A DNA stretch of 64,000 bases from Craterostigma plantagineum (taxonomy: Eukaryota > Streptophyta > Magnoliopsida > Lamiales > Linderniaceae), in contig JAPQWV010000017.1 in the NCBI GenBank assembly GCA_027422505.1, positions 21,267,501-21,331,500 of the forward strand. The letters run 5' to 3'. The position numbers and the translations under genes are program-made. The notes beneath the pieces were generated by a model that was not told the DNA's origin, searched no databases, and worked only from the letters and a program-made list of their open reading frames with translations. Positions 1 through 64,000 of this stretch are shown here, piece by piece. The first letter of the stretch is position 1. Each line of letters starts with the position of its first letter.

Positions 1-1078
1 TTGCCTGTCTGATGCGTGTTGAAACTGTTTTGGCGTGTTAGTGTGAAAATGATGAGGGCAATAGGAATCAAGTCCAGGGCCAAATATTTTCTTAACCATG
101 ACGAACCCCATTAGTTAGCCACGTTGAGCCTGAGCCTATTCGTTGCTTACCTCGTATGTTATGAAATGCCCCTGACCCGAATAAGCCTCCAGAGATTATA
201 TGAACCCCCAATTAATTAGAATAGAGCAGAAGTCGAACTTGAGAGTTACCGTTTCAGTGTATGATTTGATGTTCTTCTCTGCTATTCATGAAATGACTCG
301 TGCCTTACTTGACCGTTTTCTGAAATGACCCGATCCCTTGCATAAGCCTGCCCATAACCCTTTGGCAAGATATAGGTTTCGGTAATAAGTATCCTTAGGT
401 ACACGGCCATTCGCTGTGACGATGTATTCTATGCGACAAAAGCCGAACTTTGATGTTTTTAGGGAATAAGGGCAGTGCACAAAAGTAGAGCGTAACTAAG
501 GTGAAAGGGCAGAAAATGAAAGGGAACTGAGTCGAGAGGGTCGGGCAGAAAAGTCTAGGATTTCGAGCGAGAACGTTGAGTCTTATGTTGGGACGTGTGA
601 CTGTCTTTTTGATCATGCTATATTCTCTGATAATTTTCGAGCACGTGTCCTAGCTCTAAGATTAAGTGGTCATTATTTATGCTTGCCGCTTCATGATTGT
701 TCGACCCGTTTTTTCCCCGAAAAGACCCTCGGATTTATACTTGCCCTTTGAATAGTAGAGATGCGATTAACTTGCAAGTTTATGGTAGGGGTTGGACTAG
801 TGCACGAATTGAGCGACTCATCTTATGCTACCCTATACATTTGAGTAAATTGAGTGAACCCTTGTGAGCTATAGGTCTCGATTTGCAGCGCTAGGGAAGC
901 TCATGATTGATAAGTGCAGGTCATTAGTGTAATGTCCGTGATTGTTTACTTGATTTCGTATCGTGCTTTCTATGCTTTGATGATAAATTGCGAACAATCA
1001 TGCCGTTATCCTGATTGGATGCCTCTTCTGAACTCTAATTTACTTGAGGACAAGCAAATGCTTAAGTGTGGGGAGGTT
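1..1078 (+). mobile_element. 3' internal end of a Ty3-type LTR retrotransposon (partial)
   Basis: No long ORF is present. The last 40 bases hold the phrase gaggacaagcaaatgctt followed by a purine-rich tract (gtgtggggaggtt) directly before a TG-starting LTR. That combination is typical of the 3' untranslated end and polypurine tract of plant Ty3 elements of the Athila/Tat type. The remainder is presumed to be the 3' non-coding part of the same element, whose body lies left of the window. The lineage call is inference from this signature alone. Confidence 0.45.
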
Positions 1079-2554
1079 TGATAAACGTATTTTAATGCGT
1101 TTATCATATTAATTATTCGGGGTATAATAGAACCTTAGCAATGAATTCATGCATTTATTCGATATATTTACACTTGTTTTGTTGTTGAAGGAGCTTAGGA
1201 CGAGTTTCAGGCGAAAAGGAGCGAAAACGAGGCAAAACGGCGCGAAAAGGGTCACACTGCCCTCGGTCACGGCCAGACGCATTACGCGTCACGGCCGTGA
1301 CGAGGGACAGAAAGCGACGGAGAGGAGTACTGATGACGGTCACGGCCGTGACGGACTTTGTACCAGACTGTGACACTCGGCAGAGAATCAGGACGAAGAC
1401 ACTGTCGGTCGTCACGGCCGTGACGACCCCTGCACTAAACCGTGACGCAAGGCAGAGACTGGCGCTGACGACGGTCACGGCCGTGACGTGCTATGCGCTT
1501 GGCCGTGACCTTTGACAGAAAGTGACGAGACGCGAGCGGTGTTGGTCACGGCCGTGACGGCCTATGTCCCAGGCCGTGACCCACACGGGAATAGCTATAA
1601 AAAGCCCAAATTCGTCCCAGAAAGGGCACAACTTACCAGAGATCAATTCCCAATCATCCAGAGACGAAATTAGGGCGAAAAGAACAGGAAATCCCGTCCA
1701 GGAGCGCAAGAGACGGATCAACGAAGAATTCACGCAGAATTAACGAAGAACGAAGATCTTTCCACGAGGTCATCTCAGATTCATCAGTAGGAAAGATCAT
1801 GAGTTCTTCATCCTTATCTTTTAATTCTTTAGTTGTTTCTCCTTCAATTATGCGTAGCTAAATCCCCGTTGTGTTCGGGATTAGATGAACGCTAGGATAA
1901 TTCGTAGTTAAGACATATATTATCGTGACTTTGTGTTTTTGACTATTTATCGTTCTATGAATAAGTTTCGTTGCTTTAATATGTCTATGTGTTAAAGTGA
2001 TTGTGTGGAAAAACATTTAGGGCGACAGCTAAACAACGTTTAGGCCGTTCATAGAAGATAGGATTCGAGTATAGGGCGAAAGCAAATACTCGATCCTCGC
2101 CGTTAGTAATTATTGAATTTTAGATCCCCGCGAGCGTTTAGGGCGACAGCAAATTCGCGAGCGGATAGGAAATTACTGCGATTTAGTCTTAAGCACTTAG
2201 GAGCAATTTTACTGTCTTAGCCGATAATACCTAGCGGGATTCGAATCCCGAGCACGTCTTTATCATCTGAAAACTTTCGCATCAGTTAGTCGCGTTCTTT
2301 AAATTTCTGGTTGATTTAGGAGCGATCTGTTAGGTTAAGTCGTCAAACAATTTACGCACTTTATTTAGGCTAAATATCGAGTCGATAGGTCATTACTAGT
2401 ACTTGATTTATTCCTTGTGTTCGATACTCGTTTACTCACTTTACTGCACTACAAACGATAGGTCCACTGCCTATCGCACGTCGGTGATAGTAATTAGGTA
2501 TACGTTTTATTTATCACTTGTCGCACTTTCCATTCACACACCACGTGTCGATCA
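1079..2554 (+). repeat. Long terminal repeat of the Ty3-type element
   Basis: Starts TGATAAACG immediately after the polypurine tract and carries a terminal hairpin (TGATAAACG at 1079-1087 against CGTTTATCA at 1098-1106). It contains the palindrome array at 1288-1558 and a TATA-like ctataaaaag at about 1591. The right end is taken at ...GTCGATCA near 2554 because sequence homologous to another repeat's ORF resumes there. The 5' LTR is outside the window, so neither the exact end nor a target-site duplication can be checked. Confidence 0.5.
1288..1558. repeat. Array of five GTCACGGCCGTGAC palindromes
   Basis: Five exact copies of the 14-base perfect palindrome GTCACGGCCGTGAC lie at 1288-1301, 1339-1352, 1411-1424, 1474-1487 and 1545-1558. 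Spacing is 51, 72, 63 and 71 bases. Each is followed after a short spacer by a half-site (ccgtgac/ctgtgac) and often by a (g)acagaa-like word, so the array is a degenerate tandem repeat of about 60-70 bases. It sits just upstream of the LTR's TATA-like element. A related array lies in an unrelated Copia LTR at 51.8 and 56.2 kb. Confidence 0.85.
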
Positions 2555-3272
2555 CCTTCTGTGCCACAAATGCACAAATAGGACGCTATCCGATGAGGAA
2601 AACATCGCTCAGGAAATGAGTCGGGCCCCCATCTGCAAAGTCACTGACCTCCGCCAAGAGTCCAAAGGACCTGTCCATTACCGAGTATTCACGGTAATGA
2701 GGCAGGATGAGAGCTACTGTGAAGTCAGTGAGGCGGACTTCAAGTTTCTGCGCCTGGGCGACCTGTACAGCATGCTGGAATCCATGAAGCAGTTCAGACT
2801 CGTCCTCAGAAGTTGTGGACATCTCATACGTGCTGAACCGGTCACCATGGGATATGTGGCTATCAAACGCCACATGCTCAGACAGGTCAGATTCTTCGCC
2901 ACCCACGATCTGCAGATGGCGGTGGAGCACAACCTGAAGAAGGTGAATCTGACTCGCCCATCTTTCAAGAACGCGGACGACTACCGAGAGGGCGATGTGA
3001 TCGACGGAGACGATCCGGCGGTCGCCTACTCGAACTATAAGGGAAAGATGAGGATGCTGCGCTGCTCTGAAGTGGCAAAGTTCTCGGATGGAACGCTCAC
3101 CATCATCCAAGACAAACTAATGAAGATCTGCCGCATACTTTCAGAAGAAGATCCTCTCTGCCGATCCAAGTTCGCGAAGCTCATTGACGCTATAGCTAAT
3201 CGATTGGTACTTCGAAGGAACCTCCGCGCCTTCGAGTTCAAGCTAGGGCTTCGCGACACACTCACAAGCTAA
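2555..3272 (+). pseudogene. Repeat-encoded gag-like protein of unknown family (C-terminal part)
   Basis: The open frame runs from inside the upstream LTR to 3272; only the part after about 2555 matches other copies. It encodes about 235 residues and is a divergent relative of the minus-strand ORFs at 60.98-62.5 and 63.1-63.9 kb. Shared blocks are a HDLQMAxExNxKKVNxT motif, an FxDGTL segment and a C-terminal LRxxLRxFExxLGLR motif. I do not recognise the family: no zinc knuckle, protease, integrase or reverse transcriptase motif is visible. It ends 48 bases before a polypurine tract (aaagggggag, 3319-3328) and an LTR-like start, so it is probably the 3' ORF of a non-autonomous LTR element. The Ty3 LTR appears to have inserted into it, removing its N-terminus from view. 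Confidence 0.6.
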
Positions 3273-3330
3273 TCCACCACCGCTACGCTCAAGATTCAAG
3301 ACTCCCAACAATTGACACAAAGGGGGAGAT

Positions 3331-3560
3331 TGTTAGGATATTTAATTGATTGTGTCAATAGTTTAAGTCTTGGGATTAATTTTGTAATTATCTTTAGCTT
3401 GGGCTTTAGACAAGATTGTAATTAATTAATATTTAGTGATTGGGCCTTAATATACCTAGGGTTAATGTGGTATATAAGGTGTTACCAACTCACTTTTGAA
3501 AGTAATCAAAGATCAAAGGCTTATCCAAATTTTTCACACACTACACACACTCAAAGGTGA
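3331..3560 (+). repeat. Probable 3' LTR start of the gag-like element
   Basis: TGTTAGGATATT begins directly after acacaaagggggagat, the same 3' junction (acaaaggggagattg) as the two minus-strand elements at 61.0 and 63.1 kb. A TATA-like gtatataagg lies at about 3471. The right LTR boundary cannot be fixed; the given end is nominal. Confidence 0.45.
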
Positions 3561-4770
3561 GAATACTCCCTTTTCATTCCATTAAAGCCTCTTTGATTCC
3601 TTGTTTGGTGCATTCGGGACCAACAAGTTCCAATCAATCTCTCAGTATTACCGGTTATGGTTACAGAATGACCGATTCTTACACAATCGAAGCACTATGG
3701 AAACTAGACCTCCACCTAGGCTATTGCACGCCAAGTTTCATTCCACGTCGTTTACCCAGGAAACCAATTCCCCGACTGGACACAGCTTGCTACCGAATCC
3801 ACCAAATTCGTCCCTCCACGTGTGAAAGACTCCACTCGTGCTCCTTTGTGCGCTCAACACGTCCGAAGACAAGGGTTTGGAATAAGGTGTTGCTAAAGAT
3901 CGCTCACGGGTACAGATTCGTAAATTTTAGCTCAACACAAACTACGAATTTTTTGCAAATTAAAGCTCAAAACAGTCTAAGGAATTCGATGGCTTGTGTG
4001 TTCGTTCCGTACCCTTCAACGTGAAGAGTTTATCTTCTATATAGACCTCGAATAGCTTCTACACTTCACAAGGAAAGTTAAGCACAGAATATGCAAGAGA
4101 AAGCTCAACTATCACGTGCATTAACTCAAAGAATCATGCCAAGAATAAACCAATTAAGCTCAACGGTCAGACATGATCATTTACCATAAGTACTAGAGTC
4201 TTACTTTCCTTCCAAGGTAATCTCATCCGTTTGTCAGCACATTCCATATACAGACTCAATCAGCATATTATCACATATAAGCTCAATCAATTAATCACTT
4301 TCCAATATAAATCCCAAGTTGCATAAGGAAAGATAGATCATGATTCACTAATTTAAAAGTCAAATAATATAGCTCTCGGATATATCATTGAAATTCTTTC
4401 CTAAAATAAATCAATCACATGTAAGCACTTAATCAGAATATCTTTTCCATATATAGCATACTCATTCATATCCGGGTGATCACATCGATATCCGTTCCTC
4501 TCACAGACAGTTCATATATCACTCAACATAGTATATTTTCCATATATAGCAAACAATGAGATTTCATTCATACGAGAACGTTCATAACCAGATGATCACA
4601 GCAATACTCTAGTTAAGCACAAGATCACACAAATTCGATTATTTTAACAATTTAATCACATTTAAGCACTTCATCGAATATTTTTACATACTTAAACATC
4701 ATAAATCATACATATCGAATAGTTAAGCACAAAATCACACAAATTCTTATACTCTCTCTAATTTTTTTAA
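3561..4770. other. Gene-free AT-rich stretch, possibly rest of the LTR
   Basis: About 1.2 kb with no convincing coding frame. The first 500 bases are less AT-rich and may continue the LTR/leader of the preceding element; the rest is AT-rich with repeated words such as 'aagctcaatca' and 'ttaagcac'. The missing last exon of the gene at 5.25-7.56 kb would be expected hereabouts on the minus strand, and I do not find it. Confidence 0.5.
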
Positions 4771-4964
4771 AGGTATGTTTGGTTTGATGAATTTGGTGAG
4801 AATGGAAAAGGAAATGGAAAAGGAAGTTGATTTTTGTATATTGTTGGTAAAATCGTGGAGAATCAATATCCTCATCAAAATGGCGAGGGAAGGAAAACTA
4901 ATGAAAATTATTTTCGCTCTAATATTCTTTTCTCCTCACCGCTTTCCTCGATCCAAACACGGTC
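4771..4964. mobile_element. PIF/Harbinger-type MITE, short copy
   Basis: Imperfect terminal inverted repeats (AGGTATGTTTGG at the left; GACCGTGTTTGGATC on the minus strand at the right) are flanked by the 3-base direct repeat TAA (4768-4770 and 4965-4967). Ends and internal words (gaaaaggaa, tcctcgatccaaacac) match the MITE at 5550-5948. There is no coding capacity. It lies just downstream of the last detectable exon of the alliinase-family pseudogene. Confidence 0.65.
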
Positions 4965-5251
4965 TAAAGGAAGTCGTTTAAGGAAATTGCAGACATATTA
5001 AAAAATAAAGCAAAATTCCCAAGTATGCACTAGATTAATTTCTTATGCAATTACTTTAACTTAATATAAGGGTAAAATTGAAAATATTAAAGATATTCTT
5101 ATTGGAAACAACAAAACGATGTGTTCTTAGAAACAAAATCAAAGTTGTAAAATGGATTGTTTTTAGAATCAAAGAGTAATGTTGCCATGAACTTTATGTA
5201 CGAAAAAAGACATTAAATACCCTAAATTGGATGATATAATGCAATACAAAC

Positions 5252-7560
<2,309 letters not shown>

Positions 7561-8297
7561 GATGGTATATGACTTTTTTCTTTCTTTCTTTTCTACTTTA
7601 TTTTTTTATGTACTGTTTGCTTCTGCATGCAAGAAAGTTCCCAAGAATCGTCGGTTTTATACTTTTGACACGAACAAATTAACAAAGGACGAAAAATCAA
7701 CTTTCATGGAATTTTCAAACACGTTTAATTAATGTGTTTGAGACGTGGGGGGAATCTAGGTTGAAGTAGGTTCGTAATGGTTTTCCAAATGAAATTTAAG
7801 AAGTACGACGTTTGACGGCTATATATTTATTAACACTTGACACGCAAAGCAAAGGATAGAAAAAAAGATGAAGTTTACATTTGTAGATGATTTCGTCGTC
7901 GTCGTTCTCGTCAACGTATATTCTCTAAAGGAAAGTCAAAGTTGAAATATTGAATTTAGATAACCACAGCGAGACTAAATGTGCTTCCTTTCCTATCATA
8001 TATTTATGAATGCATAATATGTATCTACAGTATTTCAATTGCATCTAATCAATAATATATATGAGTTCGATAAATGATTTCGAAAATTGGGTCCAAATTG
8101 GAGTTAAGAAAACACAAGTTCTCAATGAAAACGTTACATATATATCGTTATAATACGACATATTCTTTCATATATTATTTCCCACATCAACCATTAGTGA
8201 CCTAGTTTTGTACGTAACATTACACTAAATAAATGAAATGTAGCCTCAACGTTATTACCTTCCTATATACATAGCTTTTTCACTGCGAGGTATTATA
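7561..8297. other. Upstream region of the alliinase-family gene; no gene seen
   Basis: AT-rich sequence 5' of the minus-strand gene starting at 7560. Short frames here have no family resemblance. No other structure was recognised. Confidence 0.5.
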
Positions 8298-8324
8298 CTA
8301 GTTTTGCCCCGTGCGAAGCACGGG
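8298..8324 (-). mobile_element. Possible Helitron 3' terminus
   Basis: Read on the minus strand, a GC-rich hairpin (CCCGTGC-TTC-GCACGGG, 8324-8308) is followed ten bases later by CTAG and then T. This is the hairpin-plus-CTRR/T arrangement of Helitron 3' ends. The element body would extend to the right (8325 onward), where the sequence is non-coding; its 5' TC end was not located. Confidence 0.4.
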
Positions 8325-9238
8325 AACTATAGCTGAAAGTGAGCCTGAGCCGTGTGCCAGCCCACCCCATCCTGAAAAAACGCCGGGCTCGGACCTTAAT
8401 TTCTAGATCCCAAAACATAATCGGGCTCATTTGGCCTAACCTGTCAGGCCCGCAGCCTGACGTCCCGTGGGCCAAAAAACCCAACGGTCCGCGGGCCAAA
8501 TTGGCCCCCTGTAGTAATACTTTGAAGTATTACAGTATTAAATCTTATATTTCTGTTTTTTTTCAGTCGCGCAGTAGTATAGACGTACAATATTAAATAT
8601 TATAGTACTTCAGGATTACATATGCTTACATTAAGAAACACAAATCAACAAATACAAATACATTTGGAAGAAACCAAATGTTGTTGAACCCTAATAATAA
8701 GTTTTGATATATGTGACTGGAAAATATTTGATTGGAATTATCATAAAACCCGTGCTCATTATTTCCATTATATATTGAATTGTAAAGAAAATCTTTAACA
8801 CAAAACATTTTTTAAACTATTATTCTAATATTATTTGAAACTGTAGTAATAGTTCCCGCTCAAAATCAGAACGCATGACAAAGGATATCTCGAATTCATA
8901 TACGGACTACTGCTTTGATGAACAATATAAACATATGACTGTTGATATTTTTTTTCTTAATGTATACATACGTAATACGGTATGAGATTGGATATTTAGT
9001 CACCACGATGAATCATGCAACATATAAAGCGAGCAATGTATTAACACAAAAAACTATTTTCCAGTATATAGGATAATCTAATGAGAATGATTATTAAATA
9101 TCAAATACACATCAGATATAGATTTTAATACCATATACAGCACATATTTGTTGGGGTTTGGCTGGACCTAACAATATTTCCTAAGAAAATGCCAAGCAAC
9201 ATCGAAGAACAGAACCTACAGCAATCGTACAAAATGTG
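8325..9238. other. Gene-free AT-rich stretch, possibly Helitron body
   Basis: No coding frame with recognisable similarity. The first 200 bases are less AT-rich (gggccaaattggcccc and similar), the remainder very AT-rich. Confidence 0.45.
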
Positions 9239-10668
9239 TGATAATACATGCACGGTGATGAGTGAGGATTTTACGTTAGTTTTATACCCCATAAAAGCGT
9301 ATTTTCGATCGTTATTATACGGATAAGCTTATATCAGGCATTCATGTTTGCATTTCGTATTCGGAGCGAAAAGGACCAAAAAGCGGGTGACTGGATTCTT
9401 TAGTCGAAGCTATGCTTTATCAAGAATATATGACTCAGTTTTATTCTTTGGCCCAATAGGCCCGTGAAGATGCATTGTGGAAATCAATAATGATGATATC
9501 TACACCTCACGATGCATACACACTCAATATAGGAAAGAAAAGGTCAAGGACCCACAAGCAATTCAGACATTCAAACGAGGGAATCTGTTTCCAAAATTGC
9601 AAGATATACGTGGATGGAAATAAAGGAACCTATATTGGGCGAATATCTCACAAGGTCGGTTACCCGCTCTCCCTATATATAGACGACTCACGACAGTGAA
9701 TAACGGAGGCCCCGTGCAACTGAAAATAAATAAACTGACGGCTGAAATTAAAGGGAGCCGAGAGCTGAATAAAAAGAGCAGAGACCGACGACTGACAATA
9801 AAGAGGCGAACGTCGGCCAAGAACGAGACAAGTCGTGCACCGAAAAAGGACGAATTTCTTACCTTTTTAATATTTCCTTTTCGACAATGTTTTCTTTTGA
9901 CTCGTTGTCGTTTTCGTATATTAATATGCTAGGCTAATTTCTTCTGTGATTGAGGCCGTGAGGCCGGATTATGACTACACATTAATGCATATCATTTTAT
10001 TTAATCATATGATTTGAGTTGCGTATTCTTTATTTGTGCTTCATATGCGTACGTGTGACTGGCCTCCACGCGTTTGATTATTGATTGGTTTATGAGACGG
10101 ACTAAGTGATTAGACCGATTAGAACAAAACATTGAATACCACTACGTAAACCGACCAGGGATGGAATTCGGTTTCGTATGTGTGGTTTTCGAATAATTTA
10201 GGCGCCGAAAGCGTTTAAACTCGGGGAATTTCATAAAGATTGAATGCACGTATAGGAACTACAGTCATATAAACATATAGTTGGTTGGTTCTCTATTTAC
10301 GTAGAGTTGCTACTGCGGGACAAACGAGTAGCACGTATGTTAGGAAATTCTACCTTGACTACGATTCATATTGATTAGATAAATTAGATTGCATGAGGAC
10401 GTAGGAATAATTCGTGCCGAGCATGTGTCTTAATCACGTCATCGTCTACTGTTCTATCCTCATCTGTTTTATTTGCGTTTATTTTATTATTTGCGTCTTT
10501 TATCTCTTCTAATCAAATCATTAAAACTATAAAAATTCCCTTAGTTTAAATTAAAATGAGGAATAATATCTTAGAATTAACCGAACTGTCTTCGTGGATC
10601 GATACTCGGACTTCGTCCGTTTTACTACTTGTACGACCTAATACACTTGCTAGTATTCGAGCGTGTCA
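9239..10668 (+). repeat. Solo LTR of a large-LTR (Ty3-like) family, copy 1
   Basis: Starts TGATAA and ends ...GAGCGTGTCA. It aligns along most of its length with the minus-strand copy at 58586-59938: shared blocks include tataccccataaaagcgtatttt near the start, a 'ccagggatggaattcggttt' block at about 10160, and gatcgatactcggacttcgtccg near the end. Both copies lose similarity at the same bases, which defines the ends. No internal region or second LTR follows. The 5-base flanks (atgtg / acgac) do not match, so the insertion is old or rearranged. Confidence 0.75.
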
Positions 10669-12530
10669 ACGACTGGATAGTACGACTATGTTGCCTCAGG
10701 GATTTGGCAATGAAGGTGGTGCTGAGAAAATGTACCTCCCTTTCTGCTCATATCTTGCTAGAATTGTTGCATCTTACGCTGTTGAGATGAAGCTGATGCA
10801 TATGGAGGTTTACCACAATAATCAATAATGATCCGTTTTCCAATTAAAAGTTCGAATGAACTAAATGATCAGGGATTACCATGCCTGATAATCACCAGTG
10901 CAGTAACAAGGAATAGAAACGACTAAGAGAGATCCACACAGAGTTACCTTTTGCACTTAGATAGTGTAGCATTGAGTTGCTATCAGAATACCCAAAGTAT
11001 TAATTATATACCTTTTGCGATGGAACTTCATGTATGCTGAAAATAAAAATCAAGAAAAGACACAAGCATATACCAGTATTCACTTCACGACACCCAAGTG
11101 GACGAATTTGTAATTGAAGATGTTACTGAAATCCGACGAACGAATCTGTTTAGTTAGCCCCCGGTCTTCGACAGTGAAGCGATAAAGATAAGTTTATACG
11201 AAAAGGAAAAAAAAGAGACCTGAAAAAACTTCGTCTATCAATCTGAACGTAAACTCGCTGCTCACGTCGAGCGGATTTCTGCAGTCTGTCGATGGCCATA
11301 ATGAAGGATATCCTATTCCGCTGAGAAATTACCATCGACGCATAATTTTCGACGAAAAAGGGAACATCATTAGAAACAAAAAAAAGGGATATAATGTATA
11401 CCACGATCGATCGTGCCCTGGGACATCAATCTCGGCCAAGACATTGACTCCTCGTCTTTATGCGTAGCTGAGAAGCAGCAATGCATCGGTAAGAAAATTG
11501 TGAATTTGATGAAATCTAGCGGAGAAAAACATCTACTTGCCTTACGATCACTAAGGCGTCGACAACCGTATATCGTTCTGAAGTCGAATAAGCTCCGTCC
11601 CATAGCTTTGGATAAGAATGTATCTCAAACGGGAAAGATTGCTCGTCTATGATATGCCAAAGCAATACGTTCTACAACAAGGATCAATAAAAAAAAGAAG
11701 AGCAATTATTTTTTCACTTATCATCTCATGTTATAAGTTAGTCGGACTCACCAGCTTTGCATATGACATCAAGTCTGATAATGCCTCAACGTATCTGCGC
11801 TTTTTATTTCAAGCAACCATCGTACGGGAAAACGCAGAGCATAAAAGATCGACAAAGTAAATTTCGGCTGTCGCTAACCTATTGTCCACATATACATAAT
11901 CACAAACAATTTATGAGCAGCATGAGTGTGTAGTGAGGATTGTGATGGCGCAATTATTGAACCCTTCTATTGTTTCCCCTTGACATTAGTGCACATGACT
12001 TGAAAAAATACAAAAATCAATATTGGGTGGGTAGACACAAAATATGAAAAGTCACGAACCAAAACTCTTTAAAAATTAAGTCATTTTTGCTCATTCTCTA
12101 GAAAATAACACAAATAGTAACATCCAAGAAGCAAATAATATCCATAATTTCATTCTAAGCTGATTAAACCATATAACAGCATCTATGCCACAATAACTAT
12201 ATCAGTCCATGAACTCAACCCTTGAAGATCACATAACCTACCTATCCCCAATTTCAAGAGCACTTTGAGACAAACCCAAACTAAAAAGAAACAACAAAAG
12301 AAAAAATAGCAACATCGTCGGATTAGAACAACCATAACAGGCCAAAGGGAAAAAAATTGTACCGCACTACCTGAAAAATTGGAATTCTTAGCTACATCAT
12401 CATTCCCCAAAGATTGAACCCCAGTTAGATTCTCCTCCAACATCAAACTCATAAAAAAAAAAAGAAAACGATAGATGAGTCGCAGATTCAATTCATCACT
12501 AAACAAACAAACTCCACAATGAATGCATAT
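10669..12530. other. No confident gene; short open frames only
   Basis: Several short frames on both strands (for example 10690-10828 plus and 11150-11603 minus) have mixed composition, but none matches a family I can name. Parts may be further decayed exons or introns of the kinase relic at 12531-12748, which would extend leftward on the minus strand; no kinase motif beyond that relic was found. Confidence 0.4.
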
Positions 12531-12748
12531 CATAATAATGTTAAGATCCTCATGCGCAATTTTCTCGACCGAAACGTGCTTGATCGCCACAAAATTTATC
12601 CACAAAGTGCGTAGCTCATCAGTTACTCCGAGAAAAGAAACAGAACCTCGAGAATTATCAAAATCATCGAAGAAAGAAAGAAACTTACGTATTTGTTGTC
12701 CAATGTCTTGGACTTGTCAACTGCGGATAATGTCACCTGCCGGGACAT
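12531..12748 (-). pseudogene. M3KE1: 5' fragment of a MAP3K-epsilon-type protein kinase gene
   Basis: On the minus strand an ATG at 12748 opens a 20-codon exon (MSRQVTLSAVDKSKTLDNKY) ending exactly at a GTAAGT donor (exon 12748-12689). This matches the start of plant MAP3K-epsilon/Cdc7-like kinases, where KSKTLDNKY precedes the kinase domain. About 95 bases on, FVAIKHVSVEKIAHEDLNIIM (12593-12531) matches the following kinase segment, including the VAIK lysine. Between them the glycine-rich loop (GKGAYG) is missing, and the base after LNIIM is AT where a GT donor is expected. No later kinase subdomain (HRD, DFG) was found. It therefore looks like a decayed duplicate fragment. Identification rests on two short but specific blocks. 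Confidence 0.6.
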
Positions 12749-13481
12749 CTCTCCGACTACCTAAACACGCGATAAAAAACACTAATCCCTCAAACAGTCT
12801 CAAATCCAACACAGCGATGAGCGAGTAGGCTGTAGCAGAGATTATCAGGCTCTTCGCTTGCCGGGCGGAGGAATCGATTCGATTGTATGACTATGTATCT
12901 ATCCTATTATGAATTTAATACAATGAATGTATAATTGCAAGACTGTTCATCTTTCTTACGATCAATTGTAGATGATCTATGCGTGTATGGTTAGTCATCT
13001 GTCCTATTAATATTTTTAAAACCAAAGGAGGTGCCGCATATTAAAACATAAATATTTTTCTAATTATAAAAGATATAATATGGCAATGGCAGGTGTAATT
13101 CCGCCCTCATATGTGCCTAAAATAGTCATTTGGTTGCTGTTGCTGACATGTCGTATTGGGATTGGTTAAGAGAATAATCAATGAAAGTCAACATCCAACT
13201 TTTATATGGTATAGATGATGCCTTGTATCAGGATGTGGATAAGAGCTAAGAAAGGCTCGGAATGAATGGCTTCAAGAATCAACCCTAGAACTTGATAATC
13301 CATGGATTGACTGCATTTTGTAATTACTCCTTGAAACGATTTATTCAGCCCAATAAATAAAGCCCATAAGGCCCATTAACTAATAAATTTAGGGCCCCAG
13401 CTACGAATATTAATTACACACGAACTTATCAAAAGTACTTTGAAGGAAAGAGTTTTAATTTTCCGCATCTGTGTGTTAATA
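12749..13481. other. Intergenic/promoter region of the MnmE gene
   Basis: AT-rich spacer between the divergent kinase relic and the plus-strand GTPase gene. No clear TATA box or other element could be assigned. Confidence 0.5.
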
Positions 13482-14761
13482 ATGTCTCTGGCCGGAGCAT
13501 TTCGCTGTCCTCAGCTGATAACTCAGCTGAACAGATTTCCTTACAATTTCGCGACTTTGATCAGAGTTTCTTCGCTCGTCGTCAACAGGCGGCACTCGGT
13601 TTTATTTCGCACCTTTGCGAACTCTCGAAATTCAACTAAACCGTGCCGTGCCGCTAAAGGTAGCGTTACGGAGACTTGTAATTATTCTATGCAGAAAATG
13701 ATTACGGAAGGTTTTCTTACTGATGTGATTCTTTCCGAGACACTGCTGCTTTGTGGGCCATCTGAATTATTGATGTTATTTTCGCTTTTGCGAGAGGTTA
13801 TTCAGTTTTGACTTGTGGGCTGGCTTATTTGTGATGTATCGGACAAATGTTGAAGGGTTTCATCACTGTGTTTTTGTTATTGACAAAGGTTTCTTAAAAG
13901 AATTAGCCTTTCTGACTTGGTTAGCATTTTACTAGTAGTGACTTCAAGTCTATATTGATGATGAATTGGATTTTCGTGGTACGAATTGCTGTGTGTTCTT
14001 AGTCGTATGTTACTTTTTTTTTGTCATAGATAACACAAAGCTTGTTCTAAAGCAAGACGAGAGGTTATTCAATGGAGTTGTCAATATCGCCGATACAAGT
14101 TCGAGCTCGAGCACAATTGTGGCTATCGTGACCTCCATTGGTGGGCCGCCAGCAGCAGTTGGAATTGTGCGTCTATCGGGTCCTTCAGCTGTATCTATAG
14201 TGGGGCGAGTGTTTCGATCCATTCGAGGGAAAATAAAAAATGGTTCTTTATGGAGACCTAAGAGCCACGTTGTTGAGTATGGTTTGGTTGTCGATTCCAA
14301 AGGTGATGTGATCGACGAGGTGTGTTTTTGGTCTGTTCTGTTTACTTAACTACATTAGCTTATTGAAAGGGAAGAAAGAGATGTACATGATAGAACTCTG
14401 TGCCTGTGAGTTATATAAATCTGTAGCCTCATAACAATATGAACTTAATTTTTAGTTCAGAATATATAATATAACTCGACCATGTTGACAAAACTGGTGA
14501 GGAGATCCCTAAGATGCAACTCGTGATTTATCTTTATTACTCTTCCGTAACAGATGTAATGTTCTTGACATTGTTTGATAGGTTTTGATGGTTCCCATGT
14601 TGGGACCAAAGTCTTACACACGTGAGGATGTGGTTGAGCTTCAGTGTCATGGCAATGAAGTCTGTTTGCACCGTGTCCTCAGAACTTGTCTAGAGGCAGG
14701 AGCAAGGCTTGCTGAACCAGGTTGTTATCTCTATCTCTCTCCCTCTATCCCTCCCTCTCTG

Positions 14762-14843
<82 letters not shown>

Positions 14844-16753
14844 AGCAAACCTTTATATAGTCTAGATAAACATATATATGTATTTATGGATTCTAATATT
14901 AAATACCTCAATGTCTCAGGTGAATTTACTCTCCGTGCATTTTTAAATGGTCGTATTGACCTATCTCAGGCCGAGAATGTGAATAAACTCATATCAGCAC
15001 AGTCAACTGCTGCTGCAGATGCTGCATTAGCGGGAATTCAGGTGGCTTTCTTACATTTTCTTTTCCTCTTTCTTAACTTTCCACCGATTTTTCAGATTAT
15101 TTTGTGTATGCTCCAAGTCGTCAGATACATTTCTACATCTGAGTGGTTCTTGATAAGATCTTTTCATCATTCTTGAAATTTCAGGGAGGTTTTTCCTCGA
15201 TGGTCAAGTTATTACGAGCGCAATGCATTGAAATACTCACGGAGATCGAAGCTCGCCTTGACTTTGACGATGAGATGCCACCTCTTGATATCAGACTGCT
15301 CATAGATAAGATACGTAATATGTCGCAAGAATTAGACAATGCTTTAGAAACTGCAAATTATGACAAGCTTCTGCAAACAGGCGTACAGGTATCTAATTAT
15401 GGTGAATTAGTATCTTTCATTCACCATTCATGTCTCATTTTTAATGTTTCTGCTCTATAACATTTTCATTAAACTGTAGAATCTTCACTGCAGTGGTTTT
15501 GTGGACTAATATGGTTCTAATATATTCAGATTGCAATTGTTGGACGGCCTAATGTTGGTAAATCAAGCCTTCTTAATGCTTGGAGCAGGGTACATTTCAA
15601 ACGCTTATTACCTCTTCCATGAAATCTTTGTCATAATGTGGCCCAAGCTTAACATTAACAGCGATATTTTTTTCTTAATAAAAAAAGAAATATGCGAATA
15701 CTCTGTGTATATTACATCTAATTATGTACTATTAAAAATACATTGTAGCGTACAGAGTGAGAGAGCTATCGTGACCAATACTGCGGGCACAACGCGCGAC
15801 GTCGTCGAAGCTAATATCACAGTAGGCGGAATTCCCGTCACACTTCTTGATACAGCAGGCATTAGGGACACTGATGACATTGTCGAAAAAATTGGTACTT
15901 TTTCCTTTGAAACACATTTTCTTAACTTTCTTATTGAATTTTATCTGCTTTTCTATTACACAAGGCGTGGAGAGGTCTGAAGCAGTCGCCTCAAGTGCAG
16001 ACGTCGTTCTCATGACTGTAAGTGCAAACGATGGATGGACTTCTGAGGACGAAACTCTCCTCAGTAGAATACGAAGCAATAAGGTCTGATTCGTTTTAGG
16101 TGTATTATAGATTGGCAGAGTTTCTCTAACCAAACTTGCTCTAACAATATAATCCAAAATCTTGTCTCGATTTCTTCATTCTTCAGAAGGCACCAACTTC
16201 TTCTCCAGTTATTCTCGTGGTGAACAAAATAGACTGCGTCGATTCCCAATCTTTCGTCGACGATTGGGTGAAGAAAATCTCGGGTCAGTTTGAGAAGCAC
16301 ATTTTAACATGTGCTGTGAATTCTCATGGGATTACAGAGTTAGAATCTGCCATTGTCAAACTCGTGGGCTTAGACAAGATCTGTGCTGGGGGCCAAAAAT
16401 GGACCATCAACCAGGTTAGAACACGAATTCTGAACTTGCTCGAATTGGACTTTTAGTGACTTTTAATCGAACGAAAATGAGTTGGGTTCGGTTAAAAATT
16501 CGAATTTGGTAATGGGATAGCATTAGTTTTTGTATTCTCATATGTTGAAGTGTTGCAGAGACAACATGAGCAGCTTGTCCGAGCAAGAGAGGCTTTGTTG
16601 AGGTTGAAATCTTCGATTGAAGAAGGAATACCTTTGGACTTTTGGACCATTGACCTTAGAGAAGCTGCTTTAGATCTTGGACAAATAGCTGGCCAAGATA
16701 TCTCCGAGGAAGTCCTATCTAACATTTTTGGGAAATTCTGCATAGGGAAATAA
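13482..16753 (+). CDS. MnmE: tRNA-modification GTPase MnmE (TrmE/MSS1), organellar
   Basis: Encodes 557 residues in ten exons: 13482-13659, 14030-14319, 14582-14720, 14920-15041, 15185-15388, 15530-15589, 15756-15894, 15965-16083, 16187-16414, 16559-16753. All borders are GT-AG and phases join. MnmE with its partner MnmG/GidA installs the 5-carboxymethylaminomethyl group on wobble uridine of certain tRNAs. Residues 1-60 are Ser/Arg-rich and read as an organellar targeting peptide; the TrmE N-terminal domain follows ([51 protein letters not shown]). The inserted G domain has GRPNVGKS (G1), GTTRD (G2), DTAGIR (G3) and NKID (G4). The C-terminus ends FCIGK, with the conserved catalytic Cys. The ATG at 13482 is chosen as the first in frame and because it opens the transit-like segment. 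The bacterial protein is about 450 residues; the excess is the leader. The gene looks intact. Confidence 0.96.
14734..14841. repeat. Compound ATCT/CT microsatellite in MnmE intron 3
   Basis: A run of (CTAT)n followed by (CT)n fills much of the third intron of the MnmE gene, starting 14 bases after the donor. Length polymorphism is likely. Confidence 0.9.
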
Positions 16754-17237
16754 TTCATTTATTGTGCTGTACTTAACTATGTAACGACCTAATCAATTTG
16801 TCAATGTTTCTCTTTTTTTTTCCAAATTATATAAGATTTTAGTTGTTTTGCATATCTTTACTGTCGTTTTTGTGGAGAAGGCAAAACGGACCCAAGTCCG
16901 TTCAAAATTATACAAGTCGTTACAGCTTATGTCTATTATTGTTGTTGGGATGGGAATGCGTTTGAGTACAAGAAATGTGCAAATTAGACATATTATAACA
17001 TAGCTAACTGAAGTGAAAATTTACCCAAAAAAAAACAATTTTCATTACCATTACGTGACGCAATAACATCTACATATGGATACCAACTTCGGAGTACCTA
17101 ATATGATAATTTTGTGATATTTTCTTACAAATGTAGCATTATAATTTGTTTCTCGTTTTCATGTTGATTCGGTTAACATTATAAATTCGAGCAGAACATT
17201 TAGTAATAATTACACAACATAGAATCATCGTAATAAG
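16754..17237. promoter_or_regulatory. MnmE 3' flank and laccase-1 promoter
   Basis: AT-rich spacer. A TATA-like attataaat lies near 17179-17187, about 55 bases before the laccase-1 ATG. The block tataaattcgagcagaacat...tagtaat (about 17180-17212) recurs upstream of laccase 2 at about 26390-26423 (tataaatcccagcagaggaacat...tagtaat), marking a shared proximal promoter. Confidence 0.6.
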
Positions 17238-19600
17238 ATGTCGGTCTCGAAGACCTTGTTCTTGTACTTCATACTCATCACAGTATTCGACAACTTTCGA
17301 GTAGGTGAAGCTCATATTCGTCGTTATCGCTTCGTGGTGAGTGTCATATTACACATAATGCGTATATTACTTCATTTATAACCTCTTTCCAAGCATCACA
17401 AAAATCATGGTATTATTTGCAGGTGGAGGAAAGGTCATACACAAGACTCTGCGAAACAAAAAAGATTCTAACAGTGAACGGAGAATTCCCAGGCCCAGCA
17501 ATTCAAGTATATCAAGGAGAAACAATCTTCGTCGACGTTTATAACAGAGGGAATGACAACATAACAATACACTGGTACATACAACGCGATAATACGACCG
17601 TATTAACTATGTAACGTTTGGTCTATGTATATGTCTATCTTAAGAACCATAAATTACCATGCGAAGGCATGGAGTGAAGCAGCCGAGGAACCCATGGTCA
17701 GACGGGCCCGCATATATAACCCAATGCCCGATACAGCCCGGCAATAGGCTTCGACAAAAGGTCATATTTTCCGAGGAGATAGGCACGCTTTGGTGGCACG
17801 CTCATAACGACTGGCAACGAGCCACCGTTCACGGCCCCATAATCATCTACCCAAGACCGCCCGAAACTTATCCGTTCCCTAAGCCCGCCGCAGAAATCCC
17901 TATTGTCATAGGTATATAATATATTGGTCATCGGAATCTAAATATTATGTCTCAATTTTTTGGGGGATAACATGTAATAAATTCACTTGTATTGTGTGTG
18001 TGTTAGGGGAGTGGTGGATTGAAGACGTTTGGAGGGTGTTTGAGGAGTTTGTAGAGTCGGGTAGCGCGCCCAGGGATTCCGACGCATACACGATAAACGG
18101 CCAGCCCGGCGAACTCTACAACTGTTCGAAGCGCGGTAATTGGATTAAAAAACATTAATTTCGATGCATACAAGGAAAGACTGCTTGAAAATGAAACCCT
18201 AGCTCCCATGTGTCGGGTCTAATGGTTTGAAAATGAAACCCGAATCCCATGACTGTTGTGCTGGGCGAAATTGAGACATGTTCACATGGCTCGTGGAGAT
18301 TAGTCTCATCATCGGAGTGTGTGGCGCAAGCCCATAACTGATTGAGTGGGATACTCTAGAGTCGGCACAGAGAACCCTAGCTATATATATTCTCCGAGGC
18401 TCGAATCCTCCCTCATGCACGTTTTATGCAGATACCTTCAAGCTACTGGTGAGGCCTAACGAAACCTACCTCCTCCGAATAATCAATGCGGCGATGAATG
18501 AGATCCACTTCTTCGGCATCGCCCGGCACAGACTTACCGTGGTGGCCACGGACGCGTCGTACTCAAAGCCCTCGACGCGGGACTACATCGTCGTAGCGCC
18601 CGGGCAAACCATGGATTGCCTCCTAACCGCCGATCAAAACCCTAATCACTACTACTACATGGCCGCAAAGCCCTTCGTCGACGGCCCAATACCCTTCGAC
18701 AACACGACCACCACCGCACTATTACACTACGAAGACGGCGAAAGTGCACCGCACAAACGTAATTACGCCCAACGACTCCCCCCGTTGCCTCCCTTCAATG
18801 ACACACAGTCAGTCTTCAACTTCACCGACAGCTTAAGGAGCCTAAACTCAAAAGCCCATCCCAGCAACGTCCCCTTAAAGATAGAAAAGAGAATAGTTTC
18901 CACCATCTCTATCAACGTCTTCCCATGCCGTAATAATCGGACGTGCATGGGACCCAACGGGACGCGCTTAGGTGCAAGCATGAACAACGTGAGCTTCGTG
19001 GATCCCACCATCAGCGTTCTCCAGGCGTATTTCTACGGGATAAAGGGAGTTTTCAGGAAGAACTTTCCCAAGTTTCCTCCTTTTTTGTTTAATTTCACCT
19101 CCACAGCGGAGGCGATCCCCTTCGAGCTTCAAGTTCCGAGGAGGGCAACCAAGGCTCTTGCCTTGAGGTACGGCGTGGGGGTCGAGGTCGTCTTTCAGAA
19201 CACGGAATTGGTGGCGGGGCTTAGCCATCCCATGCACTTACATGGGTTCAGTTTCTATGTCGTTGGGTCGGGTTTTGGGAACTTCGACGAAGGGCGGGAC
19301 CCGTCGGGGTACAACCTCGTCGATCCACCGCGACGGAATACCGTCGTGGTTCCGAGGGGCGGGTGGACTGCCATTAGATTCGAGGCTTGTAATCCAGGTT
19401 AAGATATTATTAGCATACGATTAGTTATTCCATTTTTCATTTATTGAAGTTATATATATGTTATATTAGGTGTGTGGTTCTTACACTGCCATTTGGATCG
19501 CCACTTAACTTGGGGAATGGATACGGTGTTCATCGTGAGAGATGGAAAAGGTCCGACGGAAAGTATACTTCCTCCGCCGCCTGATCTTCCGCCGTGTTGA
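17238..19600 (+). CDS. Laccase (secreted multicopper oxidase) 1
   Basis: Encodes 573 residues in six exons: 17238-17336, 17423-17574, 17667-17911, 18007-18135, 18432-19397, 19470-19600; all borders GT-AG and in phase. Laccases oxidise phenolics such as monolignols or flavonoids in the apoplast using O2. Exon 1 supplies a hydrophobic signal peptide ([12 protein letters not shown]) and RRYRFV. Copper ligands are all present: HWHGVKQ split across exons 2/3, WWHAHNDW in exon 3, [16 protein letters not shown] in exon 5, and [12 protein letters not shown] in exon 6. Ends PPC. Length equals the family norm. Upstream of the first ligand block, [25 protein letters not shown] is typical of the plant laccase-14/15 type. 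Closest relative in the window is laccase 2, with the same exon sizes except exon 5 (966 against 963 bases). It looks functional. Substrate is not predictable from sequence. Confidence 0.95.
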
Positions 19601-21593
19601 TGGTCATGATGATGCACTTTGCAGCCAATACTGCACTTTTATTTTAATTTATTTTATTTTTTTAATATATGTATGTTGAAGCATAATAAAATAGTCATCT
19701 CATTGTTTGGAAATAAATTTTTTAAGAGCATCTCTCTCGGGTACTTCAGTTTTGTGTAAAACACAAAATAAAGTACGTCTTTACTCCAATGAGACTCTAA
19801 CACTAATATTGTGTTGAGTAGCATAGGTACTCTAGATGTAGAGTACGCACAATTTTCAACACAAAAATTGTGTTGTACTTTTTGTTTATTTATAATTTAT
19901 TTAATAAAAATTATTTAATTATATTTAAATATTTGATATTTATATAATAATATAAAAGTAATAATAATATTAATTTCCTATTTTTTATATTTCATTCTAT
20001 TCTAATAAAATTATAATTAAATAATATGTTAAGTTTATAATTTAGTTAATTTTAAATATTAATTATTATTATTATTTATTGACTTTTTAATTATTATAGT
20101 TATCAAGTTTAATATAGGAATTTGATTTTTAGAGTAGAAAATAGAGTTAATGGGTTGGATTGAAAATTAGTGTAGTTATGTCTGGAAACCGAGCTCAAAG
20201 ATCAGAAAGAAGCTATCTTGTAGAAATTGAGCTTATGGATTGGAGTAAAAGCACTGTAACAGCTGTAATATTGTGCAGAATTAACTGTATATTCATGCTA
20301 CGGGTTGGAGATGCTATAAGAATAGAAAGTGATAAACTGTTTAAAGTTAACCTGTTTGGTGGACTGGTTATTCAACAATTTTTTTTTCTTTTTGCAAATT
20401 TACAAAAAAATTGATACGAATACCCGAATCGAGCAAGTAATGTGATAGACGGACGCATGTTCGGACATATTTCTTCTTTTTTTTTTCATATCATGAGTTA
20501 TCCCGCTAAATTATCAATCATAAATTTGCGCCACTCACTGACCTTGATTCAGGTGAAAAATCATCTATTTAATTTCCATTTTTAGAGTAGAAAATACAGT
20601 AGTCTATAAATTAATACTCGATAATTTAATAAACTCTTTAATATAATATTTTCGGCCAGTCCCGACTCGGGGATAACGTACTAAATTAATAATTCTCTAA
20701 AATTATAAGATAATAGACTTTTGATAATATCTATAGGTCCCGTATAAATTATAAATTAATCAAATTCTATATCTAAAAATATTATCATATTACATGAAGG
20801 AGGATTACTTGAAAATGACTCAATGGTCATTTGTTTTTTGTTGATATATGCATTAATATTACTTAAATGTACAGTAACACCAGACAAATTATGATAGACT
20901 CGGGAGATTGAAGGTTTGATCCTTAATTTCACGTTCATTAAGGACATAGGAGATTGAAGGCTATTTGATGTTTGGAAAGTTTGAATTGTAATGTACACTC
21001 TAAATTAATAAAATATTAATTCATCGATAAATTAATAATTATTAATTTATCGATTAACTAATAACTCTTTTAATTAATAAATTTGGTCGGTCTCAACTGT
21101 ATTAATTTATAGAGTTTCTACTGTAGAGTTAATGGGTTGGATTGAAAACTAGTGTGGTTAGGTTTCGATTCAACCATTTGGTCAGATTGAATTAATATCA
21201 AAATATTGAAATCTATTTGACCCTGGACGCAGGGCAAAATGGTAATTTTGCGACACCAACACCAATACACCACCATAGAGTATTGGTCAACCACACCAAG
21301 ACAAAAGTCAACGTGCATGTGCCACCGTCCAGTCTTTGAGGTGAGTCAGACGTCAGCGCTCACTTGACACCTTATTATGAGAGAAGAGAATGCGAACAAT
21401 AGTTGCAATAATTTCTTCTATTTTTCACGACGTACTAAAAATAATCAACAGTAAATACATGTCATTAATTACGGTTCAACTAACTACCCATCATTTAATG
21501 CGAGGAATGAAAAATACAAGGGCGCAAATATCTACAAATTAAAAAACACGGAGAACGATATTCAGCAAAAATAAATAAAAGAGAGAAGAACCA
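19601..21593. other. AT-rich spacer; PROPEP promoter at the right end
   Basis: 19.7-20.1 and 20.5-21.1 kb are very AT-rich, non-coding and full of 'attaat' words. A direct repeat of about 35 bases (agagttaatgggttggattg onward) occurs at about 20143 and 21125, bracketing about 1 kb. W-box-like TTGAC(C/T) cores lie at 21217-21222 (plus), 21285-21290 and 21306-21311 (complement), with a GACGTC motif (agacgtcag) near 21348. These suit a wound/defence-inducible promoter of the following gene, by analogy with WRKY-regulated PROPEPs. Confidence 0.5.
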
Positions 21594-21953
21594 ATGGAGA
21601 AAGAAGCGAAGAAGTCACAGAGAGATCATTCATCATCTTATTCATCTTTCCTTCACAACATAATGGTGACTTCTCCATGCAGTTGCATTCAACAACTCAT
21701 CAGAGCTATGCTTAGCTGTTTAGGTTGGGAGTCTCAACTCTCTTCTTCAAATAACAACACTGAAGCTGAAGTTGATGCTTCGAGTAATAATGGTAATATT
21801 CAAGTAGATGGCTCTTCTTCTTCGTCTTCTCCGTCTTCATCTTCGGGAGATCCTCCGCCTCCACTCGCCGGCGTGACGGTGATGCTGGCCACGGTTGGAA
21901 GACCTCCGCCGAGGCAGCCCATCAGTGGAGGAAGAGGCCCTGGGACCAATTAA
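21594..21953 (+). CDS. PROPEP: PROPEP: precursor of a plant elicitor peptide (Pep)
   Basis: A single open frame of 119 residues. PROPEPs are cytosolic or membrane-associated precursors cleaved on damage to release a C-terminal Pep of about 23 residues, which is sensed by PEPR receptor kinases. Two signatures support this. Near residues 37-51 is CIQQLIRAMLSCLGW, resembling the conserved amphipathic helix (…L.QTLRAILKCLG…) of PROPEPs. The extreme C-terminus is GRPPPRQPISGGRGPGTN, with the basic/Pro-rich run, the SGxxG core and the final Asn of Peps, closest in style to asterid Peps (GRPPSRP...). The middle is Ser/Asn-rich and low complexity, as usual. There is no signal peptide, consistent with the family. 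The start is the first ATG. An upstream intron cannot be excluded but is not needed. A standalone gene between two laccases. Confidence 0.85.
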   Translation: MEKEAKKSQRDHSSSYSSFLHNIMVTSPCSCIQQLIRAMLSCLGWESQLSSSNNNTEAEVDASSNNGNIQVDGSSSSSSPSSSSGDPPPPLAGVTVMLATVGRPPPRQPISGGRGPGTN

Positions 21954-23309
21954 TTATAATAATTTGCAGCATTATTAATGTTGTTGCTAGTTTCCACTTG
22001 ATAAGTATAAAATTTGTTGTTGCTAGTTTATATTCCAATCCAACCTCGTAACTTGTAGTTGTGATGTTATTGCATTTGTGTCTTGTGTGTAGAATTTTCT
22101 TGATTTGAATGCCTCATCATATTTTTGTGGGGCCGACGGGTAACAAGTGTCTCGGTTTCTTTGTCTTGGAATCTCAGCTATTACTAGATCATGATACATA
22201 ATATTCTAGTTAAATCTTTTCCGTGATCCGTCACAATTGCAAAATTAAGGATTGATGACGTCGTCGAAAAATGGATCTACCGCGCTAAATGGCCAACGAG
22301 CTGCTCCCGCCTGAACTTTGCCGCGGACTTTGCCTAAAGACTCGAAAACAGGGTAAGGGTTGGAGGTCGTTCGCCCTCTTGCCTAGGTCAAGAGGGTATT
22401 TTCTGTGTTCCAGGCGTAAAGTAGCATAAAAAAGGTGATGTGTTCAAGTGTGTGCTTGAATAGTAAAAATGGCAGAGTAACGGTAGGATATGTGAGAAAT
22501 CGATACCTGTTCTGAGCGGGCTTTGTAGTATTTTTAGGGTCCTCATTTGGGCAGTTTCCAGACGGTTTTACCCACTTTCCGCCTTTCTCGGGCTCGGTTT
22601 TCCATGCCCACGATGGCACGTCCCCGCGATTAATCTAATTATGGGCAGTTATCTGCCGCACGTCCTGCTATCGTCGCAAAGCAGAGATCGTGGCGGTTTC
22701 TTGTATGGGAGACCGAATCTCCTGTGGTGCGCGCTTGGCTCGGGCCTCGAGGCGCGAACCCGAGGAGCCGACGTCCCATCTTTTCGGAAATGGTTCTGTC
22801 TGTCGCTTCGGTAGCAAAAGTCCTCGGGCGACTTTCCTAGGGGCCAGTGGATTCGTTTAGGGTCTTCTGGGATGCTTCGGGCGAAAACCGCCTCCTAATG
22901 CGTTCGGTGCCTTCTCGCCGAGGGTCCCTCCAAAAAGCCCGAGGTGATGTCAGGGGTAAAGGTCGTTCCTCATGTAAGGTGGTTAGGTTGGTCAAGACGG
23001 GTCGGGTATTTTGCCGTCGGGTAGGTAATACCTAGGGTAACATATATGATGTATTATTGTACGTTTTGACGGGTTGGTCATGGTAAGCACCTCGGATCGA
23101 ATGTGATGTGTAATAATGTGACAAATATTTGGAATGTTAGTGTCCCACGAAATTTTCAGCCCAATATCTAACCTAACGATGTGATCCGAAGCATAATTCA
23201 TCCTCGAAAAAAATTGTAACTCACGAGGCAACGAATTACCAAGGTAAATATAAATTTATCAACCAACTTAATCGCTTAGTACAAAATAGGATCGTTTTAC
23301 GTGTTTCAA
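21954..23309. other. PROPEP 3' flank and unclassified GC-richer repeat
   Basis: 22.25-23.04 kb is noticeably GC-richer than its surroundings (words such as cccgaggagccgacgtccc), has no convincing gene, and resembles LTR or transposon flank in composition. Class not determined. 23.04-23.31 kb is featureless AT-rich DNA. Confidence 0.4.
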
Positions 23310-23317
23310 AAAGGGGT

Positions 23318-25020
23318 CAGGGGCGGATCCATAAATTTTTAATGGGGGGCCGTAGTCAAAATTGTTGGCTCGATAAGGGCTCGATGAGCCACGAGCCCAT
23401 ACTGCCCATACTTTTTTGTTGGAACATATTAAATCACAACCATAAAAGAATTCACATTTAATACAATCAACAAATAATATCAATATTGTAATGGAAAGTA
23501 AAAATTAGAACTAATCGTGTTGCGTATGACAACTCTCTCTATTCTCTCTCTCTCTTCGAAAACTCTCCCCCCAAACCCTAGCCGCACTTCTCAATTTCAT
23601 CCCTCTCCTCCTCCACCTCCATTAATGGAGGTGGGGGAGCTTACATTTTCATTTTCGTTTTTCGTTTTTATTCTTTTCCGTTATTCTTTCTTTTATCTTT
23701 TAAAAAAAATGTTTGTGGTTTATCTCCGACGCCTCCACCGCCGACCTCGCCGCCTCCACTTTCTCCGTCCCTCCGCTGCTCCTACGCTGCCACCGTCTCC
23801 GCCTCGTCACCTCCGACTGTCGCTCCACTTTTGCTGCCGTTGGCAGCTCTACCCCGCCATCTCCGTCGCCGTCGCCAGATCTGCACCGCCATCTCCACCG
23901 CCGTCGCCAGATCAGCCCCGCCTCGCCGCCTCGACGCAGCTGTCTGTTGGCTGTCACCCACCAACACATCTTCTCACCTCTCGCCATCCTCCATTCCCGA
24001 GTCTCCCACGTGGCGCTCTTTTCTCCCGGCCATTGGGTCGGGAGCTCTTTTCTCCCTATGTGGAGCCATTTCTCCCGTGTGGAGCCTTTTCCGATGGAGA
24101 CGAAGGCCTCGATCGTTGGATAAAGAAAGTGTAGAGTATTGTGGATTTGGCTTAATAGCCTTTTTTGTGGTACGTTCTATAGCTCTTTGGTCCAAGTTTG
24201 GGGTTTTTCTCGTTTTCTGTCGGCTTTTTTAACTTTTGTTTGGTGTGTGCGCTCCTATGTGAGCCTTTTTTTCTCTACCAGAGAGACCCTCTGGGCAATT
24301 TAGTCCATGTACATTTGTTTATCAATACAAGCTATCGTTTCGAAAAAAAAACAAATAATATCAATATTGAAAGATCAATAATAAGATTGACGGAGCTCTA
24401 ACGACGACAACTCACAATATTAATATTTCTAAGAGTGATATGGGATCCTCACTAGCTTCTTGTTTGTAGGATATAATATTAATTTAATAATAATAATATG
24501 ATATAGAAAAAATAGAAGAGGAAAGATACTGAAATGAACTAGAAAAAGTCAAAAATAAATTTAATTAGATATAAAATAAAAACTTAATAAATTAAGTATT
24601 ACTATGGAAAACAGACATTGTATTTGTTAAAGCTTTGATTGACTAATTTGTTAAAAAATATTCATATAAGTAAAAAGAATGAAATAGTTAAATATTCAAA
24701 GAATTAAATTCTTAAATATAGCGGACAAAAAAAAAGAAAGAGAAAAAAAGAATAGAAGTTCAAAAGGGAAAAGAAAAAAAAATAGAAAGCCAAACAAAAA
24801 TGAAAGAAATGGAGGTCGCGTGGAATCGAACTCAACTCCACAAAGACAACTAAACCCTTCAAGCCACTAACGATACCAATAAATTTAATGCAATATCCCT
24901 TAGCCTTTATATTTCACATAAATAATAGAAACATTATACTCAAAATTTCGAAAATTTTCCCGGGGGGGGGGGGGGGGGAGGCCCCGTCGGGCCACCATGT
25001 AGATCCGGGATCCGCCGCTG
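23318..25020. mobile_element. Non-autonomous hAT-type element with 8-bp target duplication
   Basis: Left end CAGGGGCGGATCC (23318) pairs with right end GGATCCGCCGCTG (to 25020) as inverted termini. It is flanked by a perfect 8-base direct repeat AAAGGGGT at 23310-23317 and 25021-25028, the hAT hallmark. There is no transposase. It contains the retroposon at 23489-24350 and a G-homopolymer (about 24962-24978). Without the nested insertion it would be about 820 bases. Confidence 0.85.
23489..24350 (+). mobile_element. Poly(A)-tailed retroposon (LINE-type insertion) nested in the hAT element
   Basis: 862 bases ending in a short A-run (24343-24350) and flanked by a perfect 19-base direct repeat ACAAATAATATCAATATTG at 23470-23488 and 24351-24369. 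A-tail plus long target duplication indicates target-primed reverse transcription. It contains a 205-codon open frame (23517-24134) of Pro/Ser/Arg-rich low-complexity protein whose reality is doubtful. No reverse transcriptase is present. It could be a 5'-part-plus-3'-tail deletion derivative of an L1-like LINE or a mobilised transcript. Confidence 0.8.
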
Positions 25021-25050
25021 AAAGGGGTGAATATACACTCATTAGTCTTA

Positions 25051-25990
25051 TGTTAGATTTTCGGTTATTGTCTCGTTAAAGATCAATACCGGTGCTTGAT
25101 GTATTTGTATCGACTGGTGCGGAATAAACTAGTCGGTTTTGAACCAAGACCGGATGTGAACGTGGTGTGCGTGTGATGTTTCGGTACAAACATTGTTTGT
25201 TTCTGGAAGTTCGGAGCTAAAATCTCCTACGTCTCCACTTCTTCCTCGCAAGGAAGGTATTCACTAGAAGTCTCGGTTTACAACTCTTGTCGTACAACCT
25301 CCTTATCTAGACTGACTCAATACGAACCTCACGACTATATTATGCTAACTAAACTCCTAGACATCTCTAGATAGCTTTTTACAGTCAATCTCTGTCAAGA
25401 GCTTTTAACAGTTCCTTGAGAAAATCACAATAAACTTTCCAGTTTAATGCAATGATGACAACATTAAATTCTTTTTTCGCTTAAAGAACTCTGAAAGTTG
25501 AATGCTTCAGCTAATTTTCTCGTTCTTAAAATTTTCAGCAAAAAGGTCTTCAGCTTGCATCACTTCTATTTATAGCTGGGTTGAAGTTGAATCCCGTTAT
25601 GAGATAGCTCTTTGTGTACCGGAGAGAGCATTTATTACCCAAAATGAGTCTGTCCGGTCTTGCAGCAGTTCGTGTTGTACCTTTACTTTATTCCTTATTC
25701 AGTTTGACTTGACTTCAACTGGCTCTAGCTGGCGTGTATTAATTGTTCTTCAAAAGTCTTCAACTTGCCGTAACTTGAATGTATTTGAATCTGTCCAGAG
25801 TGGCATTTTCGGTATTATGCAGTCCGGTCTTCAATGTACTTCCGGTACGCAGTCTTGATCCGGTTTCTGATTGCGCTGATGTACTGCTGGTTGTATCCGG
25901 TTTCACCTATGTCTAACCGGTATAGTTATTTAAGTTAAGTTCAATCACCAAAACTATTAATTTGATTATTAAAATCTATGATTTCTAACA
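25051..25990 (-). repeat. Probable solo LTR (Copia-like)
   Basis: On the minus strand it begins TGTTAGAAATC (25990) and ends ...AAAATCTAACA (25051), giving the TGTTAGA/TCTAACA inverted termini expected of an LTR of 940 bases. Flanking 5-mers (tctta / gtaca) do not match and no internal domain is present, so the call is tentative. Confidence 0.45.
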
Positions 25991-26446
25991 GTACATTTCA
26001 AGGATCACTCTTTATTTTATTATTATAATATAAAGAACTACTATATATTAATAAGCTGACCTCAACATTAACACCACTAAATACAGGTTGGACCAACAAC
26101 ATTAACATTACAATTATATCTTTTTGCCAATTACTAGTTATTATTATGAAACGCTAAACTAGAAATGAGCAATTTGAACAGACTTCACTTAGCCAACTGC
26201 AAGGGAAAATTTTCAAAAAATACTCTTTGCTTAATTAAAAGGCAAGCGACCATTCCGTGTCGCATTAAAAAATCTACATATGTTGCAAACACCCGGAAAA
26301 GTCATCATTGCTTCAGAGGATGCTTTTTTTTTTTTTATCGAGCTTTAAATATCTCATACATATTGTAGTTATTGTCTTTTCGATTAAACACTATAAATCC
26401 CAGCAGAGGAACATCTAGTAATTACATAAAAAGAAAATATAAATAA
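25991..26446. promoter_or_regulatory. Laccase-2 promoter region
   Basis: AT-rich. A TATA-like ctataaatc at about 26389-26397 starts the block shared with the laccase-1 promoter, about 55 bases before the ATG. Confidence 0.6.
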
Positions 26447-28896
26447 ATGTCACTCATACAAAACTTCTGCATATACTTTATATTCATTTTAACGTTGAAT
26501 AATTCTCGAGCATCGGAAGGTAGCTATCGTCGCTATCGCTTCGTGGTGAGAGTTACATTATAACTCATAATACCGATTTACATATAGATTTATTAATCAT
26601 GCCAAATTCCACTTAAAAACATCTGGAAAAATCATCCCTCTATTTGCAGGTGGAAGAAAGGTCATACACAAGATTATGCGAAACCAAAAAGATTCTTACA
26701 GTTAACGGAGAATTCCCAGGCCCCGCAATCGAAGTACATCAAGGAGAGACAATCTTCGTCGATGTTTTTAACGAAGGGAGAGACAACATAACAATACATT
26801 GGTACGAGGATACCACGACTCAATAATATAACTATGTAGTACATATATTATGTTATGTTGTCTAATTTCTTTGTAAGAACAAGAAACAATAATAAACGTT
26901 GTGCAAGGCATGGAGTGGCGCAGCCAAGAAACCCGTGGTCAGACGGGCCCGCATATATAACCCAATGCCCAATACAGCCCGGCAATAGGTTTCGACAAAA
27001 GGTCATATTTTCCGAGGAGATAGGCACGCTTTGGTGGCACGCTCATAGCGATTGGCAACGAGCAACTGTTCACGGCCCTATCATCATCTACCCAAGACCG
27101 GCCGATACTTACCCGTTCCCTAAGCCCGCCGCAGAAATCACTATTATCTTAGGTACATTTTTTTAATCAGAATTATAACATCTGTAGGCTTGTTACGATC
27201 AATACTTCGATATGAAAAATATATTAGGGGAGTGGTGGATCGAAGACGTCGAAAGAGTGCTAGAGGAGTTTGTCGAGTCGGGAGACGTACCAAGGGATTC
27301 TGACGCATATACGATAAACGGTCAACCTGGGGACCTCTACAGATGTTCGAGTCGCGGTAATAAGAACTAAACCCTAGTTTTGAAAAAATTGTTCGAATCA
27401 GTCTTTCTCTATCCTAAACATGTACGTATGCGGATAGCTGCACTTCTACGTTAAGATTACTGACGGTATGGTTTTTTATGCTGAAAAGAAAAGGAAAAGT
27501 GTGACGGTACGCTGCTCGAAGCAACACGTACCGTTGTTGGATGCACTAACTTAGTCTTCCTTCCTCTTTAATTCTGCACACCAAACGCACTCTAATATTC
27601 CTGTCTCTATCATTCTCTAATACACATTTATAGATACCTTCAAGATGTGCGTGAGGCCGAAAGAAGCCTACCTCCTCCGAATAATCAACGCGGCCATGAA
27701 TGAAATCCACTTCTTCGGAATTTCCCGACACAAGCTGACCGTTGTGGGGGCCGACGCGGCGTACACCAAACCCTTGACCCGAGACTTCATAGTCGTCGCG
27801 CCCGGCCAAACCATCGACTGCATACTGATCGCCGACCAAAACCCTAACGATCGCTACTACGTCGCCGCGAAGCCCTTCGTCGACGCGCAAATTCCCTTCG
27901 ACAACACGACCGCCACGGGATTACTACAGTACGAAGGCGTAGAAGCGCACGAATCATCCTCGACGACTCATCAACTCCCTTCGTTTCCACCCTTCAACGA
28001 CACTCTATCGGCGTTCGAATTCTGCTATAGCTTGAGGAGCTTGAACTCCAATGCCCATCCGTGCAACGTCCCCTCGGAGATTGACGAGAGGATCGTTTCG
28101 AGCCTTTCGATCAATTTGCGACTGTGTTCTAATAAAAGCCAAACGTGCGAAGGGTCGAACGGGACCCGCCTAGCGGCCAGCATGAACAACGTGAGCTTCG
28201 TGCCTCCCAGCACCAGCATTCTCCAGGCGTATCTCTATCGGAAAAACGGAGTCTTTCGCGATAATTTTCCGAAATTTCCGCCTATAGCATTTGACTACAC
28301 CTCGGAAGGTGCATTCCCGTTCGAGCTTCAAGTCCCGAGGAGGGGAACCAAAGCGCTCGTCTTGAGGTACGGCACGAGCGTAGAGGTCATTTTTCAAAAC
28401 ACGAATTTGGTGGCGGGGCTTAGCCATCCCATGCACTTGCATGGGTATGGGTTCTATGTTGTCGGGTCGGGTTTTGGGAACTTCGACGAAAAGCGGGACC
28501 CGTCGGGCTACAACCTCGTCGATCCTCAGCATCGGAATACCATCGTTGTTCCCAGGGGCGGGTGGACTGCTATCAGATTCCGGGCTTATAATCCAGGTTA
28601 AGATAGACTCCCACTAATTTTAAAAGTTAGTCGTTTATTAGAACTTTGTTATAGTTTTGAAAGGTAGTCTTTTTACTGTTCCCAAAAAAATTGTCTTGGA
28701 TAATTCCAAATTTACACCTTTTATGAAATAAAAATAATTAGATTAAATGAGATAAATAATTAATTAAGGACAAGATACTCATTTCATTTTATTTCTTAAT
28801 ATGTGTGCAATTACCAACATCGTTCTTTTTAGAATAAGAGGTGGTAATTGATACGACAAATAATACTATCTATTTTGTAATTTTCATTTATGAAGA

Positions 28897-28981
<85 letters not shown>

Positions 28982-29113
28982 GGTGTGTGGTTCTTACATT
29001 GCCATCTTGAGCGTCACTTGACTTGGGGAATGGAGACGGTGGTGATCGTTAGAGACGGCGAAGGCCCAACTGAAAGAGTGCTTCCTCCGCCGATTGATAT
29101 GCCGCCGTGTTGA
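26447..29113 (+). CDS. Laccase (secreted multicopper oxidase) 2
   Basis: Encodes 572 residues in six exons: 26447-26545, 26650-26801, 26908-27152, 27228-27356, 27634-28596, 28983-29113. All borders are GT-AG and phases match laccase 1 exactly. Signal peptide in exon 1 ([12 protein letters not shown]). Copper-ligand blocks: HWHGVAQ across exons 2/3, [24 protein letters not shown] and [12 protein letters not shown]. Protein and exon sizes mark it as the tandem duplicate of laccase 1, with divergence concentrated in the middle domain (the region between SLRSLNS and NNVSFV) and in introns. Intron 5 contains a long ATT repeat that runs into the splice acceptor. Intron 4 holds a short MITE-like remnant near 27.55 kb. 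No disabling change seen; predicted apoplastic phenol oxidase. Confidence 0.95.
28899..28981. repeat. (ATT)n microsatellite abutting a splice acceptor
   Basis: About 27 uninterrupted TTA/ATT units end in ...ttattattag, the AG of which is the acceptor of the last laccase-2 exon at 28983. The repeat therefore replaces the usual polypyrimidine tract. Confidence 0.95.
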
Positions 29114-30343
29114 ATGTTACAGTGAGACAAGAAATGCGATTTTTTGTTTTTATTTAAGTGTCTATTATATACGGATATAAGTATGTCTTTGTTGCATCAT
29201 CGTGTAATGAAAACGGGAATGATTTAAGTGCGTGACGTGGAGATATACTGGGATTTATGAAGTCAATTTATGAAGGCTGATTCATGATTAAGCGTTCTTA
29301 ATTATTTGGTTGGGACATTTCCATGGTTTTGGTTTTGATCGTTGCTGATTACCTAACAAAGTCAAATTGTTGAATTTCTTCTTTACGATTCGCCTTATGT
29401 AATTATGATAATAGTATTAATATTGTGGTGGAGTTGTGTCTAACTGATGTTTTCGTTACGTAGGGGCGATAAGATAAGATAGTATCATTAAACAATAAAG
29501 TATAAAAACCTTATAAAAGACAATAGAAAAATACTACTATGGCATCTTTAGGGTTGGTGTGTGTATATTATATAATATAATATATAATCGTACCCTTTTG
29601 ACCTTACCAGACCATTATTCCATCATGTGAAGGTTCATGCGAACATGGTATTAATGCAACATGCATGAAGTGATTTTTGTAAGGTGCATGACAGATCATA
29701 ATATTTGTCGTTAATAACGAATTCGTAATTGAATTCAACGTAATAATTTCAAACGACTCACGCGTGGCGGCCCAAACGACCAACTTTCGTTATTAAAAAA
29801 TCTCAAAAAATTATGAATCTCATTGTCAATTACAATAAGCACGCATATCATGAACGAGAAGTATTACCAAAAAGACATATTTTAATGATGTTTTTTCCTT
29901 GCAAGAGACAGCTTTCTCTCTGACCTGTTAAACAAAGAACTTAGGATATCTTGTAGGACATACGCGATGGCTGCTGAAGAAAATGTCTGTTTTCTATTAA
30001 AATCAATTTCCGTGGACGGTGATATTCACTGGATTAGCCATCGAAACCATATTGTGACTTGGAAAAAAAATACTAGGTTTCTTTATCTAGTCTATATAAA
30101 TAAACGCTTAGTTAAAATAATTTAAACTAGCCGTCGAACACTGTTCATTCCAAGAAAGTTCACAAGCTCCATCTATCTATATATATACACATATATGTGT
30201 ATGCTAATATCACCGCTCCATCATTTGTACAAACAACAATCAAGCATATACAAAAAAAATATCATCTCATCCTACACAAATAGCAAAAAGATTTAAACAT
30301 TATTCTTCCCTCGCTCGCAGACTGAAAGAAAAAAGCTTCAAAA
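29114..30343. promoter_or_regulatory. Spacer and laccase-3 promoter
   Basis: AT-rich and non-coding. A good TATA box, tctatataaataa, lies at about 30091-30103, roughly 240 bases before the laccase-3 ATG, implying a 5' leader of about 200 bases. No shared block with the laccase-1/2 promoters was seen. Confidence 0.55.
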
Positions 30344-30698
30344 ATGAAGGCCTTCGTCTTCAGTTTTCTTGCCCTTATTCTCCTATGCATCATAGTGCCA
30401 GGGAATGCAGCAGTTCGTCGCCATAAGTTCGTGGTAAGATCATTACCAAAACATTACAACATATAGTTCTTGCCCTTCTTCTCTCTTTATTACATCAAAA
30501 AGTTAATTTATTTTTAACAATCTTTGACCATTTTCAGCTGCAAGAATCGTGGCACAGCCGACTTTGCACCAACAAATCCATGCTAACCATCAATGGTCAG
30601 TTCCCCGGCCCAACCATCTACGCCAGAAGAGGAGATTTAGTCATCATTGACGTTTACAACAATGCCAACCAAAACATCACCATTCACTGGTACATACT

Positions 30699-30736
<38 letters not shown>

Positions 30737-32850
30737 ATACAATAATGTAGACAAATTATTTAATAAATAATATTAATATAATCTATAGGCATGGAGTGAA
30801 GATGCCTAGGTACCCATGGTCAGACGGGCCCGAGTACGTGACCCAGTGCCCGATAAGCCCCGGGACAAAGTTTAGCCAGCGAGTGGTTCTTTCCGACGAA
30901 GAGGGAACTCTTTGGTGGCATGCACACAGCGAGTGGTCGAGGTCGTCCGTGTACGGCGCGCTCGTCATCTTACCTCCAAAGAATGCTCCCTACCCTTTCC
31001 CTAAGCCCCACGCCGAAGTTCCCATCATACTCGGTACGTCCCTACGACGACAACCCCCCCCCCCCCCCTTCTTATTACGTATATGAATGCAATAATATTT
31101 TAGCTGATCTGGGTAGCTGATGTTAGAAATTGAGGGCTTCAACCTAAAATTAGTTGGCAACAGACTAGGCGAAGTTGCTCCTTTGATCTATTAATTGAGT
31201 TGCGTGAGTTGAATTATTCGATGAGGGACGTTGGATGACCAATTTTCCTAAAAGCTTAAGCTACTAGTAGGGAATGTATATTTTTTATATATTATATTTC
31301 CAAAACGCCCCTTCACGTATATACCGTTTTTTATTTATAATTTAGTCTTAGACATGAACTTTCGTTAATGGATGTTCATGAGGATTCGCATCCAGATTTA
31401 TTTGGTCCCTGAGCTCTCATACTATACAATGTGGAATGACCAATTCACCTAAAGCTTATAGGGACAATATCATTTTTAAATCTTACATATTATAATTCTA
31501 ACATAGGATAAAATAAAAAATATCAACAGTTGACATTATTACGAAAAATGATGGCAGGAGAATGGTGGAACGCCAGCGTCCAGCAGGTGATGGAGGACTT
31601 CCTCGCAAACGGAGCCGACCCCATCAACTCAAACGCGTACCTAATCAACGGCCAGCCCGGCGACCTCTACCCGTGCTCGAGCCAGGACGCCTTCAGCCTA
31701 ACCGTCGACCAGGGAAAGACGTACATGCTCCGAATGGTCAACGCAGCGATGAACAACATACTCTTCTTCAAGGTCGCGGCCCACAACCTAACCGTCGTCG
31801 GCTCGGACGGGGCCTACACGAAGCCCTTCACCACCGACTACTTAGCCATCTCCCCGGGGCAAACCCTAGACGTCCTCCTCCATGCCGACCAGCCGCCCAG
31901 CCACTACTACATGGCCGCCAGGGCCTACGCCAGCGGCGGAAACTTCCAAACCACCACCACCACCGCCGCCGTGAGGTACTCCGGCGGGAACTACACCGCC
32001 CCGCCGTCGCCGGCCCGGCCCGTCCTCCCTCCCGTCAATGACACCGCATCGTCCGCGGGCTTCACCGCTAGGCTCAGGAGCCTGGCAAGTTCGGCCCGCC
32101 CGGTCGACGTGCCCTTAAACGTCACCAACAAATTCTTCTTCACGCTCTCCATAAATCTACGGCCTTGCCCCGTCAACACCCCGTGCGAGGGCCCGCTAGG
32201 GGAAAGGCTGTTGGCGAGCATCAACAACATAACGTTGATACTGCCTAAGAGGGACATGCTCCAAGCTTATTACAAGAGGATAAATGGGGTTTATGAGACG
32301 GATTTTCCGAGGAACCCTCCTTTTCCTTACAACTACACGCAGCAGTTCGTGCCTAGAGATTTATCGAGGCCTCAGAATGGGACGGAGGTGATAGTACTAA
32401 AGTACGATTCGACGGTGGAGATTGTGTTTCAAGGGACTAATACGGTGTCGGGGATCGATCATCCCATGCATTTGCATGGGTATAGCTTTTACGTCGTTGG
32501 GTCGGGATTTGGGAACTTCGATCCCGAGAAGGATCCTTTGAAGTATAACCTTGTCGATCCTCCGTTGATGGAGACCATCGCCGTGCCTAAGAGTGGATGG
32601 ACTGCAATCAGATTTAGGGCGAATAATCCAGGTAAGAATAGTATACATATATGATAGTATCATCTGTTATGTGATTTTTTTTTTTTGTGTGTGTGTAATG
32701 ATTTGATTAACCTTCGCAGGTGTTTGGTTCATGCACTGTCATTTCGAGCGCCACGTAAGCTGGGGAATGGGAATGGTGTTCATCGTGAACGACGGCAAAG
32801 GCCGCAATGAAAAGATGCTGCCGCCGCCGCCCGATATGCCTCGGTGTTGA
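30344..32850 (+). CDS. Laccase (secreted multicopper oxidase) 3
   Basis: Encodes 563 residues in five exons: 30344-30433, 30538-30689, 30789-31033, 31558-32631, 32720-32850; GT-AG borders, in phase. Signal peptide in exon 1 ([17 protein letters not shown]). Copper-ligand blocks: [18 protein letters not shown] across exons 2/3, [24 protein letters not shown] and [12 protein letters not shown]. It lacks the intron that splits exons 4 and 5 of laccases 1 and 2 (the coding sequence runs straight through [12 protein letters not shown]), and its exon 4 is GC-rich compared with its neighbours. It is clearly a more distant paralogue. Looks functional; substrate unknown. Confidence 0.95.
30701..30733. 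repeat. (TA)n microsatellite in laccase-3 intron 2
   Basis: A run of alternating TA lies just inside intron 2. A separate poly-C run sits in intron 3 near 31053-31068. Confidence 0.9.
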
Positions 32851-35031
32851 TTTTTCTATTTATTCATCAAACAGTCAATTGTAAGATAAATTTATACAAA
32901 AAGGGTGTTCCAAAAGTAGTCAAGACATAGGTGAAAGACTTCGTCTCGTTATGGCGAGACGGGTTCTCAGAATAATCGCAAAGTTTGTAATTTTTTTTAT
33001 TTCATTTGTATTTTTATTGAATATCTTTGTTTGTTAAAACTTACGCATTTCCATTCCATGGGAACTTATGTAATAGACATTCATTTGTTTCTGAATACAA
33101 TAAATAGGGTGCTACTAAGTACTATTGGCACCCATTTGGTGTGAAAAACATTGACAATTGTAAAAAAAAAAATGTTTTCTACATTGATTCAACAATAATA
33201 ATTGTAAGCATTAATTTATTAAATCTACTAATTAATACAATCACCGACGCTTTATTGATCCAATTTTCAATAATATTAATTAATTTATTTATATTTGAAG
33301 TTAAATTTACATTTTAACTTAAAAAAATTTACATTAGTTTATAAGCATTCTTGTCATATTATATATTTCATATTAACACACACAAGTAGATTTAAACAAA
33401 AAATAAAAAAAACCAAGATCAAGATCATGTTTTCGAATATTGACTTACAATTTTATACGTTTATTTAATAAATGTGAAGAACGATAATTTAATAGTTATA
33501 AAGGAGATAATCTAACTATGTGGAATGAATAATTCAATAAACAGCTACTACAATACAACGTCGATACTATCTACAAAGAATTAATAAATATGTAAAAGGA
33601 AAAATGATTTGTGGAGATATAACTATAATAAATAAAAAATAGATGAGTGAAATGATAAATTACTTTTAGCTATAGTTAAAAATTAATTTGTGAGGATATA
33701 ACAAAAATAATAAAAAAAAAATTAAAGGATTAAGTGTGGGCTGGGGGGGGGGGGGGGGGGTGGTGGTTTGTAATTCTATTCACACACCCTCTATTTACTA
33801 AATACACCCCTCTTTATTACCAAAGAAAATCAACCTAAATATAGATTGTTTTCAAGTTTTTTTAATGCTTTATTTTATCCTCTCTCATATTTATTATTCA
33901 GGAATTCTAGCGAAAATAATTACTATTTTTTTTTCAACCAATATTACTAACACTTGTCAAAATTATATAATTTTAAATTAAATTTAGTAAAGTATATAAG
34001 TGGATTTCGTATGTCATATGAATTATACTTATAATATCTACAATATACAAATATTATAATATTGAGTATTTAAATAAATTAACTTGTAAGTCTTTTTCAA
34101 GTTATAAGTTAATAAGATATTTTACGTTATATGATTAGTTTTTATTAATAAGTTATACTTTTAAATAAAGTGAAACAGTGTAGATTAATTTAAAATTAAA
34201 TTATTTAATGCGGCATGTTAATGAAAAATAAATTAATTAATAAAATTATTATTGTTGAATAATTACTGCACAAAACCGTTTATGGGACGGCTCATATGTA
34301 AAGTATTTTGTCATGTTGCACAATTTATGTAATGCATTTAATGTAATGGGGGTGTAAATAGCACTTTATATTCAATAGGGGGTGTGAATAGTAGGTGGGT
34401 TAGTTCGCACACCTTCAAAATAGAAAACGTCCTCAAATTTCCAGTTAATTAGTATTTGATCAAAGACATAATATTTAAAGCTGTAATTAATTGTGTGATA
34501 ATCATTAGGGGGTCTAAATAGAATCTAAGGTCTGCATAGAATTACCCTGATAAATATCAAATACTATCTAACTATTATATTAAGGATGAGAATAATAGAA
34601 GTAACTTTCCTCAATTTGTTGGTACGACAATCATCGTAATTATTATTTACTCTTAATTTTAAATTTATTCCAATTATAACTCCGAAAATCAATTTTTTAT
34701 ATACTCATAAATAACACAAAATTAAGCTTACTATTATAATTTTACCTGATAAAAATAACTTAAATCTAAGTCAATAGTATATAGTTATGTAACCAACCAC
34801 TGGAGTGTGTAGAAAATATTAGGTAATAATAGCTCGTCAAAAAGAGAACGAAATGATTCCATGACATGAGTTTTTTGGTACATTAAACGGCGGTTTTATT
34901 CAAAAAAACACGTAGGTAGCCATCGACGAGCTAAGGACAGCCCAGGAAGATAAATGACAAAGCATTACAAACGCAATCGAAACACAGAACAAATCAAGAA
35001 AACGACACACAGAGAGAAGGCACAAGATTCC
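32851..35031. other. AT-rich gene-free spacer
   Basis: No gene recognised. Contains a G-homopolymer near 33743-33760. Words such as 'gggtgtaaatag' and 'ggggtgtgaatagtag' around 34.35-34.4 kb echo the complement of 'ctattcacacaccc' at 33.77 kb and hint at a MITE-like structure of about 0.7 kb that I could not delimit. Confidence 0.4.
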
Positions 35032-37315
35032 TCATGCAAAGGTCCCATCGATTTCCACGACCTCATAACCCTTTTCGATCGAAGCCTTAACCGCGTCGAT
35101 CAAAAGCTGAGTCTTCCTAGTAACAATCGCCCACTTCTTCTCCGGCAACTCACCTCCATACTTAACCCTCCCAACGAGCCTCGAAAACTCCTCGACCATG
35201 AGAGCCTCTTGAGGAAGCTTCCCCTCCTCGAGGCTCACCAAATGGTCCGTAGGCTTCGGGTCCCACCCTAAATCAAGTTCCTTGAAGGCCGACTTCGTAG
35301 TGGTCCAAAACGGAGCATTTCCCTCGTCGAATGGGATCACAAAGTCGTCCACGTGGAGGGTCCCGTGGGTCCCGACCACGGTTAGGTCCATGGTGAGGTT
35401 CGACAAGAAAGAGCACCGAAAGGTGGCGGTTACGCCTCCGCCGGCGTTGTTGTTGTCTTCCCAGTGTAAAAAGGCGCCGCAGTCGACGATGACTCCGTGG
35501 GCGTTGAAGGTCGTCCCGCGGAGGGCTTGGACGGTGTTCGGGAGTTTGTAGTCAGTTGCCCAGAGGATGGCTCGGATGCAGTACCAACCGACGTCTCCGA
35601 GTGCTCCGAGGGCGTCGAGGTCGGGCTTCACGCGTATGTTGTTCTCGAGGAAGCGTTGGTTCCCGAGGAATCCGAACGTGCTGTTGATCTGCATGAGAGA
35701 TGCATCTCAACAGTGGCGGAGGCAGAAAACTTTCCTAGTGGGGTTCAGTCTAATTGGACATCATACCCTATATTTTTGAAAAATTTCACTGGGGTCCCTA
35801 TAGTGTAATTTGTGTTCAATTTTACCCAAAACTTAATGTCCCCAAGTTAGTACTAATAAGAAATTCCAGTGGAGTCCAATGACCCCGGACCTCATGTGGC
35901 TCCGTCATTGCAGCTCAATATCAATTTTGTAAAAATTGCTAGACGAAAGTTAGATGGTATATTTGTTTTTTATTTTCGTTTTATATGCTAATATATAAAA
36001 GTATAGGTATATCATAGTCACCCATCTAAATAAATAATGTCAATTTTAATAATGTTTTTTTTTTTTGTACTTGGAAATTATTAAAAAAAAATTGAAACTA
36101 ACTAATTGGCCGCCTAGACAATTTATGTCGCATGACGCATAGCGCACCGCCTAGGCTTAGTTTTACAACCGAGTTCAATATCCATTAATGTTTATTTTTG
36201 TTGAATGTTTATTTCACCTAAACTTGAAGGAGTGTATAATATTTTAATTTTACATATTATATTATTACAAAAAGTCTCTCACGTCTACGTTGATTTTCTT
36301 CTTATCTGGCCATATCTTATACTCCCTCCGTCCCATAAGTTTATGGACATTTGGGTATTGGCACGGGAATTAAGAAACTGAATATTTTAATAATAAATTG
36401 TGTTGGAAAGGTAAAAAAGTGTATGTTTTGGCACGTCTTTTGATGATATTTAATATTATTATATTGATTGTTTGTGATAGTTTTTTTCCTAAAAAAAGGA
36501 AATGTACAAAAGATGTGGGACGCCCGATTTAGTAAAATGTACAAAAACTTTTGGGACGGAGGGAGTAATTTTTATTTGAGGATTGTCGTGAAGATTCATA
36601 TCCTACCTCAAAGTCGGGGCTCTAATTACCAAATAATCATTTATTTGAGAAAACATTCAACTTGAAGGAATGGTATTATATTTCATTTTATAAACTTAAA
36701 TTATATATATTATATATCAAAACGAATTACAATCTAATTGCTTATCCAGTCCTAAAACACTACAAAAGCCCTTCTCAGCAACTCTCAACACTCGTGGAAA
36801 GAAAAAACCAAAATATGAGTGTAAGAAACGAAAAGACATACGGATTTAACTTGTCCGAAGGCGTTAGCATCTGCCAAGAAAGCCCTCATCTTTTCCGTAC
36901 GAGGATGGTGCATCCACATCGTGGCATCCATAATCTGCAGCCCATTCGACTCAAACTCTCTGAGAATCTCATCAAGCTCGCCGACGTTCAGCGCCACTGG
37001 CTTCTCCAACAGCAGGTGCTTCTTCTTCCTCGAGGCCAAGACGGCCCACTTGAGGTGTAAACTCGTCGGCAGAGGAAGGTACACGGCGTCGACGTTTGGG
37101 TCGTCCAGGACGCCCTCGTAGGATCCGTACGCCTTGACAGTCGTGGGGAAGTCGTTGACCCTCGCAAAGGCGGCGGCTTTCTCCGACGAACGGCTGCCGA
37201 CGGCGACTATGGTGGAGGAAGAGGAGAGGAGTATGGCGCGGGAGACTTTGCGGGCGATTTGGGCGCAGCCCACGATGCCGAATCTGATTGTCGGTGGTGG
37301 TGGGTTTTGGCTCAT
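35032..37315 (-). CDS. GFO/IDH/MocA-family NAD(P)-dependent oxidoreductase
   Basis: Two exons on the minus strand (37315-36842 and 35688-35032) join in phase at VKS-INSTFGF, giving 376 residues, about the size of the plant At4g09670-type oxidoreductases. The N-terminal Rossmann fold begins RFGIVGCAQIARKV (glycine-rich dinucleotide loop), followed by VAVGSRS, DAVYLPLPTSLH and the family motif LLEKPVAL at about residue 105. Exon 2 carries the C-terminal substrate domain (VKPDLDALGALGDVGWYCIRA; GTLHVDDFVIPF). The donor is GTATGT and the acceptor ATGCAG. The 1.15-kb intron contains a Stowaway MITE. No membrane or signal segment, so probably cytosolic. Substrate is unknown; relatives act on sugars or similar diols. 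No defect seen. Confidence 0.93.
36322..36565. mobile_element. Stowaway (Tc1/mariner) MITE in the oxidoreductase intron
   Basis: Terminal inverted repeats CTCCCTCCGTCCCA at each end (36322; complement ending 36565), flanked by TA dinucleotides (36320-36321, 36566-36567). It is 244 bases long, non-coding, and lies wholly in the single intron. Confidence 0.95.
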
Positions 37316-38652
37316 GGTGAGTGGTGGGTTTTGGCCGTCGATTGATTTTTATCTTTTTTGGCCCTTTTTCTATGTTTTAGGAGTGAGCGTTGCTTGTGTG
37401 TGAAATCTGAACTGTGAGGTGCGTAATGAATGATTGTATTATCTACTGTGTCTTAGAATGTAATAACCAGGTCGGATTGTGTCATACTCGGGTTCAACCC
37501 TGACCTGACGTGTCTTAAACTGGTTGAAATATTGAACCCTAACTCGACTTGCTTTAACCAAATATAAAACATTAACCAGCCAACCAGTTTAAAATTTAGA
37601 AAAGAAAGAAAAATAACATTGTAACCAAACTAATTAAGTAAAACAATAGAGAAAGAAAGCAGTTTTTTTTTTCCAAAAATCAGCAACAATTACAATTCCA
37701 ACTGAGACAACTCATATAATTAAATAAAAGAAGTTTATTTTAATTATGTTAAGTGTTTTTAATAATTTATATTTTCGTGTTAAATGGGATGACAAACGGT
37801 TTGATTTCGGGTTGGGTTGATTTCGTGTTGAAAATTCGGACCCTAACCTGACCACTTAATATTCAGGCCGGGTTCGGATTTACCTATTTACTTTAACAGG
37901 TCGAAAATACTAAATCAAATCTGATATTTTCGGGTGCGGTTCGTGTTGGGTTGGCGGGTCGGGTTTGTTCTTAGCATCCCTACTTAAAACCCGACCCGAG
38001 AAACGTACAAGCGGGTCCGCCCCCATATTGAGTGAGGAGACAAATGCCAGTTAACTTTGTTGCGACTTACCAGGTGCGTTTAGATATCGATTGTCATAAT
38101 GATTGGACATACAATTTTTAGAAGTATTTGAAAAGAAAATTTAGGGTGCGTGTTTTGGTTTATATATAAATTGCAGATTAACCGCCTTTTTATGTCTGAT
38201 AAAAATATTAGGTGAAGTTGCATATTCAAGACTAATTAATATCGGCAGGACAGGAATTTGACTTATGATTATATAGGATAAAATAGGGGAAAAAGTATTA
38301 GATTTGCTTATGAAATGTAATAATTAACAAAGGTCGATTTTTATTGTATTTAGATGACTTACATGTGCATGTCTGTCGTTAAAGAAAAAGAGGCGATTTA
38401 ATACGAACGTGAATGTGTTCCTGCGCGAACACAAATGGCGTCCGAATCATATTACCGAACAAATATAAATGCACCGTCAATAGAAAACCTAATTTATAGA
38501 GACATCAAACAAAAATATTGTCGTTTGGCGTAGCACGACGAGATATACTGGCATATCTATAAATAAAGCTACTCATAATGCTCGTTTTCTTCCATACTTA
38601 CATAGAAATCATTAAAGGACTTTAGATATTGAGAGAGAGTGAGAGATAGACA
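37316..38652. other. Spacer between the oxidoreductase and SABATH genes
   Basis: Divergent intergenic region. 37.45-38.0 kb holds gggttcggg/cgggttgggtt-type words common in decayed plant repeats. No gene and no defined element. Confidence 0.4.
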
Positions 38653-38747
38653 ATGGAAGTTTCTCAAGTGCTTCACATGAATGGCGGCCTGGGAAAGACC
38701 AGCTATGCAAGCAATTCTTTAATGCAGGTACATATGTATGTGTAAAT

Positions 38748-38988
38748 TGTTGAAATTAATGTTTTATTTGGTAGAAATATTAGATGGGCTTTTATCTCTA
38801 TTTGTTTTGTCTAAGCCCATTTAGTTATTTAGGTATTTTGTACTAAAACACCTATTATGGATGGAAGGAACATGTGAACTTGAACAGAGGAAAAAAACGG
38901 CTGCAACACCTCTCTTCTTCATGTCACTGTTCGATCAATAAAAATAGACAAACATAAAATAGTATATTATTGGATGTTAAGGCCAACA
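38748..38988 (+). repeat. 5' LTR of Copia A
   Basis: Pairs with 42197-42437; about 97 percent identical by eye. Target duplication TAAAT immediately outside. Confidence 0.95.
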
Positions 38989-41900
38989 TAAATGGTATCA
39001 GAGATTGTGTTTGGTGAGATTTGAAGTGGGTGTCTTCCATTGTAGGTGAAGAAAATAGAGTTTGAAGTTGAGAAGGATACCATGGCTACCCAAGGAGGTA
39101 TTTGGGCACCACATGGTGGGCAACCCATATTTGATGGTGAGAGTTATGATTATTGGAGTATTAATGAAGACTCTTTTGATTTCACAAGATTTATGGGAGA
39201 TAGTAGAAGAGGGATATGTGATAAATGAGAAAATAGAAGAGAAGAAAGATGGAAAAGGTAATGTTGTGAAGACTACGGTTTCGGATCCCGACAAGAAGGA
39301 GAATAGAAAGAAGGATGCAAGGGCTCTTTACTTGATTCAAGGAAGTTATCCAACAAGATTTTTCCGAGAATAATCGGGGCTCAAACCTCCAACGAAGCAT
39401 GAGAGATTTTGCAAAAGGAGTTTCAAGGCACCGATAAAGTTAGAACGATAAAGCTCTTAACCTTGAAGAGGGAGTTTCAAAATTTGCAAATGAAGGAGAA
39501 AGAGACGCTACAAGAGTATTTCTCTAAGGTGATTGAGTTTGTGAATCAAATAAAAAATTTGGGTGAAACTTTGAGCGATAAATCGGTGTGTGAGAAGTTC
39601 TTGATTAGTCTTGCTTCCAAGTACGACAACATTGTGGCCGTTATTGAAGAGACGAAAGACCTCTCCACTATTAGCGTGCATGATCTTATGGGCTCTCTTG
39701 AGAGACATGAAGAAAGGTTGAATAGGCATGCAGCCAAGTTCTTGAAAGCGCCTTTCAATCTAAGGTGAATGTGAAAGAGAGTAATAACCAAAGGGCGGCC
39801 AATAATACCTTCCGTGGTGGCTTTAGTGGTGGTAGAGGCTGAGGCCGATTTGGGGGGTAGATTTGGTAGTGGAGGTGGTAGAGGTACCTACCGAAGTGGA
39901 GAAGCTAAGCTATGCAACTTTTGCAAGAAGCCGGGCCATATAGAAAAAGATTGTTGGAACAAGGGGAAGGTTCAATGCTACAATTGCAAGAAATATGGCC
40001 ATAAAGAGAAATTTTGTAGGCTAAAGAATGAATAGCAAGCAAACTACACCGAAGAGAAGAGTCTCGAGAGAAATGATGGAAGCAAATTTTATGCATGCCA
40101 AGCGGCCAATGAGAAGAAGGAAGATGTGTGGTATGTTGATAGTGGATGTAGCAACCACATGACCGGGGATGAGTCGATTTTTTGCAAGCTTGATAGCACC
40201 GCCACTACTCAACTTACGATGGGAAATGGAGCCGTGGTGAAATCTAAGGGGAAAGGCACGATTGCGGTTGCATCGTAGAAGGGAAGGATGCTAATTCATG
40301 ACGTATTGCTAGTGCAGGATTTGGCTCAAAATTTGCTAAGTGTTGGGCAATTGGTTGAGCATGGTCATGCGGTTCACTTCAAGGGTGCAACTTGTAGAAT
40401 ATTTGATAAGGTTGGGAATAAAAGAGAGTTGATGGCCGTAGTGAAGATGGAGAGGAATAGAAACTTCCTTCACGCTCTCAAGCCCGAAAGAAGTGTTGCC
40501 TGGAAGGTTGGTGTGGGTGACGACTCATGGTTATGGCATAAGAGGTATGGTCATTTGAATTTTGAGAGCTTGAAGTTGCTAAGCAATAAGGATATGGTGT
40601 ATGGGCTACCAACTATAGAAGAGAAAGGTGGCGTATGTGAGGCATGTGCTCTTGGAAAGATACATCGAGAATCATTTCCAAAGGCGAAGGCGTGGAGAGA
40701 AAAGACGCCATTAGAGCTTGTTCACACCGATATTTGTGGTCCCATGAGCACACACTCACATGGTGGAAATCGGTATTTCATCACTTTCATCGATGATTCA
40801 AGAATGTTTTGGGTTTATTTTTTCAGGCAAAAGTCGGAAGAGCTTTATGTCTTCAAAAAGTTTCAAAGAATGGTTGAGAGACAAAGCGGTCGGTTGATAA
40901 AGAAGCGATAGAGGTGGTGAGTACAACTCCAAGGAGTTTGAGAAGTTTTGTGAAGATACCGGCTTAGAGAGACAATTGACGATTAGTTTTACACCGGAGC
41001 AAAATGGCGTGGTCGAGAGAAAGAATAGGACCATTGTTGAAATGGCAAGAACCATGATGAATGAAAAGGGATTACCATTGTCTTTTTGGGCGGAAGCTAC
41101 ATATACGGCGGTGTACTTATTGAATAGGTGTCCCACAAAGGCGGTTGAGAACAAGACTCCATTCGAAGCTTGGTCCCGTGGCAAAAAGCCATCGGTGAAT
41201 CACTTGAAGGTGTTCGGGTCCATTTGTTATGCACATGTTCCGAAAGAGTTGAAGAACAAGCTTGAAGACAAAGGTGAGAAGTGCATCTTTGTTGGCTATA
41301 GTATAAAATCAAAGGGCTATAGGCTCTTTAGCTTGAAGAGAAACAAAGTGATAGAAAGCCGAGATGTGATTTTTAATGAGAAGGATCACTGGGATTGGAA
41401 AGGAAAAGGAGTTGAAAGTGTGGCATATCCTATTTAAGATGATGCATAAGAAGGGCTAAGTGGTAGTGGGCACGATATCGAAGAGGAAGAACCATCTCCA
41501 TCTTTCCTACGATAAATATCGGGTCGGCGTCATCACCCCCAAGCTCAACGCCGATAAAATTGAGACCTATGACTGATATTTATGCACATTTCAATTTTGT
41601 TGTTGTTGAACCGGAGAACTTTGAGCAAGCAAGTAGAGAAGAAGTGTGGAGAAATGCTATGGAAGATGAGACAAACATGATTGTGAAAAATGAGACGTGG
41701 GAGTTGGTTGAGAAGCCGAAGGACAAGGATATTGTTGGGTTGAAGTGGTTATACAAGACAAAGACTAACCCGGATGGTTCAGTGCAAAGGCACAGTTGGT
41801 GGCGAAAGGGTACACTCAACAACCCGACAAGTGAGAGTAGCGCACTCTTCGGCGGAGGCCGAATATGTATCGGCAAGTGAAGGTACAAAGCAAGTTGTTT

Positions 41901-42196
41901 GGTTGAGGAAGATTCTAGAGGACATGGGGGAGAAGCAAGACATGCCAACGGTTCTCTTTTGTGACAACAAGTCGGCGATTGCAATGTCGAAGAACTCGGT
42001 GTTCCATAGTCGGACGAAGCGCATCAATCTCAAGCATCATTACATTCGAGAGGCGGTCGAAGACGAAGAAATTGAAATCAAGTATGTGAAGACCGGAGAC
42101 CAATTGGCGGACATCATTACCAAAGCTCTTCCCGGTGACAAGATTATTTATTTTCGAGAATTATTAGGTATGAAGGTTTAAAACATTAAGGGGGAG

Positions 42197-42437
42197 TGTT
42201 GAAATTAATGTTTTATTTGGTAGAAATATTAGACGGGCTTTTATCTCTATTTGTTTTGTCTAAGCCTATTTAGTTATTTAGGTATTTTGTACTAAAACAC
42301 CTATTATGGATGGAAGGAACATGTGAACTTGAGCAGAGGAAAGAAACGGCTGCAACACCTCTTTTCTTCATGTCACTGTTCGATCAGTAAAAATAGAAAA
42401 ACAGAAAATAGTATATTATTGGATGTTAAGGCCAACA
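42197..42437 (+). repeat. 3' LTR of Copia A
   Basis: Preceded by the polypurine tract and followed by TAAAT and then the rest of SABATH intron 1. Confidence 0.95.
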
Positions 42438-43879
42438 TAAATATATATATACAAGAAAAACAGACTTAATATGATTGATTGATTATTCATAAGCCAGAAA
42501 CATGTAATGACACGGACATGCAATGCATAGAATAATCAGCATTCGTAATCCTCGTTTTGTTATCAGAGAAAGGTGATATCGATGACAAAGCCAATCGTCG
42601 AAGAAGCAATAGCAGAGTTGTACGACAACATATCACCAATGAATAGCATATGCATAGCAGAGCTCGATTGTTCTTCAGGGCCAAACACTTTGTTGCCCAT
42701 TAAAGAAGTTGTAAGAATCATCGACGAACTAAGGAAGAAGCACGACCATGAATTGCCTTCACTTAACCTTCACATGAATGATCTTCCAGGAACAGACTTT
42801 AACTGCATTTTCTGCGTGTTATTACCCAATTTTAAAGCCGAATTAAAGAATGAGATGGGATTATCGCCGTCCCATTGCTTTGTGAATGGAGTCCCTGGTC
42901 GTTCTACGGGAGGCTTTTCGTAGAAAAACCATTCATTTTATCCATTCTTCGTATAGCCTCCATTGGCTTTCCAAGGTAAATAATTTAAGTTATAATCTCT
43001 ATTAATGTCTCTTCACCTTATACTTCATTACATACACTGATTCAATAGGTTCCCCATGGGATAGAAATGAACAAGGACAACATTTACATCGCAAGCACGA
43101 GCCCTAGAGGTGTGATTCGTGCTTACTACGAACAGTTTCAGACAGCATGTTTCTAAAGTACCGTTCTGAGGAATTAGTCGATGGTGGGAAAATGGTGCTT
43201 ACTTTTTTGGGAAGAAAAGGCATCTATGGGAGCTCATGGCCTCGGCACTAAGGGAAATGGTGTCCGAGGTATGTCATATATCTACGTAATAATATATCAT
43301 CAAGAATTAAATGTGTCCAATCAACATGCAACATTGATATATTTTTATCTACACATGCAGGGACTGATTGAAGAAGAGAAGCTACACTCATTCAACATCC
43401 CTATGTACAATCCATGCCAGAAAGAAGTGGAGATTGAAGTCATAAAAGAAGGTTCTTTCTACATAAATATGTTGGACACCTCATATATCTAATGGGCAGC
43501 TTGCGGTTATAAGGATGAAGATGGTGGGTACGATGCAGCACAGTGCATGAGATCTGTGTATGAACCATTTCTAGTAGAACAATTTGGACATTCGATAATT
43601 GATAATCTTTTCTTCAAGTATGAGAAACTTCTCGGCGATAGCATGTCGAAAGGAGAAGACAAGACAACGCTTGTCAATGTCACAGTGTGCATGACCAAGT
43701 TGAAGTAATAATTACTCTATCAGCTCATTGGTTAAAAACATTCTAAAGATTGTATTTAAATGGCCCCGTGCCTCTTCGACGTATTACTGTTTTATGTTAT
43801 CTTGTTTGTATATTATTCTTGGTATGTGTTTGTGTGTTCACTCTATTGTTGCCGATTGGTTCGCTTCTTTTAATGTTTG

Positions 43880-44334
43880 TGTTGGCCGGGAAAAGGAAAA
43901 TATATATTCGAAGATTGTGTAGCACACAATTTACTTAAAATAGATTCGCTCCCTCACGTATGTGCTGGAGGTTTTAGTGAGCGTCTATTTGGTAGGATAC
44001 TTCGAAAAACTTGGCGTTCGTTTAGCACAAAAACGATACCGACTACGAACGGAATAAGAACGATAGCAGAGACAATATTTTAGGTGTTAGTTTATTTATT
44101 TTCTTGTGTGTTTTTTTCTTAGGCCTAATGACCCTATTTATAGCCAAAAATTTGTAATATGTTTTTTTAATTACGTGACATACTCATTTGAGGAATGGTT
44201 TAAACCACTCCATCAAACCACTCCAAAAATCACTCAAAAAATCACTCCAAAAACCACTCCAAAAATCACTCAAAAAACCAACTTCTCCTCATTCACCTAA
44301 TTTATAAAATTAACATAATATAAATTATCTAACA
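43880..44334 (-). repeat. 3' LTR of Copia B
   Basis: 455 bases; includes a tandem run of 12-base units (cactccaaaaat) at about 44208-44282. A short segment near 43970 differs in sequence from the partner LTR. Confidence 0.93.
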
Positions 44335-47300
44335 ATCCCCACATGAATGAGAATTAGTTGGTTAATGTTTCTGCTAATCTAATGATACTCTGCATAGAGC
44401 ATAGTATGTTTACCATTTGAACTTCCTCCTTGTATGCACGCTTGGTTTACTGCAGTCCAATAGAACATGATGTCTTTGAACTGTCCCGCTTTTCGTGTAA
44501 ACGAACCCACGTACAATACACAGAGACCATTTTTCTCTTGTTCCGTTCTCATGGTTTTGTCCATTACGGCCATGGACACGTCCTGATTCTGCGAGGGTTT
44601 ATAAAGAACTAAGCCTTTCAGTTGTCCTTTGAAGCGGCCCCACTTCTCCCTAACATAGGTGACTTCTCACATCGCGAGTATTTTCTATCAATACTCTATG
44701 ATAGTCATAAAGCATCATAATGCTAGCCTTTTCCGTCATCACTGTTTCTTGACAGGAATGAGCGGGGCTTTCCCCCACAGTGATACCAAGTCCTAAGATT
44801 AGGTTGTCCCTTTGAACCTAGATCTTGGGATCTCCAGTCATATAGGTAGGGCTTTCCTTCTTAGCACTTCTATACTTTACGGCTTTAAGCCCATCACTTT
44901 CGTCAACCTTTCAACCGCATCTCTATTTAACCCTTTGGTTAGCGGATCCGCAATGTTATCCGTAGATTTCACATAATCAATCGAGATAACCCCAGTTGAG
45001 AGCAGTTGCCTAATGGTATTATGTCGACGATGTATGTGTCTCGACTTATCATTATACATAGTACTTTGCTCGTCCAATCGCCGATTGACGATCACAGTGT
45101 ATGCATATAGGCGGCACATGCTTTTCTCATTTAGGGATATCCTCTAAGAAATGGCGTAGCCATTCATCTTCTTCTCCACATTTATCCAAGGCAAAGAACT
45201 CGGATTCCATAGTGGATCTTGCTATAACTGTTTGTTTCGAGGATTTCCACGACACAGCAGCTCCAGCGAGTGTAAACATATAGCCGCTTGTGCTCTTAGA
45301 ATCCTTCATGTCGGATATCCAGTTCGCATCTCTGTGGCCTTCTAACACAGCCGGATATCGACCAAAGTGCAATCCATAGTCTCGAGTATACCTTAAGTAT
45401 CTCAAATCCGTATTATAGCGGGCCAATGATCCACACTTGGATTGCACGTGTATGAACTCAGTTTGCTTATAGCATAAGCAATATCTGGCCTAGTACAACT
45501 CATTAGATACATCAATCTTCCGATAATACGGGAGTATTCTACTTGAGCAATAGCCTCGCCGCGATTTTTCTACAAATGAACGCTTCGATCTAATGGCGTT
45601 CTATCAACACCAGAATCACCCTTGCAGAATTTATCGAGAATTTTGTCTACGTAATGAGCTTGGCTCAAAACAAGACCGTTACTCGTTCTTAAGATTTTAA
45701 TTCCTAAATCACGTCCGCAAGTCCCATATCATTCATGTCAAATTTCGAATTTAACATATCCTTGGTAGACTTGACCATTTGATGTTACTACCAATAGTGG
45801 GTATGTCGTCTACATACAGACATAAAATGACATAGTCATCGCCTGTTTCTTTTGAGTAAACGCATTTATCGTTCTCATTGATTTTAAAGCCGTAGTCGAT
45901 CATCGCGTGATCAAACTTTTCGTGCCACTTTTTAGGGGCTTGTTTCAAACCATTCAAAGATTTGATCAATCTGCAGACTTTCTTTTCGGTTCCAGGAGCA
46001 CGAAAACCTCGGGTTGCTCCATATAAACTTCTTCATCTAATTCACCGTTTAAGAAAGCTGTTGACATCCATTTGATGTACTTCCAAATTTCTTAAGGACC
46101 GATAACGAGTATCATCCTTATCGAATTTATTCTCGTCACGGGAGAATATGTGTCAAAGTAATCTAAGCCTTTTCGTTGCTTGTATCCTTTGATAACAAGT
46201 CTAGCTTCATACTTTTCCACAGATCCATCTGGTCTCATTTTTCTTTTAAAAATCCATTTTGATCCTAAAGGTTTACATCCCTTTGGGAGATCAACTAACT
46301 CCCATGTATGATTCTGCAAAATAGAATCAATCTCGCTATTTATGACTTCTTTCCATAAAGGCCCACGGAGCTCACTGCCTCGTCATAAATCAGTGGTTCC
46401 TTTTCAATCAAATATGTAACGAAGTCGTCACCAAAAGATTTCTCTATTCGGGCACGCTTGCTTCGTCTCGGTTCAATCTCATGAAGCGTACTACGAATCA
46501 CAGTTTCTATTTCATCTCGTTTAGATGTACCGGATCCATCATCGAATTTACAAGGAAATATATTTTCAAAGAAATATGCGTTCCTTGATTCCATTACCGT
46601 GTTCTTGTGTATATCCGAAATTTTCGAATCATAGACAAGAAACCGATATGCCGTACTATTGTGTGCATATCCTATGAAAATACAGTCCACCGTTTTGGGA
46701 CCAATTTTCACCCAAAAGGCGTAGGTACAGCTACCTTCGCCAAACACCCCCACATTCGCAAATGTTGGTACGAAGGCGTCTTTTCTTTCCATAACTCATA
46801 TGGAATTTTATTCATTTTCTTTCGAGGTATCCTATTTAATAGGTAATTACTTGATAAGATAGCTTCGCCCCACATATTAGGCGGTAGACCTGAACTCAGT
46901 AACATCGCATTCATCATTTCTTTTAATGTGCGATTCTTTCGTTCAGCAACTCCGTTTGATTGAGGTGAATACGGGGCGGTTACTTCATGAACGATACCAC
47001 AAAAGCTCCCAATTGGTGCTTCGTATTCCCTACCCCGATCACTTCTCAATCTTTTAATTTTCTTGCCGAGTTGCGTTTCAACTTCGGTTTTGTAGAGAAC
47101 AAATTTCTCTAATGCTTCGTCTTTGCTCTTAAGCAAATAAACATAGCAATATTTGGTGCAATCGTCAATAAATGTTATAAAATATTTATTGCCACCACGT
47201 GTTTGAACGTATTTCAAATCACATAAGTCGCTATGAATCAATTCAAGCGGTTCGGTACTTCTTGCTACCGAGGGAAATGATGATCTCGTCATTTTTGCTT

Positions 47301-48855
47301 CAACGCAAATTTCACATTTATGTTTCGAATTAATTTCGAATGTTGGAATGTGGCCTATGTTAATTAATCGACGTATCGATTCAAAATTAACGTGACCTAA
47401 TCTACCGTGCCATAAATTGGAAGATTCAAGCAAGTAAACGGAAGAACGTTTTCATTCTCATTTACAATAGTCATTACATTCAGCTTGAACAAACCATCAC
47501 AGGCATAGCCTTTACCAACAAACACACCCGACTTAGACAATATCACTTTGTCAGATTCAATAACAATACGAAAACCGTGCTTGTTCAACAAGAATCGCGA
47601 AGTTAGATTTTTTCGTATCTCCGGAACGTACAACACATCTTTCAGCGTCAATAATTTTCCGGAAGTCATTTTGAGCAGCACGCTTCCTTTTCCCTCGACG
47701 GTAGCAGCAACCGAGTTGCCCATGTGGATCTTTTCTCCTTCAACCGGCTCACAGGTAGAGAAGAATCTACGGTTCGTGCACACATGCCGTGTAGCACCGG
47801 TATCGATCCGCCATTCTTGTGGATTCGACCCAATCATGTTTACCACCGAAACTACAGCAACAAGATCTAAATCATTGACACCCTTAGTGATGTCTTTTAC
47901 CATGTTCGCTTCGTTGTTCCTTTTAGGGAAACGACAGTCCTACGACTTATGGCCCAATTTCCCGCAGTTGAAGCATTTTCCCTTGAACTTATAGATCGGC
48001 TTTGACACGCCTCCGGTCGCTCCAAGTTTTGCCTTGGTTTTAACCGGGCCTTTGCCCTTTTTGGAGCCATGCTCCACCACGTTTACCTTTGGTTCGGATG
48101 AGTTTGACACTCTCTTCTCCGACCGCTTGTTGTCTTCGATTCGAAGTCTGACAATCAAGTCCTCCAAAGACATCTCCTTGCGCTTATGCTTGAGATAGTT
48201 TTTGAAGTCTTTCCAGCTTGGGGGCAGCTTCTCAATGATAGCCGCAACTTGGAACGATTCGCTCAGAACCATTCGTTCTGCATGGATCTCGTGCAAAATC
48301 AATTGGATCTCTTGCACTTGACTAACCACAGTCTTGGAATCGACCATCTTATAATCAAGGAACCGTCCGACAACAAATTTCTTTGTGCCGGCATCCTCAG
48401 TGTTATATTTCCGGTCTAACGGTTCCCACAATTCCTTAGCCGTAGCGACCGCACCATACACGTTGTCCAGAGTATCGCTTAGGGCATTCAGAATATAATT
48501 ACGACATAGGAAATCAGAGTGTTTTCATGCATCAACAGCGATCACGACCTCAGCGTTCGTCTCGCCGTCGTTCACCTTAGGCTCGACCTCTTTCAGGTAG
48601 TTGGCCATTCAGCGTAGTGAGATAAAAGAGCATCTTTTGCTGCCATCTCTTGAACGTCGAGGCTGTCCCCATAAATTTCTCCGGTTTCTCCCGGTGGTTG
48701 ACTGGTACGTTTGGCTTTGTAACCACAGGTATGGCAGTGGAGATAAAAGTAGTAGGGAGAAAGTCAATGTTTTCTTCGTTTCTCGTAGATTCTTGGTCGT
48801 TGAGGAAGTCCACGTAGTCTGACATCTTTGCGGGATCGTCGCTCTATTTTAAGAT

Positions 48856-49307
48856 TGTTGGCCGGGAAAAGGAAAAATATATATTCGAAGATTGTGTAGC
48901 ATACAATTTCCTTAAAATAGATTCGCTCCCTCACGTATGTGCTAGAGGTTTGTCCATTTCACAGGATACTTCGAAAAAACTTGGCGTTTGTTTAGCACAA
49001 AAACGACACCGACTACGAACGGAATAACAACGATAGCAGAGACAATATTTTAGGTATTAGTTTATTTATTTTCTTGTGTGTTATTTTCTTAGGCCTAATG
49101 ACCCTATTTATAGCCAAAAATTTGTAATATATATATTTTTTAATTACATGACATACTCATTTGAGGAATGGTTTAAACCACTCCATCAAACCACTCCAAA
49201 AATCACTCAAAAAATCACTCCAAAAACCACTCCAAAAATCACTCAAAAAACCAACTTCTCCTCATTCACCTAATTTATAAAATTAATATAATATAAATTA
49301 TCTAACA
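48856..49307 (-). repeat. 5' LTR of Copia B
   Basis: 452 bases, partner of 43880-44334, with the same tandem 12-base units at about 49180-49256. Outer flank GTTTG. Confidence 0.93.
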
Positions 49308-50706
49308 GTTTGTGTGTGTGGAACATGTGGTGTTTATTAAATCAATTTATTTCTAATCTTTTAATTGGGGGATACATTTGCCATATATGGATCTGCGTTT
49401 TTATATTGAAAGAGAGCCATAAATACTTCGAAGTTCAAGTATTGTATAACGTTCAGCAAACTAACAGTCCTACGAAATAATATATATGCAACTTTTATCT
49501 AGTTTTAATCTGCTATAAGGGTGGAATATGGCCTGCTAGTTTAATTTTATTTCGCAAGTCCAACTAGAGAAATCTGAATGATCAGTTAGTGTGATAAAAC
49601 GTTATTCGTTAATTATCATTGGTATCACATTAGAAATTGAAGAAAAAAATTATTACACATGCATATTTTACCAAATTCAGATATTTCTAATTTAGTATGA
49701 GATGTGCGGTGGCTCGCACGTTTATTTCTGATATATTGATTGATGGGTACGCAAAAATTTACGAAACTGAATTACAAATTTGTATTTCTAAAATGTTGAT
49801 CGTAGACAGACGGATATATTATTATGCATCGAGACAGTCAGTTTCCTCAACTGCGACTAACACGACATTGCATTATTTTGGACGACGACTTTTGGAATAA
49901 ATTAGACCAATGTGTCCGAGGAAAAATAATGTAAAACGTGTTATCGATATATTTCACACAGTTTTTGCATGATTCGGATTGCGCGTACATTCTATATCTT
50001 ACGGCCTTTGTTGTCTGCTAAAATGATTTATTTAAAGGCTAGTTTGTTACCTGCAGATCAATATTAGTCTGCATGCCTAAGTTTTACCAATATAGAGCAC
50101 TGGCCTTGCATTTACCAACAACTTTTTTTTGTCTACTTCTGAAGTAAGATTTTTACACACTTGAATCTATATCAATGTCCTCCCCACTTTAATTGTTTAT
50201 ACCTGATCAGCACAGCTTAATTTAGATCTATATCAATGTTCTCCCCACTTCAATGAAGACGAAAAGGGTTTGTAGCTAATTGCTTTTACTCATTAAAGGT
50301 AACAGTTATTATTCGCTTTTCACGATATATCCTTTTATTGACGTAATAGGGTTTGTACTTTGTAGATTCAGGAATGACGTAACTATTGAAAGGGAATTTC
50401 ACTAAAATGAAATACAATAAACGATGGTCGAATTTTTGGTTCATGACTTAAACGTGGTGCATATCATTAGGACATGGTTCACTATGCGTTCGTGTACGAT
50501 AATTTCCAGCCACACATACGTTCTCCGACATACGATGATATGCGCATGTGAAAAAAGATCAAATTTAATAATAAATCGAATGATAAATACAGTCGTCGTG
50601 GCAGCAAGATATTTATGCATGTTGGCCCCTATTATAGAGCTATCGACGATGATATGCTCATTCATTCTTTTATACAAAGCTAGAAAAAGAAAGAGTTCAA
50701 GAAATT
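49308..50706. other. Gene-free spacer upstream of the second SABATH copy
   Basis: AT-rich. A direct repeat of about 30 bases (atctatatcaatgt then ctccccactt) occurs at about 50164 and 50228. No gene or element recognised; it probably includes the SABATH-2 promoter. Confidence 0.45.
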
Positions 50707-50781
50707 ATGGAAGTTTCGCATGTGCTTCACATGAATGGCGGTCAGGGAAAGACCAGCTACGCAAGCAATTCTTTACTGCAG
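50707..50781 (+). pseudogene. Exon 1 of a second SABATH methyltransferase copy (fragment)
   Basis: 75 bases encode MEVSHVLHMNGGQGKTSYAS then NSLLQ and end at a GTATAT donor, in the same length and phase as exon 1 at 38653-38727, with only a few base differences. The HMNGGxGxTSYAxNS block is the N-terminal SABATH signature. No further SABATH exon is found up to the window end because the following 13 kb is nested transposons. Exon 2 may lie beyond 64 kb or be lost. The intron opens with a TATG microsatellite (about 50783-50820). Confidence 0.85.
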
Positions 50782-51566
50782 GTATATGTATGTACGTATG
50801 TATGTATGTATGTATGTATATTTATATAAGTAAAATGACTCTACATGATTATTCATAGCCAAAAACTAAGAATAACATAAACATGAATGGGTAAGTATAA
50901 CAGTATTCTTAATACTTTGTGTTGGACTGTTATTTTCAAGTACATGATATGTCTGTGTGTGAGAACGATCTGTGGATTTTGGGGCTGAATATTTTTTTAT
51001 GTGAGATCTAAATGAGGAGAACAAAAAAATAGCTTGCATTTTTTGAGGAGAATTTTTTAACTATCACTTGCAGATTTTCTGCTCTCTCTTTCTTTTATTT
51101 TTTACTTCTCTCTATATCAATTCACAAAACGTATGATGCTAATTTATGATGCTACTATAAGACAAATGGAGAGGAAAAGTCAAACAATTAGTTTCCTTTC
51201 TTTGATCCGATCTTCGTTGGCAGATTTTCCTTCATGCGCATGTAATTTGTTCGGCGGAGCAGACTCTTTGTCTTTTTTGTTTTCTTCCTTAGATTTGCTT
51301 GACTTGTATTCTCAAAAATTTCGTGATTTTTTTACTATTCTAATAGTATTCGAATATTTGTATTAGAATTACTTATTCGAACTTATATGATTTTTTTTTC
51401 TTTTTCTTTTTTAACTTTTTTTTTTACTTTGAGCTTATTCAATAAATTCCTCCGTTAAGCTCAAAGCCTTTCGATCTTCCATCCCGAACACCCACTTCAA
51501 ATTTTCAAACGTACCTGTTGGTAACGGCTTTGTGAAAATATCTGCAACCTGATCGAGACTCGCTAC

Positions 51567-52042
51567 TGTGGAAATTATTAGGTCTGAGTTTCGCCTCTGT
51601 TCTCGCTTCTAGTTTTTGTGTCGAGCAGAGAGTAAAGAAAATACAGTTTTATTTCATACTGAAAATTATCAGAGAGTTCACAAAGAAGACGCGGGCACCT
51701 ATATATATACAATATTCTTGGGCTTAAAATAAAGTCGGCCCAATCAGCCCATTATCTAATTAACCCGCTAATTGAAATAAACAATTATATAACAGAATAG
51801 TTCTCTGATGAGGGTCACAGTCGTGACTCTCAGTGTAGCAGCCCGTGATGCTTGGCAGTAAGTCCTCTGCTGAGGGTCACGGCCGTGACCCTCAATGTAT
51901 CTGCCCGTGATGCTTGACAGTAGGTCCTCTGATGAGGGTCACGACCGTGACCCTCAGTGTAGCAAGCCGTGACGCGAGTTTCTTATGAAACAGAGCAACT
52001 ATCTCGGTTCGGCTACCAGGCTAGCTAGTATATATCTCAATA
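51567..52042 (-). repeat. 3' LTR of Copia D with palindromic triplet array
   Basis: On the plus strand runs TGTGGAAA...TCTCAATA, so the element's own termini are TA...CA rather than TG...CA. Contains three palindromic units of the form GAGGGTCAC-GGCC-GTGACCCTC at about 51815, 51877 and 51939, spaced 62 bases, with substitutions mainly at the central CpG sites. Confidence 0.92.
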
Positions 52043-55000
52043 TTCCCCCTCAAGTGTGGTGTTCATATAGATCAAACACACCATACTTGGCAAGAAGGTA
52101 GTAAAACTGGTCCCTTCTTAAAGGTTTAGTTAGCAAATCTCCAGGCTGATCCGCGGAAGGAATGTAATCTGCTCGAATGGTTCCATCTTCTATCTTGTCC
52201 CGTATAAAGTGGCAATCAACCTCTATGTGCTTGCTCCTCTCATGGAATACAGGATTTGCTGCAAGCTGCAAAGCTGACTTGCTATCAGACCAAACCTGCA
52301 CAGGAGAAAGATTATTAATGTTAAGATCCTTCAAGAGGCCGAGCAGCCAAGTGACTTCAGATGTGACCAAGGACAATGCTCTATATTCTGCTTCAGCTGA
52401 GCTTTTTGCTACAATGGTTTGCTTCTTCGATTTCCATGACAGAATGGATTCTCCAAGCTTTATTAAATACCCCGATAATGACCTTCGAGTGTTAGGACAT
52501 GCAGCCCAATCTGCATCACAGAAAACATTAAGATTGAGTTCACTTTTGGCAGATAATAATAACCCGAGGCCTGGTCTGCCTTTTAAATATCGTCTCTATA
52601 AGCTGCATCCAAATGAATCTGTCTCGGCTTATGCATGAACTGACTCAGCATCTGCACAACATATGTAATGTCAGGTCTTGTAATGCATAGATATAATAGC
52701 TTCCCTATTAACCTTTGGAAACCAAAAACATCATCAAGAACTGGATCATCTTGGCTGATTTTTTCTCTAACAGCCCTACTATTCTCTTCTACTGGAGTGG
52801 GAGCTGGTTTGCATGCTGTCATACCAGTTTCACTTAACAAATCAATGACATATTTCCTTTGGTTTAAATAAATACCCTCCTTGAACCTCGCAATCTCAAT
52901 TCCAAGGAAGTACTTCATCTCCCCTAGATCCTTCATAAGAAACATTTGCTTAAGATAATCTTTACACTTATTTATAGTTGAAAGATCATTTCCTGTAATT
53001 AGTATATCATCAACATATACTAATAATACTATGAATTTATCTTTATCTTGTTTAGTAAATAAGGAGTAATCATGCTTGGACTGGAGTGAAACCCTACTTA
53101 CTAACGACCTCAACAAACTTGTGATTCCATTGTCTTGAAGCTTGCTTCAAGCCATACAATGGTTTCTCAAGTTTACAGACCTGATTCTTGCCTTCTTCTG
53201 AGATGTTAAGACCTGGGGGAACTGCCATATACACTTCATCGTGTAAATCACCTTGAAGAAAAGCATTAGTAACGTCCATTTGAAATAAAAACCAATTAAA
53301 AATGGATGCAAGTGATAAAACAGCTCGGCTTGTGACATGTTTAACAACTGGTGAGAAGGTTTCATTGTAATCAATGCCTTCCCTTTGAGAGTATCCCTTA
53401 GCTACTAATCTAGCTTTGTATCTTTCTACCTCCCCATTTGATCTGTATTTAATAGTATATACCCATTTACAACCTATAACAGCCTTTCCTGTGGGATGTC
53501 TGACCAGTTTCCAAGTCTTGTTCAATTCTAGTGCTCTTAGTTCAGAATTCAGACCTTCTACCCACCTGTTATCCCCCTTTGCATCTTCATATGATTTAGG
53601 AATATGATCCTTAGAAATGGCAGCTAAATATGCCTTATAATCAGATGTAATTCCATTATATTGGATCACATCTGCCAGAGGATATTTAGCACTATCTGTC
53701 ATATTAATATATGATACATAAGGAGATACAAAATCACTATGCCAATGGGGTGGCCTTGAAACTCTACCTGATCTTCTTACCTCTGTTGTGGTATGCTGTT
53801 CTGAAGGCTCAGCATGTATACTAGGCTGTTCTGAAACAGGTTGCTCTGTGCTTTCATGTGAAGGCTCATCAGGTATACTATGCTGGGACAGATCTATACT
53901 CGTATTACTCAGGTGTTGATAGGGTACAATCAGTTCATCATGAAAAAACTGCTCATCACGAGATGAAAAATCCTCCCTCTCATAATCAGTAGCATTAGTA
54001 ACAAATGGAAATTTATCTTCAAAAAATATCACATCTCTAGATATAATAAAGTTTTCGGAATCTTGATCAAGCAACCTGTAACCTTTCTGTGTGATTGAAT
54101 AGCCCATGAAGACACACGGTTTGGACTTGTGCTGGAATTTATCCTTCTGCATAAGAATCTTAGCAAAACATAAACAGCCAAACACTTTAAGGTGTGAGTA
54201 GGAAGGCTTCCTACCAAAGAGAACCTCGAAAGGTGTTTTTCCATTTAAAACAGGGGTAGGAGTTCTATTTATAAGATATATGGCAGTCTTCACACACTCA
54301 CCCCAGAATTTCATGGGGACATTTGAATGGAATTCAAGTGCTCGAGCAACATCAAGTATATGTCTGTGTTTTCTTTTCACAACACCATTTTGTTATGGAG
54401 TATATGCACATGAACTTTGGTGTATAATGCCCTTGGGAAGCTAACATGGTGTTACATTCATGGGAAAAAAAATCTGATGCATTGTCACTCCTAACGACCT
54501 TAACTCCAGTTTCAAACTGGTTTTCAACATAAGTAATGAAATCTTTTAGCATGTGAACCACCTCAGATTTTGACTTCATCAAGAATATCCAACAAGCTCT
54601 AGAGCAATCATCAACTATAGTAAAAAAATACCTTTCATTGTTATAGGTTAACTCCCTGTATGGAGATAGAAGTACCCTACAACATGAACCATTTGGTAGA
54701 TTAACACTGCTAATCTTGCAACTATCATCAAAATTACTGAAAAATTCACTGCTGCAGGCAATATGATGATTGGCTCCAGACTCTATTATCCAATCATGTC
54801 TAGAGTTAGGACACATACCTGTAGTATTAATGGTGGCTGAGGTGCCAATTGCCTTTGACTCTTCAAGATTGGCATTCTTTTCAAGCATTTTTAAGATCTG
54901 GGAATATTGCTCGCTTGTGAAGCCTTGCTGGGCACTCGAGCTCTCCCCCTTAATTCTATCTTGTTCTGCCTTTGAGATTATGATGTTATTTGCTCTGCCC

Positions 55001-55976
55001 TTAAAGCCTCCAAACCTGCCTTGGCCTCTTTTTGGTCCAATTCCACCTCTTCTGCCTCCCCGGACAAAATTTGGTGGATAACCATTGATCTTGAAACAGT
55101 TTTCCCTGTTATGGCCACTCATATTACAGTGGTCACAAAATAGTGCAGCCTTTCCAGTCTGATTGTTATTACCCCCGAAGTTATTAGTAGGAAAGTGTGT
55201 CATGAGTGCTATGGATGAATCAATGTTTGAGGCTTGCAGATTTATCCCCCGTTGAGCCTCCTCATTGATCACCATTGAGAAGACTTGACTGTGGGAAGGA
55301 AGAGGAGTCAGCAGACGTATCTGAGACCTAAAATTCTGATAGCAGTCGTTTAATCCGATCAAGTATTGCATCATCTTCTGCCAGCTGTAGAATTCTTTGT
55401 ACTCCTTGGTTATTTCGTTTGCAGGTGATGGTATAAGGGAGTCGTACTCGTCCCAAAGTGGCTTCAATCTGTTATAGTACTCCGAGACAGTCGATGCACC
55501 TTGAGTGCTTGAATAAATCTCCCTAAAGAGTCCATACATTCTTGCGCCGTTGATTTTATCAAATCTTTGTTTCAGATCTTCCCAAATTTCAGCTGCACTG
55601 ATATGGTAGACGATACCTGAGATCAGTTCTTTAGAAATCGATCGGTGAATCCAGGTCTTTACCATAGCATCACATCTTTTCCATTGTGCAAAAAGTGTTG
55701 AGTTTCTCTCAGGACATTTGCACGATCCGTCGATGAATCCAATCTTGTTCTTTGCCTCGAGCGCGATCATCATCCTCATGCTCCAGATCTTGTAATTCTC
55801 AGAGCCTTTGAGGATTCCAATCGTCAAATCGAGGCTTGGTGTATCTGAAGGATGAATATACATTGGACTGTTGAATTGCACGATTCCCGCGCCATCTCTT
55901 GAATTCGAAGAATTCTGTGAATTATCCTCTGTTGCCATTATCGCACGAGACTATTTCAATCGTGGCTCTGATACCA

Positions 55977-56453
55977 TGTGGAAAATCTTATGTCTGAGTT
56001 TTGCCTCTGTTCTCGCTTCTAGTTTTTGTGTCGAGCAGAGAGTAAAGAAAATACAGTTTTATTTCATACTGAAAATTATCAGAGAGAGTTCACAAAGAAG
56101 ACGCGGGCACCAATATATATACAATATTGTTGGGCTTAAAATAACGTCGGCCCAATCAGCCCATTATCTAATTAACCGCTAATTGAAATAAACAATTATA
56201 TAACAGAATAGTTCTCTGATGAGGGTCACCGCCGTGACCCTCAATGTAGCAGTCCGTGATGCTTGGCAGTAAGTCCTCTGCTGAGGGTCACGGTCGTGAC
56301 CCTCAATGTATCTACCCGTGATGCTTGGCAGTAGGTCCTCTGATGAGGGTCACAACCGTGACCCTCAGTGTAGCAAGCCGTGACGCGAGTTTCTTATGAA
56401 ACAGAGCAACTATCTCGGTTCTGCTACCAGGCCAGCTAGTATATATCTCAATA
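55977..56453 (-). repeat. 5' LTR of Copia D with palindromic triplet array
   Basis: Partner of 51567-52042; palindromic units at about 56220, 56282 and 56344 (gagggtcaccgccgtgaccctc and variants). The two LTRs differ by scattered substitutions and a few 1-3 base indels. Confidence 0.92.
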
Positions 56454-57430
56454 GCTACGTGCACCATCTTCACTTCTCTATTTTTCATGTGCTCTCTAAT
56501 AAAATGGATCGAGCATCAATATGCTTGCTCTCTTACGATGAACTGAATTTTTCGCCAACTCGATTGCCGACTTGTTTTCCGCTCTCATTTCGGTTGGCTC
56601 GACTTGTTGAACATTTACTCCATCAACAGAATTTCTCAGTCAGATTGCGTGACAGACACACCATGATGCTGCCACATATTTCGCTTTACAGGCCGATAGA
56701 GTCACGATCGGTTTCGATAGCCACGTGAACGTTGTGTTTCATAGATTAAATACATATCCGCCCGTGCTTCTTCAATCGTCGATATCTCCACACCAGTCAC
56801 TATCCGATTATTTGCCGTCACTCGCCTTTGAGTAAAACAAACTTAGGAATTGTGTTCGTTGGATTTATCGATGCGGCTGTATTGGTTCTTCCATATAGCG
56901 GCTAACGACTCCAACGCTATAAGCGATGTCGGGTCTAGTGCAAATCAAGTATCGGAGACTTCCCACAAGACTTCGATATTCGGTTACTCATTGTCCTCCC
57001 TCAAACTTGGATAATTTTGTTCCAAGTTCCATTGGTGTAGCTACTGACTTGTTTTCCTCCATTTTATTTTTCTTTAATATGTCCTTTGCATACGCTTCTT
57101 GTGACACGAAGATTCTCGTGTTTCTTTGCTCGAATCGAAACCAAGAAAATATTCATTAGTCCCAAGTCCGTCATCTCGAACTCCTTCGTCACCTTCTTGA
57201 AGTTGTTGATTATTTTTTTACTGGTCCCCATCAAAATAAGATCATCAACACAAAGTGCGACGATGATCATTTCATCTCCTTCTCTTCTGACGTATAATGC
57301 ATGCTCGAACTTGTTTCTTTTGAAGTATCCATCGATCTGAGTGTTCCAAGCTCGCGACACTTGTTTAAGCCCGTAAAGCGCTTTCTTTAACTTTTATTCT
57401 CCCGATTTTGAATATCCTGGCGGTTGCTCC

Positions 57431-57737
57431 CAGGGCCGGATTTGGGCCTGTGCATCCAGGCCTACAGCACAGGGCCACAAATCCGGCCTGGTGTATATAG
57501 GGCCACATTTGTCTCTTTATTTATTTTAAAAACTAATATTTTATGGCCCATATCCCATAAATTAACTATGTGGGCCTTACAAATTATAAAAATATTTTAA
57601 ATATCTTCTGGCCCATATCCCATATAAATTAACAAATATGGGCTTTAAAAAATTATAAAAATATTTAAATTTTTATATTTATTTAGGGCCTCTCTATGGT
57701 ATATGACTGGGCCACCTAAATTGAAAAATCGGCCCTG
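57431..57737. mobile_element. hAT-type MITE inserted in Copia C reverse transcriptase
   Basis: Ends CAGGGCCGGATTT and (complement) CAGGGCCGATTTTT are inverted repeats. The 8-base flanks gttgctcc (57423-57430) and gctgctcc (57738-57745) are a target duplication with one mismatch. The insertion splits the coding words EEEVYVEQ / PPGYSKSG of the host element. 307 bases, non-coding, with an internal duplication of 'tggcccatatcccat'. Confidence 0.88.
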
Positions 57738-58585
57738 GCTGCTCCACGTAGACTTCCTCCTCAAGTTCCCGTTCAGAAAAGCGGACTTCACGTCCGTGTG
57801 ATAGATCGGCCAAGTAAATTGTGCAGCTTTGGTCAAGGAGCAGGCGGATTATTTCCATTCTTGCAACGGGAGCAAAGACTCCATCGTAGTATATTCCTGC
57901 TTCTTGTCGGTAGCCCTTCGCGATCAATCTTGCCTTGTCACATTCGACTTTTTCCATGAGCGTTCATTTTCTTTTTATAAACCCACTTCACTCCCATGGG
58001 TTTCTGTCCGTGTGGCAACTCCACCACCTTTCATGTTTCACTTTTTTCAGTCGCCTTGATCTCCTCGTCCATCGCTCTTTTCTATTTCTTGCCTCTTACA
58101 GCTTCTTCGAAACTAATTTGTTCCGAGTCGGCCAGTCAGACTAGGTGAACCTGTTTGTTGTTTCGTACAGGTCCAACATGCTTCGCATCCTCGGTTGTCA
58201 TGGTTCGTCCTCCTCATTATTTTCTTGAGATGAAACCGAGACAGGGATTGGCGCAATGCTCAACGGACCTCCATGCGTTGTGTTTTCTTCATCCTGTCAG
58301 TCCCACAATCTTTCCTCATCCACTCGAACATCTCGACTTACTATCACCTTATTATTTTCTAGATCATACAGCCGGTACGCCTTCGTCTTCTCATCATACC
58401 CAATAAAATAAGCTTTCTTCTTTTGTTGTCGAGCTTGGTTCTTTTTTTTTGGTCCGGCACATGTACATACACCACGCTTCCAAAAATTTCAAAATGTGCT
58501 AAGGTCGGCTTCTATCCACTCCAAGATTCTTGTGGTGTTCGATTCTCGAGGCTTTGATGTGGACATCGATTATGAATATACACAG

Positions 58586-59938
58586 TGACACGCTCAAATA
58601 CTAGCAAGTGTACTAGGTCATGCAAGTAGTAAAACGGACGAAGTCCGAATATCGATCCACGAAGACAGCTCGATTAATCCTAAGATGTTCTTAATTCTAA
58701 TTTAGACTAAGGGAATTTTTGTAGGTAGTTTTGATGATTTGATAAGAGAGAAGAGAAACAAAAATAATGAAACAGATGCAAATAAAATAGATGAGGATAG
58801 AGCATTGACGACGACGTGATCAAGACACATGCTCGGCACGAACTATTCCTATGTCTTCATGTAAATCATCTATCTAATCAACATGAATTGAAATCATGGT
58901 GGAATTCCTAATATATGTGCTACTCGTTATTCACGTAACTAGCAACCCTACGTAAATGGCGAACCAATAAACTATATTACTATATGACTGTAGTTCCTAC
59001 ACGTGCATTTGTTCTTCGTGAAATTCCCCGAGTTTAGGCGCTTTCGATGCCTAAGATCTCGGAAACCACACACACGAAATCGAATTCCATCTCTGGTCGA
59101 TTTTACGTAGTGATGTTCGATATTTTGATCTAACCTTTCTAATCACCTTTTCGATCTCATGTACTAGGTCAAGAATCGTGTACGCGGTGGCCGATCACAC
59201 ACACGCCAATAAACTCAAATAAAGAACACATAACTTAAATCATATTATTAAATAAGATAATAATAGCATTAATACGTAGTCATAATCCGGCCTCACAAGG
59301 CCTCAATCACAAAAACATTAGGCTAGCATATTAATAAACGAAAACGACAATTAACTAAAAGAAAACATTGTCGAAAACCAAATATTAAAAGGTAAGAGAT
59401 TCGCCCTCGTTACGGTGCTCGACTTGTCTCGCGCGCAGCCGTGCTTTTATTTTCCTTCGAAGCCGTCAATTTATCCTCCGCAACCGCCCATAGCTCTTCG
59501 TCTCCGTCGTTCCCAGATTTAGTCTGTGCGTGCATCTATATATAAAGATATGGTAGCCGACTTCATTCTTTCAAGTTTCAAATCCTTTTTGAATATTTGA
59601 CCATTTATTTAATATTGAATATCTTGCTCTCTCAATGGTCGTGATCTTTGGACAAAATATAAAGCTTCCTTGACTTGGTGTTTACGTGCTCTTCCATTCA
59701 AGAAAAGGAAAATCTGGTTAAATTGCAAATTTGGCCAAAGTACTTTTGAGAATTGCAAAAGAGACCCATACTGCTAAATAGGCACGCGCGTTCATATCTT
59801 CTCAATTTTGATCCATTTGCTCGAATATGTCAAACAAGAGGTATGTTGTGGTGAACGGTGATATTTGAGTATATTATAATAAATATCGAAAATACGCTTT
59901 TACGGGGTATAAAAATAGCGTAGAATCCTAACTTATCA
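58586..59938 (-). repeat. Solo LTR of a large-LTR (Ty3-like) family, copy 2
   Basis: 1353 bases; on the minus strand starts TGATAAGTTAGG and ends GAGCGTGTCA. Flanks cacag (58581-58585) and cacgg (59939-59943) are a 5-base target duplication with one mismatch, splitting the integrase of Copia C between ELWAEAVQCAV and YIHNRCP. No internal region or second LTR, hence a solo LTR. Homologous to 9239-10668. Confidence 0.9.
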
Positions 59939-60656
59939 CACGGCACATTGTACCGCCTCGGCCCATAACTCCTTTGGCATTCCCTTGCTTTTCAACATTG
60001 AGCGAACCTTGTTGTGGCGAATACGGTGTTGTGAGGAATATCATATTCCTCGCAGAAACTACGAACGCGCTCGACATGTATTCTCCACCTCGATCTGAAC
60101 GAAGCGAAGCGCCTTGATACTTGAACTTCTCGTCTTCTCAACCATAATTTTGAATTTTTTAAACGACTCCAGCGCTTCGGATTTTTCGTGAAAATATACC
60201 AGTCTTTCTCGACTAATCGTCGATGAATGTGATGAAGTATCTTTTTTTGCTAAATGCTTCCGGGGTGATAGCTCCGCATATATCGATGTGTATCAGGTCG
60301 AGAGGTTTGCTTGCTCGAAATCATGCGTGCTTCTGAAACGACGTTCATGTCTGTTTGCCAATCACACAACTTTCGCAAAGCTTCTTTCCTACCTCTATCA
60401 TCGGCATCTCGTGCAGCATGCCGCGCTTGGAGAGCTCTTTCAGGCATCCGTTGTGTAGATGTCCAAATCGAATATGCCACAAATGACCTTTGTCTAAGTC
60501 AACTTGCAAGCATTTCTATTGAATGGTCCTCAGGTTGAGTTTGAATTTTCGGTTCCTTTCTATCTCAACCCGTGCAATTAGTTTACCATCTTTGTTTCGT
60601 AGTTGTAATGAGTGGTCCTTCATGAACACTGAGCATTCCTTTTTAAGCAACTGCTC

Positions 60657-61007
60657 TGTTAGGTCCTCTGTTATCAACTCAATCAATCCTAGGCATGAAC
60701 TCTAAAGAAATCGATTAGAATGATTTAAATTGAAATTCGAACGAAAACGTTCGATGAAGAACACGAGAGAGAATTCCTTTAGTGAGATGATGTTTACTGA
60801 GTTTCTCTCTCTAGAAATGAATTCGACAGCCTTTCGGATCAATTCTCTAATTTTCTGTATTAAGCATAATGTTTGTACAAGTATTTATACCAAAAAAACT
60901 TGGTATAAATATCTAACTAGTCCTAATCTATGGACTAATACAAATAAAGCCCCTAATTACAAGGACAACTAATGAAATCAAGTACAATCTAAAATGTATA
61001 CTCTACA
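60657..61007 (-). repeat. 3' LTR of the small LTR element
   Basis: 351 bases. Contains a perfect 11-base inverted repeat ATTTATACCAA / TTGGTATAAAT at 60883-60893 and 60900-60910, which places a TATAAAT on both strands. Confidence 0.85.
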
Positions 61008-62506
61008 ATCTCCCCTTTGTGTTTGATTGCGTCTTCGTGCTGCTTGTCCTCGTCCGGCATAGTATGATCGGCGCAAACCCAACGTATGCTCAAAGTTCCT
61101 GAGCGTGTTCCTCAGCTCCAGACGCTCCTCGATATCTTCTAATAGTTCCATTAGGAGCGGTTGTTCTCTCACGAACCTGTGGATTCTCAGCATTGTATCT
61201 CGATTGATTTCTTCCAACCTCTGCTCTATGTTTTTCCTGATGACCCTGAGAGTCCCATTGCAAAACTTGTGAATCTCAGTCTTCAGCATCAACCTATTCT
61301 TCTTAGCTATTGGATTGTGGTAGGTGATGCCTAGGACTAAGCTGATGTGCACGTGATTGTTGGGAAGCCCTTCGATCTCAGGTCCTTTGTTGAGCGGAGC
61401 GGTCATGTTGACCTTCTTCATGTTGCTCTCCAGAGCCATCTGAAGGTCGTGCGCGGTGAAGTACTTGGCTAGGTGCATCATGAACCGGTAGAGTCCCTCG
61501 AGTCCTTCTTTCTTGATGAAGCCTTGAGGACCTTTGTACTTTTCCACGTACAGCTGATAGAGATTGTATACCTCATCAGCAGGGATGTACGATAGCTCGC
61601 TCTCGCTTAGATCTTCTCGAGTTCTATCTACTCGCTCGATGGTGTAGTGAGCTATTGGAAGTCCTCCTTTTGCACAGTATACGCTGAGTAGTTGGCATAT
61701 TGGGAGAGACTCTTATAGTGGCTCTTGACTCGTTCTTTAGTCATCCCCAACCTTACATCAGGTCCAAGTCTAGTTAGCATCCAGAGGCAGGTCATTCTCT
61801 TTAGCTGATCCCAGTGAGAGATCTCTCTCAGCTCGAACTCGTTCGACTTCTTAACTCTGTCCGGTGACCTCCAAATGTTTTCACGAACTTCTTCAAGGAA
61901 AGGGATTTCTATTCGGATGTTCTCCCACGGCGTGTCGATCCGAACGGTCCCTGGCGTTAGTCTTGTGGGGGAAGCCGCTCGTTGCGCGATCAATTCTGGT
62001 AGCCTTGGAGTATCTTGTTGGTAGTCTTCACCTTCCTGAAGCTCATCGTCTTCTATGATCACGAGGTCTACGGAGGCTTGTTGTAGGAAATGCCGAACGT
62101 CCTGAAGCCGTTGTCTTTGATGCTCCTCGGGCATGAAATGGGTCATCCACTGTCCTTCAAAGATGTATTTGTCTAGAACCTCGTGTGGATTGACGCCATG
62201 TCCTGAGGGGCCCGGTTGGTCTGGAGCGACCGAGGGAGTAGCTTGAGTAGCTGCTAGGTCTACGAGCATCGCGGCACTTGCTTCTTCTTCCGAAAGCAAG
62301 GGGCTTGTCAGAATCAGTGGTTGGGTTTCACCTGCTCCAGCGCTTGTTTGCGTTGCACCCGAGCCTTGTCCTTGGCCACTCGTCGTTTCAGTCCTTGGCC
62401 TCTTCTCCCCCTCATGAGGATCCTGATCGTCAGGATCGTCATGTCGTCGTCTGGATTGGGAGCTTTGGCCTCGACACGTTTGGGTTGGTGGCACAGGATG
62501 GTCCAC
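60978..62506 (-). pseudogene. Unknown gag-like protein, copy 1 (single frameshift)
   Basis: Two overlapping parts: 62506-61652 (284 codons) and a continuation ending 60978. The N-terminal 120 residues are Gln/Gly/Ser/Thr-rich and disordered-looking with an RRR basic run. Then follows a folded-looking region with YIFEGQWMTHFMPEE, WENIRIEIPFLEEVRENIW, LWMLTRLGPDVRLGM, YVEKYKGPQGFIKKEGLEGLYRF, HDLQMALESNMKKVNMT and LRNTLRNFEHTLGLRR. Comparison with copy 2 shows one base fewer in a C-run (TCTCCC-AAT against TCTCCCC-AAT, about 61705), which shifts the frame. A second one-base loss in the polypurine tract lets the frame run into the LTR. I recognise no Pfam-type family. Position and element context suggest a gag or structural role, which is inference. 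Confidence 0.75.
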
Positions 62507-62751
62507 CAGTCGCCTATAGAGTGATTCCTCCTGAGGCGACCGGATGGTGAGACCGATGAGGCTGGCTAGCAGAATATCATGGAGCTGGGTGATTGGGATG
62601 GTGTATAGGTTGATGAGAATGGATGAGTTTTGTAGAGGGTCGGTGGGAGTGGGTTGTGAGGTTGTGAGGCGACTTGTGCTGAAGCTGGCTTCGAGACGGG
62701 TGCTTTCCCTCGATCTTCACGGGGCGTCTCGATAGTCGTATGCACGCTCTC

Positions 62752-63102
62752 TGTTAGGTCCTACGATTAACAACTCTACGATCCGAGGCTAGAATTCATA
62801 GTAATTCGATCGTTATGATAAGCAATTGAATTCGATCGAAAAACTCAAATGAAGAACAAGAGAGAGAATTCGAGTAGAGTGAGAAAGTTACTGTTGTTTC
62901 TCTCTCTAGAAATCGAATTGCAAGCCATTCGGATCAATTCTCAGAACTTTCTCTATTCAGCTCAATTGATTTAAAAGTATTTATACCAAACAAACTTGGT
63001 ATAAATATCAAACTAGTCCTAATCTAAGGACTACTATACAAAATGCCCCTAATTACAAGGACAACTAATGAAATCAAGCACAATTACAAATTGTATTCTA
63101 CA
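62752..63102 (-). repeat. LTR shared by the two tandem small LTR units
   Basis: 351 bases, clearly homologous to 60657-61007 but noticeably diverged. Keeps the inverted repeat at 62979-62989 and 62996-63006. A polypurine tract (aaagggggag) adjoins it on the right, as expected of a 3' LTR of the next unit. Confidence 0.85.
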
Positions 63103-63998
63103 ATCTCCCCCTTTGTGCTTGATTGCGTCTCCACGCCGTTTGTCCTCGTCGGGCGTAATATGATCTGCGCAAGCCCAGCGCATGCTCGTAGTTCCTCAGA
63201 GTGATCCTAAGCTCCAGTCGCTCCTCGATATCTTCAAGCAATTCCATTAGGAGCGGTTGTTCTCTCACGAACCTGTGGATCCTCAACATAGTGTCTCTGT
63301 TGATTTCTTCCAACCTCTGCTCGATGTTTTTCCTGATGACCTTGAGCGTCCCATCGCAAAACTTATGAATCTCAGTCTTCAGTATCAACCTATTCTTCTT
63401 TGCTATTGGGTTGTGGTAGGTGATGCCTAGGAATGAGCTGATGTGCACGTGATTGTTGGGAAGCCCTTCGATCTCAGGTCCTTTGTTGAGTGGAGCGGTC
63501 ATGTTGACCTTCTTCATATTGCTCTCCAGAGCCATCTGAAGGTCGTGTGCGGCATAGTACTTGACCTGGCGCAACATGAACCGGTAGAGCCCTTCGAGGC
63601 CTTCTGTCTTGATGAAGCCCTGAGGACCTTTGTACTTCTCCACGTATAGCTGATAAAGACGGTACACTTGATCGGCGGGCAGGTACGGCAGGTCGCTCTC
63701 GCTCAGTTCCTCTCGGGTCCTGTCCACGCGAGCGATGATGTAGTGAGGTGTTGGAAGTCGTCCTTTGTCACAGTAGACGCTGAGTAGTTGGCTTATTGGG
63801 GAGAGACTCTTATAATGACTTTTGGTTTGTGTCTTAGTCATCCCCAGCCTAACGTCAGGTCCTAGTTTGGTCAGCATCCAGAGGTAGGTCATTCTCTTCT
63901 GCTGATCTCAATGAGAGATCCCTTTGAGCTCGAACTCGTTCGGCTTCTTCACTCTGTCCGGAGACCTCCAAATATTCTCATGAACGTCTTCGAGGAAG
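63098..63998 (-). CDS. Unknown gag-like protein, copy 2 (truncated by window edge)
   Basis: Open from 63892 to a stop at 63098-63100. Homology upstream of 63892 continues to the window edge (SPDRVKKPNEFELKGI-like), but a stop near 63910 interrupts the frame, so the upstream part may be damaged. Carries LWMLTKLGPDVRLGM, YVEKYKGPQGFIKTEGLEG, YAAHDLQMALESNMKKVNMT, KFCDGTLKVIRKNIEQRLEEI and LRITLRNYEHALGLRR. No frameshift where copy 1 has one. The last codons (QRGRL, stop) are the polypurine tract and the first bases of the LTR, so the ORF ends inside the LTR. Function unknown. Confidence 0.7.
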
Positions 63999-64000
63999 GG

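What the first reader, a model, noticed from the sequence alone, without database searches (positions are those of the whole stretch)
60657..64000. Small LTR retroelement family encoding one unidentified protein
Two tandem minus-strand units (LTR-ORF-LTR-ORF...) and a divergent third relative at 2555-3330 encode the same kind of protein: a disordered Q/G/S-rich N-terminus followed by a conserved region with HDLQMA.E.N.KKVN and LR..LR.FE..LGLR blocks. No pol domain and no zinc knuckle is present. Conservation of the protein between diverged copies, while the LTRs drift, suggests the protein is or was selected. It resembles the concept of TR-GAG elements, but the protein does not look like Copia or Ty3 Gag to me. 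This is my leading candidate for an undescribed system.
Basis: partly seen in the sequence, partly recalled or inferred. Interest (0 to 1): 0.8.

Follow-up and report, generated by a model that had tools for sequence, protein, structure and literature searches.

The report
Tail gene of plant Copia retrotransposons
The unidentified protein is the back half of an extra gene that some plant Copia-type jumping genes carry behind their usual genes, and the apparent tandem of tiny elements is best read as one such element inserted into another; it is a known kind of thing, but this family shows clear signs of having been kept by selection.

Summary
The sequence features are real; the "small LTR element family" is probably not. 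Three related ORFs sit just before a Copia-type PPT and a TG-starting LTR. A profile of them finds 108 proteins at E<=10 (103 at E<=1e-3), 107 of them named as Tanacetum; 1180 longer proteins match too, 120 of them listed. Of 228 relatives examined, 26 gene models also hold Copia pol, and in 26 of 26 this domain lies downstream of pol. The LTR-ORF-LTR-ORF layout fits a nested insertion better than a single-gene element: the LTRs are 75% identical (K2P 0.30), the ORF parts differ by 0.157, and no primer-binding site or early start codon follows the inner LTR. Selection is supported: dN/dS 0.13 over 215 codons. The protein has no Pfam match, transmembrane segment, zinc knuckle or convincing known fold. 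Lineage is unresolved. The far ends lie outside the window and could not be fetched.

The parts
60657..61007 (-). LTR B, 351 bp, 3' LTR of element 2 (TGTAG...CCTAACA)
   Evidence: flanked on its outer side by a Copia pol remnant
61006..61017 (-). PPT/LTR junction of element 2, AGGGGAG-AT/TG (one G shorter than in the other two copies)
61018..61712 (-). C-terminal conserved domain of the extra ORF, element 2 (P0001; the open frame runs on to 60978 inside the LTR)
   Evidence: hit by tblastn with relatives, best P0034
61655..62716 (-). middle part of the extra ORF, element 2 (P0002); first Met at residue 150; separated from P0001 by a one-base deletion near 61704
   Evidence: N-terminal motif shared with some Tanacetum proteins
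62717..62751 (-). stretch between LTR A and P0002: no PBS found; proposed insertion point of element 1 (predicted target duplication GAGAG)
62752..63102 (-). LTR A, 351 bp, 3' LTR of element 1
63101..63112 (-). PPT/LTR junction of element 1, AGGGGGAG-AT/TG, bordered by an inverted repeat
63101..63907 (-). C-terminal part of the extra ORF, element 1 (P0003)
63908..64000 (-). further upstream extra-ORF sequence of element 1 behind an in-frame stop; runs off the window
   Evidence: 82% identity to P0002 residues 272-338 over 64000-63800
2517..3272 (+). copy 3: C-terminal part of a diverged extra ORF (within P0004), cut at its 5' side
3321..3332 (+). PPT/LTR junction of copy 3, AGGGGGAG-AT/TG; its LTR starts at 3331
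1079..2516 (+). LTR of another element (TGATAAA...TTTATCA) that interrupts copy 3
   Evidence: sequence; its class (Ty3-like) is my reading, not tested
59939..60656 (-). Copia pol remnant into which element 2 is inserted
   Evidence: 37% identity over 164 aa to the window ORF 40279-40908, E 2.8e-27, match 60677-60216, i.e. reaching about 20 nt past the LTR edge; that ORF has Pfam gag_pre-integrs. Against: an 82-aa open piece of the remnant had no Pfam match and none of the 228 relatives hit it

Best explanation
The ORF is the C-terminal part of a sense-oriented extra ORF between pol and the 3' LTR (eORF-3'F / aORF-3S) of Ty1/copia elements, shared with a large Tanacetum family. In the fuller Tanacetum gene models the protein is about 1000 residues: an N-terminal region, a linker predicted with very low confidence (read as disordered), a run of long central helices (read as a coiled coil), and a C-terminal alpha/beta domain, the part seen here. 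The window holds the 3' ends of three such elements. Element 1 (LTR A) is most likely inserted, in the same orientation, into the extra ORF of element 2 (LTR B), which itself sits in an older Copia pol; copy 3 is interrupted by another element's LTR. Working mode (inferred): a non-membrane accessory protein made from the element's RNA, oligomerising by its central helices and acting in the element's own cycle (particle, RNA or silencing step). Shown: homology, position downstream of pol in relatives, selection, lack of TM and Gag signatures. Inferred: nesting, and the role.
For: Homology: profile A1 (3 window copies) finds 103 proteins at E<=1e-3 and 108 at E<=10, 107 named as Tanacetum; P0003 and P0004 against the Tanacetum-only alignment A3 give E 7e-13 and 1.7e-8 (single comparisons); tblastn with single relatives hits all three copies (best P0005 for copies 1 and 3, P0034 for copy 2). 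Position: 26 of 228 relatives hold Copia pol pieces, the domain is downstream in 26 of 26; N-terminal region before C-domain in 66 of 66 models with both. Cis signals: exact AGGGGGAGATTG at copies 1 and 3, 0.004 expected in the window. Nesting: LTR A/B 75.1% identical, K2P 0.302, versus 0.157 for the shared internal part; 87/350 vs 125/896 differences, Fisher p 8e-6. No TGG in the first 40 nt after LTR A and best primer-site match 7/12, whereas the Copia at 51567-56453 has 12/12 at offset 0 and a target duplication. First Met of P0002 at residue 150. Selection: dN 0.065, dS 0.495, dN/dS 0.131 (bootstrap 0.077-0.212), 215 codons; differences 18/14/50 by codon position.
Against: Order relative to pol rests on automatic gene models of one other genus, many of them close relatives, so 26 of 26 is not 26 independent events. 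Of 5 models with gag pieces, gag lies before the domain in 3 and after it in 2, and 3 of 228 are fused to Ty3-type pol (2 before, 1 after), so models do join neighbours. No pol belonging to these elements is seen in the window. The other control Copia (43880-49307) also lacks a recognisable tRNA-Met primer site, so that absence alone is weak. Residues 131-310 of P0002 show no significant similarity to 5 Tanacetum proteins tested; the N-terminal 130 residues do clearly in 2 of 5, weakly in 1 and not in 2, and hhalign gives that motif E 0.03 with probability 1.6%. Target duplications could not be checked.
Confidence: 0.78

Rival explanations
1. A non-autonomous LTR-ORF-LTR element (a TR-GAG-like 'TR-eORF') that moves with the help of full-length relatives; the tandem came from unequal recombination through a shared LTR.
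For: LTR ends are exact on both sides of 61008-62751 and both LTRs are 351 bp. Tandem elements sharing LTRs and single-protein TR elements are reported in sunflower (PMC11728184 and PMC9784723, passages seen).
Against: LTRs 75% identical while the ORF parts are 86%; no PBS found after the inner LTR, first Met at residue 150; relatives carry a longer ORF behind pol.
Confidence: 0.1
2. A tandem of full-length elements made by unequal recombination, followed by a deletion that removed gag, pol and the ORF's N-terminal half in the second unit.
For: Same orientation and same family; gives the same layout as seen.
Against: The deletion would have had to start exactly at the LTR end; a nested insertion gives that edge for free. 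LTR and ORF divergence differ.
Confidence: 0.1
3. The ORF is a diverged Gag or an Env-like protein.
For: Position before the 3' LTR is that of env-like genes (PMC7264820, parts 1 and 2 of 3 seen); the fuller relative is predicted with long central helices.
Against: No Pfam gag at E up to 10 in the four window pieces, no CCHC knuckle; Copia gag occurs as a separate domain in relatives (P0063). No TM-like window in the 7 proteins examined one by one (3 window pieces, 4 relatives); 6 of 107 short relatives have one.
Confidence: 0.06

Closest known systems
eORF-3'F of Ty1/copia elements, notably the SIRE lineage (Neumann et al. 2019, PMC6317226; passages seen)
   Same: Sense ORF of at least 250 codons between the polyprotein and the 3' LTR of Copia elements. 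The paper reports eORFs in 582 Ty1/copia elements, in 45 similarity groups, most eORF proteins without a known domain.
   Different: Whether this family is one of those 45 groups could not be checked (no supplement look-ups allowed). That paper raises the question whether such eORFs have any function; here dN/dS is 0.13 between two copies.
Sirevirus PPT/3'LTR junction (Bousios et al. 2010, PMC2829016; passages seen)
   Same: AGGGGGAG-AT/TG junction and an inverted repeat bordering the PPT in copies 1 and 3.
   Different: No PPT cluster near the 3' LTR, no CGG-CCG boxes, LTR of only 351 bp. The right repeat arm starts 19 nt inside the LTR with arms of 15-16 nt, nearer the paper's averages for classic Copia elements (18 bp inside, 19 bp long) than for Sireviruses (28 and 28); almost half of the classic elements have the repeat.
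Tanacetum coccineum and T. cinerariifolium hypothetical proteins and pol fusions
   Same: Homologous C-terminal domain; a charged motif (DDP.D...EGE) further upstream in the same order in some.
   Different: About 26% identity over the domain; window copies are broken and lack the N-terminal half.
TR-GAG elements (PMC9784723 passages)
   Same: Looks like two LTRs around one ORF.
   Different: LTRs are not a matched pair, no PBS found, ORF is not Gag by Pfam.

Membership tests
Ty1/copia element with sense 3' extra ORF (eORF-3'F / aORF-3S) | ORF in sense orientation just before PPT and 3' LTR | tested here: met
   3 of 3 copies; copy 3 stops 48 nt before the PPT
Ty1/copia element with sense 3' extra ORF (eORF-3'F / aORF-3S) | ORF lies downstream of Copia gag-pol in the same element | tested here: met
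   In relatives only: downstream of Copia pol in 26 of 26 informative gene models of 228; gag before in 3 of 5, after in 2 of 5. Not visible in the window.
Ty1/copia element with sense 3' extra ORF (eORF-3'F / aORF-3S) | 5-bp target-site duplication around the whole element | not testable with these tools
   5' ends lie outside the window; the genome search did not complete
SIRE / Sirevirus lineage | PPT octamer AGGGGGAG with AT/TG attachment site | tested here: met
   Exact in copies 1 and 3, one G missing in copy 2; three classic Copia elements share the octamer according to the paper
SIRE / Sirevirus lineage | Inverted repeat bordering the PPT | tested here: met
   Copy 1: 14 of 16 paired, 0 of 500 shuffles as good; copy 3: 13 of 15, 1 of 500; copy 2: none. 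Geometry nearer classic elements
SIRE / Sirevirus lineage | Several identical PPTs clustered before the 3' LTR | tested here: not met
   Of 5 AGGGGGAG in the window, 2 are the terminal PPTs of copies 1 and 3; one more in element 2 lies far upstream at 62405; the other two are elsewhere
SIRE / Sirevirus lineage | CGG-CCG repeated boxes in the LTR | tested here: not met
   None in LTR A or LTR B; the copy-3 LTR was not tested
SIRE / Sirevirus lineage | Reverse transcriptase phylogeny | not tested
   No RT of these elements in the window; no reference set of lineages was at hand
TR-GAG | Two LTRs of one insertion around one ORF | tested here: not met
   LTRs 75.1% identical against 86% for the ORF part
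TR-GAG | PBS next to the 5' LTR | tested here: not met
   No TGG in 40 nt, best 7 of 12; one of two control Copias also lacked it
TR-GAG | ORF encodes Gag | tested here: inconclusive
   No Pfam gag at E up to 10, no knuckle; fold searches gave no significant hit
Env-like protein | Transmembrane segment | tested here: not met
   0 hydrophobic windows in the window pieces P0001-P0003 and in 4 relatives; 6 of 107 short relatives have one

The most novel reading that the evidence does not exclude
Besides full-length elements, the extra ORF has founded self-standing LTR-flanked units that carry only this protein's C-terminal half and spread with help from full-length relatives, because the domain itself is what the helper machinery recognises or needs.
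Probability: 0.06. Interest if true: 0.6.

Novelty: new member of a known kind. Interest (0 to 1): 0.3.

Why it matters
Extra ORFs of plant Copia elements have been described as so diverse that the question was raised whether they have any function (PMC6317226, passage). This family offers a case where that can be tested: a recognisable domain shared between the window's plant and Tanacetum (1180 longer matching proteins, the 120 listed all T. coccineum), with dN/dS about 0.13 between two window copies. If the role were found, it would say what some Copia elements need beyond gag and pol. As an undescribed element type it does not hold up.

Full report
What is there. On the minus strand the window ends with: a Copia pol remnant (59939-60656), LTR B (60657-61007), an ORF region (61008-62716), LTR A (62752-63102) and a second copy of the ORF region running off the end at 64000. 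Both LTRs are 351 bp, start TG and end CA. In copies 1 and 2 the open frame runs up to and just past a polypurine tract, AGGGGGAG-AT/TG in copy 1, one G shorter in copy 2. Copy 3 on the plus strand (2517-3272) ends 48 nt before the same 12-mer (3321-3332); the 12-mer occurs exactly twice in the window with 0.004 expected from base composition. Copy 3 is 32% identical to copy 1 over 211 aa. Its 5' side is cut by a 1438-bp LTR of another element (1079-2516; read). All three ORFs are incomplete or broken: a one-base deletion near 61704 in copy 2, an in-frame stop at 63908-63910 in copy 1, truncation in copy 3.

What the protein is. Pfam finds nothing at curated thresholds. A profile of the three window copies against 5.8 billion proteins finds 108 proteins at E<=10, 103 of them at E<=1e-3; 107 of the 108 bear a Tanacetum name, nearly all 'hypothetical protein' (the best, P0005 with E 2.8e-17, is an unnamed ENA protein). 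The homology does not rest on that profile alone: P0003 and P0004 each match the Tanacetum-only alignment A3 (E 7e-13 and 1.7e-8 for one comparison), and single relatives find all three copies by tblastn at E<=1e-4 (best P0005 for copies 1 and 3, P0034 for copy 2). A search limited to longer proteins found 1180 at E<=0.001, of which the best 120 were listed. Of the 228 relatives P0005-P0232 examined, 26 contain Copia pol pieces by BLAST with the window's own Copia ORFs, and in 26 of 26 the domain lies downstream of pol. Pfam finds RVT_2 well above its cut-off in P0129, P0185 and P0144, and below it in P0146. In 66 of 66 models with both, an N-terminal region precedes the C-terminal domain. Against this: these are automatic gene models of one genus and not independent; gag pieces lie before the domain in 3 of 5 models and after it in 2 of 5, and 3 of 228 models are fused to Ty3-type pol, 2 before and 1 after. 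Such models join neighbours, so gag order is uninformative; the pol order is not what random joining would give.

How much of it is in the window. Window C-terminal residues correspond to the last roughly 260 residues of the Tanacetum protein. P0002 shares with some Tanacetum proteins a charged motif near its N-terminus (hhalign E 0.03, probability 1.6%; in shuffles 0 of 300 reach the score for P0155 and P0038, 5 of 300 for P0016, 278 and 282 of 300 for P0025 and P0111). The spacing between the two anchors is alike, 237 residues here and 220 there (my count). The stretch between, residues 131-310 of P0002, is not significantly similar in any of the 5. Fuller Tanacetum models go on for several hundred residues upstream of the motif. 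So the window ORF looks like the C-terminal part of a longer protein, without a start codon near its beginning: the first Met of P0002 is residue 150.

Why nested rather than tandem. If 61008-62751 with its two flanking LTRs were one insertion, the LTRs would have been identical at arrival and would have diverged no faster than the dead ORFs beside them. They differ at 87 of 350 sites (K2P 0.302) whereas the ORF parts of the two copies differ at 125 of 896 (K2P 0.157; Fisher p 8e-6). The two LTRs thus probably came from different family members that diverged while active, when the ORF was constrained. The inner LTR is not followed by a recognisable primer-binding site; the Copia at 51567-56453 in the same window has it exactly, with a GCTAC duplication, though a second control (43880-49307) does not. 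From the LTR A edge one frame is open for 61 codons, as expected if the ORF was interrupted there. The simplest account is that element 1 jumped into element 2's extra ORF in the same direction. This is inferred: the predicted GAGAG duplication and the missing halves lie beyond 64000, and the genome search tool did not complete (8 attempts).

Selection. Over 215 aligned codons of copies 1 and 2 (63152-63796 and 61056-61700), dN is 0.065, dS 0.495, dN/dS 0.131 with bootstrap range 0.077-0.212; differences fall 18, 14 and 50 on codon positions 1, 2 and 3. The reading frame has no stop in either copy over this block while the five other frames have 6 to 18. The protein was kept by selection for much of the time since these two lineages split.

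What it may do. No transmembrane-like window in P0001-P0003 or in four relatives; 6 of 107 short relatives have one, so an Env-like role is unlikely. No zinc knuckle in the window pieces or the 107 short relatives. AlphaFold gives the C-domain a plausible fold (pLDDT 75.5, pTM 0.67) with strands and two long helices, and the fuller Tanacetum protein a run of long central helices that I read as a coiled coil (overall a poor model), but no significant structural relative was found. I commit to a soluble, oligomeric accessory protein serving the element's own cycle; which step is open, and this part is inference at perhaps 0.4.

Comparison with what is known. [quoted passage not shown] PMC6317226, passages): 582 Ty1/copia elements with eORFs in 45 groups, 74% of SIRE elements with eORF-3'F. 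The PPT/attachment 12-mer and the inverted repeat around the PPT are those reported for Sireviruses, but some classic Copia elements share each of them, and the repeat's geometry here is nearer the classic average (PMC2829016, passages). Multiple PPTs and CGG-CCG LTR boxes were tested and not met, and the last 40 nt of LTRs A and B show no C-rich run (by eye), so I do not file it as SIRE. TR-GAG membership fails on the LTR pair and PBS.

Verdict. A known kind of gene in a degraded, nested setting. The part worth keeping is a conserved, selected, unassigned extra-ORF domain.

Noticed in passing
51567-56453: Copia element (minus strand): LTRs about 477 bp at 95.6% identity, tRNA-Met primer site 12/12 directly after the 5' LTR, GCTAC target duplication, gag, SH3 and RVT_2 domains. 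Its RNase H ORF ends next to the 3' LTR, leaving no room for an extra ORF.
   Followed up: partly
43880-49307: Second Copia element with LTRs of about 455 bp at 93.9% identity and a GTTTG duplication, but no recognisable tRNA-Met primer site after its 5' LTR.
   Followed up: partly
1264-1580: Inside the long LTR that interrupts copy 3, the unit GTCACGGCCGTGACG recurs several times (75% self-match).
   Followed up: no
63060-63115 and 3306-3365: Inverted repeat bordering the PPT, with different sequences but kept pairing in copies 1 and 3, lost in copy 2; matches the arrangement described in PMC2829016 (passages).
   Followed up: partly
63098-63112: In copy 1 the extra ORF reads through the PPT and ends at a TAG inside the first bases of the LTR, so the stop codon and the LTR edge overlap.
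   Followed up: no
17168-32851: Cluster of multicopper-oxidase (laccase-like) gene copies on the + strand: Pfam in 18338-19399 and 31512-32651, and 27627-28605 is 77.5% identical to the first.
   Followed up: no
15510-15977 and 35035-35706: Likely exons of a 50S ribosome-binding GTPase (+) and of a GFO/IDH/MocA dehydrogenase (-).
   Followed up: no
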